64,000 nt of DNA from Halosolutus amylolyticus (GTDB lineage: Archaea; Halobacteriota; Halobacteria; Halobacteriales; Natrialbaceae). A model generated the notes under the pieces. That model had not been told where the DNA came from. It ran no database searches and saw only the letters and a program-made list of their open reading frames with translations. The position numbers and the translations under genes were made by a program. The stretch is taken from NCBI RefSeq assembly GCF_023566055.1, contig NZ_JALIQP010000001.1, positions 828,059 to 892,058 on the forward strand, read 5' to 3'. Shown here in pieces: positions 1 through 64,000 of the stretch. The stretch's first letter is position 1; the number at the start of each line of letters is the position of its first letter.

Positions 1-1
1 C

Positions 2-1429
2 TGTTCGCCGGACACCTGTACCTGCGGCGAGCAAACCGGTGCGGAGGCCGGGGCGGAGACACCGCCCGTCGCCACGGACGGGGCCGGCGTCACCAACGTC
101 GACGACCAGGGCTCGCTCGGTGAACTGGAGTTCACCGAACCCGCGGAAGACGTCAGCCAGGACGTCTACGACGACGCGCCCGACACCCGCGTCGGCGTCC
201 CGGATGGCGTCGACCTGGACACGCCGACGTATTCCATTCGATCGGAGATGAACGACATCGAGACGCCGGACGAGAAGACCTGGTTCATGGAACTGGACGA
301 GGCCGTCATCGACGAGGGCCGCTGTATCCAGTGTGGGACCTGCGTCGCCGCCTGTCCCTCGGACTCGATCGGCGTCGGCGAGGACGACCTGCCGGAACTC
401 GTGAAGATGTGCACCGGCTGTTCGCTCTGCTGGGACTTCTGTCCCCGCGGCGGGATGCGCTACGAGCGACAGTGGAAGATCACCGGCGGCGAGGACAACG
501 TCAAGGGCGCGGGCGACCCAATCACGGAGTTCTCCGCGCGCGTCGAGGACGACTGGACCGACGCGGCCCAGGACGGCGGCGTCGTCACCGGCATCCTCGC
601 GACGCTACTCGAGGAAGGGGAGATCGACGGCGCGCTGATCGCGACCGAGAGCGACGAGGAGGCCTGGAAGGCCGAGAGCTTCCTCGCGACGACCCAGGAG
701 GAACTGATCGAGAACGCGGGCACCGTCTACAACCAGACGCTCGCGCTCGGCAACCTCGATCTCGGCCAGTGGGAGCACAAACTCCCCGACAAAGACTGGG
801 ACGACCTCAGCCTCGCGCTGGTCGGCACCCCCTGCGAGATCGAGGGCATCCGCGCCCTGCAGGACTTCGAGTGGGACTACCAGGCCCAGAACGAGGGCAT
901 CCGCGCGGTCGAGTACACGATCGCGCTGATGTGTACGAAGAACTTCAATTACTACAGCCTCATGGGCGAGCAACTGGAGGATCAGCGCGGCGTCTCGCCC
1001 GAGGAGATCGGCAAGATGGACGTCCTCCACGGCAAACTGATGGTCTACGACCACGACGGCGAGATGATCGTCGAGGAGGACATCGAGAACTTCCACGACG
1101 CCGCGCTCAAGGGCTGTGACGAGTGCGCGGACTTCACCGGCTTCTGTGCCGACGTCACCGTCGGCTCCGTCGGCTCGAGCGACGAGTACTCCAGCGTCAT
1201 CGTCCGCACCGAACAGGGAGTGAACGCGTGGGAACTCACCGAGCCGAAACTCGACTACCACGACCTGGAGGACAAGAGTGCGGTCGGCAAACTTCAGGGC
1301 TGGGACAAGAAGAAGGCCTTCGAGAGCCTCGATCGGCCGTTCGATCCCGACGCGCCCCGGTTCATCGACTACACCGACCACGCCGAGAACTACGGCACCG
1401 CGTTGAACCCCCACGATCAGGGGCACTGA
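2..1429 (+). CDS. Coenzyme F420 hydrogenase/dehydrogenase beta-subunit (FrhB-like) iron-sulfur protein, 5' partial
   Basis: The reading frame is open from base 2, so the true start lies left of the window; the first in-frame ATG (248) is probably internal, because the 82 codons before it have the same acidic GC-rich composition and include cysteines (CSPDTCTCG). Two ferredoxin-type clusters are visible, CIQCGTCVAACP and CTGCSLCWDFCP, each CxxCxxCxxxCP and expected to bind [4Fe-4S]. They are followed by the FrhB-type domain with the late cysteine set CDECADFTGFC and VGSVGS. FrhB-family proteins move electrons between F420 or another partner and iron-sulfur centres in the cytoplasm; the partner here cannot be told. 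No hydrogenase large or small subunit is adjacent inside the window. Confidence 0.82.
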   Translation, partial: CSPDTCTCGEQTGAEAGAETPPVATDGAGVTNVDDQGSLGELEFTEPAEDVSQDVYDDAPDTRVGVPDGVDLDTPTYSIRSEMNDIETPDEKTWFMELDEAVIDEGRCIQCGTCVAACPSDSIGVGEDDLPELVKMCTGCSLCWDFCPRGGMRYERQWKITGGEDNVKGAGDPITEFSARVEDDWTDAAQDGGVVTGILATLLEEGEIDGALIATESDEEAWKAESFLATTQEELIENAGTVYNQTLALGNLDLGQWEHKLPDKDWDDLSLALVGTPCEIEGIRALQDFEWDYQAQNEGIRAVEYTIALMCTKNFNYYSLMGEQLEDQRGVSPEEIGKMDVLHGKLMVYDHDGEMIVEEDIENFHDAALKGCDECADFTGFCADVTVGSVGSSDEYSSVIVRTEQGVNAWELTEPKLDYHDLEDKSAVGKLQGWDKKKAFESLDRPFDPDAPRFIDYTDHAENYGTALNPHDQGH

Positions 1430-1536
1430 CGCTGGGCTCCACGATCGGGGCCACTCGCCTCCTGCCGGCGGCGCATCCGAGAGACGAGCCATTCAAGTCT
1501 GTGCGGTTATCACAATATTACACAGGCTACTATCGA

Positions 1537-1809
1537 ATGAGCGTCCAACGAGAAGTGGAAACCGGCGGTAAATCGGCCCGGCGCATCGCCGGGGTCGTAA
1601 CGGGTGTATTCAGCGCCCTCGTGTTGCTCGCGGCCGCTTCGTACTCCGTCATCGTCTCCGTCGTGAACTGGGTGACGGTCGGTTTCCTCGCCTACCCCGT
1701 TAGCGGCGTCGCACCGTTCGTGGTCATCAGTGGCGCAATACTGACCATGCCGATCGTCATCCCGACCGTGCTGGTCACGGTGAAGATCCTGGACGATAGT
1801 AGCCACTGA
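1537..1809 (+). CDS. Small two-helix membrane protein, unknown function
   Basis: A 90-residue protein beginning MSVQREVETGG. The start is the ATG at 1537; the frame is open far upstream only as a shadow of the preceding gene. Two hydrophobic stretches are seen, roughly residues 17-44 and 50-82, with an Arg/Lys-rich N-terminus that predicts a cytoplasmic N-terminus. An AT-rich stretch (TATCACAATATTAC, about 1507-1520) lies 20-30 bases before the ATG and could be the TATA box of a leaderless transcript. I recognise no family. Confidence 0.55.
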   Translation: MSVQREVETGGKSARRIAGVVTGVFSALVLLAAASYSVIVSVVNWVTVGFLAYPVSGVAPFVVISGAILTMPIVIPTVLVTVKILDDSSH

Positions 1810-2027
1810 AACGAGTTACACACTGATCGCAAAGCCGTCCTGCGATCAGGTGTGCATTGACTTTCAGTGGCTACGATAGCTCGTCCGGGCTTCCCCGGAC
1901 GACCCGATCGAGGCGCGGTGATGCCCCTCTTCGTTCGTCGACGGCTCGGTCGATCCGACTCGACCCGCCACGACGGCCGGGTACGGAAGTCGCCGACTTA
2001 TTGAGGGGCTACTGCGTAACGAGTGGT

Positions 2028-2993
2028 ATGTCCCGCGGCATCGGCGAGTTCGGCCCGATCCAGGAGTTCGTCCCCGAGTGGGCGGCGGTCGTCGTCGCGC
2101 TCGTGACGCAACTGGGCGACGTCTGGTTTCTCTCCCTCATCGTCGGCGCTCTCTACTGGGTTTCCGCGCGGGAGGACCGCGAGCGGGCCGCCGTGTTCGT
2201 CGGCCTCCCGCTGATCGGCCTCTCGGTCGTCACCGGGCTGAAATACGTGTTCGCACTCCCGCGACCGGACCGTCCGCTGGCGCAACTCGAGACGGTACCG
2301 GTGCTGGCCCAGCCGCTCTACGAGGCCACCGCCTACGCCAGCGGCTACGGGTTCCCGAGCGGCCACGCGATGATGACGACGGTGGTCTACGGCTACCTGG
2401 CACTGGCGCTGTCGGTCGGGACGGCCCGCCAGCGCGTCGCCGGTGCGGCGGCCCTGGTCGCGGCGGTCTGTCTCTCGCGGGTCGCCCTCGGCGTCCACTA
2501 CCTCGTCGACGTGCTCGCCGGCGTCCTGGTCGGTCTCGCGGTCCTCCTCGTGACGACCCGGCTCCTGGCCCGGTACCGGACCGAAGCGGGCACCGTCGTG
2601 TTCGCGCTGGCGATCGGCGCGAGCGCGTTCGCCGTCGTCTCCAGTGGCGGCGATCCGGACGCCGTCTTGCTCCTCGGGGCCTCGCTCGGCGCGTTTGGTG
2701 CGTGGCAACTGCTCCGCCTCGCGTCGGCGCTGTCCGCGGCCGATCGGCCGGCCGACGATCGGCGGTCGCTGGTCGCCAGGGGGGTGCTCGCGGTCGCCGC
2801 GTTCGTTCCCCTGCTCGCCGCACCCGTGTTCGTTCTCCCGCCGTCGGTGCCCGCGCTGGGCGGTGCGATCGGCCTCGCGGTCGCCGTTGGCGTTGCGGTT
2901 CCCGTCGCGAGACACTCCGATCCCGTAACGGAGGGGTTGCGAACCCTTCCCGGCGCGTGCTGGCGGCGCGTCGCCGTCGCGTTCCGGCGGTAG
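2028..2993 (+). CDS. PAP2-family phosphatase, integral membrane
   Basis: A 321-residue polytopic membrane protein. The three PAP2 signature blocks appear in order: KYVFALPRPDRP (K-x6-RP), the central FPSGHAMM (PSGH), and SRVALGVHYLVDVLAG (SR-x5-H-x3-D), supplying the catalytic histidines and aspartate. Family members remove phosphate from lipid phosphates or isoprenyl pyrophosphates at the outer membrane face. After the PAP2 core, four or more hydrophobic segments form a C-terminal extension. The ATG at 2028 is chosen because the family sequence begins there and a TATA-like CTTATTG sits about 30 bases upstream; the longer upstream frame is Arg-rich and not protein-like. The substrate is unknown. 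Confidence 0.85.
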   Translation: MSRGIGEFGPIQEFVPEWAAVVVALVTQLGDVWFLSLIVGALYWVSAREDRERAAVFVGLPLIGLSVVTGLKYVFALPRPDRPLAQLETVPVLAQPLYEATAYASGYGFPSGHAMMTTVVYGYLALALSVGTARQRVAGAAALVAAVCLSRVALGVHYLVDVLAGVLVGLAVLLVTTRLLARYRTEAGTVVFALAIGASAFAVVSSGGDPDAVLLLGASLGAFGAWQLLRLASALSAADRPADDRRSLVARGVLAVAAFVPLLAAPVFVLPPSVPALGGAIGLAVAVGVAVPVARHSDPVTEGLRTLPGACWRRVAVAFRR

Positions 2994-3089
2994 GCGGCGC
3001 GGTCCGTCGAGCGCGCTGTGCGGTATTTCTGTTCTCCGACCCGATTCTCGTTCGGCGCGCTTATCCCTCGATCGGTCGAACGCGCGAGC

Positions 3090-3704
3090 ATGTCCCACCG
3101 AATCCGGATCGCGTCCCCCGACGACGCGGCCGCCGTCCGGGAGATCTACGCCCCGTTCTGCGAGTCGTCGTCGGTCACCTTCGAGGAGGACGCGCCGACC
3201 GCGGCCGAGATGGCCGATCGGATCGAATCCACGCTCGAGACCCATCCGTGGCTGGTCTGCGAACGCGACGGCGCGGTCGTCGGCTACGCCTACGCGGGCC
3301 CGTTGCGCAAGCGCCGCGCCTACGGGTGGCTCGTCGAACTCTCCGTGTACGTCTCGACGGACGCGCGCCGATCGGGCGTCGGCCGGGCGCTCTACGAGTC
3401 GCTGTTCGCGATCCTCGAGCGGCAGGGGTTCCTGGACGCCTACGCCGTGACGACGCTCCCCAATCCCGCGACGGTGCGGTTCCACGAACGGCTCGGTTTC
3501 GAGCGCGTCGTCGACTTCCCCGCGATGGGATACACGCAGGACGCGTGGCACGACGTGGCGTGGTGGCGGCGATCGATCGCCGAGAAGCCGGCCGATCCCG
3601 ATCGGCCGACGGCGTTTGCGGCGCTTCGCGACGATTCCGCCGACTCCCTCGCCTCGCTGGTAGCGGCCGGCGAAGACGAACTCGAGTTCGAGCGCGTACC
3701 CTAG
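3090..3704 (+). CDS. GNAT N-acetyltransferase, phosphinothricin-acetyltransferase-like
   Basis: A 204-residue protein. It begins IRIASPDDAAAVREIYAPF, the usual opening of the PAT/bar-like subgroup, followed by SSVTFEEDAPTA. The acetyl-CoA-binding block VYVSTDARRSGVGRALYESL contains the R/Q-x-x-G-x-G/A core, and NPATVRFHERLGFERV is the conserved motif B region. The C-terminal 30 residues are an acidic extension not needed by the fold. The stop overlaps the convergent dehalogenase gene by four bases. The acceptor substrate cannot be assigned from sequence. Confidence 0.83.
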   Translation: MSHRIRIASPDDAAAVREIYAPFCESSSVTFEEDAPTAAEMADRIESTLETHPWLVCERDGAVVGYAYAGPLRKRRAYGWLVELSVYVSTDARRSGVGRALYESLFAILERQGFLDAYAVTTLPNPATVRFHERLGFERVVDFPAMGYTQDAWHDVAWWRRSIAEKPADPDRPTAFAALRDDSADSLASLVAAGEDELEFERVP

Positions 3705-4390
3705 ACGCCGAGTTCGGCCGCCAGTTCGTCGATCGTCTCGATCGTCAGGTCCGGGTCGGAGCCGAACGGCTCCCAGGGAGTCCCTTTCCGATCGAGGCGG
3801 ACGCCCTGCATCCCGGCGTGGATCGCCCCCTGGACGTCGAACCAGAGCGCGGCGACGTGGGCGATCTGCTGGATCGGCGTACCGGTCCGGCCCGCGGCGT
3901 GGCGGTAGAGGTCGGCGTCGGGTTTGAACGTCGCGCGTTCGTGGGCGCTGATCGTGTCCTCGACGAGATCGCCGATCTCGGCGCTCTCGACCATCGATGC
4001 GAGCATCTCGGGGTTCCCGTTCGAGAGGACGTAACAGTCGTAGCCGCCGTCCCGCAGTCGTTCGATGCCGTCGCGGACGTCGTCGAAGACCTCGAGGTCG
4101 TGGTAGGTCGCGAGGATCGCCTCGCGTTCGTCTTCGGTGGCCTCGACTCCGTGCACCGCGAGCGCGTACGCGAGCGCGTCGCGGTTGACGTCGTAGAACC
4201 GTTTGTAGTTCCCGAGGTGGTTGCCGACGAGAGTGTACTGCATCGATCGCTCGCGCCACGTTTTCGAGATCGGTTCCGGATCGCCGACGTCGGGGTGGTC
4301 CCCGAGCGCGGATTCGACCGCGTCGACGTCGACGAGGGTGCTGTAGGAGTCGAACGTGATCGTCGTGACGAGGTCCGGATCGAACGCCAT
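3701..4390 (-). CDS. Haloacid dehalogenase, type II (HAD superfamily)
   Basis: A 229-residue HAD hydrolase. Motif I is ITFDSYSTLVDVDA, with the nucleophile Asp in F-D-S-Y-S-T-L, typical of type II L-2-haloacid dehalogenases (FDxYGTL). Motif II is CYVLSNGNPEML, the Lys motif is FKPDADLYRHA, and motif III is in AALWFDVQGAIHAGM. The usual N/S-x-x-x-D pattern near motif III is modified, so catalysis on haloacids is inferred from family only; a general phosphatase-like role is possible. The start is the ATG at 4390, where the family begins. It ends in a four-base overlap with the convergent GNAT gene. Confidence 0.8.
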   Translation of the reverse strand: MAFDPDLVTTITFDSYSTLVDVDAVESALGDHPDVGDPEPISKTWRERSMQYTLVGNHLGNYKRFYDVNRDALAYALAVHGVEATEDEREAILATYHDLEVFDDVRDGIERLRDGGYDCYVLSNGNPEMLASMVESAEIGDLVEDTISAHERATFKPDADLYRHAAGRTGTPIQQIAHVAALWFDVQGAIHAGMQGVRLDRKGTPWEPFGSDPDLTIETIDELAAELGV

Positions 4391-4515
4391 AGGGGGTGTA
4401 CGACGGTGGAGATGAAGAACGTGAGTCCGCCGGTGGATCGAAATTTGCAGGTTGCCGGCTCTCGGTCGACTCCCCAACCGAAGCCGCTTTGTGCGATTAC
4501 CGACTGATATCAGCC

Positions 4516-5181
4516 ATGAATCCATCGAACTGGCGGACCTACCTCGTCACCCAGGAGTCGCTCTCGGCGGGCCGATCGACCCGCGATATCGTCCGGGCGT
4601 CGATCGACGGCGGCGTCGACGTCGTCCAGTTACGCGAGAAGGAGACGCCGACGAAGTGGCGGTACGAACTCGGGCTCGAACTGCGCGAACTGACCGCCGA
4701 GGCGGACGTCGACCTGATCGTCAACGATCGGGTCGACATCGCGCGGGCGATCGACGCCGACGGCGTCCACGTCGGCCAGTCCGACCTCCCGGTCGACGTC
4801 GCGCGGGATCTGCTGGGGTCGAACGCGATCGTCGGCTGTTCGGCCTCGACGGTCGACGAAGCCAGACGGGCGGAAACCGACGGTGCGGACTACCTCGGCG
4901 TCGGAACGATCTACGGGACGACCTCGAAGGACGTCGACGCGGAGCAAGACGGCGTCGGTCCCGAGCGGATCGCCGAGATCACCGACGCGGTCTCGATCCC
5001 CGTCGTCGGGATCGGCGGTATCACGGCCGAGAACGCCGCCCCGGTCGTCGAGGCGGGTGCTGCCGGCGTGTCGGTCATCTCCGAGATTACGGGGGCCGAC
5101 GATCCGCAGGCCGCGACGGCGGCCCTCGCCAGGGCCGTCGAAAAGGGGAAGCGTTCGGCGAGCGGAGGGGAGCGCGTATGA
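4516..5181 (+). CDS. thiE: Thiamine-phosphate synthase ThiE
   Basis: A 221-residue TIM-barrel protein. Diagnostic blocks: VVQLREKETPT (pyrophosphate and pyrimidine site), LIVNDRVDIARAIDADGVHV with the adjoining GQSDLP, GCSASTVDEA, YLGVGTIYGTTSK, and the phosphate-binding PVVGIGGITAENAAPV. It joins HMP-PP with thiazole phosphate to give thiamine monophosphate in the cytoplasm. It is followed by thiM with an ATGA overlap, so the two thiazole-handling steps are translated together. No TPP riboswitch-like structure was recognised in the 125 bases before the start. Confidence 0.95.
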   Translation: MNPSNWRTYLVTQESLSAGRSTRDIVRASIDGGVDVVQLREKETPTKWRYELGLELRELTAEADVDLIVNDRVDIARAIDADGVHVGQSDLPVDVARDLLGSNAIVGCSASTVDEARRAETDGADYLGVGTIYGTTSKDVDAEQDGVGPERIAEITDAVSIPVVGIGGITAENAAPVVEAGAAGVSVISEITGADDPQAATAALARAVEKGKRSASGGERV

Positions 5182-6017
5182 CCGACTCGAACGAGGCGGC
5201 CCTCACCGGCACGGCCCTCGCGGATTCGATCGAACGCCTCGCGGAGACGGAACCGCTGGTCCAGCACCTGACCAACGAGGTGACGATGAACGACGTCGCG
5301 AACCTCACGCTCCACTGGGACGCGCTCCCTGTGATGGCCGACTCGACCGGCGACGCCGGGGAGATGGCCGAACTCGCGAGCGCGGTCCTGTGCAACGTCG
5401 GGCAGGTCCCCGACTGGAAAGTCGAGGCCATGCACGAGGCCGCCGGGACGGCGACCGATCGGGGAATCCCGGTCGTCCTCGACCCCGTCGGCGTCGGCGC
5501 GACGCCGACCCGCCAGGCCGTCGCCGAGGCGCTCCTCTCCGAGATCGAGTTCGCCGTGATCAAGGGCAACTACGGCGAGATCAGCGCGCTCGCGGGCGTC
5601 GAGGCCGACGTCAAGGGCGTCGAGTCGATCGGCGACTACGAGGAGATCGAGGAGACGGCCCGATCGCTCGCCGCCTCGACCGGCGCGGTCGTCGTCGCGA
5701 GCGGCGTCGAGGACGTCGTCGCTGACGCCGATCGAGCGGTACGGCTCTCGGCGGGCCACGAGCGACTGAGCGAGGTCGTCGGCACCGGCTGCATGCTCGG
5801 CGCGACGATCGCGGCGTTTACCGGGGCGATCGAAGACCCGTACGCAGCCGCGGTCCACGGCACGCTCGCGTTCGGCATCGCCGGGGAGCGTGCGGCAGAT
5901 CAGCCACACGCCGGCCCGGCGAGCTACCGGACCGCCTTCCACGATACAGTGGCCGGGCTATCACCTGAAGCGGTGGCCGACGTCGACGTCGAGGACAGGG
6001 TGGAACGGCTCTCCTGA
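5178..6017 (+). CDS. thiM: Hydroxyethylthiazole kinase ThiM
   Basis: A 279-residue ribokinase-like enzyme that phosphorylates hydroxyethylthiazole for ThiE. Visible blocks: PLVQHLTNEVTMNDVANLTL (substrate pocket), VLDPVGVGATPTRQ, VIKGNYGEISALAG, and the anion hole with catalytic cysteine region VGTGCMLGATIAAF. The start overlaps the thiE stop (ATGA at 5178). Its stop codon lies inside the first copy of the palindromic repeat element at 6016-6098, which probably ends the transcript. Confidence 0.95.
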   Translation: MTDSNEAALTGTALADSIERLAETEPLVQHLTNEVTMNDVANLTLHWDALPVMADSTGDAGEMAELASAVLCNVGQVPDWKVEAMHEAAGTATDRGIPVVLDPVGVGATPTRQAVAEALLSEIEFAVIKGNYGEISALAGVEADVKGVESIGDYEEIEETARSLAASTGAVVVASGVEDVVADADRAVRLSAGHERLSEVVGTGCMLGATIAAFTGAIEDPYAAAVHGTLAFGIAGERAADQPHAGPASYRTAFHDTVAGLSPEAVADVDVEDRVERLS

Positions 6018-6098
6018 TACGGTTTCTGTACGCCATTTCCGGCGCAACCGCGATCCGGGCGCCGGTTGCGCCGGTACATCGGTACAGCAATCCGTATG
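6016..6098. repeat. Palindromic repeat element, copy A
   Basis: An 83-base near-palindrome that begins in the thiM stop. Inner arms CCGGCGCAACCG and CGGTTGCGCCGG are perfectly complementary (12 bp) around a 12-base loop. Outer arms GATACGGTTTCTGTAC and GTACAGCAATCCGTAT pair with small mismatches. Related copies are at 27610-27692 and 32427-32510. All three lie at the 3' ends of genes, so the element may act as a terminator or be a MITE/REP-like repeat. Confidence 0.8.
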
Positions 6099-6176
6099 AG
6101 TCGAGTCCGCGTCGAGGTCCGTCGCCGGACCGCAACTTCTGCAACCGTTTTGTCGATCACCGACGAAGTTACACGT

Positions 6177-6446
6177 ATGACTCGCGAACACCTGACAGAT
6201 GCGGCCGAATCGCTCCGAACCGCAGCCGAAGCGGCCTCGGACAACGCGGCCGATCGACTCGAATCGCAGGCGGATCAGTTCGAGACGCTGGCGGACGCCG
6301 ATCGCGGTCCGGACCACGGCAAACTCGCGCGCCACGAGCACGTGCTCACCGAAATCGCCGACGAGGAGGGTGGCAACGTCGCCGACCACGTCGACACCGC
6401 GCTCGACTCGGTGCGGGCCTACCGGGAGACAGTCGAGGGGGTCTGA
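6177..6446 (+). CDS. Conserved haloarchaeal helical protein (DUF7553-like), unknown function
   Basis: An 89-residue, strongly acidic, all-helical-looking protein starting MTREHLTDAAESLRTAAEAA and ending RAYRETVEGV. Heptad-like spacing of Ala and Leu suggests a short helical bundle. The ATG at 6177 is taken because the frame upstream runs back into the palindromic repeat. From memory it resembles a haloarchaea-only family of small helical proteins; I cannot name a function. It faces the convergent rubrerythrin-like gene. Confidence 0.65.
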   Translation: MTREHLTDAAESLRTAAEAASDNAADRLESQADQFETLADADRGPDHGKLARHEHVLTEIADEEGGNVADHVDTALDSVRAYRETVEGV

Positions 6447-6485
6447 TCGCTCGCCAGCGCTGGAACAGGCTCGATCGCCGCGCGA

Positions 6486-7121
6486 TCAGCAGACCGGCTT
6501 CGGGTTCGCACCCATCGCCTCCAGGTTCTCGACGTACTCGTCGTAGGCGGCCTCGATCGCGCCGCTCGCGGCCTCGAGCGCCCGCTCTTCGTCAGCGTCG
6601 CTCTCACAGACGGTCTCGAGGAGGTCCGCGGCGCGATCGAGTTGCTCGTCCAGGTCGTCGCCGAACTCGCGGAAGACCCCTGCCGTCTGGGGGTCGGCGT
6701 CGCCGACGAAGTAGCCGACGACCTGGTCCTTCGATCGCTGGCTCGCGAGGATCCGGCCGATCAGCGCGCCGACGCGATCGATCGTCGACTCGCGGCCTCG
6801 CAGGTATTCGTGGAGTTCGGGAACGGAAGCCGGCTCGTAGGAGTCGGTCCCGAGTTCGTCGAGGACGGTCTCGTAGTGGCCCTGTTCCTCCTCGGCCGTC
6901 CGCTCGAACGCCTCGTGGGCCGCGTCGTGGTCCTCGTCGTCGGCCCACCCGCTGAAGGTCTGCCAGGCGGCGTGTTCGGCGTCGGCGGTCGCCTCCAGTA
7001 CGGGGCCGGTATCGATGTCCCCGCCGGTATCGGCGTAGAGGGACTTCGAGGAGCCGAGCCGCGAGAGCGCGGTCTGGTTTTCCTCGCGGACGGTCTCGAC
7101 GAACGCATCGGAATCGGTCAT
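6486..7121 (-). CDS. Rubrerythrin/ferritin-like diiron-domain protein
   Basis: A 211-residue helical protein starting MTDSDAFVETVREEN. The ferritin-like pattern is seen in ADAEHAAWQTFSGWA, then FERTAEEEQGHYETVL (E-x-x-x-x-H), which supply Glu/His residues for a diiron site. A later helix pair (FREFGDDLDEQLDRAADLL) completes a four-helix bundle. Rubrerythrins handle peroxide; haloarchaeal members lack the rubredoxin tail, as here, since only one Cys near position 190 and a C-terminal Cys are present. The start is ATG 7121 because the longer upstream frame is Arg-rich shadow sequence. A role in oxidative stress is inferred from family. Confidence 0.75.
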   Translation of the reverse strand: MTDSDAFVETVREENQTALSRLGSSKSLYADTGGDIDTGPVLEATADAEHAAWQTFSGWADDEDHDAAHEAFERTAEEEQGHYETVLDELGTDSYEPASVPELHEYLRGRESTIDRVGALIGRILASQRSKDQVVGYFVGDADPQTAGVFREFGDDLDEQLDRAADLLETVCESDADEERALEAASGAIEAAYDEYVENLEAMGANPKPVC

Positions 7122-7275
7122 GACGGGGTCTTCGACCGGATCCGAGTTAGGTCTGTCGCGATACCGGGCCGTCGCCGGCGCGAAACTGTCTGACCGGGGT
7201 ACGACGGGTCGTCTTCGCCACTGGGACCGGTTCCGATCGGTCGGTACTTTACGATCGCCTCGAAAGCACCCGTCC

Positions 7276-7719
7276 ATGAGACTACGCCGTCCGCGCCGGC
7301 CGCGCGAGTTTCGACCGGCCGACTCCGCCCAGCAGATCGTCGGCGGATTCCTGCTCGCCGGCCCGTTCGTCGTCACCGAGGAGGTCTGGGACCTCGCGGG
7401 GAACATGAGCGTCCTGCAGGCGCTGGCGACGATCGCCGTCGTCTCCGCGATCGGCTACGGTGCTCTGTACACGGCCGACACGACTCGCGATCCGGACGCC
7501 GAACAGGAGGTCGCCGGCGTGCCGATCCGGTTCATCTCCCTGCTGTGTGTCGCGTTCGGCTCGGTGCTCATCCTCGCGCTCCTGTTCGACGCTCCCGACA
7601 CGTTCCTCGACGGGACCACGACGGCCGAGCGCGCGCTGACCACGTTCAAGGCCGTCAGCGTCGGCTCGGTGTTCAGCATCGTCGGCGCGGCGACGGCCGA
7701 CAGCGTCTTCTCGAAGTGA
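7276..7719 (+). CDS. DUF2391 (TIGR02587)-like integral membrane protein
   Basis: A 147-residue protein with three or four hydrophobic segments (about 25-45, 52-70, 90-108 and 125-143) and a basic N-terminus MRLRRPRRPREF. The segment QQIVGGFLLAGPFVVTEEVW matches my memory of the DUF2391/TIGR02587 membrane family found in haloarchaea and some bacteria. The ATG at 7276 starts the family-like sequence; the longer frame upstream is antisense shadow of the neighbouring gene. The function is unknown. Confidence 0.7.
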   Translation: MRLRRPRRPREFRPADSAQQIVGGFLLAGPFVVTEEVWDLAGNMSVLQALATIAVVSAIGYGALYTADTTRDPDAEQEVAGVPIRFISLLCVAFGSVLILALLFDAPDTFLDGTTTAERALTTFKAVSVGSVFSIVGAATADSVFSK

Positions 7720-7806
7720 TCGGTCGGGAACGGCGTCGAGGCCGGATCCGGAACGGTGCTCTCGGGACTTTGTTGTCCCCGCCCTGCTCCGAAACACGCT
7801 CCGGCT

Positions 7807-7854
7807 CCGTCACCGATCGTGCAAGGCGAACCGGGCCCGTCACCGATCGTACAA
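7807..7854. repeat. 18-bp direct repeat at the 3' end of a small membrane-protein gene
   Basis: CCGTCACCGATCGTGCAA (7807-7824) is repeated at 7837-7854 with one change (A for G). The second copy contains the stop and last codons (LYDR-stop) of the minus-strand gene; the first copy would encode LHDR-stop. This looks like a short tandem duplication of the gene end. Confidence 0.6.
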
Positions 7855-8052
7855 CATGAGCCATCCGAGAAACAGCACGATCGCGACGACGAGTATCAAC
7901 ACGAGCACCGCCTCCGAAACGACCTGTATCGATCCGGGGCCGATGTCGCCGACGCTGACGAACCCCGCGGCGAGCACGACGATCATGAACCCGAGCAGTT
8001 GGTTCGTGGCTTTGCGGCTGGATACCCACGACGTCCAGGACCCGTCTCCCAT
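7840..8052 (-). CDS. Small two-helix membrane protein
   Basis: A 70-residue protein: MGDGSWTSWVSSRKATN, then hydrophobic helices at about residues 18-36 and 43-66, ending in LYDR. The composition (Val/Leu/Ile/Gly-rich helices) fits a real haloarchaeal membrane protein. No family is recognised. The gene end lies in the direct repeat at 7837-7854. Confidence 0.6.
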   Translation of the reverse strand: MGDGSWTSWVSSRKATNQLLGFMIVVLAAGFVSVGDIGPGSIQVVSEAVLVLILVVAIVLFLGWLMLYDR

Positions 8053-8191
8053 CGTCTAGGAGATCTGACTCGAGTGTGGTAACGGTTCCGATCAGAACGT
8101 CGAGGGTCGATCGCGATTCACGTTCCCCGTTCCGGTACGAGGCCGGCTTCGCCCTGCTCGCGGGTCACGTTCGTTCCCCGCTCGCTATCTC

Positions 8192-8274
8192 GAGGCCTCG
8201 TTCGCTTCGCTCACTCGGCCTCGCCCTGCTCCGCTTCGAGGCGGACTCCTTCGCTACGCTCAGTCGTCCGCCTC
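8192..8274. terminator. Two successive hairpins after the sulfurtransferase gene
   Basis: First hairpin: GAGGCC (8192-8197) with GGCCTC (8217-8222). Second: GAGGCGGAC (8238-8246) with GTCCGCCTC (8266-8274), where the right arm lies inside the last codons of the minus-strand sulfurtransferase. Both loops contain the TTCGCT-type sequence often seen between haloarchaeal genes. The placement fits a terminator for the leftward gene; activity is inferred. Confidence 0.5.
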
Positions 8275-9129
8275 GCCTTTCTCGATCGGCGCGTTGACGA
8301 GATTGCCCCACTCGGTCCAGGAGCCGTCGTAGTTGACGGTGTCGTCGTAGCCGAGCAGTTCGTGGAGCGCGAACCAGGCGACCGAGGAGCGCTCGCCGAT
8401 GCGGCAGTAGGCGACGGTCGTCTCGTCGCCGTCGATGCCTTCCTCGGCGTAGAGTTCTTCGAGTTCCTCGCGGGTCTTGAAGGTGCCGTCGTCGTTCGTC
8501 ACGGCGGCCCACGAGATGTTCTTCGCGCCCGGGATGTGGCCGCCGCGCTGGGCGGTCTCCTGTAGTCCCGGCGGGGCGAGGATCTCGCCGGTGAACTCCT
8601 CGGGCGATCGGACGTCGACGAGCGGGACGCCGCGCTCGATCGCGTTCTCGACGTCCTCGCGGTAGGCGCGGATGCTCTCGCGCGGGCCGGCGGCGTCGTA
8701 CTCGACCGCGGAGAAGTCGGGCTCCTCGTCGGTCGTCGGGTAGTCGTTCTCGAGCCAGTACTCGCGGCCGCCGTCGAGAAGGTAGACCTCGTCGTGGCCG
8801 TAGTACTTGAACTGCCAGTAGGTGTAGGCGGCGAACCAGTTGGAGTTGTCCCCGTAGAGAACCACGGTGGAGTCCTCGCTGATGCCGTGGCTCCCGAGCA
8901 GGTCTTCGAAGTCCTCCTTCGTGAGGACGTCGCGGGTGGTCTGGTCCTGCAGTTGCGTCTCCCAGTTGAACCCGATCGCGCCGGGGGCGTGTTCGTCCTC
9001 GTAGGCTTCCGTGTCCACGTCGACCTCGACCAGTCGGTGTGCGGGGTCGTCGCTCTCGAACTCGTCGAGGCGCTCCTCGACCCAGTCGGCCGTGACGAGT
9101 ACGTCGTTGGCGTAGTCGTTCGTTGCCAT
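8260..9129 (-). CDS. Two-domain sulfurtransferase (rhodanese)
   Basis: A 289-residue protein with two rhodanese domains. Domain 1 (about 10-130) includes HAPGAIGFNWETQLQDQ and STVVLYGDNSNWFA, an inactive-type half. Domain 2 (about 160-280) carries VPLVDVRSPEEFTGEI, HIPGAKNISWA and the active-site loop VAYCRIGERSSVAW, where Cys is the persulfide carrier. Family members transfer sulfane sulfur from thiosulfate or mercaptopyruvate to acceptors in the cytoplasm; the CRIGERS loop is the thiosulfate-type. The start is ATG 9129. A paralogue is transcribed divergently from 9411. Confidence 0.92.
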   Translation of the reverse strand: MATNDYANDVLVTADWVEERLDEFESDDPAHRLVEVDVDTEAYEDEHAPGAIGFNWETQLQDQTTRDVLTKEDFEDLLGSHGISEDSTVVLYGDNSNWFAAYTYWQFKYYGHDEVYLLDGGREYWLENDYPTTDEEPDFSAVEYDAAGPRESIRAYREDVENAIERGVPLVDVRSPEEFTGEILAPPGLQETAQRGGHIPGAKNISWAAVTNDDGTFKTREELEELYAEEGIDGDETTVAYCRIGERSSVAWFALHELLGYDDTVNYDGSWTEWGNLVNAPIEKGEADD

Positions 9130-9410
9130 ACTGGCATCGTCGGGAGCCAGGCCTATAGTGGCACTCCAACCGGTCAATTCGGTCGACGGTCGACCGTTCC
9201 GGCACCCATTGCCGGTAGTTCGCCCGGCCGATCGAACCACCCTCTCATAGCGGCCTGCTTCGGCTCGATTTTAGATACTCCCGACGTACGTTGGGGTACC
9301 GTCGTCGATCGCCCCGCCGAGAAGCGGAAAGCGTTGCCACGACCTCGGTACGTCGGGGAGACGTGCCGGGACCGGAGCGTTCTCGGCGCTGGGTCGATAC
9401 TGTCGATCCG

Positions 9411-10214
9411 ATGGACGAATCCGTCGTCGTCGCCCCCGACTGGCTCGCCGATCGACTGGACGATCCGCAGGTGCGCGTCGTGGACGTGCGCGACGCCTGG
9501 GAGTTCGACGGCATCGGGCACGTTCCCGGGGCCGTGAACGTCCCCTTCGACAGCTATCGCGACGAGACCAGCGACGATCCCGGGACCTTGCCGGGCGCGG
9601 ACGCCTTCGGCGACCTGCTCTCGGAAGCGGGGATCGAACCCGCGGACACGATCGTGGCCTACGACGACACCCACGGCGTCTTCGCGGCCCGGTTCGTCGT
9701 CACCGCACAGGTGTACGGCCACGACGACGTACGACTCCTCGACGGCGACTTCAGCGCGTGGAACCGCGAACACGAGACGACGAGCGAGACCCCGACGATC
9801 GAGTCGACCGACTACCGGGCCGAGCCGCTCGATTTCGCCGAGAGCCCGCTGGTCGATCGGGAGGCCGTCGAGGCGGCAATCGACCGGGACGCCGTGCTGG
9901 TCGATACGCGCGAGCGCGACGAGTTCGCCGAGGCCCACCTGCCCGGTGCGGTCCGGTTCGACTGGCGCGAGGTCGTCGACGACGACACTCGCGGCCTGAA
10001 ACCCGGGTCCGAACTCGAGACCCTGCTGGCCGACCACGGGATCACCCCCGATCGCGAGGTCGTCCTCTACTGTAACACCGCCCGCCGGATCAGCCACACC
10101 TACGTGGTCCTGCGGGCACTGGGCTACGAGGACGTGGCCTTCTACGAGGGGAGTCTGACGGAGTGGCTGGCGGGCGACGGCGCGATCGAGACCGGACCGG
10201 CGTCCGTCGACTAG
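9411..10214 (+). CDS. Two-domain sulfurtransferase (rhodanese), paralogue
   Basis: A 267-residue protein with two rhodanese domains. The first contains VRVVDVRDAWEFDG and HVPGAVNVPFDSYRD; the second contains AVLVDTRERDEFAEAHLPGA and the active-site loop VVLYCNTARRISHTY, with the catalytic Cys in CNTARRI. The loop differs from the CRIGERS loop of the divergent neighbour, so the two probably differ in donor or acceptor. The start is ATG 9411, after which the sequence is family-like. The shared 281-base intergenic region should hold both promoters. Confidence 0.9.
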   Translation: MDESVVVAPDWLADRLDDPQVRVVDVRDAWEFDGIGHVPGAVNVPFDSYRDETSDDPGTLPGADAFGDLLSEAGIEPADTIVAYDDTHGVFAARFVVTAQVYGHDDVRLLDGDFSAWNREHETTSETPTIESTDYRAEPLDFAESPLVDREAVEAAIDRDAVLVDTRERDEFAEAHLPGAVRFDWREVVDDDTRGLKPGSELETLLADHGITPDREVVLYCNTARRISHTYVVLRALGYEDVAFYEGSLTEWLAGDGAIETGPASVD

Positions 10215-10247
10215 TCGAAACCCACGGCCGTCGCGTACGGACGCGTC

Positions 10248-12155
10248 TCACCGGACGAACTCGACGCCGGTGATCTCGAAGCGTGCGCCGCCGTCGCGGC
10301 TCTCCGTTGCGCGAATCGACCAGCCGTGGGCCTCGCAGATCTGATCGACGATACTGAGTCCGAATCCGTTCCCGTCCGGTGACGTCGTGTGGCCGGTTTC
10401 GAACACCGTCTCGCGCTCTTCCGGCGGGATTCCGGGACCGTCGTCTTCGACGTAGAACCCGTCGTCGACCGTTCCGACCGTAATCGTCACGCCGTCGTCG
10501 CCGTGTTCGACGGCGTTGCGGACGAGATTCTCCCCGAGTTGCTCCAGTCGACTCACGTTGGCCCTGATGGCGCGGTCCGTCTCGACCTCGAGGCGTGCGT
10601 CCTTCGTCCGGACGTTCTGCCAGCAGTCCTCGATCGTCTCGGCGATGGCGACCCGTTCGGTCTCGACGGCGGACTCTCCCTCACGCGAAAGCAACAGCAA
10701 GTTCTCGATCAACGACTCCATGCGGTCGTGTGCCTCCGCCACGTCGTCGAGGTGGTCGCTGTCGCACTCTTCGCGGGCGAATTCGAGTCGACCCATGGCG
10801 ACGTTCAGTGGGTTTCGGAGGTCGTGAGAGACGATGCTGGCGAACTCTTCGAGCCGATCGTTCTGTCGCTGGAGGTCGGCCTCGCGTTCGATCCGTTCGA
10901 TCGCGTTCGCAGTGTGACTGACGAGCAGTTCCGCGAACTCGACGTCCTGCGCGTCGAACGCGTGCGCCTCGTTACTCGCCGCCTGAAAGACGCCTCGCTC
11001 GCCGATCGGGACGCTGATTCCCGACCGATACGACTCCCTGGCGGGATCCGTCTTGTCGTCGTGGGTAATCTCGTCGACGAGGTGCGGGTCGCCGCTCTGG
11101 AACGTTTTGCCTGCGAGCCCCTGATCGATCCGCATTCGTCGGCTGCCGCCCGGTGGCGCGTCGATCGCGTAGGGGACGAGCCACTCTCCCTCCTGCAAGA
11201 CGACGGTACACATGTCGAACTCGAGGACGTCGCCCGCGGCGGCGACCGCCCGCTCGCAGGCCCCCTCGACCGACGTTTCGGTCTGGATCGTCGTCGCGAT
11301 CTCGTGGAGTGCCTCGAACACGCGCTGCCGTCGATTCCGTTCGGAGACGTCCCGACCGATCACGACGAGGCCGATCAGTTCGCCCTCGGGATCGGTCAGC
11401 CGTGCGCCGGCGAACTCGTAGGGGATGGCCCCTCCGTCGGCCGTGAGAAGCGCCGACTCGATGGTCCCTCGTCCGTCGGTCAGCGTCCGCTCGATCGCCG
11501 CCGAGATGCGATCTCGTTCCGCGTCGGGCACGAACTCGAACACGTCCATGTCGGCGATCGCGTCGTCGCTGTACCCGGTGACGTCGCTGAACCGATCGTT
11601 CCAGCGTCGGAGCGATCCATCCGGATCCACCACGTAAAACACGTCGTTGAGCACGTCGAGCGTCCGTTCGACGAACTCTCGCTCCTGTTCCAGTTCACGC
11701 TCTCGTTGCTCGTGATCGGAGACGTCCTGCTGGATCCCGACGAAGTTGGCGATTTCGTCCCCGTCGTAGAGCGGCGCGATAGTAACCCGGTTCAGGAAGG
11801 GCTGGCCGTTCTTCCGGTAGTTCCGCAGTTCGACGGTGACGGACTCGCCGGCGTCGACGGCCGCTCGCATCCGGTCGACCGGTGCCGATTCGGTTCCCTC
11901 GCCCTGCAGGAACCGGCAGTTCCGGCTGAGGATCTCCGTCTTCGGATAGCCAGTGAGCCGGGTGAAGCCGTCGTTCGCGTAGACGATCGGATTGTCCGAA
12001 AGCGCCGGGTCGGTGATGACGATGCCGACCGGTGCCTCGTCCATCGCCCGCTCTTTTAGCGCCGACTCCGGACGGGCCGACTCGGCGATGGTGCCGGACG
12101 TCTGCCCCCGATCGGAGACCGCATCGTCGTCGATACCGGAGAGCGGATCCGACAT
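10248..12155 (-). CDS. LOV-PAS-GAF sensor histidine kinase
   Basis: A 635-residue soluble kinase. PAS 1 (about 35-148) has the LOV flavin-binding signature RNCRFLQGEGT with Cys80, plus Asn112, Asn122 and Gln142/143 at the positions that bind FMN in LOV domains. PAS 2 is at about 160-275, GAF at about 280-420, HisKA at about 435-495 with phospho-acceptor His444 (IVSHDLRNPLN), and an HATPase_c domain with NLVRNAVEHG, EDDGPGIPPEER and NGFGLSIV. There is no transmembrane segment, so it senses in the cytoplasm. Cys80 suggests blue-light photochemistry; redox or flavin sensing is the alternative. No response regulator is adjacent, which is common for haloarchaeal kinases. Confidence 0.9.
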   Translation of the reverse strand: MSDPLSGIDDDAVSDRGQTSGTIAESARPESALKERAMDEAPVGIVITDPALSDNPIVYANDGFTRLTGYPKTEILSRNCRFLQGEGTESAPVDRMRAAVDAGESVTVELRNYRKNGQPFLNRVTIAPLYDGDEIANFVGIQQDVSDHEQRERELEQEREFVERTLDVLNDVFYVVDPDGSLRRWNDRFSDVTGYSDDAIADMDVFEFVPDAERDRISAAIERTLTDGRGTIESALLTADGGAIPYEFAGARLTDPEGELIGLVVIGRDVSERNRRQRVFEALHEIATTIQTETSVEGACERAVAAAGDVLEFDMCTVVLQEGEWLVPYAIDAPPGGSRRMRIDQGLAGKTFQSGDPHLVDEITHDDKTDPARESYRSGISVPIGERGVFQAASNEAHAFDAQDVEFAELLVSHTANAIERIEREADLQRQNDRLEEFASIVSHDLRNPLNVAMGRLEFAREECDSDHLDDVAEAHDRMESLIENLLLLSREGESAVETERVAIAETIEDCWQNVRTKDARLEVETDRAIRANVSRLEQLGENLVRNAVEHGDDGVTITVGTVDDGFYVEDDGPGIPPEERETVFETGHTTSPDGNGFGLSIVDQICEAHGWSIRATESRDGGARFEITGVEFVR

Positions 12156-12187
12156 GTACGCCGTCTTCTGTATCGACGGCCATGAGG

Positions 12188-13732
12188 TTATTGGCCGTCG
12201 AAATCCGCCGATCGATCGTGAGTCGACCGGTCACTCGACGATCGGTCGTCGCTCACGTCACGCCAGTCCGGGGCCGTCGAGTAGGGCCGATCGGCGGCCT
12301 CGTCGAACGCTTTCAGCACCACCTCGTTCAGCGCCGGGTGGACGTGGACCGTCTCGGCGACGTCGTCGACGGTCCCGTCGCCGCGTTCCATCGCGACGAC
12401 CACCTCGTGGAGCAGTGAGGCCGCGTCCGGACCGACGACGTGACAGCCCAGGATCTCGCCGTCCGGTCCCGCGAGGACCTTGACGAACCCGTCCCCGGCC
12501 TCGAGGATGAGCCCTTTCGGCGCGGCGTCGTACGTGACGCTCGTCGACTCGTACGCGCGTTCCGCGTCGGCGAGTTCGCCCTCCGTTCGCCCGACGCTCG
12601 CGACCTGCGGCGAGGTGAAGATCGCGTGGGGCATGGCCGCGTAGTCGACCGCCCGATCGGCGTCGTCGAGGATATTCGCCGCGACGACCTCCGACTCGTA
12701 GTCGGCCGCGTGCTTGAACGGCTGGGCGGCGAGTACGTCGCCCAGCGCCCAGACGTTCGCGGCGGTCGTCGCGAGCGTCTCGTCGACCTCGACGTGGCCC
12801 TCGTCGTCGGTTTCGACGCCCGCGGCGTCGAGATCGAGCGTGTCGGTGTTCGGCCGCCGTCCGGTCGCGAGCAGGAGGTCGTCGGCCGACAGTTCGACCT
12901 GCTCGTCCCCGTCGTCGGTCGGGGCCGCGATCGCGTCGACTCGATCGCCGTCGGCCTGGACCTCGGCCGCCTCGTAGCCGGTGTACAGATCGCAGTCGGT
13001 GCGAAGCGACTCGGTCACGACCTCGCTCACGTCATCGTCTTCGCCCGGTACGAGCCGATCGCTCCGACCGACGATCGAGACGTCGGTCCCTAACGCGGCG
13101 AAGAAGTAGCCGAGTTCGGCACCGATGTAGCCGCCGCCGACGATCACGAGGTCGTCCGGTCGCTCGTCGAGGAAGAGCGCGTCGTCGCTCGTCAGAAAGT
13201 CGACGTCATCGATACCGTCGATCGGTGGGACCGTCGGACGGCCGCCGACCGCGACGACGACGTGCTCGCCGCGGATCTCGTCGGGGTCGTCCTCGTCCGC
13301 CGTCCTGCCGGAATCCTCTTCTCTCGTCGTCTCGCCGGATTCGTCCTCGCCCCCGTTCGGATCGATCGCGAGGGTTCGATCGTCGACGAACCGGGCCTCG
13401 CCGCGGTAGAGCGTGACGTTCTCGGCCGTCTCGAGGGTCCGTTCCTGGCGATCGGCCTTGGCGTAGACCGTCTCGCGGATCGACGACGTGACCGCGCCGT
13501 AGTCGACGCCGTCGAGGGTGGCCTCGACGCCGAACCGATCGGCGCGGCGGATCGTGTCGACGACGTCGGCGCGGTGGAGCAACGCCTTCGAGGGGACACA
13601 GCCCCGGGTGATACAGGCCCCGCCGAGCGGGCCGCGTTCGATCACGGCCGCCTCGAGGCCCCGATCGGCCGCGGCGGTCGCGACCTGACTTCCGGACCCG
13701 CCGCCGATCACGACGATGTCGTATGCGTCCAT
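12188..13732 (-). CDS. FAD-dependent pyridine nucleotide-disulfide oxidoreductase (dihydrolipoyl dehydrogenase/mercuric reductase type)
   Basis: A 514-residue flavoprotein. The N-terminus IVVIGGGSGSQVATAAADRG is the FAD-binding Rossmann fold; the redox-active disulfide is in GGACITRGCVPSK (C-x4-C). The NAD-binding block is LVIVGGGYIGAELGYFFAAL, the second FAD block is ANVWALGDVLAAQPFKHA, and the C-terminal catalytic base region is TVHVHPALNEVVLKAFDEA. A low-complexity acidic insert of about 35 residues (near residues 120-155) interrupts the first FAD domain. No 2-oxoacid dehydrogenase genes are adjacent, so it may act on a small thiol or metal rather than in the PDH complex. I use the ATG at 13732 over an ATG five codons upstream, as it directly precedes the Rossmann strand. 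Confidence 0.85.
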   Translation of the reverse strand: MDAYDIVVIGGGSGSQVATAAADRGLEAAVIERGPLGGACITRGCVPSKALLHRADVVDTIRRADRFGVEATLDGVDYGAVTSSIRETVYAKADRQERTLETAENVTLYRGEARFVDDRTLAIDPNGGEDESGETTREEDSGRTADEDDPDEIRGEHVVVAVGGRPTVPPIDGIDDVDFLTSDDALFLDERPDDLVIVGGGYIGAELGYFFAALGTDVSIVGRSDRLVPGEDDDVSEVVTESLRTDCDLYTGYEAAEVQADGDRVDAIAAPTDDGDEQVELSADDLLLATGRRPNTDTLDLDAAGVETDDEGHVEVDETLATTAANVWALGDVLAAQPFKHAADYESEVVAANILDDADRAVDYAAMPHAIFTSPQVASVGRTEGELADAERAYESTSVTYDAAPKGLILEAGDGFVKVLAGPDGEILGCHVVGPDAASLLHEVVVAMERGDGTVDDVAETVHVHPALNEVVLKAFDEAADRPYSTAPDWRDVSDDRSSSDRSTHDRSADFDGQ

Positions 13733-13798
13733 ACGGGCGTCGTCCACGGACGGTCGCGTAAAATTGCAGCCTGCGAGTCGATCGTCCCGACCGCGACG

Positions 13799-14026
13799 CT
13801 AGAGCCAGTCGTCGCCCGGATCGTCGTCCGTCGCCTCCCGGTAGGACTCGACCGCCGCTGCGAGGTTCGCGAGGGCCTCTCCGGGCGTCTGGCCCTGGCT
13901 CGAGACGCCGGTCACCTCGTCGTCGGCGATGTGGAGGCCGTGCTCGTTCTCGCGCATCGTCACGTCCGCGTCCGCGAGTTCTTCGTATTCGTTCGGGTCG
14001 GCGCTCGCGTCTCCCTCGGAAGTCAT
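13799..14026 (-). CDS. HicB-family antitoxin-like protein, no HicA partner visible
   Basis: A 75-residue acidic protein. The segment VTMRENEHGLHIADDEVTGV followed by SSQGQTPGEALANLAAAVESY is the partial RNase H-like fold of HicB-type antitoxins (signal, then T-x-G-x-S/T, then A-L-x-N-L). No small HicA-type dsRNA-binding toxin is encoded on either side: the left neighbour is the flavoprotein and the right is ffh. It may therefore be a solitary haloarchaeal HicB-like protein. The ATG at 14026 is chosen because the sequence before it is shadow. Confidence 0.7.
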   Translation of the reverse strand: MTSEGDASADPNEYEELADADVTMRENEHGLHIADDEVTGVSSQGQTPGEALANLAAAVESYREATDDDPGDDWL

Positions 14027-14187
14027 ACGAGCGATTTGGTGGTCCGCGGGTGAAATACTCACCGACGCCGACCGGACGGTTCGACGACGGCCGACTCGCG
14101 GGCGGGACGACGACGCTCGGATTCGGTCGCCCCTGCGAACGCCGTTCGATCGATCCCGATCCCGACGAGCGAGTGCGGGCCGAGAAA

Positions 14188-14195
14188 AAGCCTTT
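14188..14195 (+). promoter_or_regulatory. Probable TATA box of ffh
   Basis: AAAAAGCCTTTAACG precedes the ffh ATG by about 28-35 bases. Its spacing and AT-rich core in a GC-rich context suit an archaeal promoter giving a very short leader. Confidence 0.45.
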
Positions 14196-14222
14196 AACGC
14201 CGCCGACTCGTAGAGCCCGCAA

Positions 14223-15614
14223 ATGGTACTCGACGATCTCGGGAGTTCTCTGCGGGGTACGCTCGACAAACTCCGCGGGAAGTCCCGCATCAGCGAGGAA
14301 GACATCGAGGAGATCGTCAAGGAGATCCAGCGATCGCTGCTCTCCGCCGACGTCGACGTCTCGCTCGTGATGGAGCTGTCGGACAGCATCAAGGAACGCG
14401 CCTTGGAGGAGGAGCCGCCGGCCGGGACGCCGGCGCGGGACTTCGTCCTGCGCATCGTCTACGAGGAACTGGTCGACCTCATCGGGGAGTCGACCGACCT
14501 CCCGCTTGAGGAGCAGACGATCCTGCTGGCAGGCCTGCAGGGGTCCGGGAAGACGACCTCCGCCGCGAAGATGGCGTGGTGGTTCTCGACGAAGGGGCTC
14601 CGTCCCGCGGTCATCCAGACGGACACCTTCCGGCCCGGTGCCTACGACCAGGCCAAAGAGATGACCGAGCGCGCGGAGGTCGACTTCTACGGGAACCCCG
14701 ACGCCGAGGACCCCGTCGCGATCGCCCGGAACGGACTCGAGGAGACCAGTGAGGCCGACGTCCACATCGTGGACACCGCGGGCCGCCACGCGCTGGAGGA
14801 CGACCTGATCGACGAGATCGAACAGATCGAGGGGGTCGTCGAGCCCGACACGTCCCTGCTCGTGCTGGACGCCGCGATCGGCCAGGGCGCGAAAGAGCAG
14901 GCCCAGCAGTTCGACGAGTCGATCGGGATCGACGGCGTCGTCATCACCAAACTCGACGGGACGGCGAAGGGTGGTGGCGCGCTGACCGCCGTGGATCAGA
15001 CGGATTCGTCGATCGCCTTCCTCGGAACCGGCGAGGAGGTCCAGGACGTCGAGCGGTTCGAGCCCGACGGCTTCATCTCGCGGCTGCTCGGCATGGGCGA
15101 CCTCGGCCAGCTCGCGGAGCGCGTCGAGCGCGCCATGCAGGAGACCGAGATCGAGGAGGAGGACTGGGACCCCGAGGACATGTTGAAGGGACAGTTCACC
15201 CTGAACGACATGCAAAAGCAGATGGAGGCGATGAACAACATGGGGCCGCTCGATCAGGTGATGGACATGATCCCCGGCTTCGGCGGTGGGATCAAAGACC
15301 AGTTGCCCGACGACGCGATGGACGTCACCCAGGAGCGGATGCGAACCTTCAGCGTCATCATGGACTCGATGACGGAGGCCGAGAAGGAGTACCCCAAGGC
15401 GATCGGCGCGAGCCAGATCGAGCGCATCGCCCGCGGGTCCGGCACCAGCGAGGACGAGGTCCGGGAACTCCTCCAGCAGTACAAGATGATGGAACGCACG
15501 ATCAAGCAGTTCCAGGGGATGGGCTCGGACAAGGAGATGCAGCGGATGATGAAACAGATGCAACAGCAGGGCGGCGGCGGTGGCGGTGGCATGGGCGGCA
15601 TGGGGCCGTTCTGA
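14223..15614 (+). CDS. ffh: Signal recognition particle 54 kDa protein (SRP54/Ffh)
   Basis: A 463-residue protein in three parts. The helical N domain (about 1-95) includes [20 protein letters not shown]. The G domain (about 96-295) has the P-loop [51 protein letters not shown] and the closing [17 protein letters not shown]. The Met-rich M domain binds 7S RNA and signal peptides and contains [19 protein letters not shown]. The tail ends in a glycine run and GGMGPF. It is the GTPase that targets ribosomes translating membrane and Sec proteins to FtsY. The length and motif order match archaeal SRP54. Confidence 0.97.
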
Positions 15615-15754
15615 CCGTCCGCGATCGCTCGCAGCCTCTTCGAGTTCTCCCGTCGTCGCTGTTCGTTCCCGGTTCCGGCGATCGCCCGATCGGTTCGATC
15701 GACTGACAGTCGTTCTGCCACCACGTTCAAGCCGTTCTACCCGTACGGACAGAC

Positions 15755-16723
15755 GTGAACAGACGACGCTATCTCGCTCGCGCCGGGTGTCTCGGTGTGA
15801 TCGCCGTCACTGCGGGCTGTCTCGCCAGCGAGTCCGACGGGCCGGACCGCGCGGCGGACGATCGAACCGGCGATCGCGCGCTCGAGCGAGCGGTCGGCGA
15901 GTTGAACCGGGCGGCGCTCGCACTGGACGAGGGTCTCGACGGGGTCGAGGACTCCGAGGCGGTCGACTTCGACGCCGCCGAGCCACGCGACCTGATCGCG
16001 TCGGCGCGAGAGCACCTCGAGACCGCGGCGACGGCGCTTCCCGACGATAGCCAGCCGGACGTCGCGGAACTCCGGGCCTACGCCGACGTGCTCGATGGGA
16101 TGCTCGACGTGGCCGTGACGATCACCGACGACACGCTCGCGGACGACATTGAGGCGGTCACCGCGGCGATCGAGGCGGACGGCCGAATCCAGGAGGCGAC
16201 CCGGACCGTCGACGAGCGCAACGCGACCCTCGAGACGGCGGCCGACCGACTGGACGGGGCCGAGACGACCCTGGACGCGCTCGACGGCGATCGACTCGCC
16301 GACCTCTCGATCGTCGACCTCGCGAGGGTCGAGGAGGGACTCGACGCGCTCGCGGACGTGCTGGGGTCGATGGCGACGCTCGGCTCGGGATACGACGCGA
16401 TGCTCGAGGGATACGCGTCGCTCGATCGGGGCCGGACGGCGGCCGAGGACAGGAGCCACGAGACGGCGATCGAGGAGTTCGAGGCGGCCGAATCGGCGTT
16501 CGAAACCGCGATGGCGGCGTTCGACGACGGCGCCGCCGCCGCGCCGTCGGGACTGGTCTCGTACTTCGAGACGGCACGGTGTCAGGGCGATACGCTGGAG
16601 ACGGCCGCCGGACACTTCGAGGCGGCGTCGAACGCGGCGGCGTCCGGCGATACGCTGACCGCCCGGCGCCGCCGCGAGGACGGCGAGGCCGCGCTCGAGG
16701 ACGCCGCGGCCTGTTCGTCGTGA
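15755..16723 (+). CDS. Tat-type lipoprotein, Ala/Asp/Glu-rich helical, unknown function
   Basis: A 322-residue protein starting at GTG 15755. The N-terminus NRRRYLARAGCLGVIAVTAG followed by CL combines an Arg-rich Tat motif, a hydrophobic stretch and a lipobox (TAGC), so it should be exported folded and lipid-anchored outside. The rest is almost entirely helical, with repeated Leu-x-Ala-x-Ala-x-x-x-Leu and Glu/Asp, like long amphipathic bundles. There is no enzymatic motif. It has a short leader (about 30 bases after an AT-rich TTCAAGC). It might bind metals or ligands at the surface, but no function is assigned. Confidence 0.7.
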   Translation: MNRRRYLARAGCLGVIAVTAGCLASESDGPDRAADDRTGDRALERAVGELNRAALALDEGLDGVEDSEAVDFDAAEPRDLIASAREHLETAATALPDDSQPDVAELRAYADVLDGMLDVAVTITDDTLADDIEAVTAAIEADGRIQEATRTVDERNATLETAADRLDGAETTLDALDGDRLADLSIVDLARVEEGLDALADVLGSMATLGSGYDAMLEGYASLDRGRTAAEDRSHETAIEEFEAAESAFETAMAAFDDGAAAAPSGLVSYFETARCQGDTLETAAGHFEAASNAAASGDTLTARRRREDGEAALEDAAACSS

Positions 16724-16725
16724 GG

Positions 16726-17655
16726 TCAGGCCGTCGTCGCGCCGCGTTCGAGGACCGATTCCGGCGGGAGGTCGTCGACGAGCACGACGGCGTCGCCTTC
16801 GAGGACGGTCGTCCCGTCCCCGTCGCGGACGGTCGTCTCGATCCGGTACTTGCCGTCGCCGAGCGCGTCGACGACCTCGCAGACGGCCGTCACGCGATCG
16901 CCGATCGGGAGGGGTGCCAGGAAGCTGCTCTCCTGTGAGAGGTATATCGTCAGGCCGGGCAGCCGTGCGAGCGCCGCGCTGATCAGGCCGTTGGCGAGGA
17001 CGCCGTGAACGATCCGTCTCCCGAAGCGGGTTTCGGCGGCGTAGGCCTCGTCGAGGTGGAGTCGGTTCGTGTCGCCGGTAACCTCGGCGAAGGCCTCGAC
17101 GTCCTCGTCGGTGAGCGGCTTCGAGAACCGCGCGACGTCGCCGACCGCGACGGTCGTCTCGTCGTCGCCGCGGTATTCGAACTCCCAGTCGTCGCGCTCG
17201 TACTGGGTGTCGGTCCGCACCTGCCGCCGCGGTTTCTCGGCCCCGAGGCCGCCGGTACGGTGGGCCAGGTGGGGCACGTAGTAGGTGAGTTCGGTCGTCG
17301 TGAGGACGCCGACGAGGTCGCCGTCCTCGGCCCCGTCGACGACGGGGAGGTGTTCGATATCCTTGGTCCGCAGGTGCTCGACGGCGTCGACGATCGACGT
17401 GTCGGGGTCGATCGTCACGAGCGGGGTCGACATCACGTCGGCCAGTTCCACGGCCTCGAGGTGGTCACGTTCACAGAGGGACTCGAGGAAGTCGCCCTCG
17501 GTGACGATCCCGCGGGGCGTGCCGTCGCGCGTGACGACGACCGAACTCACTTCTTCGTCGCGCATCAGCGTCGCGGCCCGCGTCGCGGTCGCGTCCGGCG
17601 GCGCCGTGACGACGTCGGTGACCATGATCTCGGAGGCGGGGATCGTGTCGTGCAT
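16726..17655 (-). CDS. CBS-pair protein fused to a MaoC-like hydratase domain
   Basis: A 309-residue fusion. Two CBS motifs occupy about residues 1-130 (IMVTDVVTAPPDATATRAAT and LVTIDPDTSIVDAVEHLRTK), an adenosine-nucleotide sensing module. After a linker, residues 160-300 form a hot-dog MaoC/(R)-hydratase domain with NRLHLDEAYAAETRFGRR and IVHGVLANG, supplying the Asp and His of the hydratase 2 motif. MaoC proteins hydrate enoyl-CoA or related thioesters. Joining CBS and MaoC suggests enoyl-CoA hydration controlled by AMP/ATP or acyl-CoA level; this is inference. The gene lies after a convergent lipoprotein gene with a two-base gap. Confidence 0.85.
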   Translation of the reverse strand: MHDTIPASEIMVTDVVTAPPDATATRAATLMRDEEVSSVVVTRDGTPRGIVTEGDFLESLCERDHLEAVELADVMSTPLVTIDPDTSIVDAVEHLRTKDIEHLPVVDGAEDGDLVGVLTTTELTYYVPHLAHRTGGLGAEKPRRQVRTDTQYERDDWEFEYRGDDETTVAVGDVARFSKPLTDEDVEAFAEVTGDTNRLHLDEAYAAETRFGRRIVHGVLANGLISAALARLPGLTIYLSQESSFLAPLPIGDRVTAVCEVVDALGDGKYRIETTVRDGDGTTVLEGDAVVLVDDLPPESVLERGATTA

Positions 17656-17766
17656 CTCGGGCAGGGTACACTGCCGGAGGCCATTATTCCCCGGGCTGCG
17701 CTGGTGGAACGAGTATGCGTCACGAGACCGGCCGGAAACCGACGCGAGGTGCCGTAGCGGGAGCCG

Positions 17767-18180
17767 TCAGCCGTCGATCGGCCGGCCGTCTTCCGTCGGC
17801 GGGGCGATGTGGTCGACGTACTCCTCGACGGTGGGTTCCTCGACGCGGACGCGGACGCTGATCTCGCCGAGTTCGTCGGGTTCGCCGACCGAGAAATTGA
17901 CGCGGTCCTCGAAGGCCGCCTGTTTCTTCAGGGCGAAGGAGAACGTGTCTCCGTCGCGGTTCGCGAAGAACTCGCCGCGGGCGGTGTCGAGGATCTCCTG
18001 GCGGTGGAGCAGGTCCGAAAAGTGGTCCAGCGAGTGCGCTTCGCCCCTGACCTCGCCGAACTCCTCCTCGATCTCGGCGTTCGGGAAGATGTTCGCGACC
18101 GCGTCCACGACGCGACTCGTCACCTCTGTGTCGTAGACGGGGGCCGTGATCTCGACGTCGACCCGGTAGATCTCGCTCAT
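17767..18180 (-). CDS. UPF0201-like RNA-binding-domain protein, partner of the downstream-linked P-loop kinase
   Basis: A 137-residue protein. YRVDVEITAPVYDTEVTSRV and VANIFPNAEIEEEFGEVRGE resemble the archaeal RNA-binding/UPF0201 family, often placed beside the dephospho-CoA-kinase-like gene. Its ATG overlaps the stop of the 5' neighbour (ATGA at 18177-18180), indicating one transcript and coupled translation. The function is unknown; the fold suggests a dimer binding RNA or protein. Confidence 0.75.
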   Translation of the reverse strand: MSEIYRVDVEITAPVYDTEVTSRVVDAVANIFPNAEIEEEFGEVRGEAHSLDHFSDLLHRQEILDTARGEFFANRDGDTFSFALKKQAAFEDRVNFSVGEPDELGEISVRVRVEEPTVEEYVDHIAPPTEDGRPIDG

Positions 18181-18746
18181 CGGTGGCTCACCTCCCGATC
18201 GACCCCTTCGCGAACGATGGCCCGGATGCGATCGTGGAACGCCTCGAGCGTGTCCGTGTTCTCGACGACCACGTCGGCGCGGGCCATCGCGTCGTCCATC
18301 CCGAACCCGCGCTCGCGCTCGTCGCGGGCGGCGAGGGGTTCGCCGCCGTCGTCCTCGCTCGCGTCCCGGCCCCGGGCGTCGATCCGCTCGGCGCGGACCT
18401 CGAAGGGGGCCTCGATGCTGACCAGCGTGAAGTCGTCGCCGAACCGCTCCTCGAAGACGTCGACCTCGGTTCCGGAGCGGATGCCGTCGACCAGCACCGT
18501 CTCGTGATCCTCGAGTCGATCCTCGATCATCGGGAGCGAGCGCTCGGCGATCGCCGCCGGCCCGTTCTCGTCGCGCAGGGCCTGCGCGACCTTCCCGTGG
18601 TCTTTCGCCGGTTCGAGGCCCCGATCGGCCGTCTCCTGGCGGACGACGTCGCCCATCGTCACGACCGGGATACCCGCTTCGCGTGCGACGGTCGCGGCCT
18701 CTCCTTTCCCGCTTCCGGGGAGCCCCACCGTTCCGATGACGTGCAT
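18177..18746 (-). CDS. UPF0200-family AAA/P-loop nucleotide kinase-like protein (dephospho-CoA-kinase-like)
   Basis: A 189-residue protein starting MHVIGTVGLPGSGKGEAA, where GLPGSGKG is the P-loop. Other blocks are VVTMGDVVRQETADRG, TVLVDGIRSGTEVDVF (Walker B-like) and the lid region RDERERGFGMDDAMARAD. The layout is that of dephospho-CoA kinase/adenylate kinase folds, and archaeal UPF0200 members have been proposed as CoA-pathway kinases, but this is not certain. It is first in a two-gene operon with the UPF0201-like gene, by four-base overlap. Confidence 0.82.
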   Translation of the reverse strand: MHVIGTVGLPGSGKGEAATVAREAGIPVVTMGDVVRQETADRGLEPAKDHGKVAQALRDENGPAAIAERSLPMIEDRLEDHETVLVDGIRSGTEVDVFEERFGDDFTLVSIEAPFEVRAERIDARGRDASEDDGGEPLAARDERERGFGMDDAMARADVVVENTDTLEAFHDRIRAIVREGVDREVSHR

Positions 18747-19144
18747 CGGGAGTGGATACAGGCGACGCCTGCATAAGGACTGTGTTCGCCGGTCGGGCGA
18801 GAGCCACCCCCGTTTCCCGTCCGCTAAGCTCGTTTCAGCTGGTGCAACTGCGGTAGGGCCCCTGTACCGACGCCGAGCCCGGTATCGTCGCTCCCGATCC
18901 GGACGAGTTCGCGACACCGATGCGATCGATCCGGCATCGCTCGCCATGCCGGAATCGGATCGGGAGGGTGGTGGATGGATCGCGCTCCCGGGGGGCGTTC
19001 GTTGCTCGAGTGGAAACAGTGGCCGCGTTCGCAACCGTCGAGCGTCGCGATCGGGCGATCGATAATTCGTCTGAATTCGAGACCAGTTTTCGAAACGGAC
19101 TGTCCCCATTATTGGCTACTTCCCGGTCGCTTCGGGTGCACGCT
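18747..19144. other. Intergenic region without a convincing gene
   Basis: 398 bases between the UPF0200 kinase start and the repeat lipoprotein. Reading frames here are Arg-rich and change phase; I see no RNA-gene core. An AT-rich patch near 19050-19115 (AATTCGTCTGAATTCGAGAC, then CCATTATTGG) probably holds the promoter of the lipoprotein gene. Confidence 0.4.
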
Positions 19145-19582
19145 ATGACAGACAGACTCCTCGACAGGCGTCGGTTCACCAAGGTCGCCGGCGCTGGTGT
19201 AGTCGCTGCGATCGCCGGCTGTATGGACGACGAGGACGTGGACGATCCGACGGGCGACGATCCGGAGGATGAGGATCCCATCGGCGACGAAGACGACGCG
19301 GGCGGCGACGATGGGATGGGCGACGATGAGACGGACGACGAGGACGACGGATTCGGAGACGACAACGAAACCGACGACGGGAGCGACGGCGGACTCGGAG
19401 ACGACAACGAAACCGACGACGGGAGCGACGGCGGACTCGGAGACGACAACGAAACCGACGACGGGAGCGACGGCGGACTCGGAGACGACAACGAAACCGA
19501 CGACGGGAGCGACGACGACGGAATCGGCGACGACGAAAACGCGACGGGCGACGAGGACGACGCCGACGATTCCGGCGCGTAA
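19145..19582 (+). CDS. Tat-type lipoprotein with acidic tandem repeats
   Basis: A 145-residue protein. DRRRFTKVAGAGVVAAIAGC is a twin-arginine signal plus lipobox, predicting an exported lipid-anchored protein. The mature part is almost only Asp, Glu, Gly, Asn and Thr, with a 14-residue unit (GGLGDDNETDDGSD) repeated nearly exactly four times, matching the 42-bp DNA repeat. N-E-T and D-N-E-T sequons may be glycosylated. The repeat number is likely variable between strains. It gives no catalytic signature; a surface spacer or cation-binding coat is a guess. Confidence 0.7.
   Translation: MTDRLLDRRRFTKVAGAGVVAAIAGCMDDEDVDDPTGDDPEDEDPIGDEDDAGGDDGMGDDETDDEDDGFGDDNETDDGSDGGLGDDNETDDGSDGGLGDDNETDDGSDGGLGDDNETDDGSDDDGIGDDENATGDEDDADDSGA
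19349..19511 (+). repeat. 42-bp tandem repeat, about four units
   Basis: The unit runs GGAGACGACAACGAAACCG onward for 42 bases, encoding 14 residues. Units after the first are identical at base level, indicating recent slippage or homogenisation inside the lipoprotein gene. Confidence 0.85.
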
Positions 19583-19760
19583 CGATCGCGGCTCGGACGC
19601 GTCGGTGTGCGCGCAGTGACGCCATCTCCGGCCGTGTCGTCCCCGATCGCTGACGGCAGTTCGACGCGCGCCGATCGCGAACTCGCCGTGTCGCGCCTAC
19701 GGGTCGTATCGGCCCGAAATCCACACTGCTTATGCTGATCGATCGTTGATTCGTATCCGA

Positions 19761-19835
19761 GGGCACGTAGCTCAGTCCGGAAAGAGCGTCGGACTTCTAA
19801 TCCGACGGTCGTGGGTTCAAATCCCATCGTGCCCG
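19761..19835 (+). tRNA. tRNA-Arg (anticodon UCU)
   Basis: A 75-base cloverleaf. Acceptor arms GGGCACG and CGTGCCC pair, with discriminator G. The D arm contains TAGCTCAG, the anticodon loop CTTCTAA is between TCGGA and TCCGA giving anticodon TCT, and the T arm is GTGGGTTCAAATCCCAT. No intron, and CCA is not encoded. A perfect hairpin terminator follows at once. A decayed copy of the same tRNA lies at 29518-29667. Confidence 0.95.
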
Positions 19836-19990
19836 TACGAAAACTGTCGATTTCGTACTTCTACCCAGGAATCGGTACTTCGTTCAGCGATCGAATGCAC
19901 CCCCTCTCGGGCTGCCGATTTCTGTTGTCGGAACCGTCGCGAAGCGGTCGACGTGACGGTCCAGCCGCGGCGGTCGATCGAAGTGTGTAG
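19819..19990 (+). repeat. Left copy of a duplicated tRNA-Arg 3' end and flank (att-like)
   Basis: The tRNA 3' end and the next 150 bases recur, diverged, at 29650-29885 in the same orientation. Shared blocks include CCCATCGTG-CCG-CGAA-AC-GTCG-TTTCG, then GATCGAATGCACCCC, then TTGTCGGAACCGTCGC and CGTGACG. The right copy has extra sequence between the first two blocks. The pair brackets the cytochrome c maturation genes. Confidence 0.7.
19835..19858 (+). terminator. Hairpin immediately after tRNA-Arg
   Basis: GTACGAAA (19835-19842) and TTTCGTAC (19851-19858) are a perfect 8-bp inverted repeat around an 8-base loop, starting at the discriminator base. A degraded version follows the tRNA remnant at 29665-29685. 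Confidence 0.6.
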
Positions 19991-20058
19991 GACTCGCCGC
20001 AGGATCGACTCGTCCGGGCGTAATAAAGGGCGATCGCAGTGGTTGCGACCGGCGCGAT

Positions 20059-20202
20059 TCACCTGAGCCGTCGGAAGTCCTCCGACCCACAGGAACAGGC
20101 CGCCGTTCCGATCGGTCGGATGGTCCCGTTCAGGAGTTCTTTCGCTGCGTACACGGACTCGCAGTGGACACACACGGCCACAGCACGACGATGATCGTGC
20201 AT
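20059..20202 (-). CDS. Small zinc-ribbon protein
   Basis: A 47-residue ORF, MHDHRRAVAVCVHCESVYAA at the N-terminus and AACSCGSEDFRRLR at the C-terminus. The CVHC and CSCG pairs, 22 residues apart, make a four-cysteine zinc ribbon of the kind common in very short haloarchaeal proteins. It sits between the tRNA flank and the ccm genes, on the opposite strand. I chose the ATG at 20202; no other start is in frame nearer the first Cys. No function can be given. Confidence 0.6.
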   Translation of the reverse strand: MHDHRRAVAVCVHCESVYAAKELLNGTIRPIGTAACSCGSEDFRRLR

Positions 20203-20348
20203 GACGATCACCCACCCGACGAATGGCCGGACGATACTTCAAATGTTGTGGCGACGACCCTGTTCGTCACCGGGGAGCGACGGTCGTCGATCGTGACACG
20301 TGGATCGGTCGAGCGGTCGGCGGATGCGACGATCGGCTCGTTACCCTC

Positions 20349-20356
20349 GTTATAAA
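20349..20356 (+). promoter_or_regulatory. TATA box of the ccmEAB operon
   Basis: GTTATAAACACAAAAG (centred 20352) lies about 45 bases before the GTG of ccmE and is the strongest TATA-like match in the gap. Transcription would start near 20378. Confidence 0.5.
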
Positions 20357-20395
20357 CACAAAAGATTCAACTATTCTTCTTCTCGATACTGTGTT

Positions 20396-20776
20396 GTGAA
20401 ACGAAGGACCAAACTTCTCTTTGTCGGTGTCGGTATTCTGCTGCTCCTCGGCGTCTTGGGGGTGACGGTGATGAACGCGTCCGCGGAGTTCGTTACTCCA
20501 ACGGCCGTCAACGACGGCGAGTACGAGGGTGAGTGGGTTAATCTAGAAGGCCAGGCGACCGACATCGAACAGACGGGCGAGGAGATCGCGTTCTCCGTCT
20601 CGGACAATAACACGTCAGTTGACGTTGTCTACGAGGGAACCATGCCCGAGACGATGGCCGAAAACCGGATCGTCGTTGCGAAAGGCGCCGTTGAGAATGG
20701 AACACTTCAGGCGACCGAACTCTCGGTCAGGGCCCACGACGACGAAGACGGAGGTCCACCGGAAGAACACACCTAA
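20396..20776 (+). CDS. ccmE: Cytochrome c maturation haem chaperone CcmE
   Basis: A 126-residue protein starting at GTG 20396 (VKRRTKLLF, then a transmembrane helix of about 18 residues GVGILLLLGVLGVTVMN). The C-terminal part is the OB fold typical of CcmE, with YEGEWVNLEGQATDIEQTG, VDVVYEGTMPETMAENRIVV and GTLQATELSVRAHDDED. CcmE carries haem covalently from CcmC to CcmF outside the membrane. Its haem-binding motif is usually H-x-E-x-Y (bacterial) or C-x-x-x-Y (archaeal type). Here the tail is AHDDEDGGPPEEHT: the His is present but no Tyr follows. It is the first gene of ccmEAB, three bases before ccmA. The start is the only one giving a normal-length cytoplasmic N-terminus. Confidence 0.85.
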   Translation: MKRRTKLLFVGVGILLLLGVLGVTVMNASAEFVTPTAVNDGEYEGEWVNLEGQATDIEQTGEEIAFSVSDNNTSVDVVYEGTMPETMAENRIVVAKGAVENGTLQATELSVRAHDDEDGGPPEEHT

Positions 20777-20779
20777 ACC

Positions 20780-21484
20780 ATGGCGTCGATTACCGCTGAG
20801 GGTGTCACGAAGCGACTCGGTTCGACGGTCGCCGTCCGCGATGTCAGTTTCACCGTCGGATCGGGCGAACACGTCGGACTGTTCGGTCCGAACGGCGCCG
20901 GCAAAACGACCCTGATGCAGATGCTGGCCACGCTTTCGTTCCCGAGCGACGGTACCATTCGGATCGGTGAACACGACATAACACCCGATGCAACGCGCGT
21001 CCGACGGGACCTCGGTGTCATGGGCCACCGATCGATGCTGTACGGCACCCTCACCGCTCGTGAAAACCTCCGTCTTCACGCGCGACTCCGAGGCGTCAGT
21101 ACCGACCGCGTCGAGGAGGTCCTCGAGCAAGTCAATCTCCGGACGCAAGCGTCGACGCGCGTGGAAACGTTTTCCCACGGCATGACGAAGCGACTCGCCA
21201 TCGCTCGCGCAGTGTTGCATGATCCAACAGTGCTGTTGCTCGACGAACCCTATGCCGGGCTGGACCAGCGCTCGGCTAGGGATCTTCAACAGATTCTCGA
21301 CCAGTTCGACGACCGAACGGTCGTGCTCGCGACCCACGACCTGGTACGGGGCGCTACCGACTGTGACCGCGCTCTCGTGCTCGTCGACGGCACCATTTCG
21401 CGTGACGTTCGAATCGAGGACTCGACAACGGACGACCTCGAGACCATCTACCGGCGGACAACTGACCCGGCTACGCCACGATGA
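20780..21484 (+). CDS. ccmA: Haem ABC exporter ATP-binding protein CcmA
   Basis: A 234-residue ABC ATPase. Walker A is FGPNGAGKTTLMQML, the Q-loop region is GVMGHRSMLYGTLTARENLR, the signature is FSHGMTKRLAIARAV, Walker B is PTVLLLDEPYAGLD, and the H-loop is VVLATHDLVRG. The signature FSHGM in place of LSGGQ is typical of CcmA and gliding/haem-type exporters. CcmA with CcmB releases haem-CcmE from CcmC. The stop overlaps the ccmB ATG (ATGA). Confidence 0.88.
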   Translation: MASITAEGVTKRLGSTVAVRDVSFTVGSGEHVGLFGPNGAGKTTLMQMLATLSFPSDGTIRIGEHDITPDATRVRRDLGVMGHRSMLYGTLTARENLRLHARLRGVSTDRVEEVLEQVNLRTQASTRVETFSHGMTKRLAIARAVLHDPTVLLLDEPYAGLDQRSARDLQQILDQFDDRTVVLATHDLVRGATDCDRALVLVDGTISRDVRIEDSTTDDLETIYRRTTDPATPR

Positions 21485-22167
21485 TCGACGGCCTTCGCAA
21501 GTACAACCGCGTCGTGCTCGAGGTCGTCCGCAAGGACCTTCTCATCGAGTTGCGCTCGAAGCAGGTGCTCAACACGGCGGTCGTGTTCGCGTTGCTGGTC
21601 GTCGTCATTTTCGCGTTCAGTTTCGCCAGATCGTTCACGGACGTTGGCGTCGTCGGAAGCGGCGCGCTCTGGATCGCGTTCGTCTTCGCGGGGACCTTCG
21701 GCGTCAGCCAGAGTGCAACGGCAGAAACGGCCGACGCGGGACTCGACGGCCTTCTCCTGTTGCCCGTCGACCGATCGGCGATCTACGTCGGAAAAGTGCT
21801 GAGCAACACCGTCTTTACGACGGCCGTTGCGATCATTACGTTCGTCTGTACCGTCATCTTCCTCGAGTTTACAGTCCCGCTCGACGTCGTCCCGATACTG
21901 CTGTTGGTCTTCGTGCTGGCCGCATTCGGGTTCACGTCGACCGGCGTCCTCATTGCGACGATGACCGCCCGGGCTCGACTTCGCGAACTCCTGTTACCTC
22001 TCCTGCTCGTGCCGCTCATCGTCCCAGTGTTGCTCGCCGGTGTCGAACTCACGCGCGTACTTACAGAGGGCTACGTGACGTTGCGGTGGTTTCAGCTCTT
22101 GGTCGTGTACGATGGACTGTTGTTTCTCACCGGATTAGCGACGTTCGAATACGTGGTCGAACGGTAG
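21481..22167 (+). CDS. ccmB: Haem exporter membrane protein CcmB
   Basis: A 228-residue protein with six predicted transmembrane segments. VVLEVVRKDLLIELRSKQVL is the conserved CcmB amphipathic N-terminus, and GTFGVSQSATAETADAGLDG with LLLLPVDRSAIYVGKVL is the family's conserved cytoplasmic loop. It pairs with CcmA. The gene ends directly (no gap) against the convergent gene at 22168. Confidence 0.88.
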   Translation: MIDGLRKYNRVVLEVVRKDLLIELRSKQVLNTAVVFALLVVVIFAFSFARSFTDVGVVGSGALWIAFVFAGTFGVSQSATAETADAGLDGLLLLPVDRSAIYVGKVLSNTVFTTAVAIITFVCTVIFLEFTVPLDVVPILLLVFVLAAFGFTSTGVLIATMTARARLRELLLPLLLVPLIVPVLLAGVELTRVLTEGYVTLRWFQLLVVYDGLLFLTGLATFEYVVER

Positions 22168-23358
22168 CTACAGGCGTCGGTACGCGAGCAGCCCGACGAC
22201 CACGATTCCGACGAAACCAGCGCTCAAGAGACCGACGGGGAGTTCAGCCCCCTGCGAATCGTCTCCACGTTCTTCGCTAGCGGTCACCCCGCGCTCGTCG
22301 ATGCTCACGGCGATCCGTTCGTCCGCTTCGAGAACGTTGGTGTTCATCACCATCGGCATCGGCGCGTCCGCTTCGACGAGATTGTCCGAGAACTCGACCT
22401 GACTCAGGTCGTATTCGACAAACGAGATGGCGAACTGCTCGACGTCGTATCCGACTGGTTTCTCGAGTTCCTGATCCTCGAGTCGGTAGAAGACCGACAC
22501 GTCGGCCGTCTCGCCGGCATCGATCGAGGCGTCGACCGTTGCCGTTCCGTTCTCGACGGTGACCTCAGTACGCTCCTCCTGGACCATTCCCGTGACGACT
22601 TCGGCATCTGACGGCACCGCAAACTCGACTGGACCGGCGAAGGGGTGAGCGGCACTGTTCTCGAGCGAGACGGTCTCGACGACGAACAGTCCCGACTCGT
22701 TCTGGGCGGGTCCGACCCGCAGTAGGTGGTTCACGGGCTGTCCACCGCCGAGGTGTAACACGTCCCGGTCGGCTGTCGGCTCCGGAAGCTCGTACGTGGT
22801 GTCGACGGATCCGTCTCCAGTCGAGAGCGTCCGCTCGTAGACAGCGCCGTTCGCCTCGATACGAATCGGATATGTTCGATCAGGCTGGAGTGGATCGAGG
22901 GTAAACGAGCCGTCGTCGACTGTAAGCTGATCGACCGGCGGACCGTACTCGCTCGTGACGTCGATGGTCGCGTTCGAGACCGGATCGCCGTCCTCGTCGA
23001 CGAGCGTTCCGGTTGCCGTTTCGTTCAGGGTGATCGTCGGCTCCTGGCCGTCGGTAACGAGTTTGTAGTGAGCCGCGCCCGCGTGCTCGAGTTTGATGAA
23101 GTACACTGATACGTTGTCGGCCCGCTCGTAGCTGAACGAGCCGTTCTCGATGGTCGTCTCGGTCGGGTCATCGACTGCGTTGTACCCTGCATCGAGCGGC
23201 GTAATGGTTATGTTGTCCCCCTCTGCGGAGCCGTCTGCAACGGTCACGGTACCGGAATACGTCTCCTCGGCGACAGCGCCGGGTGCCAGCGCGATCGAGA
23301 CGGGTGCGATAAGTGCAAGCGATGCGAGTACTGTGAGATATGTAAGTTTCCGTGACAT
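22168..23358 (-). CDS. Membrane-anchored, cysteine-free beta-rich protein in the ccm cluster, unknown function
   Basis: A 396-residue protein. It has a Sec-type signal (KLTYLTVLASLALIAPVSIA, cleavage likely after AVAEE or nearby). One extracytoplasmic domain, about 35-110, reads like a carboxypeptidase-regulatory or cna-B fold (YSGTVTVADGSAEGDNITIT). A second similar fold is at about 110-190 (GTLVDEDGDPVSNATIDVTS). Beta-rich sequence continues to about 360, and a C-terminal helix (VGLLSAGFVGIVVVGLLAY) ends in RRL. It contains no cysteine, so it cannot be the thioredoxin-like CcmH or CcmG. It is placed directly after ccmF (three-base gap) in a ccmG-ccmF-this operon, which implies a role in haem or apocytochrome handling; that is inference. 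Confidence 0.75.
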   Translation of the reverse strand: MSRKLTYLTVLASLALIAPVSIALAPGAVAEETYSGTVTVADGSAEGDNITITPLDAGYNAVDDPTETTIENGSFSYERADNVSVYFIKLEHAGAAHYKLVTDGQEPTITLNETATGTLVDEDGDPVSNATIDVTSEYGPPVDQLTVDDGSFTLDPLQPDRTYPIRIEANGAVYERTLSTGDGSVDTTYELPEPTADRDVLHLGGGQPVNHLLRVGPAQNESGLFVVETVSLENSAAHPFAGPVEFAVPSDAEVVTGMVQEERTEVTVENGTATVDASIDAGETADVSVFYRLEDQELEKPVGYDVEQFAISFVEYDLSQVEFSDNLVEADAPMPMVMNTNVLEADERIAVSIDERGVTASEERGDDSQGAELPVGLLSAGFVGIVVVGLLAYRRL

Positions 23359-23361
23359 GTA

Positions 23362-25776
23362 TTAATCGTCGGATGGCGTTTCGGTAGTGATTGGCTGTTC
23401 GGTCCGACGTGACCACGTGCGAACGAGCCCGTAGGCCGGGTCGAACAGGATGATAACCAACATTCCTGCGAGCAACACGCCGGTACTACCGCGCATGAGA
23501 TTCATCAGCGGAATCTGTCGGATCGTCAGTGAGGCGGTTCCCTCGTCGACCGCTGCGATGACGTACGTGTCGTGGGTCAATCCACGATCGACGAAGACGT
23601 TCCTGACCTCCATCCCGCCTTGCTGGAGGTAGCGCTCTTGGCCGGCCTCGCCGCTGGCGAGTCGTTCGCCATCGTCGTAAACGGTGAGTCCGACGGCACT
23701 GCCCTGGACGCGCGTCTGATCGAGCGAAGCAGGTGGGTTCGTCACCGTACCGATGTCCGCCGGGTCGGTGACGACGACCGCATCGGTTTGCGATAGCTCC
23801 GGAAGGTACTCCCACATAACGTATCCAACGCCGACTACCTGATCGCCTTCCGAAACATCAACGTCTGCCTGTCCGTCGCCGACGACGCCGAGCCAGATCT
23901 GCGAGTCGTCGAGTTGGACGATAGTCGCTCCCTCCCCCTGATTAACCTCGGTTACCGTTCCGTACACCGGCTGTACCGTCTCGTGAATCGAATCGCCTCG
24001 AGCAGTCACCTCGTCCACTGAGAAGGCGACGTTTCGAATGTCGGGATCGTCCGGACGCTGATACTCACGATAGTCGGTCACTTCGACGGCGTAGCTGGAG
24101 TCGGGGACGTCGTGGACGCCCGAGTCGTCCAGTGCTGCCTCCTGTTCGGAATCGGCAATAATCACCGACGACTGTGCGGTAAACAGATAGGAGAACGCGA
24201 CGGAGATCACGAGAATCACGAATCCGATGTGAACCATCGCGACGCCTACCTGTTTGAATTGATAGTTGCGACTCGGCGAGCCGTGGACGTACTCGAGTGT
24301 GCGATTGATGACCGTGAGACAGACGTACGCCGCTGGCGGGAGCAGCGAGAGGACACTCGCACTGCCGATGAGCTGGTAGAATAGCGCATCGTTCGTGTCA
24401 CTCGTTGCAAGCAGCCACGAATCGGTCGGCGCGACCACCGCAGCCAGAACGGTTGCCGTCGTGAAGACGCCAAGCGAGAGCAATGCGCGGCGGCGACCTT
24501 CCACGTCGTAATCCATGTAGAACCCGAGGAGCAACAGCATCGCGAGCACGATCGGATAGCTCCAGAGATTGTAGTAGTCGCCCGTCACTTCGACTTCCAT
24601 CCCCGTGATGTAGCTGTTGAGGACGGGAAACGAGAGCCCCCAGACGGAGACGAAACCGAGCAGTCCGATACCGAGGACGGCGAGGTGTAACAGATTCGCT
24701 CGAGTGAGCCATGGCTGGGATTCCTCAGCTGGCTCCGCTGGCTCTCTCAGAAGCCAGTAGCCAAACGGGAGACAGACGCCGAGTATCGTCGTCACTGCGA
24801 GCAACACGAGCAGCGCGAACCCAATTCCGCCGTCGGCAAACGAGTGAACGCTTCGGAAGACGCCACTTCTGACGATCGCCGTCGCGTAGATGACGAGAGC
24901 GAACGTCGTCGCCGTCATCGCCGGTGCGAGCGTTCCGTACGTCGATCGCGACCGGTAGTTCATTACGGCATGTAACGTCGCAGTGAGGAAGATCCACGGG
25001 ATCAACACGGCGGTCTCGACGGGATCCCACGCCCAGATCCCACCCCAGCCAAGGACTCGATACGACCACAGCGACCCGAGGACGATTGCGGCGGTGAGAA
25101 AGAACCACGAGATACGGAGCCAGCGCGTGATGCTTCCGATCCAGTCACTGAACAGTCCTCCGTTACCCCGGATCGTCGAGATGAAGTGGGCAACGGCGAT
25201 GGCAAACGGCATCGTCAGAAGGGCGTAGGCGATGAACATCACCGGTGGATGGATCGCCATGTACGGATCGATCAGAAGCGGATTTAGTCCCGTCCCATCG
25301 AGCGGCGCGGCCCCCTCGCCCATCTCGGGGAACTCCTCGGTGATCGCGGTGAAGGGACTATCGAAGAATAGCATGGCCGCGAAGTACGTGACAATCCCGA
25401 CCGTGAGTCCCTGCACGAGTTTCGCATCGGGCGACGCTATTCCCCGGCGGACAGCCGCCCAGAAGGCGACGACGGCAGCCAGTGCAGCCCACAGTAGAAC
25501 GGAGCCTTCGTTACCCGCGTAGACGCCGGTGATGCGGTAGAGGAGTGGAATGTAGTTCGCCGTGTTGTTCCAAACATACGCGTTCGTGTAGTCGGTAACG
25601 ACGAACTGGTACGTGAGATAACCGAGTGCAACTACCAGCAAGCCAGCAGTCACACCGATCAACGGTGTGATGACGGTAACGTAGCCGTTGTCTCGGCGAA
25701 GATAGCCACGAAACAGGAGCACCGACGCCACGAGTCCGGTGAGCGTCGCGCTGGCGATGAGCGCAGGTCCGATCAT
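23362..25776 (-). CDS. ccmF: Cytochrome c haem lyase subunit CcmF
   Basis: A protein of about 804 residues with about 14 transmembrane helices. The signature WGGIWAWDPVETAVLIPWIF is the tryptophan-rich haem-handling WWD-type motif of the CcmF/CcsA superfamily, with conserved histidines in the flanking loops (YMAIHPPVMFIAYAL, TATLHAVMNY). A large extracytoplasmic C-terminal domain follows. CcmF with CcmH attaches haem to CxxCH apocytochromes. The ATG at 25776 overlaps the stop of the upstream thioredoxin gene (ATGA), so I prefer it to the GTG four codons upstream (25788). Confidence 0.95.
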   Translation of the reverse strand: MIGPALIASATLTGLVASVLLFRGYLRRDNGYVTVITPLIGVTAGLLVVALGYLTYQFVVTDYTNAYVWNNTANYIPLLYRITGVYAGNEGSVLLWAALAAVVAFWAAVRRGIASPDAKLVQGLTVGIVTYFAAMLFFDSPFTAITEEFPEMGEGAAPLDGTGLNPLLIDPYMAIHPPVMFIAYALLTMPFAIAVAHFISTIRGNGGLFSDWIGSITRWLRISWFFLTAAIVLGSLWSYRVLGWGGIWAWDPVETAVLIPWIFLTATLHAVMNYRSRSTYGTLAPAMTATTFALVIYATAIVRSGVFRSVHSFADGGIGFALLVLLAVTTILGVCLPFGYWLLREPAEPAEESQPWLTRANLLHLAVLGIGLLGFVSVWGLSFPVLNSYITGMEVEVTGDYYNLWSYPIVLAMLLLLGFYMDYDVEGRRRALLSLGVFTTATVLAAVVAPTDSWLLATSDTNDALFYQLIGSASVLSLLPPAAYVCLTVINRTLEYVHGSPSRNYQFKQVGVAMVHIGFVILVISVAFSYLFTAQSSVIIADSEQEAALDDSGVHDVPDSSYAVEVTDYREYQRPDDPDIRNVAFSVDEVTARGDSIHETVQPVYGTVTEVNQGEGATIVQLDDSQIWLGVVGDGQADVDVSEGDQVVGVGYVMWEYLPELSQTDAVVVTDPADIGTVTNPPASLDQTRVQGSAVGLTVYDDGERLASGEAGQERYLQQGGMEVRNVFVDRGLTHDTYVIAAVDEGTASLTIRQIPLMNLMRGSTGVLLAGMLVIILFDPAYGLVRTWSRRTEQPITTETPSDD

Positions 25777-26312
25777 CGACTTTCCCACTTCGATTGTGCT
25801 TCATCGAGATACGCAATGAACGAATTCGTCTCGGCGTATCCATTAATTTCTACCAACAGTTCTCCGTCGGGCGTGATCGCGACGTGCTGGGGCGGATAGT
25901 TCGCGTTGTATCGTTGCTGGAGATCTTTCGCCTCCGGACTACTATCGTCGAGGTTCACCGCGAGTAGAACGAAGTCGTCGAGCCGGTCGTTGACGTCCGG
26001 ATCGACGTAGGCATTCTTATTGTAGTCTTCACAGTAGGTACACCACGTCGTCCAGAAGTAGACGAGGACCGGTTTGTCTTCCGCGACAGCGGTCTCCATC
26101 GCCGTGTCTACGTCCGTTTTCCATGTAGTATCTCCATGATACGTGTATGATTCATCACTCAGTACGGATGCCGTGTTCATCGAATAGTATCCGATTCCAA
26201 GAGCCGTGATAACAAGTACGATCGTGAGGATTTTTCGTGGTGTCACGGCTTCGGTGGGCTCGATAGTAGCGGTTTGTTTGACACGACCATACGGGGATTC
26301 TAATTCTCCCAT
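25773..26312 (-). CDS. Membrane-anchored thioredoxin-like protein (CcmG/DsbE-like)
   Basis: A 179-residue protein. One N-terminal helix (ILTIVLVITALGIGYYSMNT) anchors a thioredoxin fold facing outside. The active site is YFWTTWCTYCEDYNKNAY (WCxxC) and the cis-Pro is in NANYPPQHVAI. In System I such proteins reduce the CxxCH cysteines of apocytochrome, powered by CcdA. It is the first gene of ccmG-ccmF-unknown and starts divergently from the diheme cytochrome. The WCTYC spacing and D-K-P-V-L-V-Y also resemble DsbD gamma-type domains, so CcmG is the best but not the only name. Confidence 0.82.
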   Translation of the reverse strand: MGELESPYGRVKQTATIEPTEAVTPRKILTIVLVITALGIGYYSMNTASVLSDESYTYHGDTTWKTDVDTAMETAVAEDKPVLVYFWTTWCTYCEDYNKNAYVDPDVNDRLDDFVLLAVNLDDSSPEAKDLQQRYNANYPPQHVAITPDGELLVEINGYAETNSFIAYLDEAQSKWESR

Positions 26313-26417
26313 GAGGGTTCACAGACCATAAATCTTTAATCATTAGTTTCCGTCGTTATGATATATGCCAGTTAGTGCATTATGTAGAATACTTTCAAAA
26401 AGGGAGACCGATCGTTT
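26313..26417. promoter_or_regulatory. AT-rich divergent promoter region
   Basis: This short gap separates the thioredoxin/ccmF operon (minus) from the diheme cytochrome (plus). It is unusually AT-rich. AAGATTTATGG on the minus strand and TTATGATATATGCC or CTTTCAAAAAGGG on the plus strand are candidate TATA boxes. AGGGAGA about 12 bases before the cytochrome ATG may be a ribosome binding site. Confidence 0.5.
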
Positions 26418-27599
26418 ATGAAGCGAAAATCACTCATCCTGTCTGGTGTCATAATACTTATCGTTCTGGCCGGTTGTTCCGCTCCGACAGCACCCGATGA
26501 CAGCGACGACGAAACGAGCGATCCAATAGAAGCGCCAGCCGAATGGCCAGATCGGACCGTGTTGGACGGCGATCTTCGAGAAGGTGAGTCGAAAGATAAC
26601 CTCGAGTACCGGAACGCAACGGCCGGCGAGGAGATCCAGTTCAGCCCCAAAGAGATGAACGAGTCGACGCTTCCTGAGAACGAAAACGAGCGGGAACTCG
26701 TCATCTACGGGCGCGAGATCATGGAAAACACCTCCGAAGAACTCCCAGAGCACGTCGGTAACGAACTGTCGTGTGCGAGCTGTCACGGCGGTAGCGACCT
26801 CGGCATGACGCAGGGAATGGTCGGCCAGGATATCAACATGATTCCGCTCGTCGGGACCCATGCAGACCTGCCCGAGTGGACTAACCGGCGTGACCGGATG
26901 CGCGACAGTCGCCAGCGGCTGATGGGCTGTTTCGACCGGAGTATGAACTCCCAGGACGCCGAGGAGGGCACACCCGAGTACGACAGCAGGGAGATGCAAG
27001 CCATGGAGGCGTACATGCAATGGCTAAGCGAGGGCGTGCCGACGAAGGCTCAGCCGTACTGGTCACACCTGAATAAAGCAGAGGGTGACGAACGCGTTCC
27101 GGTCGAAGAGATCAACCCCGTTCGGGGTGCAGAACTTTACCTCGAGAACTGTGCGTCCTGTCACGGTGACGATGGACAGGGAATCGAGGACACTGCCACA
27201 GCGCTGTGGGGTCCTGACTCGTTCAACGACGGTGCCGGAATGTCGCGCGTCTACACGTCGTCGGCGTTCATCCGCGAGGCCATGCCCTACGGCGCACCGC
27301 ATACGTTGACTGACTGGCGTGACGTCCAGGACATTGCCGGGTTCATGAACGGCCACGATCGCCCCGAGTTCGTGGGCAAGGAAGACGACTTCCCGACGAC
27401 GGGTCCACCGGAGGAGGGAGTCTACTACGAACGGACGCAGGAGGATCTCGGCTACGATATGAACCCGATGCAGAAGAAGCTCGAGTTAGCTGGGATTCCC
27501 ACGGGAACCGAATCGCTCAGCGAGGACGATATCCCGGACGACGTCGATCGGTACGACCAGCCGCTCCGGGAGGAGTCGCTCAACGAGACGGACAACTGA
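26418..27599 (+). CDS. Lipid-anchored diheme cytochrome c, thiosulfate dehydrogenase (TsdA)-like
   Basis: A 393-residue protein. ILIVLAGC (lipobox, Cys20) follows a short signal, so it is lipid-anchored outside. Two haem sites are seen: CASCH at 119-123 and CASCH at 245-249. Between them is RQRLMGCFDRSMN with Cys171, in the position of the cysteine haem ligand of TsdA; the SoxA/TsdA-type segment REMQAMEAYMQWLSEGVP follows. The second haem has Met289 in FIREAMPYGAP as likely ligand. TsdA oxidises two thiosulfates to tetrathionate and passes electrons to a c-type acceptor. Cys/His-ligated haem is the catalytic centre in known enzymes. The substrate is inferred, not proven; a SoxA-like cytochrome is the alternative. 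It is the only CxxCH protein in the window, next to its own maturation genes. Confidence 0.75.
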   Translation: MKRKSLILSGVIILIVLAGCSAPTAPDDSDDETSDPIEAPAEWPDRTVLDGDLREGESKDNLEYRNATAGEEIQFSPKEMNESTLPENENERELVIYGREIMENTSEELPEHVGNELSCASCHGGSDLGMTQGMVGQDINMIPLVGTHADLPEWTNRRDRMRDSRQRLMGCFDRSMNSQDAEEGTPEYDSREMQAMEAYMQWLSEGVPTKAQPYWSHLNKAEGDERVPVEEINPVRGAELYLENCASCHGDDGQGIEDTATALWGPDSFNDGAGMSRVYTSSAFIREAMPYGAPHTLTDWRDVQDIAGFMNGHDRPEFVGKEDDFPTTGPPEEGVYYERTQEDLGYDMNPMQKKLELAGIPTGTESLSEDDIPDDVDRYDQPLREESLNETDN

Positions 27600-27609
27600 A
27601 CGAAGCCGT

Positions 27610-27692
27610 CATACGGTCTGCTGGCACCGTGTCCCGGCGCACCCGCAGGTGGGTCGCAGGTGTGCCGGAACTGGCTGACAGGAATCCGTATC
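27610..27692. repeat. Palindromic repeat element, copy C (diverged)
   Basis: It begins 10 bases after the diheme cytochrome stop. Outer arms are CATACGGTCTGCTGG and CTGACAGGAATCCGTATC. Inner arms are CCGGCGCACC and GGTGTGCCGG (one G-T pair). It aligns end to end with the reverse complement of copy A at 6016-6098 but with more changes, so it is an older copy or belongs to a subtype. Confidence 0.7.
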
Positions 27693-27747
27693 ACTCGTTG
27701 CGGATCCATCACGTTCTTTATGCTCATCTCGAAACGTAGAGTCGACA

Positions 27748-28434
27748 ATGGTCGAGACGCCGGGGTTAGTTGCAGTTTTTGTCGCAGGAGTACTCACTGC
27801 GCTCACACCGTGTTGTCTCCCGATGATCCCCCCGTTGCTCGCGGGAAGCACCGGACACCGGTTTCGGCCGCTCGCGATCGTTGCCGGGAGTATCGTGTCG
27901 TTTACCGTGCTCGGAATTGCCACGGCGCTGGTCGGTTCGCTGACGCCCGATTCGTTTCGGCTGCCGTTCGTGGCGATGATTATCGTCTTCGGTGCGGTGA
28001 TGGCCGATGACGATCTCCACACCGCGTACACGACGTACGCATCGCGAGTTACCGGCCCGGTAACGCGGTTTACGACCGCTATCGAAACGTCTCATCACCC
28101 ACTCGTCGGCGGCTTCGTGCTCGGACTGTTTCTCGGCGTCATCTGGTTGCCGTGTGTGGGGCCCGTACTCGGGAGCGTGCTTGCGTTCGTCGGTGCGTCC
28201 GGAGAGACGACACAGAGTGCAACGCTGCTTTTCACGTACGGAGTCGGCTTCTCCGGACCGCTGTTGGTCGTCGCATACGGCGGCAAACGGGCCGGAAACG
28301 TGCTTACCGACCGCGTACGGTCGCTCGACCAGCCCGCGCTAGCGCGACGGCTGAGCGGGTACGCGCTCGTCGTGACAGGCGTCGGACTGTTGTTCGAACT
28401 CGACAAGGCGTTGCTGGCAGCACTCGTCCAGTGA
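27748..28434 (+). CDS. ccdA: Thiol-disulfide transporter CcdA (DsbD-type membrane part)
   Basis: A 228-residue protein with six hydrophobic helices. The two redox cysteines of CcdA are in TALTPCCLPMIPPLLAG (helix 1) and GVIWLPCVGPVLGSVL (helix 4), each with the P-C-x-x-P/G signature. CcdA carries electrons from cytoplasmic thioredoxin to CcmG-like proteins outside. The extra Cys beside the first (PCC) is unusual. It is one gene from ccmC and opposite in direction to ccmF. Confidence 0.87.
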   Translation: MVETPGLVAVFVAGVLTALTPCCLPMIPPLLAGSTGHRFRPLAIVAGSIVSFTVLGIATALVGSLTPDSFRLPFVAMIIVFGAVMADDDLHTAYTTYASRVTGPVTRFTTAIETSHHPLVGGFVLGLFLGVIWLPCVGPVLGSVLAFVGASGETTQSATLLFTYGVGFSGPLLVVAYGGKRAGNVLTDRVRSLDQPALARRLSGYALVVTGVGLLFELDKALLAALVQ

Positions 28435-28465
28435 TTGTTGAAAAAAATTAAGTCATACTCGTTGA

Positions 28466-29200
28466 ATGCATGCTCGTATGCGTAAACTCTCGAAACGACT
28501 TGGCACACTCATCGCGCTGTTCCACCGAATCATGTGGAGCCGATTTATTCGATGGGGCGCTTTCGTTCTCGGTTTGACGTCGTTAACTCTCATATTCGGA
28601 TTCGCCTCCCGAGCGATGTATGGCATCGATCACGGTATCAACCTCATCGCCTACTGGCACATTCCGCTCGCGTTTCTGACTGCCGGCGCGCTCTCTGCGA
28701 CGTTCGTCGGGAGTGTGCTCTATCTCAAGTACGAGGGCCGATTCTGGAACCGGCTCGCACACAGCGGCGGTGAGATCGGATTTCTGTTCGCAACGCTGAC
28801 GCTCGTTACGGGAAGCCTGTGGGGACGCGTCGTCTGGAACTCGTGGTGGGAGTGGAGTGACGTTCGACTCATCACGTTTCTCATGGTCTGGTTCATCTAC
28901 GCGGGATATCTCGTCGTGTACGCCTCGACCGAACGCGGGGCCGACGAACGATTCGCGGCAGTCTACGGAACGGTCGCGTTCATCACCGTTCCGATCACCT
29001 ACACTGCTGGCCGTCTCTGGACGCCGACCTTTCACGAACCGACCGTGGCGAACCCCGACGTGAGTGCAAACATCGACCCGCTGACGCTCGGCATCTCGTT
29101 GCTCGCACTGGGGCTGCTCTATATCTACCTGATGGCGATTCGTATCCGCCTGCACGAACTCGAGGACAGAGTCGCCTTCAAAAAAGAGGAGGTGGCGTAA
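28466..29200 (+). CDS. ccmC: Haem transport/attachment protein CcmC
   Basis: A 244-residue six-helix protein of the CcsA/CcmC family. The conserved tryptophan motif is WGRVVWNSWWEWSDVRLITF, and helix-flanking histidines are in LIAYWHIPLAFLTAG and PTFHEP, together placing haem for transfer to CcmE. The first ATG (28466) gives MHARMRKLSKRL. The second (28478) is better spaced from the AT-rich AAAAAATTAAG at 28443-28451 for a leaderless transcript, so the protein may begin four residues later. ccmD follows two bases after its stop. Confidence 0.88.
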   Translation: MHARMRKLSKRLGTLIALFHRIMWSRFIRWGAFVLGLTSLTLIFGFASRAMYGIDHGINLIAYWHIPLAFLTAGALSATFVGSVLYLKYEGRFWNRLAHSGGEIGFLFATLTLVTGSLWGRVVWNSWWEWSDVRLITFLMVWFIYAGYLVVYASTERGADERFAAVYGTVAFITVPITYTAGRLWTPTFHEPTVANPDVSANIDPLTLGISLLALGLLYIYLMAIRIRLHELEDRVAFKKEEVA

Positions 29201-29202
29201 CG

Positions 29203-29319
29203 ATGGAACCGTTCCTCCTCGCCAGTTACGGCGCGATATTCGTCGCGCTATTCGCGTACATCCTCTACATGCAGCGCCAATTACAGCGCCTCGAGCGACA
29301 ACTGCAAGATCTCCGGTAG
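29203..29319 (+). CDS. ccmD: CcmD-like small membrane protein
   Basis: A 38-residue ORF, starting two bases after the ccmC stop: an acidic N-terminus, one helix (LLASYGAIFVALFAYILYM), then an Arg/Gln/Leu-rich amphipathic tail ending DLR. This is the layout of CcmD, the small partner that helps CcmC release haem-CcmE. Position and length support the name; the sequence alone is too short to prove it. Confidence 0.78.
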   Translation: MEPFLLASYGAIFVALFAYILYMQRQLQRLERQLQDLR

Positions 29320-29479
29320 CTCTCTGTTACGGCCTAGATGAATAGCGCCCCCGCCGACCGTCGCCGCCCCCACACACGACGGCTGTGCGTCGGGATCGCT
29401 ATCGACAGTGTCTCTTCAGGGCGACCTCGGTTCTGACAGCCTCACTGTGATGGCTTTGTCTGGGCGCGTGGGGTTCCAA

Positions 29480-29501
29480 GGTTCCGTTGTCGGTCGGAAC
29501 C
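29480..29501 (+). terminator. Hairpin after ccmC-ccmD
   Basis: GGTTCCG (29480-29486) and CGGAACC (29495-29501) form a perfect 7-bp inverted repeat around TTGTCGGT. It lies about 160 bases after ccmD and just before the tRNA remnant. Confidence 0.35.
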
Positions 29502-29517
29502 GTCAGCCAGTGTCGCA

Positions 29518-29667
29518 GGGCCTGTAGCTCGGGTTGCTATGAGGGATTGGACTTCGAATGGGCGGGAAGTCGTAGGTGAATCGACTCTTGGATCGGCGAA
29601 TTAAGCTGGGGGGTTCTGAAACCCTGTTTCAGGTCCCCAGATGCCGCCCAAACCCCATCGTGTCCGC
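29518..29667 (+). pseudogene. Decayed tRNA-Arg copy, interrupted in the T arm
   Basis: GGGCCTGTAGCTCGGG and GATTGGACTTCGAATG align with the acceptor, D arm and anticodon arm of the intact tRNA-Arg(UCU) at 19761, and AAGTCGTAGGTGAATC with its T arm. The match then breaks; about 65 bases containing a hairpin follow. The 3' end resumes at 29649-29667 as CCAAACCCCATCGTGTCCG. Acceptor and anticodon pairing are lost, so it cannot make a tRNA. Confidence 0.7.
29606..29640 (+). repeat. Hairpin inside the tRNA remnant
   Basis: CTGGGG/CCCCAG (29606-29611, 29635-29640) and CTGAAA/TTTCAG (29616-29621, 29627-29632) are two perfect 6-bp stems, coaxial, with a 5-base loop. It lies exactly where the tRNA alignment breaks, so it may be the footprint of an insertion. 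Confidence 0.6.
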
Positions 29668-29885
29668 GCGAACACCGTCGCTTTCGGGACCCTATCCAGA
29701 AGCCTGATTCAGTACCGCTACCGGAGATGGTAGGCTAATTCTCGAGTGACGCGTCGCCCTGGAATCTCGACCTCGGTCACCGATTGAACGCACCCCTTCG
29801 CGGCCGGCGAGTTCCATTGTCGGAATCGTCGCACAGGGATCGGCGTGACGATCGAGTCGGGGCCGCCGGTCAATCGACGTGCCGG
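29650..29885 (+). repeat. Right copy of the tRNA 3' end and flank (att-like)
   Basis: A diverged duplicate of 19819-19990, carrying about 65 extra bases near 29713-29777. The later block GATTGAACGCACCCC... TTGTCGGAATCGTCGC ...CGTGACG matches the left flank. Same orientation as the left copy. Confidence 0.68.
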
Positions 29886-30168
29886 CACTGTGGAGCCCAC
29901 GTCACCGATCGATTCCGCCGCGTCCTCGACGACGATCGCAATCGGACCCGGAGACGTCGCCCGGCCGTCACGGAGGTGAGGCGAATGCGTGACGATCCGT
30001 TCGTCCCGGCGAGTCGGCCGTACGACGCCGAGAGTCTGCCGCCTCTGGCTCAACCGCCCCATCGAGCGATCGATGAGCAAGTCCGGCACGCGATCGTGAG
30101 TTAGGAACGAGTGATCCGGACCGACAGCGGACGCTTTTCGGGCGGTACGGGGCGATGGAGCAGCGGAT
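29886..30168. other. Intergenic region with a possible decayed zinc-ribbon reading frame
   Basis: The plus strand contains CRHCGAHVTDRFRRVLDDD (from about 29878), which resembles the start of haloarchaeal one-ribbon DUF7563-type proteins. The second cysteine pair is absent, so it is probably a broken gene. No other feature is seen. Confidence 0.35.
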
Positions 30169-30330
30169 TCATTCGGAGATTTCTTCCTGTTCGAGGGTCG
30201 CTGTTTCAGCGACGACAAACTTCACCAGATCGTCTTTTACGTGATTCCGATCCAGATGCCGCTCTAATTTCTTGTTGCGATCCATCGGTTCGTGGCAAAC
30301 AGGACATTCTACCGGACATCTCGTTGCCAT
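30169..30330 (-). CDS. C2H2-type zinc-finger small protein
   Basis: A 53-residue ORF starting MATRCPVECPVCHEPMDRNK, with CPVC followed by HLDRNH (C-x2-C-x12-H-x4-H), a C2H2 finger; an extra Cys5 precedes it. The acidic tail ends in EQEEISE. It is in the noisy region beyond the tRNA remnant and its base composition is lower in GC than the chromosome average. The ATG at 30330 precedes the finger directly. Function unknown. Confidence 0.68.
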   Translation of the reverse strand: MATRCPVECPVCHEPMDRNKKLERHLDRNHVKDDLVKFVVAETATLEQEEISE

Positions 30331-30480
30331 ACCGGGGTCAGATTCCCCACTTCCAAAAGAACGTAGCTGGCTATTTCAACCCCGTTTACCTCGTGTTCCC
30401 GGTGAATTGCTCGAGAGGTGGGTCTGCGAACTGAACGGATCTCGATAGTGGGACCTGTACTCCATTTATCAGTTCACTGA

Positions 30481-30669
30481 TCACCCCCAGAACGAGGCGT
30501 TTCCCAGACAGTAGAACAGCGCCACCCAGCCGAGGAACAGGCCTGCAATCACGACCAGGAAATCCGCCATACACGTCCCCAGAACGACGCAGTAGCCGAT
30601 ACCGATCGTGAGCAACAACAACGAACTCCCGAACAGAATGTGACACCGGCGTTCGGCCTGCGGGTCCAT
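30481..30669 (-). CDS. Small membrane protein with two helices
   Basis: A 62-residue protein, MDPQAERRCHILFGSSLLLL at the start, with helices at about 11-30 and 35-55 and a short polar tail. An AT-rich CGAAATAGACC about 40 bases upstream may be its TATA box. I do not recognise a family. Confidence 0.55.
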   Translation of the reverse strand: MDPQAERRCHILFGSSLLLLTIGIGYCVVLGTCMADFLVVIAGLFLGWVALFYCLGNASFWG

Positions 30670-31219
30670 ATCCGTTCTATTCACGATCGGGCCTAAAGGT
30701 CTATTTCGTGACAGGGGGAGTTTCACGGAACTCGAACCGGGACCGACGGGGTGGATGCGGACGACTGCTCCGGACGAGCGCTTGCACGGAGACCGGCCGA
30801 TCGCCGCGGTGCGATCGTAAAACTCGAACCGCGGCCACGGACGGATTCGAGGTCGCTGGCGGCGAGTCTCTGTTTCCGGTCAGCGTGCCAGCCGATCGAA
30901 CCGATCGCGTCGTGACGGGGTGGTCGGCGTCGATGGGTCGCAACCGTCCAGGCGAATGACCTCTGGACCGTTAGTTTAATAGAATCGTGGGGAAAACAAT
31001 GGGCTGTCGGCAGAGCCCATCGACGGCATCACCGGGGGACTGGTTGGGGGGCACAGTCGACATCGCCACCCCCGCTGCCGACCGCGTACACCCATCGCCG
31101 TTTTCGTCCTGCGGCCGTTCGTCACCGATTCGATTCCACTATTGGATTCACCACGATCCACCCCGGTCGTCTGTCAGTACAGGCCGACGATACAACCCGA
31201 TCGAGCCGTTCGGTTGGGT
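30670..31219. other. Long intergenic region without a supported gene
   Basis: 550 bases. Frames on both strands are Arg/Ser/Pro-rich and look antisense to nothing known. One feature stands out: GTTAGTTTAATAGAATCG at 30970-30987, a good TATA-like box, 25-30 bases before an ATG at 31003. The frame from that ATG runs into the next gene in a wrong phase and does not look coding. Confidence 0.4.
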
Positions 31220-32410
31220 ATGGACGCATCCGACGTCGACGCGAGTCCGGACTCGAACGGGGAACCGATTCCAGCGGTCGAGTCGTTCGCCGCGCAGGCG
31301 CGCCGCCGGGCAGAGGCTGAGCGCGAGGTCGTCGAGTGGGCGATCGACGAACTCGAATCCCTGATCGCCGCACGCGACGTCGACCTCGAACCGCTGCTCG
31401 AGTACGCCGAGGAGAGCCAGTCGAGTCTCCCGGATCGGCACCGACGCGCGTACGAGACGATGGCCGACGCCTTCGACGTCGATCGCGACCTGTACGCGGT
31501 GTACGCGCTCGCCTACTCGGACCTGTGCGAAGAACTGGCCGAGGGTGACGGCCGATCGGAGCGGCACCCGAACGGATGTACGAACGCCCTCGTCTCGCCG
31601 GCGGCCGCCGACGCGACCGGCTCGCTCGTGCTCAAAAATCGCGACATCGCGGGCCGAGGGACGCGCCCGAAGTCGATCGTCGAACAGCCCCCGATCGATG
31701 ACTACTACGGGTTCCTGACGGTCGACACCTGCGGGACCGTCATGGTGTTCAAGGGGGTCAACGATCGAGGACTGGTCGCGGCCAACACCTACATCGACGC
31801 CAACCGGGAGGATCTCGACCCGGGCGAGCAACTCCGGAACGGGACCGCGATTCGGCGGCTTCTGGAGGAGTGTACCTCCGTCGAGGAGGCCCGATCCCTG
31901 CTCGAGTCGTACCCGACGCGCCGACTGATGGCCCAGACGCTGTTCCTGGCCGACGGGACGGACGCCGCGTTGCTCGAGGTCGATCCTGCGGCCGAACGGA
32001 TCGCCGTCGACGACGATCGGGTAGTCGTCCGGACGAACCACTTCGTGGACGGGGCCTCGACCGTGACGGAGAGTTCGAAACGGCGACGCGATCGGGCCAG
32101 GGCGCTCCTCGCTGGTGAGAGCGGGGACCGACTCGACCGGGACGACCTGTGGGCCGTCGCGGCGGATCACGCGAACGGCCCCGGCGACGACTCGATCTGT
32201 CGCCACCCGGAACCCGAGACGGACGACCCCCACGCGTTCGGTCAGTTGACCACGGCCAGCGCGGCGGTCTTCGAGGGTGGATCGCCGGAGATCGAGGTCG
32301 TGATGGGTAACCCGTGCGAGCGCGATCGGACGCGGGTGTCGTTTGGCGAGGCCGTCCCGCCCGCGTTCCGGACGGGACGGCAGTGGCTCGATCGGGTTCG
32401 CGCCACGTAG
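31220..32410 (+). CDS. C45-family acyltransferase/hydrolase (Ntn hydrolase)
   Basis: A 396-residue protein. The Ntn-type nucleophile is Cys120 in HPNGCTNALVSPAA, exposed by self-cleavage in the C45 family (6-aminopenicillanate acyltransferase type). TGSLVLKNRDIAG, then DTCGTVMVFKGVNDRGLVAA and VVVRTNHFV are the other family blocks. An N-terminal segment of about 115 residues is the pro-domain, rich in Glu and Arg. The natural substrate in haloarchaea is unknown; amide or acyl-CoA hydrolysis is inferred. ATG 31220 is chosen because the frame upstream is not protein-like. It converges on gshA, with repeat copy B between. Confidence 0.82.
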   Translation: MDASDVDASPDSNGEPIPAVESFAAQARRRAEAEREVVEWAIDELESLIAARDVDLEPLLEYAEESQSSLPDRHRRAYETMADAFDVDRDLYAVYALAYSDLCEELAEGDGRSERHPNGCTNALVSPAAADATGSLVLKNRDIAGRGTRPKSIVEQPPIDDYYGFLTVDTCGTVMVFKGVNDRGLVAANTYIDANREDLDPGEQLRNGTAIRRLLEECTSVEEARSLLESYPTRRLMAQTLFLADGTDAALLEVDPAAERIAVDDDRVVVRTNHFVDGASTVTESSKRRRDRARALLAGESGDRLDRDDLWAVAADHANGPGDDSICRHPEPETDDPHAFGQLTTASAAVFEGGSPEIEVVMGNPCERDRTRVSFGEAVPPAFRTGRQWLDRVRAT

Positions 32411-32426
32411 CACCGGATCGCGTCCT

Positions 32427-32510
32427 CGTACGGTTTACTGTACGTCATTTCCGGCGCAACCGCCGCCCGGATCGCGGTTGCGCCGGTACATCGTTACAGC
32501 AATCCGTATC
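32427..32510. repeat. Palindromic repeat element, copy B
   Basis: An 84-base near-palindrome filling the gap between two convergent genes. Inner arms CCGGCGCAACCGC and GCGGTTGCGCCGG pair perfectly (13 bp); outer arms TACGGTTTACTGTAC and GTTACAGCAATCCGTAT. It closely matches copy A at 6016-6098. The gshA stop codon overlaps its right end. Confidence 0.82.
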
Positions 32511-33588
32511 AGGCGCGGGCGACGTGCCGGGTGAGGTCCGCCTCGAGCCGATCGGCTGCTCGGAGCCGCAACCGGCAGGCCCGGCGCTTCGAGAGTCGCT
32601 CGTCGGGATGTCGATCGGCGAGCGGGTCGTAGTCCGCCGCCGTAATGTCGAACATCCGCAGGTAGTCGCGAACGGCCGGATCGGCGACACCGTCGTGAAT
32701 GGCGGTGTCGGTGGTCCGATCGACCGTCTCGAACGAGGGGAGTGACACGGCATCGTCGCTCGGCGCCGCGTCAGCCCCGGCGACGACCGTGCCGTGATCG
32801 GTTGCGTCGGTGACGATCGATCGAACGTCGCCGGCGAGCCGGAGGATCTCGCTCGGCAGGGTTGCATCGGGCGATCGCCACTCGACCGTCGGGAACGCGT
32901 CCCGCAGCCGGACCGGCGTCCAGACCGCGTCGTAGGGGTCGAATTCCGCGTCGAACGTCGCCTCGTCGACGCCTCGATCGAGGGCACGCTCGCGGAAGCC
33001 GTCGTAGGCCGTCTCGAGTCGGTTCTCCCATTCGTCGACGCTTGCGACGTAGGGCCAGAGCTGGCCCTGCTCGGGACAGGTCTCGTAACAACAGCGTCGA
33101 TAGAGGTAGGGCCGGGCGCACGCGAGGAGGCGCTCGCCCCGGTAGTGCGAGGAGCTGTTGACGAGGGCGAACGCGGGATCGATCGCGGTCAGCGCGTTGA
33201 GCTGGTCGACGACGCTAGACTGTTCGAAGTGGACGTGCGTCCCGGCACAGACGCGTGCGTCGTCGAACGCCCGCCCGACGATGCGTCGCTGCAGGTCGGT
33301 CCCGGCTTTCTCGCGGTACGGAATCTCCGCGGGTGAGGCGTTGAGAGGTGTCGCCAGCGGAACGAGCCGTTTGTCCTGCTGTCGTGCCGCGTCGACGACC
33401 CGACTGATTCGATCGACGAACTCCGCGCGGAGTTCGGCCATGGACGAACAGGGCGTGGTCTTGATTTCTACCATCGGCTCGACGAACTCGGGATCGACGT
33501 GATCGGAGACGTCGAGCAGTGTTTCGGGCGGTACCAGATCACCGTCGTCGTCGACGACCCAGTACTCTACTTCGAGGCTAGTTTTCAT
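32509..33588 (-). CDS. gshA: Glutamate-cysteine ligase, GCS2 family
   Basis: A 359-residue enzyme starting MKTSLEVEYWVVDDDGDLVP. It shows the GCS2 pattern: EVEYWVVD, VEPMVEIKTTPCSSMAELRA, CAGTHVHFEQSS (ATP/Glu site) and VEWRSPDATL. It joins glutamate and cysteine to gamma-glutamylcysteine, the main low-molecular thiol of haloarchaea, which usually lack glutathione. The start is ATG 33588 because the family sequence begins exactly there. The 3' end abuts the palindromic repeat B. Neighbours do not clarify regulation. Confidence 0.88.
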   Translation of the reverse strand: MKTSLEVEYWVVDDDGDLVPPETLLDVSDHVDPEFVEPMVEIKTTPCSSMAELRAEFVDRISRVVDAARQQDKRLVPLATPLNASPAEIPYREKAGTDLQRRIVGRAFDDARVCAGTHVHFEQSSVVDQLNALTAIDPAFALVNSSSHYRGERLLACARPYLYRRCCYETCPEQGQLWPYVASVDEWENRLETAYDGFRERALDRGVDEATFDAEFDPYDAVWTPVRLRDAFPTVEWRSPDATLPSEILRLAGDVRSIVTDATDHGTVVAGADAAPSDDAVSLPSFETVDRTTDTAIHDGVADPAVRDYLRMFDITAADYDPLADRHPDERLSKRRACRLRLRAADRLEADLTRHVARA

Positions 33589-33981
33589 GGGGGTGGCTCC
33601 GTTGGACTGCGGGTGTTGCGTGGCCCTCGGGCGAGCCGTCACCGGACCAGTACTCCAGGGCGCGGCACCGGACGGCTGTCTCGGCCGGCGGATACTGTTC
33701 GCCCGCCGGAGACGATCGGGAGGTGTCGTCCATCGCCGCTGCCCGTCGAAACCGTGGTAGGCAGGAGCGACGTGAAGCGGTTGAGCCTGCGTGCGCCGGT
33801 TGTGTTCCCGTGGCGCGGTCAGATTCCGCTGAGGAAACGCTTCGGTGTCCGGCCATCGGCGAGTCTATCGGCACGGAACAGCAGGGGACTTTCGTAGCGT
33901 TTCGTGAGGCACCCCGGGCGGTTCGCCAGACCGGTCCCGGAAGCCGATAACTTATGTCTCTCACCGCCCAATGGCCACGCA
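33589..33981. other. Intergenic region, no supported gene
   Basis: About 390 bases upstream of gshA and of the divergent cupredoxin-like gene. A 51-codon frame (33578-33733, minus strand, MDDTSRSSPAGEQY...) overlaps the gshA start by 11 bases and lacks convincing composition. No RNA core or long palindrome was found. GATAACTTATGTC near 33947 is the likely TATA of the plus-strand gene. Confidence 0.4.
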
Positions 33982-34485
33982 ATGGCCGCACACGATACGG
34001 GCAGACGGCGTTTTCTATCCGGGGTGAGTGGGACGCTCGGCGTTGCCCTCGTAACCGGCTGTCTGGGTGGGACGGACGACGGCGAGGAGAGCCCCGAACC
34101 CGTCGTCGACGCCGCGGAGTCGCTCGAGGGGGATACCGATCCCGAGGCGTGGGCCGACGTCGAGTCGCTCCGGTTCGACGGCTGGGTCGGCGGCTGGGTC
34201 GGCGTCGAGCCAGAGCCGATCGCGGACGTGGAGAACCCGACGCTGGTGCTCGTCGAGGGCCGGGAGTACGAGATCACCTGGGAGAACATGGACGGCGTCC
34301 ACCACAACTTCGCGTTCTGGGACGCCGACCACGACGTAGTCAACGAGTACTCGACCCCCGGCACCGACGTTCAGGGCGAGACGGAGACGCTCAAGATCGA
34401 GGCGACGGCCGAGATGGAGACCTACCGCTGTGAGTACCAGCAGGCCCGGCAACGAGGGGACGTCGTCTTGCTCGACTCCGCGTAG
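33982..34485 (+). CDS. Halocyanin-like cupredoxin lipoprotein with lost copper ligands
   Basis: A 167-residue protein. GRRRFLSGVSGTLGVALVTG then Cys gives a Tat motif and lipobox. The cupredoxin fold follows: NPTLVLVEGREYEITWENMD, GVHHNFAFWDADHDVVNEY and the copper loop TYRCEYQQARQRGDVVLLDS. Halocyanins have C-x(2-4)-H-x4-M in that loop; here Cys and one upstream His are kept, but His and Met are replaced by Gln. It therefore cannot form an ordinary type 1 copper site. It may be structural, bind another ligand, or be decaying. Confidence 0.8.
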   Translation: MAAHDTGRRRFLSGVSGTLGVALVTGCLGGTDDGEESPEPVVDAAESLEGDTDPEAWADVESLRFDGWVGGWVGVEPEPIADVENPTLVLVEGREYEITWENMDGVHHNFAFWDADHDVVNEYSTPGTDVQGETETLKIEATAEMETYRCEYQQARQRGDVVLLDSA

Positions 34486-34496
34486 CCTCGCGACGC

Positions 34497-34913
34497 TCAG
34501 CGGACGACGGTAACCGGAACGGGGGCTCGACGGACGATCTTCTCGGCGACGCTCCCGAGCAAGACCCGTGAGACGCCCGATCGGCCGTGGTTGCCGACGA
34601 TGATGAGGTCGACGTCGTGCTCCTCGGCGTACCGAACGACCTCGCGAGCGGGATTTCCGACGGCGATTTCGGTCCGGAAGTCGACGTCGTCGGCACCGGC
34701 GAGGTCCGTGACCTCCTCCTGGAAGTCCTCGGAGGCCTCTTCCTTTCGTTTCCCGAAGAAGTCCTTCGCGAGTTCGATCCCTGCACCCGTCGAACCGTCG
34801 GCCGCTTCGACGACGCGGAGCAGAATGATCTCCTCGTCCGCATACTCGCTGAACGCTCGCTCTGCCGCCTTCTGTGCTGGCGCGGAACCGTCGTACGCGA
34901 CGAGTACTGCCAT
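34497..34913 (-). CDS. Universal stress protein UspA family
   Basis: A 138-residue protein starting MAVLVAYDGSAPAQKAAERA. The ATP-binding signature G-x2-G-x9-G-S/T is in IVGNHGRSGVSRVLLGSVAE, with the phosphate-binding end VPVTVVR. UspA proteins bind nucleotides under stress. It converges on the cupredoxin-like gene with an 11-base gap. An AT-rich stretch GGATTGATAAACCC upstream is the likely promoter. Confidence 0.9.
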   Translation of the reverse strand: MAVLVAYDGSAPAQKAAERAFSEYADEEIILLRVVEAADGSTGAGIELAKDFFGKRKEEASEDFQEEVTDLAGADDVDFRTEIAVGNPAREVVRYAEEHDVDLIIVGNHGRSGVSRVLLGSVAEKIVRRAPVPVTVVR

Positions 34914-35137
34914 ACGGGAGCTACCCAGTCCGGATTGATAAACCCAGACGATAGCGCGGCGATCGAATCCGGAGACGGAATGCGATGCCCGCCCGCTGGT
35001 GTCCGATCGCAAACCGTCGCTACTCTTCGAACCGGAAGATTCCAGTCCGAACTTTTTGTACTCGGAGTGCCTTCGGCACCCTCTCACGCAAAAACTTCGA
35101 TGAAAAAGCCGATCGCTCCTCCCGTCGCTCGCGGTCG

Positions 35138-36220
35138 CTATTCCTCGAAGACGAACGTTCCGTCCTCCTGAACGCGCTCGCCGTCGATCTCGATGAACGA
35201 ATCGTCGCTCATGTCGACGATCATGTCCACGTGGACGGCGGAGTCGTTGGCCTCGTTGCCCTCGCCGACGGTATCGTCGTAGGCGCGGCCGACAGCCATG
35301 TGGACGGTGTCGCCCATCTTCTCGTCGAACAGCATGTTGTAGGTGAACTGGTCGATGTCGCGGTTCATCCCGATGCCCAGTTCGCCCAGTCGGCGGGCTC
35401 CGTCGTCCGTGTTCAGGACTTCGGTCAGGACGTCCTCGTTTTTCGCCGCCGAGTGCTGGACGACCTCGCCGCCCTCGAACTCGAGGTAGACGTCGGTGAT
35501 CTCCCGGCCCTGGTGGTACAGCGGCATGTCGAACAGCACCTCGCCCTCGACGCTGTCGGGCTGGGGCGCGGTGAAGACCTCGCCGCCGGGGAGGTTGTGC
35601 TCCCCGTGGTCGTTGATCGTCGGGTTGCCGTCGATCGACATCGTCACGTCGGTCGTGTCGCCGCTCTTGATGCGGATCTCCTCGGCGGGATCCATGATCT
35701 CGACCATGTGCTCCTGGTGTTCGCGCTGGGCGTCCCAGTCCTTGTTGACGGCGTCCCAGACGAAGTTCTCGTACCCCTCCGTGCTCATCTCCGCGAGCTG
35801 GGCGTTCGCCGGCGCGGGGAACTGCGTGAGACACCAGCGCTTCGAGAGCCGTTCATCCAGAATCGGCCGCTGGGCCTGCTGGTAGGCCGACTGGGTCTCG
35901 GGATCGACGTCGCTGGTCTGGGTGACGTTGTCGCTCGCGCGGATGGCGATGTAGACGTCCGTGTTCTCGATGAGCGCGAGTTCGTGCTCGGGCGTCTCGT
36001 ACTCGTCGTCCCCGGCGCGGAGATACGCCCGCTGCTGGCGTTTCCCGGTGCGCTGGCTCGTCGTGATCGGGTTCGCCCCTCGATCGCCGATCACCTCGTG
36101 GAGCGCGACGACGAGGTCCTCGGCGACGGGATGGGCGTCGACGACGACGTTGTCCCCTTCCTCGAGGTCGACCGAGTGGTTGGCGATGATCTCGGCGTGC
36201 TCACGGATGCGTGGGTCCAT
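35138..36220 (-). CDS. M29-family aminopeptidase (AmpS/thermophilic type)
   Basis: A 360-residue protein, starting MDPRIREHAEIIANHSVDLE. The M29 blocks are seen: GDNVVVDAHPVAEDLVVAL, NLPGGEVFTAPQPDSVEGEV (metal-ligand Glu), FDMPLYHQGREITDVYLEFE, LGELGIGMNRDIDQ and AVHVDMIVDMSDD (His/Asp ligands). Dinuclear metal aminopeptidases of this family release N-terminal residues in the cytoplasm. There is an alternative start three codons upstream (36229). Confidence 0.9.
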   Translation of the reverse strand: MDPRIREHAEIIANHSVDLEEGDNVVVDAHPVAEDLVVALHEVIGDRGANPITTSQRTGKRQQRAYLRAGDDEYETPEHELALIENTDVYIAIRASDNVTQTSDVDPETQSAYQQAQRPILDERLSKRWCLTQFPAPANAQLAEMSTEGYENFVWDAVNKDWDAQREHQEHMVEIMDPAEEIRIKSGDTTDVTMSIDGNPTINDHGEHNLPGGEVFTAPQPDSVEGEVLFDMPLYHQGREITDVYLEFEGGEVVQHSAAKNEDVLTEVLNTDDGARRLGELGIGMNRDIDQFTYNMLFDEKMGDTVHMAVGRAYDDTVGEGNEANDSAVHVDMIVDMSDDSFIEIDGERVQEDGTFVFEE

Positions 36221-36299
36221 GTATCGCAAATTCTGCCACCGCGGTCATACCGTTTTCGAATCGAAATGTCACGGTCGATCGCGTCGGGGTGGTGTACTG

Positions 36300-37331
36300 T
36301 CACTGCGCCGCGCTCGGTGCCGAGTCGACCAGGTCCCGAAGGAATGACACCGTCGCGGCAGTCAACACCAGCGAGAGCGGTACCGCGAGGGCCAGTGCGA
36401 GCAGGAAACCGCCGGGCCCGGCACTGACCAGCAGGGAGAGCACGATCGAAGATACGACCGCGACGCCGACGTGCCAGAGACCGAAGGCGAGGTATGCACG
36501 CTCTCCGACCGCGAATCCGTACGAGAGACGGAACGCCTCGACGAAGGGGGCATCCGCGACGACGAACAGGAACGGCACGGCGTAGAAGAGGTAGCCGACC
36601 ACCACGACCGCGGGAAGCGCGAGGATGATCAGGGCCGGGGAGACCAGCGCGAACGGCACGAGCAGCAGTATCGCGCCGATGGCGACGAGATTGTACAGGA
36701 CGAACCGCGGCGCGTACTCGCTGGCACACGCTACGATTGCCGCCGGATCGCGGCGGAGTCGTCGATCGAGTCCGCCGACGTAGACCGCCGCGAGCACCGA
36801 CGCGATCGCGACGTACGCGAGAATCGCGAGGAGAATCCACGCGCCGGCGGCGGCGCCGACGCTCTCGAGGGGGATTCCCACGCCGTCGAGTGGCGTCTCG
36901 ATGGGGACGCCGGTACCGCCGGTCCCGGTCGCACCGGTCGAACCGGTCGGGTCGGCGAACGGATCGCTTCCCGGCGGTGAGTCGCCGACAGTGGGCCGTC
37001 GGCGCGAGACGGACGGCGGGGGCGGATCCGCAAAGGTCCACAGATCGAGGAGTGGCGACGGGAAGGCGAACTCGACGTTGATCGAGACGCCGCTGCCCGG
37101 ATCGAGCGCCCGCTGGACGTTTCCGACCTGGAGCAGGGAGGTCAGCAGCGGCACCAGCGCGAGCGGCAGTATCGCGTCAATCCGATCGGTGACGCGCGAG
37201 ACGTGCCAGGGGAACGAGTGAGGCGACGAATCGTCGGGATTACCCGCGGCCGTCGGAGCGCCTCCTGGATCGCCCGGCGGCGGCGAGTCGCCGTCCGACC
37301 CGTCTCGGGGATCGGGAGTATCTGGGACCAT
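36300..37331 (-). CDS. Polytopic membrane protein, unknown function
   Basis: A 343-residue protein. The N-terminal 45 residues are Pro/Asp/Gly/Ser-rich. Then come helix 1 (RIDAILPLALVPLLTSLLQV), a soluble loop of about 80 residues, and five more helices at about 165-190, 215-235, 240-260, 285-305 and 310-330. The last part resembles the DUF-type ABC-permease-like membrane proteins of haloarchaea (AFRLSYGFAVGERAYLAFGL). No function known. Confidence 0.72.
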   Translation of the reverse strand: MVPDTPDPRDGSDGDSPPPGDPGGAPTAAGNPDDSSPHSFPWHVSRVTDRIDAILPLALVPLLTSLLQVGNVQRALDPGSGVSINVEFAFPSPLLDLWTFADPPPPSVSRRRPTVGDSPPGSDPFADPTGSTGATGTGGTGVPIETPLDGVGIPLESVGAAAGAWILLAILAYVAIASVLAAVYVGGLDRRLRRDPAAIVACASEYAPRFVLYNLVAIGAILLLVPFALVSPALIILALPAVVVVGYLFYAVPFLFVVADAPFVEAFRLSYGFAVGERAYLAFGLWHVGVAVVSSIVLSLLVSAGPGGFLLALALAVPLSLVLTAATVSFLRDLVDSAPSAAQ

Positions 37332-37452
37332 ACATCAGAAAATAAATCGGTTGCAGTTGTACCCTTCGGTCGATCGCATCGGCCACCGACGATCCCGCGC
37401 TCGGTTCCAGAAGAGCGACACTGTTAGGGCGATGCCGGAACCACCTCTCGCC

Positions 37453-38469
37453 ATGATCGATCTGCGATCGGACACGGTAACGAAACCCGACGAGGCGATG
37501 CGCGAGGCCGCTCACACCGCCGACGTCGGCGACGACGTCTACGGCGAGGATCCCACGGTGACCGAACTCGAAACCCGTGCGGCCGAGGCCGTCGGGATGG
37601 AGGCCGCGCTATACGTGCCGAGCGGGACGATGGGCAACCAGATCGCGGCGCGGGTCCACACCGATCGGGGTCAGGAGGTGCTGGCCGACCGCAAGAGCCA
37701 CGTCGTGAAGTACGAACTCGGCGGCTTCGCCCAGCACGCCGACCTGCAGGTCCGGATGCTCGACGCCGATCGGGGCGTCCCGTCCCCGGACCAGGTCGCG
37801 GCCGGCTACGTCGCGGAAGACCTCCACCGGCCGGGAACCGGCCTGCTCTGTCTGGAGAACACCCACAACGCCCGCGGCGGCCTCGCGATCGACCCCGACG
37901 CGATCGCCGCCGCGGCCGAGGCGGCCCACGATCGCGACCTGCCGGTACACCTCGACGGGGCGCGGCTGTTCAACGCGGCGACGGCGCTGGACGTGCCCGC
38001 GACCGAGATCACGGCCCCGGTCGACTCCGTCATGTTCTGTCTCTCGAAGGGGCTCGGGGCCCCGATCGGCTCCGTGCTCGCGGGGTCGAGCGAGTTCGTC
38101 GAACGGGCCCGCCGGACGCGAAAACTGTTCGGCGGCGGGATGCGACAGGCCGGGATCGTCGCCGCCCCCGGGTTACGGGCCCTCGAGAACGTCGACGACC
38201 TCGCGATCGATCACGAGAACGCCCGTCGACTCGCGGCCGGCCTCGCGGACGTTCCGGGCGTCACGGTCCGGGATCCCGAGACGAACATCGTCCTCGCGGA
38301 CGTCTCGGAGTCGGGCCTCGAGACGGAGACGGTGGTCGATCGACTTCGCGAGCGGGACGTGCTGGCGAACCCGATGGGGCCGTCGACGATCCGCTTTTGC
38401 ACTCACAGGGACCTTTCGCGCGAGGACGTCGACCGCGCGCTCGAACGGATCGAGGCGGCGATCGTCTGA
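37453..38469 (+). CDS. Threonine aldolase family PLP enzyme (beta-eliminating lyase type)
   Basis: A 338-residue fold type I enzyme. MIDLRSDTVTKPDEAMREAA is the family start, DDVYGEDPTVTELETRAAEA next; the PLP-Lys is in MFCLSKGLGAPIGSVL and substrate contacts in LDGARLFNAATAL and FGGGMRQAGIVAA. Members cleave L-threonine or L-allo-threonine to glycine and acetaldehyde. An in-frame ATG 7 codons upstream (37432) is possible. I prefer 37453 for its match to the family start. Confidence 0.88.
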   Translation: MIDLRSDTVTKPDEAMREAAHTADVGDDVYGEDPTVTELETRAAEAVGMEAALYVPSGTMGNQIAARVHTDRGQEVLADRKSHVVKYELGGFAQHADLQVRMLDADRGVPSPDQVAAGYVAEDLHRPGTGLLCLENTHNARGGLAIDPDAIAAAAEAAHDRDLPVHLDGARLFNAATALDVPATEITAPVDSVMFCLSKGLGAPIGSVLAGSSEFVERARRTRKLFGGGMRQAGIVAAPGLRALENVDDLAIDHENARRLAAGLADVPGVTVRDPETNIVLADVSESGLETETVVDRLRERDVLANPMGPSTIRFCTHRDLSREDVDRALERIEAAIV

Positions 38470-38497
38470 CGCCTGGCTGTGCTAGCCTGGTACCCCC

Positions 38498-38629
38498 TCA
38501 CCGCCCGCGCATCCCGTCCCGGAACTCCAGCACGGTCCGGCGGATGAGCAGGTACAAGAAGAAGATCAGCGCCAGCAGGATCAGGACGATCGCGATAATG
38601 ACGGGATCGTCGGGAATGAAGCCCAGCAT
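38498..38629 (-). CDS. 43-residue single-helix membrane protein
   Basis: MLGFIPDDPVIIAIVLILLA leads into a helix of about 24 residues, then LIRRTVLEFRDGMRGR, a basic cytoplasmic tail. It is of the usual composition of tiny haloarchaeal membrane proteins. It lies between two larger genes, on the minus strand. Confidence 0.68.
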   Translation of the reverse strand: MLGFIPDDPVIIAIVLILLALIFFLYLLIRRTVLEFRDGMRGR

Positions 38630-39097
38630 ACGACGCGGCTACACTGTCAGCGCGCAAAACCGTTTCGACGTCGATCGTCGCCGGGGTTCGCAGTGAACGG
38701 ACCGGTCTGGCACGACGGCCCGGACCCGTTCGTCGGGATCGAACCGACGCGCCGTTCTCGCGACCGCGTCCGTCGGTAAAATCGCTTTTTCACCTTGCGC
38801 TGACTATAATGCCCGGTGGAACGTAGCCATACGTGCGTCTCGAACGTCGCCCCCCGACGACTTCGAGACCACTGCTGGTCCCCGATCACCTTCCACCAGC
38901 CTTCCCCACTCCCGGTCCGACGCGATCGGCCACCCCACTGCCGTCGCGTCGGCCACCCGATCCACCCGGTCCCCGCTGACGCGACGGTCCCCTCCGTTGT
39001 CGCGATACCGCCACTGCCGGTGGTTCGATACCGTTGCCATCCCGCCGTGACGATACTCTCTCCCACTGCCCTTCTTCTTCGTCGTCGTCGCCCGTCG
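38630..39097. other. Pyrimidine-rich intergenic region, no supported gene
   Basis: About 470 bases with C-rich plus-strand runs. A TATA-like AAAATCGC, then GACTATAATG near 38806-38813, precede a 5-codon frame only. On the minus strand GGCAGTGG recurs several times. I see no known RNA motif, so an untranslated RNA is possible but unsupported. Confidence 0.35.
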
Positions 39098-39634
39098 CTA
39101 CGCCCGCGATCGGACCTCGAACGACTCGATGACCGTCCCGTCCGGTTCGCGAAGTTCACCGGTGAGCCGAACGTCGTCCGCGGGGCCGTCCGCCGGACGC
39201 TCCTCGAGGACGACAAAGCCCGGTCGGTTCCCGCGCGGCTGGGCGTGACTGCCGGGGTTCACCAGGAGCACGTCGTCCGTCTCGACGATCGTCGGCCGGT
39301 GGCTGTGGCCCGAGACGACGACGTCGGCGTCCCGCGATCGGCCGAACATCGCCAGTCCGGTCGCGCCGCCGTCGCGCCGGTGGGTCACTGCGAACCGGAC
39401 GCCGCCCGCCTCGACGACCCGCGCAGGAGGCAACCGGTCCCGGACCGCCGCGCTGTCGGCGTTGCCGTGGACGGCATAGAGGGCGTCACACTCCTCCTGG
39501 AACGCCGCCAGCGCCGTCGAACTGGTGAAATCGCCCGCGTGGATCACGGTGTCGGCCTCCCGTGCGGCAGTCAGGGCCGCCCCGTCGAGTCGATGGCCGC
39601 CCTCGCTGTGCGTGTCCGAGAAGATCGCGATCAT
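39098..39634 (-). CDS. YfcE-type metallophosphoesterase
   Basis: A 178-residue protein. All dinuclear-metal blocks are present: IAIFSDTHSE (D-x-H), DTVIHAGDFTSS (GD), YAVHGNADS (GN-x-D), VTHRRDGGA, VVVSGHSHRPTI (GHSH) and VNPGSHAQPRGN. YfcE proteins hydrolyse phosphodiesters. It is divergent from the CDF transporter with a 184-base gap. Confidence 0.9.
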   Translation of the reverse strand: MIAIFSDTHSEGGHRLDGAALTAAREADTVIHAGDFTSSTALAAFQEECDALYAVHGNADSAAVRDRLPPARVVEAGGVRFAVTHRRDGGATGLAMFGRSRDADVVVSGHSHRPTIVETDDVLLVNPGSHAQPRGNRPGFVVLEERPADGPADDVRLTGELREPDGTVIESFEVRSRA

Positions 39635-39818
39635 GGCGGTCTGTTCGGCCCCGATCGGGACGATCCTTTCGACCTGCGATCGTGACCGGGCGACTGCCCG
39701 TCCAGTCGGGAGAGGGACCCGACGATCGATCCCGGGCCGTTCTCGCCGACGGCTGTGGCCCCGCTTGCACCGCCGCAAGCACCGACTCTTTTCTTTCGGT
39801 TGTGCATATCTTTCGCCG

Positions 39819-40772
39819 ATGGCAAGCAGTACCTCCGTCGTTCTCGCCGCGCTGTTCGCCAACGGCGCGATCGCGATCCTCAAGTTCGGCGGCTTCCTCC
39901 TCACCGGGAGTCCCGCGATGCTGTCGGAGACGTACCACTCGATCTCGGACACGGGCAATCAGGTCTTCCTGCTGGTCGGGATCAAGTACGGCGCACAGGA
40001 GGCGAACCGGAGCCACCCGTTCGGGCACGGAAAGGCGCAGTTCTTCTACAGCCTGCTCGTGAGCGTCATGCTGTTCGGTATCGCCGGCTGGGAGAGCGCC
40101 CGCCACGGCTACAGCGCGCTCCGGGAGGGCGGCGTCCACCGGGCCAGCGAGGACGTCACGCTGCTCGGCGCGACGTTCGACCCGGTGTACGTCAACTACG
40201 CCGTGTTGCTCGGCGCGATCGCTTTCGAATCCTACGCGCTCTGGAAGGCCTACCAGGGAATGAGCCGCCAGATGGACGAGCACGGCTGGACCTCCTTCCG
40301 CGAGGCGTTCCACAAGACCAGCGACGTGACGACCCTGACCGCGCTCACCGAGGACACGATCGCGCTCGCCGGTGCCGGGATCGCCCTCTTCGGGGTCTAC
40401 CTCACCCGGACTACCGGGAACCCGACGTACGACGCCGGTGCCGCGCTCGTCATCGGCGTCATGCTCATGGGCTTTGCCCTCGCGCTCGCCTGGGAGAACA
40501 AGCGGCTCATCCTCGGCGAGAGCCTCCCGAAAGCCGACGAGAACGAACTCCGCTCGATCGTCGCCGAGTGGGACGGCGTCACCGAACTCGTCGACTTCCG
40601 GACGGTATACTTCGGGCCCGAACAGTTGCTCGTGACCGCCGACGTGCGGTTCGAGTCCGCCCTCGACGCGGCGGCGATCGACGAGCGCATCACCGAGATG
40701 GAACTCGCGCTGACGGACCACGACGACCAGATCGAGAAGAGCTACATCGAACCCGAGACTCGATCGCCGTAG
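39819..40772 (+). CDS. Cation diffusion facilitator (CDF, zinc-type) transporter
   Basis: A 317-residue protein with about six membrane helices. Helix 2 site AMLSETYHSISDTGNQVFLL (H-x3-D) and helix 5 site TALTEDTIALAGAGIALFG are the transport metal site. SHPFGHGKAQFFYSLLVSVM is the diagnostic loop. The C-terminal cytoplasmic domain (FRTVYFGPEQLLVTADVRF) is the regulatory dimer domain. It probably exports Zn, Cd, Co, Fe or Mn; which one is unclear. The AT-rich GTGCATATCTTT about 20 bases upstream could be the TATA box. Confidence 0.9.
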   Translation: MASSTSVVLAALFANGAIAILKFGGFLLTGSPAMLSETYHSISDTGNQVFLLVGIKYGAQEANRSHPFGHGKAQFFYSLLVSVMLFGIAGWESARHGYSALREGGVHRASEDVTLLGATFDPVYVNYAVLLGAIAFESYALWKAYQGMSRQMDEHGWTSFREAFHKTSDVTTLTALTEDTIALAGAGIALFGVYLTRTTGNPTYDAGAALVIGVMLMGFALALAWENKRLILGESLPKADENELRSIVAEWDGVTELVDFRTVYFGPEQLLVTADVRFESALDAAAIDERITEMELALTDHDDQIEKSYIEPETRSP

Positions 40773-40859
40773 CCGCCGTTTCGCTGTCCGTTCCGGATCG
40801 CGGTTCTCGTCCTCTCTCGTCGTCCTCGTCTCCCATCCCGTCGACCGTCGTCACCGACG

Positions 40860-41288
40860 TCAGTCCTCGCCGTCGTCGTATCCCGCGACGATCGTCGACC
40901 CCGGCGGGCGATCGTTCAGCACCGCCGTCACCGTCGTCTCCTCGAGGTCGACTGTCGACTCGAGGGGCTCCCAGTTGCGATCGCCGGTTCCGTTTCCCGC
41001 CTCGTCGGTCTCGGTTTCGACGGCGACCGCGACGTCCGTGGGGCTCGCACCGGGCGGCAACTCCGAGGGATCGTAGACCAGCGTCACCTGGATCGCCTCG
41101 ATCGCTTTCAACTCGTCGAGGCCGCGGATATCGACCGGGTCCGCGAGCGCGTCGATCGGGGGGTCGATGGCGCTTCTCGCGAGGCCGAACTCGTCCGGAA
41201 CGACGCCCGCGACGACGGCGATGCTCGCGCCCGCCTGCTCGAGTGTGTCCTCCGCGGCCGTGTCGGAATCGTACCCGGGGATGGCCAT
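40860..41288 (-). CDS. Beta-sandwich-like acidic protein, unknown function
   Basis: A 142-residue protein without a signal peptide. Its C-terminal half, IQVTLVYDPSELPPGASPTD to ESTVDLEETTVTAVLND, resembles the Ig-like beta domains that close many haloarchaeal surface proteins, here free-standing. The first 60 residues (AEDTLEQAGASIAVVAGVVP) are non-homologous to anything I know. Confidence 0.5.
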   Translation of the reverse strand: MAIPGYDSDTAAEDTLEQAGASIAVVAGVVPDEFGLARSAIDPPIDALADPVDIRGLDELKAIEAIQVTLVYDPSELPPGASPTDVAVAVETETDEAGNGTGDRNWEPLESTVDLEETTVTAVLNDRPPGSTIVAGYDDGED

Positions 41289-41487
41289 ACCCGGGGCGAA
41301 GCGCTCGACCTATTTGGCGCTACACCGCGCGTACGCCGGCTATGTTGAATGCATGCAATTGGCACACTCGATCGGTCGAACGTGGATCGTAGCTGCGATG
41401 TGATCGTACTCGAATCACGGATCTCAACCGCTGCAGCGAGTTCTCGATCGTTCTCACTCTGTTATCGTATGATCCGGGAACGTCTGA

Positions 41488-41527
41488 GAGTGACATCCTC
41501 CCCGGCGTAAACGCCGGGATTCTCTCG
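41488..41527 (+). mobile_element. Solo IS200/IS605-type end (TnpB element remnant), hairpin
   Basis: TGACATCCTCCCCGGCGTAA then ACGCCGGGATTCTCTCGC. The stem CCCGGCGT (41501-41508) and ACGCCGGG (41511-41518) is perfect with a 2-base loop. This sequence resembles the conserved right end of haloarchaeal IS1341/IS605-type tnpB elements. No tnpA or tnpB reading frame is in the window, so it is a remnant or a solo end. Confidence 0.5.
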
Positions 41528-41557
41528 CTGTTCAAAGATAGCCGAATCGAGACGAAT

Positions 41558-41565
41558 CCTTTTAT
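41558..41565 (+). promoter_or_regulatory. TATA box of the XPD-like helicase gene
   Basis: ATCCTTTTATCGACG: the TTTTAT core is about 27-30 bases before the GTG at 41590, the spacing expected for a leaderless transcript. It supports GTG 41590 as the start. Confidence 0.5.
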
Positions 41566-41589
41566 CGACGCGGGAACCTATCACGTACT

Positions 41590-43761
41590 GTGTCCGACAC
41601 AGGCGGGTACATGCGGTTCTTCCCATACGAGCGGCCCTACGAGAACCAGCGCGAGGCGATGGACCGCATCCACAACACCCTCGTCCGCGGTCAGGACGTG
41701 CTGTTCGAGGGGGCCTGCGGCACGGGGAAAACGCTCTCGTCGCTCGTCCCCGCGCTCGAGGTCGCCCGCGAACAGGACAAGACGGTCGTCATCACGACGA
41801 ACGTCCACCAGCAGATGCGCCAGTTCGTCGCCGAGGCCCGCGCGATCACCCGGGAGGAGGACATTCGGGCGATCGTCTTCAAGGGCAAGTCCTCGATGTG
41901 TCACATCGACGTCGGCTACGAGGAGTGCCAGGCGCTTCGGGACAACACCCGGGCCGTCGTCGACGCCGAACGCGATCGGGAGCAACTCGAGCGCCGCCAG
42001 CGCGAACTCCTCGCGGAGAGCCAGGAGGGCGACGGCGGCGCGGCCGACGCCCGCAGTGCCGTCATGGACGAACTCGAGTCGATCGAGGAGCGCCTCGAGG
42101 ACCTGGAAGAGCAGAACGTCTGTGACTACTACCGGAACAACCTGACGGGGGACACGGACGATTTCTTCGCCTGGCTGTTCGACGACGTCCGCACGCCCGG
42201 CGAGATTTACGAGTACGCCGAGAAACAGGAGTTCTGCGGCTACGAACTCTTAAAGGAGGGGATCGAAGGCGTCGATCTGGTCGTCTGTAACTACCACCAC
42301 CTGTTAGACGGCGTCATCCGCGAGCAGTTCTTCCGGTGGCTCGGCCGCGATCCCGAGGACGTGATCGCCGTCTTCGACGAGGCCCACAACGTCGAGGACG
42401 CCGCCCGCGAACACGCGACCCGGACCTGCTCGGAGCGGACGCTCGACTCCGCGCTGGACGAACTCGCCGAGACGGACGATCCCCGCTCCGAGGACGCGGC
42501 GAACGTCCTCTCCGCGTTCCACCGCGCGCTCGTCGAGACCTACGAGGATTCGTTCGGCTTCGGCGATCGCGAACAGGTGGGCGAGAACTGGACGGACGTC
42601 CCGATCGCCAACGAAGGCCGCCGGGACGACCTCACACTGGCGTTCCTGCAACGCTACTCCGGGCGGGGGATCGAAGACGACCTCGAGGCCGCGATGAACC
42701 TCGGCCAGGACCTCGACGAGGAGTACGAGGAGGCCTACCGCGAGGGCGAGACGGCAACGCGGACGGAGTGTCAGACCCTGGAGGCGGCGGCGTTCGTCAG
42801 CGCGTGGCTGAACGAGGGCTCGAAGGAGGGACTCTACCCCGTCGTCTCGGTCACTCGCGACGCGGGCACGGACGAGGTGTACGGCCGGGCGGAACTCTAC
42901 TCCTGTCTCCCGCGGCAGGTCACGGGACGGCTGTTCGACGACGTGTACGCGACGGTCCTGATGAGCGCCACGCTCCAGCCGTTCGACGTCACCGAGAACG
43001 TGCTGGGCCTCGAGGACCCCGTCACGATGGCCTACGGCCTCCAGTTCCCCGAGGACCGGCGACGGACCTACGCCGTCGAGACGCCGCCGCTGTTCTCGTC
43101 CGATCGGGACGACCCCGACGTCCAGGAGACGGTCACCGGGACGATCCACGACGCCGTCCGCATGACGCCCGGCAACACGCTCGCCTTCTTCCCCAACTAC
43201 GGCGAGGCGAAGCGCTACGCCGATCGGCTCGAGGGGCGGGCCGAGGCGACGGTCTACCTCGACGAACCCGGCGTCGCCGTCGAGGACCTCCGCCGGGAGT
43301 TCGTCGCGAGCGACCACGCCGTGCTGTGTACCTCGCTGTGGGGGACGCTGGCGGAGGGCGTGAGCTTCGACGGCGACGACGCCGAGACGGTGCTGGTCGT
43401 CGGCGTTCCCTACCCGCACCTCGACGATCGCGCGGAGGCGGTCCAGGAGGCCTACGACGCGGCCTTCGAGGGGACCGACACCGGCTGGCGGTACGCCGTC
43501 GAGATCCCGACCGTTCGCAAGACGCGACAGGCGCTCGGCCGGGTCATCCGCTCGCCCGAGGACGTCGGCGTTCGCGCGCTACTCGATCGGCGCTACTCGC
43601 GAGAGGCGAAGTCGGACCTGGGGAAGTACAGCGTCAACGGCACCTTCCCGCACGAGGAGCGCGAGGAACTGCTCGACATCGACCCCGGGAAACTGAAGTT
43701 CGCGATGCTGAACTTCTACGCCGATCACGACGCCTACGAGGGCGACCCGCCGGCACCGTGA
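41590..43761 (+). CDS. XPD/Rad3-like (DinG-type) ATP-dependent DNA helicase
   Basis: A 723-residue superfamily 2 helicase. Motif I is GACGTGKTLSSLVPAL. Four cysteines, C104, C113, C178 and C216, lie in the order expected for the XPD-type [4Fe-4S] domain. Motif II is AVFDEAHNVEDAAREHATR and the later helicase blocks are TVLMSATLQPFDVTENVL, TLAFFPNYGEAKRYADRLEG, SLWGTLAEGVSFDGDDAETV and RQALGRVIRSPEDVG. It unwinds DNA 5'-3' in repair. The frame begins at GTG 41590; an ATG at 41611 is possible. Confidence 0.88.
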   Translation: MSDTGGYMRFFPYERPYENQREAMDRIHNTLVRGQDVLFEGACGTGKTLSSLVPALEVAREQDKTVVITTNVHQQMRQFVAEARAITREEDIRAIVFKGKSSMCHIDVGYEECQALRDNTRAVVDAERDREQLERRQRELLAESQEGDGGAADARSAVMDELESIEERLEDLEEQNVCDYYRNNLTGDTDDFFAWLFDDVRTPGEIYEYAEKQEFCGYELLKEGIEGVDLVVCNYHHLLDGVIREQFFRWLGRDPEDVIAVFDEAHNVEDAAREHATRTCSERTLDSALDELAETDDPRSEDAANVLSAFHRALVETYEDSFGFGDREQVGENWTDVPIANEGRRDDLTLAFLQRYSGRGIEDDLEAAMNLGQDLDEEYEEAYREGETATRTECQTLEAAAFVSAWLNEGSKEGLYPVVSVTRDAGTDEVYGRAELYSCLPRQVTGRLFDDVYATVLMSATLQPFDVTENVLGLEDPVTMAYGLQFPEDRRRTYAVETPPLFSSDRDDPDVQETVTGTIHDAVRMTPGNTLAFFPNYGEAKRYADRLEGRAEATVYLDEPGVAVEDLRREFVASDHAVLCTSLWGTLAEGVSFDGDDAETVLVVGVPYPHLDDRAEAVQEAYDAAFEGTDTGWRYAVEIPTVRKTRQALGRVIRSPEDVGVRALLDRRYSREAKSDLGKYSVNGTFPHEEREELLDIDPGKLKFAMLNFYADHDAYEGDPPAP

Positions 43762-43788
43762 GCCGTCGGTCGCGACCGACCGGCGCGT

Positions 43789-44139
43789 TCAGGCCGCTTC
43801 GAGGGTCACGTGGGCAGCGCCGTTCGTGACCGTGATGACGTGCTCGCCGTCCGTCTCGATCGTCACGTCGAGCGTGGCGCTGTCCTCGATGGACTGGGCG
43901 ACGAGCGGCCCCTCGCCGATCTTCGCGACCTGGACGCTGACCGCGGTGCCCTCGTCGACGCGCTCGACGTCGACGGTGACCGTGTACTCGTCGCCCGCTT
44001 CGGCACTGAACTCCGCCGTCTTCTCGTCTTCGAGCGTCTCGTCGATCCCGTCATCGCCGATGCCGATGGCTCCGGTGACCTCGGAACACCCCGCGACCGC
44101 CACCGCTACGGCGACGCCGATGAACGACCGTCTGTGCAT
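43789..44139 (-). CDS. Small lipoprotein with a beta-rich domain
   Basis: A 116-residue protein. HRRSFIGVAVAVAVAGC is a Tat-like signal with lipobox. The mature part (YTVTVDVERVDEGTAVSVQV) is beta-rich without a motif. The promoter box ATTACATACC lies about 30 bases upstream of the ATG at 44139. Function unknown. Confidence 0.65.
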   Translation of the reverse strand: MHRRSFIGVAVAVAVAGCSEVTGAIGIGDDGIDETLEDEKTAEFSAEAGDEYTVTVDVERVDEGTAVSVQVAKIGEGPLVAQSIEDSATLDVTIETDGEHVITVTNGAAHVTLEAA

Positions 44140-44246
44140 ATCTCTCTCTACTGACACTGGTATGTAATAGGTTCTGGCCGATCGGGGCCCGCCGCAGTGT
44201 CGCGGGGGACGGTCGGGACGCGGAGGCCGGAGACCGGCAGGGTTGA

Positions 44247-44747
44247 TCAGGCGGGGAGTCGAACCCGGCTCACCGGCAGCTTGTAGGTCCCGTCCCAGAA
44301 CTCGAGTTCGGTGACGGTCCACCGGATCGGCTCGATCTCCCGATCGGCGAGTCGTGCCGCGGTCTCGCGGTCGCCGCCACGGGCCAGCGTGACGTGGGGG
44401 ACGTAGTCGCTCCCTTCGAGCCCGTCGATCGTCTCGAAGCTGTCGGTCAGGTCGGCGTGGATCCGCTCGAGGCCGGGGCTCTCGACGGCGAGGTAGACGA
44501 CGGGGGCCGAGCCGAGCGGCGGGTCGGCGAAGTAGTCGATGCCGGTGATCTCGGCTTCGACGGCGGGTGCCCCCTCGAGCGCGCGGTGGGCGCGGTGCTG
44601 GAGCTGGGCGACGTGGTCGGCGTCGCCGAGTCGCTTGAGCAGACACGAGTGCTCCTCGCGGACGCTGTCGAACCCGACCAGCGAGGGGTAGAGGTCGGCG
44701 GCGAGTTCGCGAACGCGCCCGGGGACCGGAACGTTGACGCTGTACAC
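44247..44747 (-). CDS. 2'-5' RNA ligase/cyclic phosphodiesterase-like (LigT) protein
   Basis: A 166-residue protein of the 2H phosphoesterase superfamily. The C-terminal HxT is in DYVPHVTLARGG; the N-terminal counterpart is REEHSCLLKRLG, with His then Ser-Cys rather than H-x-T/S. The first motif is therefore slightly altered. Members open or close 2',3'-cyclic phosphates in RNA. It overlaps nothing. Confidence 0.72.
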   Translation of the reverse strand: MYSVNVPVPGRVRELAADLYPSLVGFDSVREEHSCLLKRLGDADHVAQLQHRAHRALEGAPAVEAEITGIDYFADPPLGSAPVVYLAVESPGLERIHADLTDSFETIDGLEGSDYVPHVTLARGGDRETAARLADREIEPIRWTVTELEFWDGTYKLPVSRVRLPA

Positions 44748-44787
44748 GTGACGTCGAGTAGTGGATATACGCGTATCAGTCTGGCGT

Positions 44788-44982
44788 TCACACCCGATCG
44801 AAGAACCACAGGACGAGGAGCACGCCGATTCCCAGGAGGATCAGCGGCGTCGCCAGCCGAACGACCCAGGCGATCATGCCGAGGACTGCACCGAGAATCT
44901 CGAGCACTAGAAGGACGGCGACCAGTCCGAGGACGATCTTCAGGAGCGTTTCGACCTCGAGTTCGCCACGGGAGTCGAGCAT
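44788..44982 (-). CDS. Small two-helix membrane protein (DUF7554-like)
   Basis: A 64-residue protein, MLDSRGELEVETLLKIVLGL, with two long helices separated by MIAWVVRLAT. It resembles a small haloarchaeal membrane family. A perfect 8-6-8 palindrome (44983-45004) immediately upstream overlaps the promoter. Confidence 0.65.
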   Translation of the reverse strand: MLDSRGELEVETLLKIVLGLVAVLLVLEILGAVLGMIAWVVRLATPLILLGIGVLLVLWFFDRV

Positions 44983-45004
44983 ACGTTCACATTGGCGTGA
45001 ACGT
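44983..45004. promoter_or_regulatory. 8-6-8 palindrome between divergent genes
   Basis: ACGTTCAC-ATTGGC-GTGAACGT: a perfect 8-bp inverted repeat starting right at the ATG of the small membrane gene and about 64 bases from the divergent membrane-anchored winged-helix gene. It is a candidate operator for a dimeric HTH regulator, perhaps the neighbour itself. Confidence 0.6.
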
Positions 45005-45067
45005 TGAAAAACACACCGTTGCCGCGGTCGGAAAGACCTATTTAGGCGGCTCTGTCATCCCCATGTA

Positions 45068-46246
45068 ATGGACGGGAAGGGGCAGTGGGCCCTGCTCTGC
45101 GTGCTCGTGGTGGTCGGGTTCGCGATCGCGCTAGTGCCGATCGCGTCGCCCGTCGCGGGGGCCGACGCGGGAGGAGCGACGCCGGCGATTCAGGAGGATC
45201 CCTCCGAAAGCGGGGAACTCGCGGACGCGGACGAGATACATATCGACGTTCAGATCCGGGAGAACGGGTCGGCGACGTTCACCGTCGAGTACCGGTACGC
45301 GCTCGACGACGAGAACATGTCCGACGAGGAGTGGGACGAGATGCGGACCGACATCGAGGAGAACGCGGACGCCTACGCTGCGACCGAGGAAGAACGGTGG
45401 AACCAGACCCTCGCGGACGGTGAGAACCGGACCGATCGGGACATGAACCTCTCGAACGTCTCCGTCAGCACGGACGAGAGTACCGTGTTGCGAGACCGGG
45501 AGACGGGCCAGGTCACGTTCACGTTCGAGTGGTCGAAGTTCGCCCGCGTCGAACTGAACCGGATCGAGGCCGGCGACGCGATATCCGGGTTCATGCTCCC
45601 CGACGACACCACGCTGCAGTTTCGCTGGCCGGACGAGTACGAACTCTACGACGAACCGGACCCGTCTCCAACCGGATCGAACGATGGGTCGATCTCCTGG
45701 GACGGCGGGGAAACCGAATTCGCGTCCGAGCAGCCACGCGTCGTATTGATGGCCAACGGCACCGACGGTTCGAACGAGTCGGGCGAGGATCCGAACGAGA
45801 CGGGCGGCAACCAGGAGACGTCCGACGGGGAGCCGGCCGCCACTGGCGACGGGCCGTCGATGCCGTGGCTCGCGGTGGCGGGTGCTCTCCTCCTGCTCGC
45901 GTCGGTCGGCGCTGCGGGCTGGTGGATCAGGGATCGACAGGTTCGCACACAATCGTCGGCCAGCGAACCGTCGCCGGCTAGCGAGGGGACGGCCGATACC
46001 GGCGGTTCCGACGGCGTCGACGGCCCGCCCCCGGAACTGCTCAGCAACGAGGAGCGGGTCCTGCGGCTGCTCGAGGAACGGGGCGGCCGGATCAAACAGC
46101 AGGAAGTGGTGTCGGAACTGGACTGGACCGAGGCCAAGACGAGCCAGGTCGTCAGCGGTCTGCGGGAGGACGACGAGATCGAAGTGTTCCGGATCGGCCG
46201 GGAGAACGTCCTCTCGTTGCCAACCGAGGACGAGACGCCCTCCTGA
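45068..46246 (+). CDS. Membrane-anchored winged-helix regulator (DUF7345/DUF7343-like)
   Basis: A 392-residue protein. A signal/anchor (ALLCVLVVVGFAIALVPIAS) is followed by an exterior beta-rich domain of about 210 residues (VQIRENGSATFTVEYRYALD), an N-rich linker, and a second helix (MPWLAVAGALLLLASVGAAG). The cytoplasmic C-terminal winged helix is EERVLRLLEERGGRIKQQEV then VVSELDWTEAKTSQVVSGLR, of the MarR/DUF7343 type. This topology suits signalling from the cell surface to DNA. A TATA CCTATTTAGG about 25 bases before the ATG fits leaderless transcription. Confidence 0.75.
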   Translation: MDGKGQWALLCVLVVVGFAIALVPIASPVAGADAGGATPAIQEDPSESGELADADEIHIDVQIRENGSATFTVEYRYALDDENMSDEEWDEMRTDIEENADAYAATEEERWNQTLADGENRTDRDMNLSNVSVSTDESTVLRDRETGQVTFTFEWSKFARVELNRIEAGDAISGFMLPDDTTLQFRWPDEYELYDEPDPSPTGSNDGSISWDGGETEFASEQPRVVLMANGTDGSNESGEDPNETGGNQETSDGEPAATGDGPSMPWLAVAGALLLLASVGAAGWWIRDRQVRTQSSASEPSPASEGTADTGGSDGVDGPPPELLSNEERVLRLLEERGGRIKQQEVVSELDWTEAKTSQVVSGLREDDEIEVFRIGRENVLSLPTEDETPS

Positions 46247-46334
46247 GACGGACAGCAGTCCCTACGAGTCGGACGACAGGGATACCGGCACGGTCCTCGG
46301 CCACCGGGTGTGTAACATTTGCCACCCCGGTAGG

Positions 46335-46342
46335 TTTTAATA
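46335..46342 (+). promoter_or_regulatory. TATA box for the argG leader ORF
   Basis: TTTTAATA (46335-46342) in GGTAGGTTTTAATACTGC. Counting 26-28 bases gives a start at 46363-46368, that is, at the A of the ATG at 46367. The leader ORF would be leaderless. Confidence 0.55.
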
Positions 46343-46354
46343 CTGCTGGGCGTC

Positions 46355-46367
46355 TTGGTGACACCAA
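46355..46367. promoter_or_regulatory. Palindrome at the transcription start of the leader
   Basis: TTGGTG-A-CACCAA is a perfect 6-1-6 inverted repeat that overlaps the predicted transcription start and the first base of the ATG. It is a good repressor-site candidate. Confidence 0.5.
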
Positions 46368-46456
46368 TGAGTCGCTCCGTCGGCCCGTCGGCCACCGTCC
46401 GTGATACCGACGGTACCGTCCTGCCGCGACCGCGACGACCGCGACCGGGCCTTTGA
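46367..46456 (+). CDS. 29-residue arginine-rich leader peptide upstream of argG
   Basis: The frame begins at ATG 46367: MSRSVGPSATVRDTDGTVLP then RPRRPRPGL and TGA. Six of 29 residues are Arg, four of them (residues 21, 23, 24, 26) as CGA codons in the last nine codons. The hairpin CGGGC-CTTTGA-GCCCG spans the stop. This is the layout of an attenuator peptide sensing charged tRNA-Arg. It is 148 bases upstream of argG. Translation is not proven; it might be a chance ORF. Confidence 0.5.
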   Translation: MSRSVGPSATVRDTDGTVLPRPRRPRPGL

Positions 46457-46461
46457 GCCCG
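46446..46461 (+). terminator. Hairpin across the leader stop codon
   Basis: CGGGC (46446-46450) and GCCCG (46457-46461) with loop CTTTGA, which holds the TGA stop. A ribosome stalled at the CGA codons 5-15 bases earlier would cover or open this stem. Confidence 0.45.
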
Positions 46462-46553
46462 TACTATACTATTCCCCACGTTCCCGGTTCGTTCCCACGT
46501 TCCAGCGATCGCAGAATTTCCGGTTAGCAGTCGCTCTACCGTTTATTTTCGAA

Positions 46554-46575
46554 ACTTAAACCAATGAGTTTAAGT
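46554..46575. promoter_or_regulatory. 8-6-8 palindrome before argG
   Basis: ACTTAAAC-CAATGA-GTTTAAGT, a perfect inverted repeat, 28 bases before the argG ATG. An AT-rich TTTATTTTCG just upstream (46542-46551) is a likely second TATA box. The half-site GTTTAAG recurs at 49605-49611 in the lysW promoter region, beside GTTAAG at 49591. Confidence 0.55.
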
Positions 46576-46603
46576 CTATCCTGCCGTTTCTCTCGAGTAC
46601 GAC

Positions 46604-47854
46604 ATGACACGCGTTGCACTCGCGTTCTCGGGCGGACTGGACACGACCGTCTGTGTCCCGCTGCTCGAGGAGGAATACGGATACGACGACGTTATCGGCG
46701 TCACGGTCGACGTCGGACAGCCGGCCTCGGAGTTCGACGAGGCCGAAGAGACTGCCGAGGCGCTGGGCCTGGACCACTACGTCGTCGACGCGCGAGCGGA
46801 ATTTGCCGACCTCTGTCTCGAGAGCGTTCGCGCGAACGCGACCTACCAGGGCTACCCGCTCGGGACCGCGCTCGCGCGCCCGGTGATCGCCGAGGCGATT
46901 CTCGAGGTCGCACAGGAACAGGACTGTACCGGTATCGCCCACGGCTGTACGGGCAAGGGCAACGACCAGCTACGGTTCGAGGCCGTCTGGCGCGACTCCG
47001 ACCTCGAAGTGATCGCGCCCGTGCGCGAACTCGGGCTCACGCGCGAGTGGGAACAGGAGTACGCCGCCGAGAAGGACCTGCCCGTCGAGGGCGGGAGCGG
47101 CGGCGACTGGTCGATCGACACCAACCTCTGGAGTCGCTCGGTCGAGGGCGACGAGCTCGAAGATCCCAGCTACGTCCCGCCCGAGGAGATCTACGCGTGG
47201 ACGCAGGCACCGACCGGCGAGACCCAGGAGATCGAGATCACGTTCGAGGAGGGCTATCCCGTCGCCGTCGACGGCGTCGAGTACGACCCCGTCGAACTCA
47301 TCGAGCACCTGAACGGCGTGGCCGGGGCCTACGGCGTCGGCCGTACGGACTCGATGGAGGACCGCATGCTCGGGCTCAAGGTTCGCGAGAACTACGAGCA
47401 CCCGGCCGCGACGACGCTGCTCAACGCCCACGAGGGGCTCGAGGGACTCGTGCTCACCCAGGAGGAACGCGAGTTCAAGCAGCTGATCGACCAGAAGTGG
47501 TCGAAGAAGGGCTACGAGGGCCTGATCGACGCGCCCCTCATGGGCGCGCTCGAAGGCTTCATTGACGAGACCCAGCAGCGCGTCACTGGAACGGTGACGA
47601 TCCGCTTCGAGGGCGGGCAGGCACGCGTGGTCGCCCGCGACAGCGAGTACGCCGCCTACTCGGCCGAACACGCCTCCTTCGACACCGAGACCGTGGGGAA
47701 GATCACGCAGGAAGACGCCACCGGCGTCGCCAAGTACCACGGCTTCCAGCGCCGCCTCGCGAACGAATCGATCGCCGCGAACGCGGACGAGGAGGACGAC
47801 GAAGTCGAACTCGCGACCGACGGGAGCGGCGAAACCGACGGCGAGGACGAGTAA
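46604..47854 (+). CDS. argG: Argininosuccinate synthase
   Basis: A 416-residue enzyme joining citrulline and aspartate with ATP. The N-terminal P-loop is VALAFSGGLDTTVCVPLLEE (SGGLDT). Further blocks are GIAHGCTGKGNDQLRFE, REWEQEYAAEKDLPVEGG, WSIDTNLWSRSVEGDELEDP and EKYE-like substrate loops in the second half. The C-terminus is an acidic tail typical of haloarchaea. It is the first of an argG-argH pair (two-base gap), before the LysW operon. Palindromes and a leader ORF precede it. Confidence 0.96.
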   Translation: MTRVALAFSGGLDTTVCVPLLEEEYGYDDVIGVTVDVGQPASEFDEAEETAEALGLDHYVVDARAEFADLCLESVRANATYQGYPLGTALARPVIAEAILEVAQEQDCTGIAHGCTGKGNDQLRFEAVWRDSDLEVIAPVRELGLTREWEQEYAAEKDLPVEGGSGGDWSIDTNLWSRSVEGDELEDPSYVPPEEIYAWTQAPTGETQEIEITFEEGYPVAVDGVEYDPVELIEHLNGVAGAYGVGRTDSMEDRMLGLKVRENYEHPAATTLLNAHEGLEGLVLTQEEREFKQLIDQKWSKKGYEGLIDAPLMGALEGFIDETQQRVTGTVTIRFEGGQARVVARDSEYAAYSAEHASFDTETVGKITQEDATGVAKYHGFQRRLANESIAANADEEDDEVELATDGSGETDGEDE

Positions 47855-47856
47855 TC

Positions 47857-49362
47857 ATGACCGAGGAGAGCGCTCGCGGCGACACCCGGCCCGGTGACGT
47901 CATCCGGACCGACGGCGGCTCCGACGGCGAGGGGGTCGTCCGCCGGGACCGCTTCAGCGGCGGCCCCGCCCGGAGCTTCCTCTCCTCGCTCGAGGCCGAC
48001 GAACGAATCTTCGAGGCCGACCTCGAGATCGATCGCGCCCACGTCGTCATGCTCGCCGAGCAGGGGATCGTTGGCGACGAGGTGGCCGGCCAGATCCTCA
48101 CCGCGCTCGACGCGATCGAGGTCGACGGCCACGACTCGCTCCCCGACGGCGAGGACGTCCACGAGGCGATCGAGACGGCCGTCGTGGAGCGCGTCGGTCC
48201 CGACGGCGGGAGGATGCACACCGCGCGATCCCGCAACGACGAGGTCGCGGCCTGCATCCGGTATCGCTTGCGCGAGGACGTGCTCTCCGCGATCGAGACG
48301 ACGATCGCGCTGCGCGAGTCGCTGATCGAAGTGGCCGAGTCGGGCCGGGAGACGATCATGCCCGGCTACACGCACCTCCAGCCCGCCCAGCCGACCACGG
48401 TGGCCCACTGGGCGTGCTCCTACGAGGGCACGGTCCGCCGCGACACCGCCCGCCTGTGCGAGGCCTACGATCGGATCAACCAGTCGCCGCTGGGCGGCGC
48501 CGCGTTCGCGGGGACGACCTTCGAGATCGATCGCGAGCGCACGGCCGACCTGCTCGGCTTCGAGGGAGTCGTCGAGAACTCGATGGACGCCGCCTCGAGC
48601 CGGGACTTCCTGCTCGAGACGGTCCAGGCGCTGTCGACCCACGCGACGACGCTGTCGGGGCTCGCGGAGGACGTCATCGTCTTCGCGAACCGCGGCTTCG
48701 TCGACCTCGCGGACGACTACTCCTCGACGTCGTCGATCATGCCCCAGAAGAAGAACCCCGACACGCTAGAACTCGTCCGCGCGGTCGCGGGCGACGCGGC
48801 CGGCGGAGTGCAGGGCCTGACGACGACGCTCAAGGGACTGCCCCGCGCGTACAATCGCGACCTCCAGCGGGCGACGACTCACGCCTGGGAGACCGTCTCC
48901 GCCGTGACGGAGGCCAGCGAAGTCGCCGCGGGTGCGGTCGCGACGGCCGACTGGAACGAGGACGCGCTCGCTTCGGAAGCGGGTGCCGGGTTCTCGACGG
49001 CGACCGGCGTGGCCGACCTGCTGGCGGCGAACGGGCTGCCGTTCCGGACGGCGCACGAACTCGTGGCCCACGCCGCCGAGCACGGTGGCGACGTCGACGC
49101 GATCGAATCGGCCGCGGCGGAGGTGCTCGGCGAACCGCTCGCCGAGTTCGTCGACCCCGCGGCCGTCGAGGCCGCGCTCGATCCCGCCGAGAGCGTCGCG
49201 AGTCGGGACTCGCAGGGCGGTCCGGCACCCGACGCGGTCGCGGACCAGATCGATTCGGCCCGCGATGCGCTCGCGGTCGACGAGCAGTCCCACGCCGACA
49301 CGAGCGGGGCGCTCGAGGCGGCTCGCGAGGCGCTTCGCGAGGAGGTGAACGGGTATGTGTGA
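47857..49362 (+). CDS. argH: Argininosuccinate lyase
   Basis: A 501-residue member of the fumarase/aspartase family. Substrate blocks: MHTARSRNDEVAACIRYRLR, TIMPGYTHLQPAQPTTVAHW (catalytic His) and STSSIMPQKKNPDTLELVRA, the flexible signature loop. It splits argininosuccinate to arginine and fumarate. Translation starts two bases after argG. Confidence 0.96.
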   Translation: MTEESARGDTRPGDVIRTDGGSDGEGVVRRDRFSGGPARSFLSSLEADERIFEADLEIDRAHVVMLAEQGIVGDEVAGQILTALDAIEVDGHDSLPDGEDVHEAIETAVVERVGPDGGRMHTARSRNDEVAACIRYRLREDVLSAIETTIALRESLIEVAESGRETIMPGYTHLQPAQPTTVAHWACSYEGTVRRDTARLCEAYDRINQSPLGGAAFAGTTFEIDRERTADLLGFEGVVENSMDAASSRDFLLETVQALSTHATTLSGLAEDVIVFANRGFVDLADDYSSTSSIMPQKKNPDTLELVRAVAGDAAGGVQGLTTTLKGLPRAYNRDLQRATTHAWETVSAVTEASEVAAGAVATADWNEDALASEAGAGFSTATGVADLLAANGLPFRTAHELVAHAAEHGGDVDAIESAAAEVLGEPLAEFVDPAAVEAALDPAESVASRDSQGGPAPDAVADQIDSARDALAVDEQSHADTSGALEAAREALREEVNGYV

Positions 49363-49638
49363 GGTCGACCGTTCGCTCCCGGCATCGGAGCTGGCACGAT
49401 CGACGCGACCGTCGGTCTCGCCACCGTCCGCAGGTGAGGGGCGAACCTGCGGGCGAGCGAAACCACCGGTCTCGCTGCCGCCGTCCCCGCGAGGGGACCA
49501 ACTACCTAAACCGTGATATGTCAGACAAAATCTGCCGGAAAATAGCACTTTCACACCGTTAGAGGCCAGTGTCGATAGTATAATTTTGCTGTTAAGTTCG
49601 AAGGGTTTAAGGGATATCGGCTCCCAGTTGGAGGTACA
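49363..49638. promoter_or_regulatory. Intergenic region before the lysW operon
   Basis: The second half is AT-rich: AGTATAATTTTG (49577-49588) and GGGTTTAAGGG (49603-49613) are two TATA candidates. GGAGGT (49630-49635) lies four bases before the lysW ATG and is a rare clear Shine-Dalgarno for this genome, favouring the upstream TATA with a short leader. CAGACAAAATCTG (49532-49544) is a weak palindrome. Confidence 0.45.
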
Positions 49639-49803
49639 ATGACCGAATGCGTCGAGTGTGGGGCAGAAGTGTCCCTGCACGACGATCTGGAAGTGGGAGA
49701 GATAGTCGACTGTACGACCTGCGGAGCCGAACTGGAAGTCGTAGACACCGAGCCGCCAGTCCTCGAGCGAGCCCCGGAGCTCGAAGAGGACTGGGGTGAG
49801 TGA
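49639..49803 (+). CDS. lysW: Amino-group carrier protein LysW
   Basis: A 54-residue acidic zinc-ribbon carrier: MTECVECGAEV with CTTCG, four zinc cysteines, and the C-terminal EEDWGE whose last Glu carries the substrate through an isopeptide bond. The following enzymes (lysX, argC, argB, argD, argE) act on this bound glutamate and ornithine intermediate. Its stop overlaps the GTG of lysX. Confidence 0.92.
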   Translation: MTECVECGAEVSLHDDLEVGEIVDCTTCGAELEVVDTEPPVLERAPELEEDWGE

Positions 49804-50684
49804 TCTTGCACGTAGGAATCCTCTACTCCCGGATCCGCAAAGACGAGAAGCTCCTCCTGAACGAGCTTCGCGAGCGCGACCACGAGGTCGAAAAGATCGA
49901 CGTCCGCAAGCAGACGTTCGACATCGGCGAGACGCCCGAGGAGTTCGCCGACCTCGACATCGTCGTCGATCGCTGTCTCGCCACGAGCCGGAGCCTGTAC
50001 GCCACGAAGTTCTTCGAGGCCTACGGGATCCCCGTGGTCAACAGCCACGAGACGGCCGAGATCTGTGCCGACAAAGTGAAGAACAGCCTCGCGCTCGAGG
50101 GAGCGGGCGTGCCCACGCCCGCGACGAAAGTCGCGTTCACCAAAGAGACCGCGATGGAGGCGATCGAGGAGTTCGGATACCCCTGCGTCCTCAAGCCCGT
50201 CGTCGGGTCGTGGGGCCGCCTGATGGCGAAGATCGACTCGCCGGACGCCGCGGAGGCCATTCTCGAGCACAAGGCCACCCTCGGCCACTACGAGCACAAG
50301 GTGTTCTACGTCCAGGAGTTCGTCGAGAAGCCCGGCCGCGACATCCGCGTGCTCGCGACCGACGGCGACCCGATCGCCGCGATGGTTCGCTCGTCGGACC
50401 ACTGGATCACGAACGCCGCCAAGGGTGCCGAGACCGAGGTGTTCGAACTCGACGCCGAGGCGAAAGAACTGGTCCAGAAGGCCAGTGACGCCGTCGGCGG
50501 CGGCCTGCTCGGCGTCGACCTCATGGAAACTGCGGACGGCTATACGGTCCACGAGGTCAACCACACGGTCGAGTTCAAGGCTCTGGACGGGGCCGTCGAC
50601 ACCGACGTCGCCGGCACCGTCGTCGACTGGCTCGAGGAGAAAGCCGCCGACGCGGCGGACGACCCGCTCGAGGTGACCGCCTGA
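49800..50684 (+). CDS. lysX: LysW-glutamate (or alpha-aminoadipate) ligase LysX/ArgX
   Basis: A 294-residue ATP-grasp ligase starting at GTG 49800. Blocks: VGILYSRIRKDEKLLLNEL, YGIPVVNSHETAEICADKVK, YPCVLKPVVGSWGRLMAK, QEFVEKPGRDIRVLATDG and YTVHEVNHTVEFKAL. It attaches glutamate to the C-terminal Glu of LysW. In a genome that lacks neighbouring lysine genes here, and with argF, G and H present, the arginine branch is the likely route. Confidence 0.92.
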   Translation: MILHVGILYSRIRKDEKLLLNELRERDHEVEKIDVRKQTFDIGETPEEFADLDIVVDRCLATSRSLYATKFFEAYGIPVVNSHETAEICADKVKNSLALEGAGVPTPATKVAFTKETAMEAIEEFGYPCVLKPVVGSWGRLMAKIDSPDAAEAILEHKATLGHYEHKVFYVQEFVEKPGRDIRVLATDGDPIAAMVRSSDHWITNAAKGAETEVFELDAEAKELVQKASDAVGGGLLGVDLMETADGYTVHEVNHTVEFKALDGAVDTDVAGTVVDWLEEKAADAADDPLEVTA

Positions 50685-51760
50685 TGGCCGTGGGCACGGA
50701 CGCCACCGCCGACGAGAACGCGGAAACCGTCACCGCGACGGTCGTCGGCGGCTCGGGCTTTACGGGCGGCGAACTGCTTCGCCTGCTCGCGGGCCACCCC
50801 AACTTCGAGATCAGCGAGGTCACGAGTCGATCGAAGGCCGGCAAGAGCGTCGGCTCCGTCCACCCGCCGCTGCGCGGCGCGGACCTCCGCTTTACGGAAC
50901 CCGACGATCTGGAGAGCGTCGACGTGCTATTCGCGGCGACGCCCCACGGCGTCTCGATGGGCCAGATCGACGAGTTCTTCGAGATTGCCGATACCGTCGT
51001 GGACCTCTCGGCGGACTTTCGCCTCGACAGCGAGGCCCAGTACGACGAGTGGTACGACGGCCACGACGCGCCCGAATATCTCAAAAAGGCCGAGTACGCG
51101 CTTCCCGAGATCAACCGCGAGAACCTCGCGGGCGCGGACCTCATTGCGGGCGGCGGCTGTAACGCCACCGCCACCATTCTGGGCCTGTACCCGCTGTTCG
51201 AGCACGATATCCTGGAGGGTGGCGAGCAGGTCGTCGTCGACGTCAAGGTCGGCTCCTCCGAAGGGGGCGCGGGCGGCGGCGAGGCGTCGAGCCACCCGGA
51301 GCGATCGGGCGTCGTCCGCCCCTACGCACCGACGGGCCACCGCCACGAGGCCGAGATCGAGCAGTTCCTCGGGACGAGCGTCGCGTTCACGTGCCACGCC
51401 GTGGACATGGTCCGCGGTGCCAGCGCGACGAGTCACGTCTTCCCCGACTCGCCCGTCTCGAAGGGCGACCTCTGGAAAGCGTATCGGGGCTGCTACGAGG
51501 ACGAGCCGTTCGTCCGCATGGCCGCCGGCGGCTCCGGCGTCTACCGCTACCCCGAACCGAAGGCGGTCGCCGGGACCAACCTCGCCGAGGTCGGCTTCGA
51601 ACTCGATCCGCAGAATAAGCGCATCGTCGTCTTCTCGGCGATCGACAACATGATGAAGGGATCGGCGGGACAGGCGGTCCACGCGGCAAACGTCGCGCTG
51701 GGCCTCGAGGAAACCGCAGGACTCGAGTTCACGGGACTTCACCCCGTGGGGGCACCGTAA
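50684..51760 (+). CDS. argC: LysW-linked glutamyl-phosphate/N-acetyl-gamma-glutamyl-phosphate reductase
   Basis: A 358-residue NADPH-dependent reductase. Blocks: ATVVGGSGFTGGELLRLLAG (Rossmann), ALPEINRENLAGADLIAGGG with GGGCNAT catalytic Cys, and ATSHVFPDSPVSKGDLWKAY. It reduces the acyl phosphate to semialdehyde on LysW. Starts one base inside the lysX stop. Confidence 0.93.
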   Translation: MAVGTDATADENAETVTATVVGGSGFTGGELLRLLAGHPNFEISEVTSRSKAGKSVGSVHPPLRGADLRFTEPDDLESVDVLFAATPHGVSMGQIDEFFEIADTVVDLSADFRLDSEAQYDEWYDGHDAPEYLKKAEYALPEINRENLAGADLIAGGGCNATATILGLYPLFEHDILEGGEQVVVDVKVGSSEGGAGGGEASSHPERSGVVRPYAPTGHRHEAEIEQFLGTSVAFTCHAVDMVRGASATSHVFPDSPVSKGDLWKAYRGCYEDEPFVRMAAGGSGVYRYPEPKAVAGTNLAEVGFELDPQNKRIVVFSAIDNMMKGSAGQAVHAANVALGLEETAGLEFTGLHPVGAP

Positions 51761-52618
51761 ATGACGGTCGTCGTCAAGATCGGCGGCGCTCGCGCCGTCG
51801 ATCCCGAGGGTGCGCTCGCGGACGTCGCCTCGCTGGTCGACGACGGTGAAGACGTCGTCCTCACCCACGGCGGCTCGACCGCCGTCGACGAGACCCTCGA
51901 GGAACTCGGCGAGGAACCGACCTACGTCGAGACGCCCGGCGGGGTCGTCGGCCGATTCACCGACGAGCGCACAATGGACGTCTTCAAGATGGTGATGCCG
52001 GGCAAACTCAACACCGACCTCGTCGAGTCGCTCCAGAACGAGGGCGTGAACGCTGTCGGGCTCTCCGGCATCGACGGCAAACTGCTGGAGGGCAAGCGCA
52101 AGTCCGCCGTCCGCGTGAAAGAAGACGGCAAGAAGAAAATCAAGCGCGGCGACCACTCGGGGACGATCGAGTCGGTCAACGCGGACCTGCTCGAGACGAT
52201 GCTCTCGGGCGGCTACACGCCCGTCGTCTCGGTTCCCGTGCTCGGGAAGGAGAAAGACGGGGGGTACACCGCAGTCAACGCCGACGCCGATCGCGCGGCG
52301 GCGGCGATCGCGGGCGCGCTCGGGGCGGACCTGGTCGTGCTCACGGACGTCTCGGGGATCTACGAGGACCCCGACGACGAGTCGACGAAGATCGACTCGG
52401 CGTCGACCCCCGCGGAGTTCGCGGCGGTCGAGGAGGCCGCGGAAGGGTTCATGACGAAGAAGGTGATGGCCGCCGAGGAGGCCCTCGAGGGCGGTGCGGC
52501 CTCGGTGACGGTCGCCTCGGCGAACGCCGCCGACCCGATCACGAACGCGCTCGCGGGCGACGGGACGACGATCGAACCCGGCGCGATCGCCGAGGACGGC
52601 GAGGAGGTGGCCCAGTGA
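51761..52618 (+). CDS. argB: LysW-linked glutamate kinase (acetylglutamate kinase type)
   Basis: A 285-residue amino-acid kinase fold enzyme. VVKIGGARAVDPEGALADVA and VVLTHGGSTAVDETLEELGE are the substrate and nucleotide ends; FKMVMPGKLNTDLVESLQNE and SVPVLGKEKDGGYTAVNADA follow. It phosphorylates the LysW-bound glutamate. Stop overlaps the GTG of argD. Confidence 0.92.
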   Translation: MTVVVKIGGARAVDPEGALADVASLVDDGEDVVLTHGGSTAVDETLEELGEEPTYVETPGGVVGRFTDERTMDVFKMVMPGKLNTDLVESLQNEGVNAVGLSGIDGKLLEGKRKSAVRVKEDGKKKIKRGDHSGTIESVNADLLETMLSGGYTPVVSVPVLGKEKDGGYTAVNADADRAAAAIAGALGADLVVLTDVSGIYEDPDDESTKIDSASTPAEFAAVEEAAEGFMTKKVMAAEEALEGGAASVTVASANAADPITNALAGDGTTIEPGAIAEDGEEVAQ

Positions 52619-53769
52619 GCGATCACGACTTCGTCTCCGGCGGCAAGCCGATCGGCATCGAGCGCGGCGAGGGGCCGTCCCTCTACACCGCCGACGGCAC
52701 GGAGTACCTGGACGCCGGCGCGAGCTACGCGTGCACGCCGCTGGGCCACAGCCACCCCGCTGTCGTCGAGGCGGTACAGGAGCAGGTCGGCGAGTTGACG
52801 TTCGTCGACTCCTCGTACCCCGTCCAGTCGCGCGAGGACGCCTACGCCGCGCTCGTCGCGGCGACTCCCGACGGACTCGATGGGGCCTGGTTCTGCAACT
52901 CCGGCACCGAGGCCAACGAGGCCGCGCTGAAGTTCGCGCGGTCGGCGACCGGCGAGTCGAAGATCGTCGCCGCGACCCGATCGTTCCACGGCCGGACGAT
53001 GGGCTCGCTCGCGGCGACCTGGAAGGACAAGTACAAGAAGCCCTACGAGCCCCTGGCCGGCGACGTGGAGTTCGTCCCCTACGGGGACGACGAGGCACTC
53101 GCCGCGGCCGTCGACGACGAGACCGCGGCCGTGATCCTCGAGCCGATTCAGGGCGAGGGCGGCGTCAACGTCCCGCCCGCGGGCTACCTCGAAACTGCCC
53201 GGGAACGCACCGAGGAGGCCGGCGCAGCGCTCGTCCTCGACGAGGTCCAGACCGGCATGGGTCGGACGGGCGAGATGTGGGCCTGCGAGGGCGCGGGCGT
53301 CACGCCCGACGTGCTCACGACGGCGAAGGGGCTCGGCAACGGCCTGCCCGTCGGCGCGGTCGCGGTCGCAGACTGGATCGCCGACGGCGCGGCCTCGCAC
53401 AACGCCACGTTCAGTGGCGGTCCCGTCGTCTCCGCGGCGGTCCACGCCACCGTTTCGACGCTGGTCGAGGAGGAGTGGCCCGCCCACGCTGCCGAGATCG
53501 GCGACTACCTCGTCGACGAACTCGAGACGGCGCTCGGCGACGAGGTCCGCGAGGTCCGTGGCGAAGGCTTGCTCGTCGGCGTCGAGTTGAAACGCGGTGC
53601 GAACCGCATCGCCCGCGACCTGGCGCTCGAGCACCAGATTCTGGCGCTTCCCGCGGGCCGGACCGTCCTTCGCCTGTTGCCGCCGCTCGTCATCGGCGAG
53701 GACGAGGCGGACCGCCTCGTCGACGCGCTGGCCGAGATCATCGCACCCGAAGCCCAGACCCAATCATGA
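52615..53769 (+). CDS. argD: LysW-linked ornithine aminotransferase (acetylornithine aminotransferase type)
   Basis: A 384-residue class III PLP aminotransferase, GTG start. Blocks: SYACTPLGHSHPAVVEAV, GAWFCNSGTEANEAALKFAR, SFHGRTMGSLAATWKDKYKK, VILEPIQGEGGVNVPPAGYL, LVLDEVQTGMGRTGEMWACE and the PLP Lys in DVLTTAKGLGNGLPVGAVAV. It converts the semialdehyde to ornithine still on LysW. Confidence 0.94.
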   Translation: MSDHDFVSGGKPIGIERGEGPSLYTADGTEYLDAGASYACTPLGHSHPAVVEAVQEQVGELTFVDSSYPVQSREDAYAALVAATPDGLDGAWFCNSGTEANEAALKFARSATGESKIVAATRSFHGRTMGSLAATWKDKYKKPYEPLAGDVEFVPYGDDEALAAAVDDETAAVILEPIQGEGGVNVPPAGYLETARERTEEAGAALVLDEVQTGMGRTGEMWACEGAGVTPDVLTTAKGLGNGLPVGAVAVADWIADGAASHNATFSGGPVVSAAVHATVSTLVEEEWPAHAAEIGDYLVDELETALGDEVREVRGEGLLVGVELKRGANRIARDLALEHQILALPAGRTVLRLLPPLVIGEDEADRLVDALAEIIAPEAQTQS

Positions 53770-54875
53770 GTGCGACGATGAACGACACGATCGACGTTTC
53801 GCCCGAAGACGCGCGCAACCTGTTGATCGACCTCGTGTCGATCCCCTCGCCCTCGGGAGAAGAGCGGGCGGCCGCCGAGCGCCTCGTCGAGTTCTTCTCG
53901 GCCAACGGCCGCGAGGCATGGATCGACGACGTCGGCAACGTCCGCGCGCCGGCCGACGATTCGGTTCTGCTGACCTCGCACATCGACACCGTCCCAGGCG
54001 AGATTCCGGTCGAGATCCGATCGGCCGACGAGGAGGACGTCGAGGCGGACGTCGCCGAAGAAGAGGGTGAAGACGTCCTCTGGGGTCGTGGCAGTGTCGA
54101 CGCCACCGGTCCGCTTGCCGCGATGGCCGCAGCCGCGATTCGCGCAGGAGTCTCGTTCGTCGGCGTCGTCGGCGAGGAGACGAACTCCCGCGGTGCCCGT
54201 CACCTGGTCGTCGATCGCGACGAACCCCAGGCGGTCATTAACGGTGAACCGAGCGGCACGACGGGGATCACACTGGGCTACCGCGGCTTCCTCGCGGGAA
54301 CCTACGTCGCGACCAGCGAGTCCGGCCACACCTCCCGGCCCGAGCCGAACGCGATCCAGCACGCCACAGACTGGTGGACGAGCGTCGAGGACGCGTTCGA
54401 GCACGACGAGTACACGCCCGTCTTCGAGCGCGTGACCGCCAAACCGGTCGACATCGACGGCGGAATCAGCGACGACGGTCTCTCCGTCGAGACGACGCTC
54501 GCGGTCCAGTTGCGGATCCCCCCGTCGCTCGACGCGGAGTCGGTTCGCGAGACCGCCGAAGCCGAACTCGAGATCGGGACCGTCTCCTGGGCGGAGCCGA
54601 TCCCGCCGGTCATGGAGAGTCCACGGACCGAGGTTGCCCGGGCGTTCCGCGCGGCGATTCGAAAGGAGGGCGGCGATCCCCGCCTCCTTCGCAAGACCGG
54701 CACGAGCGACATGAACCTCTACGCCGGCGCGTGGGACTGTCCGATGGCCACCTACGGCCCTGGCAACTCCGAACTCGATCACGCGCCGGACGAGCGCCTC
54801 TCGCTCGTGGAGTTCGACCAGTCCACCGGCGTCCTGACGCGGGTCGCGACGACGCTTCGCGGAGGTGACGAGTGA
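53766..54875 (+). CDS. argE: [LysW]-ornithine/lysine hydrolase (M20-type, ArgE/LysK)
   Basis: A 369-residue M20 metallopeptidase. Blocks: LVSIPSPSGEERAAAERLVE, LTSHIDTVPGEIPVEIRSAD, LWGRGSVDATGPLAAMAAAA (Asp ligand), GVVGEETNSRGARHL (Glu base and ligand) and TSESGHTSRP. It releases ornithine from LysW. ATG 53766 overlaps the argD stop. Confidence 0.92.
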   Translation: MSATMNDTIDVSPEDARNLLIDLVSIPSPSGEERAAAERLVEFFSANGREAWIDDVGNVRAPADDSVLLTSHIDTVPGEIPVEIRSADEEDVEADVAEEEGEDVLWGRGSVDATGPLAAMAAAAIRAGVSFVGVVGEETNSRGARHLVVDRDEPQAVINGEPSGTTGITLGYRGFLAGTYVATSESGHTSRPEPNAIQHATDWWTSVEDAFEHDEYTPVFERVTAKPVDIDGGISDDGLSVETTLAVQLRIPPSLDAESVRETAEAELEIGTVSWAEPIPPVMESPRTEVARAFRAAIRKEGGDPRLLRKTGTSDMNLYAGAWDCPMATYGPGNSELDHAPDERLSLVEFDQSTGVLTRVATTLRGGDE

Positions 54876-55810
54876 TGCCGACCGACGTCGCCGCGGCGTC
54901 GGACCCGCGTCACTTCCTCGAGATCGACGATCTCTCGACGGCCGAACTCGAGACCGTCCTCGATCGGGCCGCCGCGTACAAACGCGCCCAGCAGGGCGGC
55001 GAAAGCCACGCCGACCTCGCGGGGCAGACGTTAGGGATGATCTTCCAGAAGCCGAGCACGCGCACCCGCGTCTCCTTCGAGACGGGGATGACACAGCTCG
55101 GCGGCCACGCCGTCTTCCTCGGCGAGGACGACATCCAGCTCGGTCGCGGCGAGCCGCTGAAAGACACCTCGCGGACGCTCTCGCGGTACGTCGACGCGGT
55201 GATGGCCCGGGTGTTCAAACACGAGAACATCGAGGTGCTCGCGGAGTACTCCTCGGTCCCGATCGTCAACGGTCTCACCGACGACGCCCACCCGTGCCAG
55301 ACGCTCGCGGATCTGCTGACGATCCGCGAGCAGGAGGGCGAGTTCGACGGCGTGTCGGTCGCCTGGATCGGCGACGGGAACAACGTCGCCCAGTCGTTCA
55401 CCGTCGGTGCCGCGCTGACGGACATCGACCTGACGGTCGCCACGCCCGAGGGGTACGGGATCGACGACGACGTACTCGATCGGGCCCGCGATCTCGGCGG
55501 CGATCCCACGGTGACGCACGATCCCGTCGACGCCGCCACGGACGCGGACGTCATCTACACCGACGTCTGGATCAGCATGGGCCAGGAGGACGAACGCGAC
55601 GTCCGGATGAACGACTTCGAGGGGTTCCAGGTCCGTTCGGGCCTCCTCGAGCACGCCCCCGACGCGTCGGTAATGCACTGCCTGCCGGCCCACCGCGGCG
55701 AGGAGATCACCGACGCCGTCATCGAGAGCGATCGATCGGTCGTCTTCGACCAGGCCGAGAACCGACTCCACGCCCAGAAGGCGCTGTTGAGCTGGTTACT
55801 TGCGGAGTGA
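54875..55810 (+). CDS. argF: Ornithine carbamoyltransferase
   Basis: A 311-residue enzyme. The carbamoyl-phosphate site is FQKPSTRTRVSFETGM (S-T-R-T-R); NGLTDDAHPCQTLADLLTIR (HPCQ), VAWIGDGNNVAQSFTVGAAL and SVMHCLPAHRGEEITDAVIE (HCLP) are diagnostic. It makes citrulline for ArgG. ATG 54875 overlaps the argE stop (TGATG); a GTG one codon upstream also exists. Confidence 0.96.
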   Translation: MPTDVAAASDPRHFLEIDDLSTAELETVLDRAAAYKRAQQGGESHADLAGQTLGMIFQKPSTRTRVSFETGMTQLGGHAVFLGEDDIQLGRGEPLKDTSRTLSRYVDAVMARVFKHENIEVLAEYSSVPIVNGLTDDAHPCQTLADLLTIREQEGEFDGVSVAWIGDGNNVAQSFTVGAALTDIDLTVATPEGYGIDDDVLDRARDLGGDPTVTHDPVDAATDADVIYTDVWISMGQEDERDVRMNDFEGFQVRSGLLEHAPDASVMHCLPAHRGEEITDAVIESDRSVVFDQAENRLHAQKALLSWLLAE

Positions 55811-55928
55811 CCCGATCGGGACCCGTCACCCGGGTCCACGCCATCCGCCGGTAAACGGGCGATTTCGTGCCGAAATTTCGTATTTATCGTAGGTGAATAC
55901 CGTTCCACGAAGACGACTATCAATCGAA

Positions 55929-55937
55929 ATTATATAG
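55929..55937 (+). promoter_or_regulatory. TATA box of a 25-residue membrane peptide
   Basis: AAATTATATAGGGG (core ATTATATAG), about 30 bases before the ATG at 55965: a strong match in otherwise GC-rich DNA. Confidence 0.5.
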
Positions 55938-55964
55938 GGGGCCGTCGAAGCGGCGGGTAGCAGC

Positions 55965-56042
55965 ATGTCGTTCAGACTGCTGCTCGCCACGCTCATCATG
56001 GTGCTGGGACCGGCGGCGCTGGTCGCACTGCACCTGGCGTAG
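55965..56042 (+). CDS. 25-residue hydrophobic membrane peptide
   Basis: The frame MSFRLLLATLIMVLGPAALV then ALHLA-stop is a single hydrophobic helix with one Arg near the N-terminus, preceded by a strong TATA. It is too short for family assignment. Alternatives: a chance ORF; but the promoter spacing and helix composition favour a real gene. Confidence 0.5.
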   Translation: MSFRLLLATLIMVLGPAALVALHLA

Positions 56043-56116
56043 GCGAGCAATGGGGGGTAACAGCGGTATCGGCTATCGACCAGGGGGTCGTGGATACCCT
56101 TTCTCGTCGTTCGGGG

Positions 56117-56584
56117 CTATCGCGCCAGCAGTGCGTAGGTGATCCCGAGGACGAGTCCGTACGCGGCGTGTCCGACGAGACTCTCGACGGCGACGTTCGG
56201 CACGGCGGGTGCCATCGGGAAGCCGACGGCCGAGAGCCAGATCGGCATGACGAGCACTGCGAGGATCGCCCACACGATCAGTCCGTACCCGACACCGGCG
56301 GCGGTGGTTCCGATCGGGCCGAGGTCACGTCCCGTGGCCGTGAGCGCGGCCGCGAAGACGACGCCGAGGACGGCACCGTGGGACACGTGAACGAGCATCC
56401 CCACGAGGCCGCCTTCGAGCCCGTACATCGCCGGGATCGCCACCTCGAGGACCGCGGGCGTCTGGATCGCCATCATCGCACCGAAGACGATCGCGCCGAC
56501 GATGCCGCCGACGGTCCCCGCCTGCCAGGGTTCGAGTGCTGTTCCGAGCCGTTCGTCCGTTCGCGTTCGTACTTCCGATGCCAT
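56117..56584 (-). CDS. Four-helix membrane protein, unknown function
   Basis: A 155-residue protein with helices at about 21-43, 58-80, 88-110 and 125-150, starting MASEVRTRTDERLGTALEPW. Glycine-rich helices (GTVGGIVGAIVFGAMMAIQT) resemble haloarchaeal DUF6789-like membrane proteins. No function. Confidence 0.65.
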   Translation of the reverse strand: MASEVRTRTDERLGTALEPWQAGTVGGIVGAIVFGAMMAIQTPAVLEVAIPAMYGLEGGLVGMLVHVSHGAVLGVVFAAALTATGRDLGPIGTTAAGVGYGLIVWAILAVLVMPIWLSAVGFPMAPAVPNVAVESLVGHAAYGLVLGITYALLAR

Positions 56585-56754
56585 GAGGGTGCGTACCACA
56601 TGGGTCCGTGTAGCGGTATCCCGGTCTGGCATCGAGCGTACACAGCCGCTGCGACGGACGGATTCGCGAACGGCCGTCGAGGCGATCGGGATGGGAGGGG
56701 CCGACGGTGTGCGGACGCGAAGATTCTTTGAATCGGCCGCCCCAGTTCGAATCG

Positions 56755-57009
56755 ATGGCGGATCCCCTTCGAATCACGGCGGGTGAACTCGACGAAGACG
56801 CGATTCTGGACGCGCTACAGAACGGTCGGCGGATCGTCGTCACGACGACGACCCTCGGGACGGACCACGAGGTGACCCTGCGGTACGATGGCTCGGTCTA
56901 CTACTGTGACACGCCGACGCGACTGCACCGTCACGAGACCGAGCGCGAGATGCGAACCTGCGTCCGGAACATGGGGTACGCCAGCGACTCGGCGGCGGAC
57001 TCGGAGTAA
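56755..57009 (+). CDS. Conserved small haloarchaeal protein, unknown function
   Basis: An 84-residue protein starting MADPLRITAGELDEDAILDA, with NGRRIVVTTTTLGTDHEVTL, then YDGSVYYCDTPTRLHRHETE. It has the look of a compact beta-alpha protein. The start is ATG 56755, after GAAGATTCTTTGAATCG, a possible TATA. It precedes an HTH gene by 33 bases in the same direction. Confidence 0.6.
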   Translation: MADPLRITAGELDEDAILDALQNGRRIVVTTTTLGTDHEVTLRYDGSVYYCDTPTRLHRHETEREMRTCVRNMGYASDSAADSE

Positions 57010-57042
57010 CAGTTCTTTGTCCTGGGAGCCGTTCGATCACGT

Positions 57043-57483
57043 ATGACGAGCGACCCGCGACACCGACTCGACGAGTTACTGGAGGATTCGAACCCGCCGT
57101 TCGAGAAGGTGATGAGTTGCGTGTTCGGGATCGAGGACCACGAAACGCGGACCTACCTCGCGCTTCGCGACCGGCCGGGGAGCACGATCGAGGAACTGGC
57201 GACGGCCCTCGACCGCGATCGGAGCACGGTCAACCGCGCCCTGTCGACGCTTCACGAGCGAGGGCTCGTTCGCCGGGATCGACGCTTGCTCGACGGTGGC
57301 GGCTACGTCTACCAGTACACGGCCGTCGCGCTCCCCGAGGCCAAAGCCGCTCTCCACCAAGCGCTCGACACCTGGACGGGAACGGTCCACGACGTGATCG
57401 ACGAGTTCGACGGTCGATCGGCCGGGGCCGAAGCCGACGTCGGGTCCGCCGTCGACGGCGGATCCGAGACTACCGGCGAGTAG
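57043..57483 (+). CDS. Winged-helix transcriptional regulator (TrmB/MarR-like)
   Basis: A 146-residue protein. The winged helix is at about 30-100: ETRTYLALRDRPGSTIEELA, then TALDRDRSTVNRALSTLHER and GLVRRDRRLLDGGGYVYQYT. A C-terminal acidic tail follows. It sits just upstream of thrC (49-base gap), so it may regulate threonine synthesis or act alone. Confidence 0.75.
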   Translation: MTSDPRHRLDELLEDSNPPFEKVMSCVFGIEDHETRTYLALRDRPGSTIEELATALDRDRSTVNRALSTLHERGLVRRDRRLLDGGGYVYQYTAVALPEAKAALHQALDTWTGTVHDVIDEFDGRSAGAEADVGSAVDGGSETTGE

Positions 57484-57531
57484 CCGTCGAATCCACGTGC
57501 TTTTTGCCCCTCGCCCACCTCTCGCCCGACA

Positions 57532-58791
57532 ATGAGTCTCAGCCTTGCCGCTACCCAGCCGGAGCCGCCGGCCGACGCCGACGACGGCGTCTGGCTCGAG
57601 TGTATCGAGTGCTCCGAGACGTTCGCCCCGTTCGACGACGTTCGCTACACCTGCGACGAGTGCGACGGACTGCTCGAAGTGCGGTACGCGGACCTGCCGA
57701 CGTTCGACGACTTCGCGGGCGAGGGCGTCTGGCGGTACGCCGACGCGCTCCCGTTCGAGACGGGCGTGACGACCCAGGAGGGAGCGACGCCGCTGTACGA
57801 GGTGCCGCGACTCGAGGCCGACGTTGGTGTCGAAGCGCTGCGGATCAAACACGAGGGGATGAACCCGACGGGCTCGTTCAAGGACCGCGGCATGACCGTC
57901 GGCGTCAGGGTCGCGAAAGAACTCGGCGTCGATCGACTCGCCTGCGCCTCCACCGGAAACACCAGCGCGGCGCTCGCGGCCTACGGCTCCCGCGGCGGGA
58001 TGGAGACGCTCGTGCTCCTGCCCGCGGGCAAGGTCGCGGCGGGCAAGATCGCCCAGGCCAGCCTCCACGGCGCGCGCATTCTCGAGGTCGACGGCAACTT
58101 CGACGCCTGTCTCGACATCGTCCAGGAACTGGCCGCCCGCGGCGAGGCCTACCTCCTGAACTCGCTGAACCCCTTCCGGCTGGAGGGCCAGAAGACGATC
58201 GGGCTCGAGATCCTCGAGGGGTTCCGCGACGATTACGGCGCGTTCCCCGACCGGATCGTCCTCCCGGTCGGCAACGCCGGGAACACCTCGGCGCTGTACA
58301 AGGCGTTCCGCGAACTCGTCCAGGCGGGCGAACTCGACGCCGACGACGTGCCGAAACTGACCGGCGTCCAGGCCGCGGGCGCGGCCCCGATGGTCGAGGC
58401 GATCGAGAACGGGGCCGACGAGGTCCGCCGCTGGGACGACGTAGAAACGCGGGCGACGGCGATCCGAATCGGGAACCCGGTCAACGCGCCGAAGGCCCTG
58501 CCCGGCATCCGCGAGACCGGTGGCACTGCGATCGCGGTCTCGGACGAGGCGATCACCGACGCCCAGCGCGACCTCGCCGAGGAGGGGATCGGCGTCGAAC
58601 CCGCCTCCGCGGCCTCCGTGGCCGGCCTGCGCAAACTCCGCGCCGAGGGGATCGTCGACGACGCCGAACGGGTCGCCTGCCTGACGACGGGCCACCTGCT
58701 CAAGGACCCCGACGCCGCGGCCGCCGCGGGGAGCGATCCCGAACCGGTGCCGGCCGACACCGAGGGAGTCATCGAGCACCTGCAAGGGTAA
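57532..58791 (+). CDS. thrC: Threonine synthase
   Basis: A 419-residue PLP enzyme. A zinc-ribbon N-terminus is CIECSETFAPFDDVRYTCDEC (C-x2-C ... C-x2-C), then ATPLYEVPRLEADVGVEALR, the PLP lysine in MNPTGSFKDRGMTVGVRVAK and LACASTGNTSAALAAYGSRG. It converts O-phosphohomoserine to threonine. The start is ATG 57532. Confidence 0.94.
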   Translation: MSLSLAATQPEPPADADDGVWLECIECSETFAPFDDVRYTCDECDGLLEVRYADLPTFDDFAGEGVWRYADALPFETGVTTQEGATPLYEVPRLEADVGVEALRIKHEGMNPTGSFKDRGMTVGVRVAKELGVDRLACASTGNTSAALAAYGSRGGMETLVLLPAGKVAAGKIAQASLHGARILEVDGNFDACLDIVQELAARGEAYLLNSLNPFRLEGQKTIGLEILEGFRDDYGAFPDRIVLPVGNAGNTSALYKAFRELVQAGELDADDVPKLTGVQAAGAAPMVEAIENGADEVRRWDDVETRATAIRIGNPVNAPKALPGIRETGGTAIAVSDEAITDAQRDLAEEGIGVEPASAASVAGLRKLRAEGIVDDAERVACLTTGHLLKDPDAAAAAGSDPEPVPADTEGVIEHLQG

Positions 58792-58918
58792 TTCAGTCCC
58801 GATCGAACGATTCGAGCGGCCGCCCGGCAACGCCGTCCGTCGCGCGTCTGACGCCCGTCCGCGGCGTCTGACGCCCGACTGACTGGGTTTTTTTGCTCCC
58901 TCCGTTGCCGGGTCTGTC

Positions 58919-59239
58919 ATGTCCGTCGAGCAACGATCCGGCGATCCCCGCGCCCGCGAATCGACCCGAACCAGCACCGATCCCGTAGCCACGGCGGCCG
59001 TGACCCCGTCGATCGACGTCCCGGCCGTCGAGCCACCGTCCCCGATGGCTTCTCGAATCGAACGCGTCCGACTCCGCGCCCAGGTCGCCGCCCTCGAACG
59101 CGAACTCGCGGCCAGCGAGTGCCGGCGACAGGCGATCGTCGGACAGTACGAACTGCAACTCGAGGAGCGCCGGGAGTCGAGCGAATCCGGGGACGGCGTC
59201 CTCGACGTCGTCCGCCGTCTGGTTCCCGAGCGCCGGTAG
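58919..59239 (+). CDS. Short coiled-coil protein (DUF7310-like), unknown function
   Basis: A 106-residue protein: the first 42 residues are polar and disordered-looking, then a coiled coil RIERVRLRAQVAALERELAA SE... of about 35 residues and a polar tail DVVRRLVPERR. A methionine at residue 43 could be the true start. I recognise only a general haloarchaeal coiled-coil type. Confidence 0.5.
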   Translation: MSVEQRSGDPRARESTRTSTDPVATAAVTPSIDVPAVEPPSPMASRIERVRLRAQVAALERELAASECRRQAIVGQYELQLEERRESSESGDGVLDVVRRLVPERR

Positions 59240-59391
59240 GCCGCGTGCACGGCGCGCGCGCCGATCGTTCCTTCGCCCTGCCGCTTTGACCGGTCACGAA
59301 CGGGGTGTATCGCTCCCCTGCCACGGTCTCGCCGCTCTCTGCGAGTCCCGCAGGCTCGTCGGGAGCGAGTTTATTTCCGCACCGATCCTAT

Positions 59392-59401
59392 AGTTTAAAT
59401 A
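59392..59401 (+). promoter_or_regulatory. TATA box of tfb
   Basis: TATAGTTTAAATACG (core TTTAAATA, 59394-59401) lies about 42-49 bases before the tfb ATG. An AT-rich TCTATTATCATGAGGAACG in the leader holds a possible Shine-Dalgarno (GAGG) and an out-of-frame ATG at 59423. Confidence 0.5.
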
Positions 59402-59442
59402 CGATTGCGGGAGTCTATTATCATGAGGAACGCTGATTACCG

Positions 59443-60351
59443 ATGGAGAATTCGGAGTCTTCCCCAGCCTGTCCCGAGTGTCACGGCAGAGTTCGACGCA
59501 CCGAGACGGAGGTCGTCTGCGAGAACTGCGGACTCGTCGTCGAGGAGGATGCGATCGATCGCGGGCCGGAGTGGCGCTCGTTCGACGACGACGAGACCGA
59601 CCCTCGCCGGACCGGTGCGCCGCTGACCCGCTCGCGACACGATCGCGGCCTCTCGACGGAGATCGGGTACGGGACCGGTAGCGATTTCGGGTCCGGGACG
59701 CGACTCACCGGCCGGAAACGTCGTCAGATCGTGCGCCTCCGACGGGAACACAATCGGGCGCGCATCGCGACGAAGGCCGACCGGAACCAGGCCTACGGCT
59801 TCACCGAGATCAAACGCATCGCCGCGCGACTCTCGCTGGACGATTCGATCCGCGAACAGGCGTGTGCCCTCTTCGAGTCGGCCCAGTCGGAAGGGCTGTT
59901 CCAGGGTCGCTCGCTCGAGGGGTTCGCCGCCGCAGCGATCTACGCGACCTGCCGGACCCGATCGGTCCCACGGACGATCGACGAGATCACGACCGTCGCG
60001 CGCGCCGACGCCGACGAACTCACCGCGGCCTACGACGCGCTCAACCGCGACCTCGGCCTGCCGACCGGTCCGATCGATCCCGCCCAGTACCTGCCGCGCT
60101 ACGCTTCGGAACTCGACCTCGAACCGGCCGTCGAACGCCGGGCCCGCGACCACGTCGCCACGTTGCTCGAGGCCCGTGCGATCGGCGGCCGCAATCCCAG
60201 CGGCGTCGCGGCGGCCTGTCTCTACCGGGCCGCCACCGAGCGCGAGGCGTGGTCGTCGGTGACCCAGGCCGATGCCGCCGCGGTGGCCGACGTCGCCCCG
60301 GTGACGATCCGATCGACGGTGACGACGCTGAATACGCTCCAGTCGGAATGA
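59443..60351 (+). CDS. tfb: Transcription initiation factor IIB (TFB)
   Basis: A 302-residue protein. The N-terminal zinc ribbon is CPECHGRVRRTETEVVCENC (C-x2-C, C-x2-C), followed by the B-reader region EWRSFDDDETDPRRTGAPLT and two cyclin folds (about 100-200 and 200-300), with SLEGFAAAAIYATCRTRSVP and ARAIGGRNPSGVAAACLYRA. TFB bridges TBP-bound DNA and RNA polymerase. Haloarchaea encode several TFB paralogues, so this may be one with a specific target set. Confidence 0.93.
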   Translation: MENSESSPACPECHGRVRRTETEVVCENCGLVVEEDAIDRGPEWRSFDDDETDPRRTGAPLTRSRHDRGLSTEIGYGTGSDFGSGTRLTGRKRRQIVRLRREHNRARIATKADRNQAYGFTEIKRIAARLSLDDSIREQACALFESAQSEGLFQGRSLEGFAAAAIYATCRTRSVPRTIDEITTVARADADELTAAYDALNRDLGLPTGPIDPAQYLPRYASELDLEPAVERRARDHVATLLEARAIGGRNPSGVAAACLYRAATEREAWSSVTQADAAAVADVAPVTIRSTVTTLNTLQSE

Positions 60352-60385
60352 CGCCTCTCGGATCGATCGTCCCGGATCGATCGAC

Positions 60386-63300
60386 TCACGTCGTCCGGAG
60401 GTTGTCCGTGCTCGGCTCGTAGACCTCGCCTTTCTGTTTGAGCTTCTCGATCTCGTGTTCGGCCTTGGACTGGTCCATGCCGATTTCCTCGGCGCGCTCC
60501 ATGACGATGTCGACCGGCGCACCCTCGTCGTACTCCTCCTCGATGTCGCTGATGAGTCCCTTGAGGTTCTTGATCCGATCGCGCTGGGACTTCGAGGTGC
60601 CGGCCTCGACGATGTCCGCGTCGAACTCGCCCGTCTCGGGGTCGACGCCGATGTCCTGCAGACACGAGCGGACGATCTCGATGACCCGCTCGGCGTCGTG
60701 TTGCTCGACCGTATCGGAGAGGCGCACCCGCGCGCTGGCCTCCGAGAGCCGCACCAGGGCCTCGAGTTTTCGCGCCGTGACCGGAACCGGGGCGTCCTCG
60801 TCGGTCCCCTTCGACCGGAGGTCGACGTAGAAGTCCCGGATCGCCTCCTGGGCTTCCTCGGTCATCCGCGGGTGGCAGTTCTGCTTCGCGAAGGCGATGT
60901 ACTTGCGCAGGAGTTCGGCGTCGATCTCGGGGTCGACCTGGTCGGTCATCTCGTCGATCTCCTCGGTGCTAACCTCGAGCGAGGCCATCTGCTCGCGCTG
61001 GGTCGTCAACTCGCCCGCGTAGTTCGTCGTGATGATGTGCTCGGCGAGGTTGCGGTCTTTCTCCTCGTCGGGCTGGTCGGTGACGGTGAAGATCAGGTCG
61101 AACCGCGAGATCAGGGCGGGTTCGAGGTCGATCTGCTCGCCGATCGGCTCGTACTGATCGAAGCGGCCGTACTTGGGGTTCGCGGCGCCGAGTAGCGAAC
61201 AGCGGGACTTGAGGGTCGCGTTGATGCCCGCCTTGGAGACGGAAATCTTCTGCTGTTCGAGGGCCTCGTGCATGGCCGATCGGTCCTCAGAGTTGTGGAC
61301 GACCATGCCGTTCGCGATGAAGTTGTGGGTTCCTTCTACCGTGAGGTCGTAGACGTAGTCCCAATTCTCGCTCCCGATCCGCCGAATCTCGACGATTTCC
61401 TTTGGTTCGACGTCTCGGAGGCTCGAGTTCGTCGATTGATCGACGGTTGCGACACCACCATCCGCGGCGATCGGAGGACGTTCACGGGGTGCGAGGGTCT
61501 GATCACCGACCTCGAGTTTCGCTGCACTCCGTTCGACGATCGATTCGTTCTGATAGACGAAGAACGGATGATCCGGCGTCGAACGGAGTTGCGATCCGTC
61601 TTCAGTGGTGACTTCGATCAGTTCCGTCGGAGTTTCGTACTGATGGACAGCCGTCACCGGCCGTTCGACGATCGCTCCGGAGTCGGTCATGGTCCGGACG
61701 GAGAGATCGACGTCTCGGATCGTTCGGCCGTTCTCGAGCGGTTCGATTTCACCGCTCTCCGCCGCTCGTTTGGCGATGTCACCAATCGAAACAGACGAGC
61801 TGTCAGCCAAGTCGACAGCTGTGTCACTAGTCACACATCGCATTTTGTCAAGTTCGTCGACTGCGGCGATACCTTGATCAGCGAGAACGAGTGCACCAGC
61901 CTCAAGGGTCCACTGCTGGCCGTCGCCGAAGTCGTCGCGAACCGCGGCTGCGGTAAGGCCTGCCGAGGACGAACCCTTCCCGGAGGTGTAGACGGAGCGC
62001 GGCGCGATGTTCTGGATGTAGCCCAGCATCTGGGAGTTGTGCGAGATGACCCCGTTTGAGACGTAATTGTGCGTTCCCTCGATCTCGAGGTCGTAGACCC
62101 AATCATAGTCGGGTTCGACTCTGTCGATAGATTCGATTCGTTCCCAATAGACGTCACCCTCTACGAACTGCTCGAGAGCAGCGACGCTTGCTCCTACGGA
62201 TCCACCGTCAGCGACGACACTGTCCTCGCTCTGACCAGCTTTCGCTGGAACTTCGTCTTTGAACGCTGAGACGACCTTTCGAAGACTCTGTCGGCTCGGG
62301 TTTCTCGACCCGCGCTCATAGTTTTGATACGTCGATCGGGGGAGTCCGCAGTCGGCCTGCGTTAGTGACAGTGATTCCCGAATTTGTCGAAGTTCCGAAC
62401 CCAGGCTTGGGACAATATTGAGATTCGTATTCCCATTTGTGTCTGTGTACTGTGATGCTGTCTCCTGTTTTCGCTCGGTCACAAATCCAATTCGAGAGAC
62501 GTATTTCGCAAATTCGTCTCCGCTTATTCTGAGTCGATAGCTGCCATTACGTCGATCGTGCATCTGTGCGCGTATTCCGACCGACAGGAGTAACGTTCGG
62601 ACATTATCGAGTAACTCTCGGCTCATCGACGCAACGGAAATCTCTCGCTGAGACTCCGAAACGTGGCCTTCCCCTTCAATAAAGGCTTGGAGAAATTCAG
62701 ACTTCGTTGCCTCAGAGGCCTTGAATATCGAATCTGGGACACATTGTTTGTCGGACGACTCGAGAATACACGGTTCGAGTGCCTTGAGGAAGCTTACGAA
62801 CTCTCCTGCCGAACACAGAAGCTCACGGGCGTCCTTCGATTCGTGCGGTCCTCGCTCCGTCGTGTTGAGGCCTAACTTCTCGAGTGCCTTCGCTGCGTCG
62901 TCCAATACTTCCCGATCGTTGTTCGTAATCGAGACGAATCCTGTATTGTCGTCTCGCTGTTCGACGTACCCTTCTGCGATGACGTATCCGATCAGTCGGG
63001 CTAACGAGGGTGTCCATTCGGCCGGCAGATCGAGTTGAACCGCGTTTCGCGACCGAGATCGTCGGAAATCGATATCGATCGAGTCATCCCCTTTCGTGGA
63101 AAGGGTTCGCGGCGCAGCAATGAACTGTCCTTTAGTAAGCTCTTCGGCGACTATCGGATTGAACTGGCCGTCACGCTGTACAAACAGCGGATGGGACGGC
63201 GTCACCTCGAGTTCACGTCCGCTCGAGGTCCGAATCCGATACATCTGCTCGGGTGCTTCGCGTTTCCATACTTTCGTTGCCCGCTGTGAGGCGATCGAGC

Positions 63301-64000
63301 CGTCGTCTTGCAAGGACGGGACCTCGAGATCGATCTCGTCCCACCAGCCGTCGTCGATCGGTTTCGGATCCTCGAGATTCGACTCAACTATCTCGCGAAT
63401 CGGAACCGTTCGTCCGTCCGCGAGTGTAACCTTCGTATCACCGCGGACGCATTTGCCGGTACCAGGGTCCCCGATCAGCAGCATGTGCAGGTCACCGCGG
63501 ATCCGCGATCCGTCCGGCAACTGTTTCGTCACGCCGGAGAACAACTGGAGGATCATCGCGAGTTTCTCCTGATCGTAGCCGTAGATCGAGGGCGCGATCG
63601 AGGCGACCATCTGCTCGTAGACGTCGTCCTGGTTGGAAATTTCGTAGATCTGCTTCTTGTCCTCGTCGCTGATGTCCATGTCCTCGAACTGCTCTTCGTC
63701 GATCTCGACGGACATCCCCTCCATGTAGAAGTCGAAGACGGGGCTCTTCTCGCCCTGGTTCTCCTGCTGTTCGAGTCGGAGGACGCCGGTCGCGGAGACG
63801 TGGTCGCCGGGGGTGACCTCGCCGGTGATGTCGTCCTCGACGTGGACGTCGAGTGACTGTGGCGTCTCGCCGCCACGCAGGCCCTCGGGGCTCTCCTGGA
63901 TGCGCAGTTTCTGGGAGTCGACGAACTCCGACTGATCGAAGTTCACCCGGAAGGGGCCCTGTCGTTCACAGCCCTGGCACTCGTGGGGTTCCTGGAAGTC
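60386..64000 (-). CDS. mcm: Replicative DNA helicase MCM with two inteins, 5' partial
   Basis: The frame runs to the window edge (about 18 codons beyond the first GTG at 63946, including HECQGCERQGPFR, part of the MCM zinc finger), so the start is outside. Numbering from GTG 63946: Walker A is LLIGDPGTGK (156-165), interrupted by intein 1 (166-637); the PS1 and PS2 region is SVYTSGKGSSSAGLTAAAVR; Walker B is in ALVLADQGIAAVDELDKM, interrupted by intein 2 (704-885); sensor 1 is LLGAANPKYGRFD and the arginine finger is LISRFDLIFTV. A winged helix ends the protein. MCM unwinds DNA in replication. The inteins must be spliced out for an active enzyme. Confidence 0.95.
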   Translation of the reverse strand, partial: DFQEPHECQGCERQGPFRVNFDQSEFVDSQKLRIQESPEGLRGGETPQSLDVHVEDDITGEVTPGDHVSATGVLRLEQQENQGEKSPVFDFYMEGMSVEIDEEQFEDMDISDEDKKQIYEISNQDDVYEQMVASIAPSIYGYDQEKLAMILQLFSGVTKQLPDGSRIRGDLHMLLIGDPGTGKCVRGDTKVTLADGRTVPIREIVESNLEDPKPIDDGWWDEIDLEVPSLQDDGSIASQRATKVWKREAPEQMYRIRTSSGRELEVTPSHPLFVQRDGQFNPIVAEELTKGQFIAAPRTLSTKGDDSIDIDFRRSRSRNAVQLDLPAEWTPSLARLIGYVIAEGYVEQRDDNTGFVSITNNDREVLDDAAKALEKLGLNTTERGPHESKDARELLCSAGEFVSFLKALEPCILESSDKQCVPDSIFKASEATKSEFLQAFIEGEGHVSESQREISVASMSRELLDNVRTLLLSVGIRAQMHDRRNGSYRLRISGDEFAKYVSRIGFVTERKQETASQYTDTNGNTNLNIVPSLGSELRQIRESLSLTQADCGLPRSTYQNYERGSRNPSRQSLRKVVSAFKDEVPAKAGQSEDSVVADGGSVGASVAALEQFVEGDVYWERIESIDRVEPDYDWVYDLEIEGTHNYVSNGVISHNSQMLGYIQNIAPRSVYTSGKGSSSAGLTAAAVRDDFGDGQQWTLEAGALVLADQGIAAVDELDKMRCVTSDTAVDLADSSSVSIGDIAKRAAESGEIEPLENGRTIRDVDLSVRTMTDSGAIVERPVTAVHQYETPTELIEVTTEDGSQLRSTPDHPFFVYQNESIVERSAAKLEVGDQTLAPRERPPIAADGGVATVDQSTNSSLRDVEPKEIVEIRRIGSENWDYVYDLTVEGTHNFIANGMVVHNSEDRSAMHEALEQQKISVSKAGINATLKSRCSLLGAANPKYGRFDQYEPIGEQIDLEPALISRFDLIFTVTDQPDEEKDRNLAEHIITTNYAGELTTQREQMASLEVSTEEIDEMTDQVDPEIDAELLRKYIAFAKQNCHPRMTEEAQEAIRDFYVDLRSKGTDEDAPVPVTARKLEALVRLSEASARVRLSDTVEQHDAERVIEIVRSCLQDIGVDPETGEFDADIVEAGTSKSQRDRIKNLKGLISDIEEEYDEGAPVDIVMERAEEIGMDQSKAEHEIEKLKQKGEVYEPSTDNLRTT
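61292..61837 (-). other. Intein 2 of MCM, mini-intein without endonuclease
   Basis: 182 residues inserted after DELDKMR, beginning CVTSDTAVDLADSS and ending VYDLTVEGTHNFIANG, then MVVHN before the Ser of SEDRSAMHEA. Block B is LRSTPDHPFFVYQN. No LAGLIDADG motif is present, so it is a splicing-only remnant. Confidence 0.92.
62036..63451 (-). other. Intein 1 of MCM, with LAGLIDADG endonuclease and an extra HTH domain
   Basis: 472 residues inserted after GDPGTGK. The N-terminal splice Cys is in CVRGDTKVTLADG, block B is LEVTPSHPLFV, and the C-terminal blocks are VYDLEIEGTHNYVSNG and VISHN then Ser of the extein. Two LAGLIDADG motifs are seen: LARLIGYVIAEGYVE and LQAFIEGEGHVSES. Between the endonuclease and the splice end lies LRQIRESLSLTQADCGLPRS then TYQNYERGSRNP, an XRE-type helix-turn-helix. 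The base composition is less GC-rich than the extein. Confidence 0.92.

Follow-up and report, generated by a model that had tools for sequence, protein, structure and literature searches.

Thiosulfate-dehydrogenase (TDH) homologues encoded in operon-like arrangements with ccm genes have been reported in five haloarchaea by Kletzin et al. 2015 (PMC4429474), who propose an origin by transfer from bacteria and report that Haloferax volcanii has no CCM. In TsdA, the haem ligands include a distal Cys at haem 1 and a distal Met at haem 2 (PMC6879331). For archaeal System I cytochrome c maturation, Gupta et al. 2022 (PMC9084895) state that CcmE is universally of the CXXXY type and that CcmD is uniformly absent.

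The stretch of DNA analysed here (64,000 nucleotides; the window) comes from Halosolutus amylolyticus and contains, behind tRNA-Arg(UCU), a 9.1-kb cassette with a coding span of 20396-29319. Its genes are ccmE-A-B, X396, ccmF, a thioredoxin gene, the gene of a TsdA homologue (a diheme lipoprotein), ccdA, ccmC and a ccmD-like gene. A TsdA-like diheme gene adjoins ccm genes, as in the haloarchaeal TDH (cluster 28) of Kletzin et al.; the pairing, for which a preliminary description of this DNA knew no earlier account, is the one reported from five haloarchaea in 2015. The tRNA site, the empty site, X396, the CcmE motif, ccmD and the CcmF-cytochrome pairing go beyond the account of cluster 28 in the accessible text of that paper. 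The literature searched gave no account of X396, the CcmE His motif, CcmF dedication or transfer at the tRNA site, an earlier notice of the motif being possible. The locus shares with CcmABCEF of Methanosarcina acetivorans (PMC9084895) a System I that lacks CcmH, and differs from it in a His-type rather than CxxxY CcmE, a CcmD-like gene and a ccmF that adjoins its cytochrome gene. The explanation preferred here, which combines horizontal transfer, a TsdA enzyme, a His-type CcmE with a dedicated CcmF, and entry near a tRNA, is regarded as a whole with good confidence.

Layout and insertion site of the cassette

Pfam, NCBIfam, ARAGORN and Rfam bear out the preliminary description of a ccm set with a diheme cytochrome behind tRNA-Arg(UCU) (Table 1). 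The place of the block (19761-29667) was correctly given, but the part shared with the putative donor lineage is narrower, 20343-29443. A gene listed as unknown is present and can now be located as X396 (22168-23358). The System I components CcmA, B, C, E and F are all encoded, CcmA being an ABC ATPase that scores barely over the NCBIfam ccmA cut-off. The block had also been described as AT-richer than its neighbours and unlike them in codon use, and our check agrees. The GC content is 0.592 in the cassette versus 0.674-0.676 in the flanks, the mean GC3 is 0.72 versus 0.86 (sd 0.06) for flank ORFs (n=36), and the codon distances of the cassette genes are 0.31-0.47, with a flank mean of 0.23. 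A second AT-richer stretch forms the right-hand margin of the window (61001-64000), where GC drops to 0.53-0.60.

Table 1 Features of the cassette and its tRNA site (window positions unless a locus is given).
Feature	Position	Strand	Evidence and remarks
tRNA-Arg(UCU), intact, intronless; left edge of insertion site	19761..19835	+	ARAGORN, Rfam
Left copy of native tRNA 3' flank	19836..19985	.	Without ~62 nt present in congeners and in right copy
Transferred cassette	20343..29443	.	blastn limits; ~92% nucleotide identity to Natronorubrum genomes
ccmE, haem chaperone; haem-site His (VRAH), no Cys, no Tyr at +4	20396..20776	+	Pfam PF03100; PDB CcmE 8ce8/1sr3; alignments
ccmA, haem-export ABC ATPase	20780..21484	+	NCBIfam TIGR01189, 132.6 bits (cut-off 131.6)
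ccmB, permease	21481..22167	+	Pfam PF03379
X396, predicted secreted protein	22168..23358	-	Domain searches
ccmF, cytochrome c haem lyase, WWD motif	23362..25788	-	Pfam, NCBIfam
Membrane-anchored thioredoxin (WCTYC), CcmG-like	25773..26312	-	Pfam, NCBIfam
Lipobox diheme cytochrome c, TsdA homologue	26418..27599	+	CASCH at 119-123 and 245-249; predicted distal ligands Cys171, Met289
ccdA, thiol-reductant membrane transporter	27748..28434	+	Pfam DsbD_TM
ccmC, haem handling, WWD motif	28466..29200	+	Pfam, NCBIfam
ccmD-like small membrane protein, 38 aa	29203..29319	+	Pfam CcmD match under cut-off; conserved position behind ccmC
Decayed second tRNA-Arg	29518..29668	+	3' end secure, 5' half weak
Right copy of native tRNA 3' flank	29649..30130	.	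Contiguous with tRNA in congeners (empty site)
Second tRNA-Arg 3'-end copies	L049:2955-2984, L050:3859-3889, L052:3210-3241, L053:4056-4114		

The empty site that the preliminary description proposed to look for was found in both congeners compared (G015 and G016), in which the tRNA is joined directly to the sequence of 29649-30130 with no cassette DNA between them. Neither congener carries a TsdA homologue, CcmF or CcmC. In the window, the flank duplicate (19864-19985 versus 29756-29881) shows ~74-77% identity, far over shuffles. The decayed tRNA-Arg with a diverged flank duplicate that had been proposed on the right is secure for the tRNA 3' end and the flank (29649-30130), but the 5' half of the relic (about 29518-29590) is not significant alone, since its score is reached by 126 of 1000 shuffles. 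The segments 19986-20342 and 29444-29520 have no convincing match among the loci compared, and at 29.3-31.1 kb no coding ORF of appreciable size could be assigned to a family. The tRNA-Arg(UCU) gene of both congeners has an intron of ~29 nt, which is also present in G009 (L045:3167-3389, L047:3798-4023, L053:3829-3977); the other genera compared are intronless. Left of the tRNA, positions 18920-19582 hold a lipoprotein-like frame in which an acidic motif recurs as 42-nt tandem repeats; relatives match this frame in shifted registers.

Origin, distribution and route of entry

The cassette (20343-29443) is 92.5% identical to that of Natronorubrum aibiense and 91.7% to that of N. thiooxidans, and the cassette tree places H. 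amylolyticus as the sister of N. aibiense within Natronorubrum (support 0.999). The flank marker, one region of about 1 kb (17767-18795), is 82-83% identical to the same Natronorubrum genomes and 94% identical to G016, and its tree groups H. amylolyticus with the congeners G016 and G015 (support 1.0). The conflict between the cassette and flank trees, together with the empty site in congeners that do not carry the genes, shows, at the level of sequence comparison, that the cassette was acquired horizontally after the split from the two congeners compared. A Natronorubrum-like donor is indicated, because the cassette nests in Natronorubrum while the marker groups with the congeners. Under vertical inheritance, the ancestor of the family would already have had the cassette, and most genomes, those of the two congeners among them, would have lost it. 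The same gene set is indeed common to distant haloarchaeal families, and its neighbours are constant within each of the genera g14, g15 and g23, so that in these genera the cassette is vertically inherited. For H. amylolyticus, however, such a history is very improbable in view of the nesting of the cassette in Natronorubrum at 92.5% identity versus 82-83% for the flank, the empty site with its tRNA-flank duplicate, and a GC contrast of 8 points here versus 2-5 points in other Natrialbaceae-type loci.

TsdA is encoded in 25 of the 392 genomes of the order (29 matched at E<=0.001, and four weak, partial matches were set aside), and CcmE in 39, which include all 25 TsdA genomes. The two genes lie within 10 kb of each other in 23 of the 25; they are 164 kb apart in G171 and on different contigs in G134. 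The cassette of G171, which belongs to another family, falls among Natrialbaceae-type cassettes in the CcmF tree, which suggests a second transfer, into G171. The genes of TsdA and X396 are plasmid-borne in Halobacterium noricense and Halorussus halophilus. No relative was found among viral contigs. In Natrinema limicola (L006:281-16131) the cassette lies among genes of haem biosynthesis (hemC, hemB and a class-III aminotransferase gene, perhaps hemL) and a gene for an ammonium transporter, and the other g15 loci have the same flanks. No sulfur gene was seen among the scanned cassette neighbours at three other loci.

The DNA downstream of the tRNA is variable across the family. Other DNA occupies about 25 kb in G016 and 13 kb in G015, and in each congener this DNA carries a tyrosine integrase gene close to the end away from the tRNA (L046:7262-8314, L047:14949-15635; one shortened). 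Directly behind the tRNA of four genomes, short repeats of the tRNA-Arg 3' end resemble att-site scars. The block in H. amylolyticus may accordingly be what is left of an integrated element whose integrase was lost, with the site as the att site of a tyrosine integrase, a reading in keeping with the integrases behind the same tRNA in both congeners and with the tRNA 3'-end copies in the four other genomes. This is a serious possibility, yet one that we do not favour. No recombinase occurs among the cassette proteins (Pfam) or at the cassette edges, so that no integrase is left; the duplicate extends well past the tRNA end into the native flank; and the inserts of the congeners do not separate tRNA and flank but follow the flank on its right. 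A tRNA integrase would not normally duplicate more than 120 nt of flank, and entry by such an enzyme is questionable because the duplication seen here is longer than it would leave. In the preferred explanation, a block related to the N. aibiense and N. thiooxidans cassette entered directly behind tRNA-Arg(UCU) and now stands between two copies of the tRNA 3' flank, as the sequence shows. It may have come in by homologous recombination between tRNA flanks and perhaps from a plasmid, with tyrosine-integrase elements presumably using the same neighbourhood in the congeners.

As for the features of a tRNA-targeting element, insertion behind a tRNA and an empty site were found and an encoded integrase was not. 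The view that the block is mobile, or once was, and supplies a single CxxCH enzyme together with the machinery for its maturation agrees with the empty site, the tree conflict and the one recognisable c-type cytochrome described below, but its self-mobile part is unsupported, as no integrase is left and the cassette occupies other sites in other genomes.

The TsdA homologue as predicted enzyme and only recognisable c-type cytochrome

The diheme protein matches Pfam PF21342 (SoxA/TsdA) and Cytochrom_C and contains two CxxCH haem sites. Its residues 92-324 match the PDB thiosulfate dehydrogenase entries 4v2k/4wq7 with an E value of about 1e-37. In an alignment of 11 homologues, both CxxCH motifs with their proximal His, Cys171, Met289, R157 and R167 are invariant, and Cys171 and Met289 align in sequence with Cys96 and Met209 of AvTsdA. 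R157 and R167 would correspond to the two catalytic arginines if the numbering of PMC6879331 includes the signal peptide. The protein thus resembles Allochromatium vinosum TsdA (4wq7, 4v2k) in its two CxxCH sites, the Cys of haem 1, the Met of haem 2 and the catalytic arginines; it differs in having Ala at the position of Lys208, a lipobox, and conserved N- and C-terminal extensions. We infer a predicted TsdA-type thiosulfate dehydrogenase anchored as a lipoprotein. On the outer face of the membrane, this protein would join two thiosulfates to tetrathionate at the His/Cys-ligated haem, and the electrons would pass through the His/Met haem to the respiratory chain.

It is an unlikely but reasonable alternative that the protein belongs to the TsdA family yet chiefly does something else, for instance reduces tetrathionate, or that it just carries electrons, since characterized TsdAs are bidirectional and can also act as tetrathionate reductases, the haem 2 Met with no adjacent Lys resembles the Campylobacter enzyme (PMC6879331), and the conserved extensions fall outside the crystal-structure match (residues 92-324). 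Every predicted catalytic residue is kept, however, and a close homologue comes from a haloarchaeon associated with tetrathionate formation from thiosulfate. This organism, N. thiooxidans HArc, has the same cassette, and a citation in PMC8530250 connects its name with the paper of Sorokin et al. 2005, 'Oxidation of thiosulfate to tetrathionate by an haloarchaeon'. The thiosulfate dehydrogenase reading offers a specific candidate gene for this phenotype reported in 2005, and with a specific gene named, the question of haloarchaeal thiosulfate oxidation is directly testable.

The check for other c-type cytochromes revealed no credible second one. No other protein of the H. amylolyticus genome matches PF00034. 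The genome has 101 CxxCH-coding DNA matches, and among the 100 examined (68 regions and the window) the TsdA homologue is the only one with a strongly hydrophobic N-terminal segment. The other matches were rejected as cytochromes, as they look like zinc sites, MoaA, thioredoxin-like proteins, nucleases and chance frames. By this screen, which unusual haem sites would escape, the TsdA homologue is the only recognisable c-type cytochrome of the genome, and the cassette holds the only CcmF/CcmC set. One recognisable c-type cytochrome with a self-contained maturation set would provide a simple natural test bed for a CcmH-less System I.

Maturation proteins, X396 and the pairing of CcmF with its cytochrome

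In 41 aligned CcmE rows from 33 distinct haloarchaeal genomes, the His of the VRAH motif is invariant (with IRAH or VVRAH-type variants before the His), and neither a Cys at the haem site nor a Tyr at +4 is present. The archaeal CxxxY type is ruled out for these proteins, as all 41 rows are devoid of the Cys and the +4 Tyr. The His match relies on the short conserved motif, because the PDB CcmE alignment is one residue out of register at this His. The 38-residue ORF behind ccmC gives a Pfam CcmD match with E 6e-4 and 20.2 bits, under the cut-off of 25.6, and a ccmD-like gene follows ccmC in 19 of 20 further regions, the exception being the TsdA locus of G171. CcmH (PF03918) was not found in H. 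amylolyticus and 14 other genomes, with a positive E. coli control. The His-type CcmE and the ccmD-like gene appear to conflict with the universality statement of 2022 (PMC9084895), an apparently new observation which indicates that the published archaeal rule of a CxxxY CcmE and no CcmD does not hold for haloarchaea. In the proposed pathway, CcmABC(D) would load haem on the His-type CcmE, and CcdA and the thioredoxin would keep cysteines reduced with CcmH absent.

Besides a transthyretin/carboxypeptidase-regulatory-like domain, X396 has other beta domains and, at its C-terminus, a hydrophobic helix; it is predicted to be secreted. The genomes with strong matches are the same 25 that have TsdA, whereas the 14 Ccm-only genomes have none, and the copy numbers of X396 and TsdA are equal in the two genomes that have two of each; further matches elsewhere are weak and partial (E 1e-9 to 1e-3). 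A role as a general Ccm component that replaces CcmH/I for all cytochromes is rejected because the 14 Ccm-positive genomes that lack TsdA have no strong match. Fold searches with a structure model of modest quality (pLDDT 69) returned only common beta-sandwich matches, the best of them transthyretin-like (residues 113-195, Z 11); many other rows resemble that of the hydrazine dehydrogenase subunit 6hif_Y (Z 9.6). The co-occurrence with TsdA, which is apparently new, points to a TsdA-specific partner, possibly an assembly factor or docking protein. It is a tentative and somewhat doubtful extension that haloarchaeal System I is a distinct version, in which CcmE would bind haem through a His with no Tyr, CcmD would function in release, CcmFs would be dedicated to their cytochromes, X396 would replace the apocytochrome handling of CcmH/I for TsdA, and the unit would pass from genus to genus as a ready-made set of cytochrome and maturation machinery.

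The CcmF tree separates into two groups by partner cytochrome (support 0.985). A PF01578 search of 30 genomes gave three matches in G171 (two CcmF, one CcmC), which has a single CcmE, four in each of G205 and G255, with two cassettes each, and two in each of the remaining genomes. CcmF appears to segregate with its cytochrome, a pattern that is apparently new, and the dedicated CcmF would attach haem to the two CASCH motifs of TsdA. Ccm-only loci mostly have another diheme CxxCH gene adjoining thioredoxin-ccmF, whose product, by its CxxCH spacing, is probably the MauG type of Kletzin et al. (PMC4429474). These probably-MauG loci share with the TsdA cassette homologues of ccmE, A, B, C and F, of the ccmD-like gene and of the thioredoxin gene, as well as the same CcmE His motif; they differ in having neither TsdA nor X396 and in a CcmF that belongs to the separate clade.
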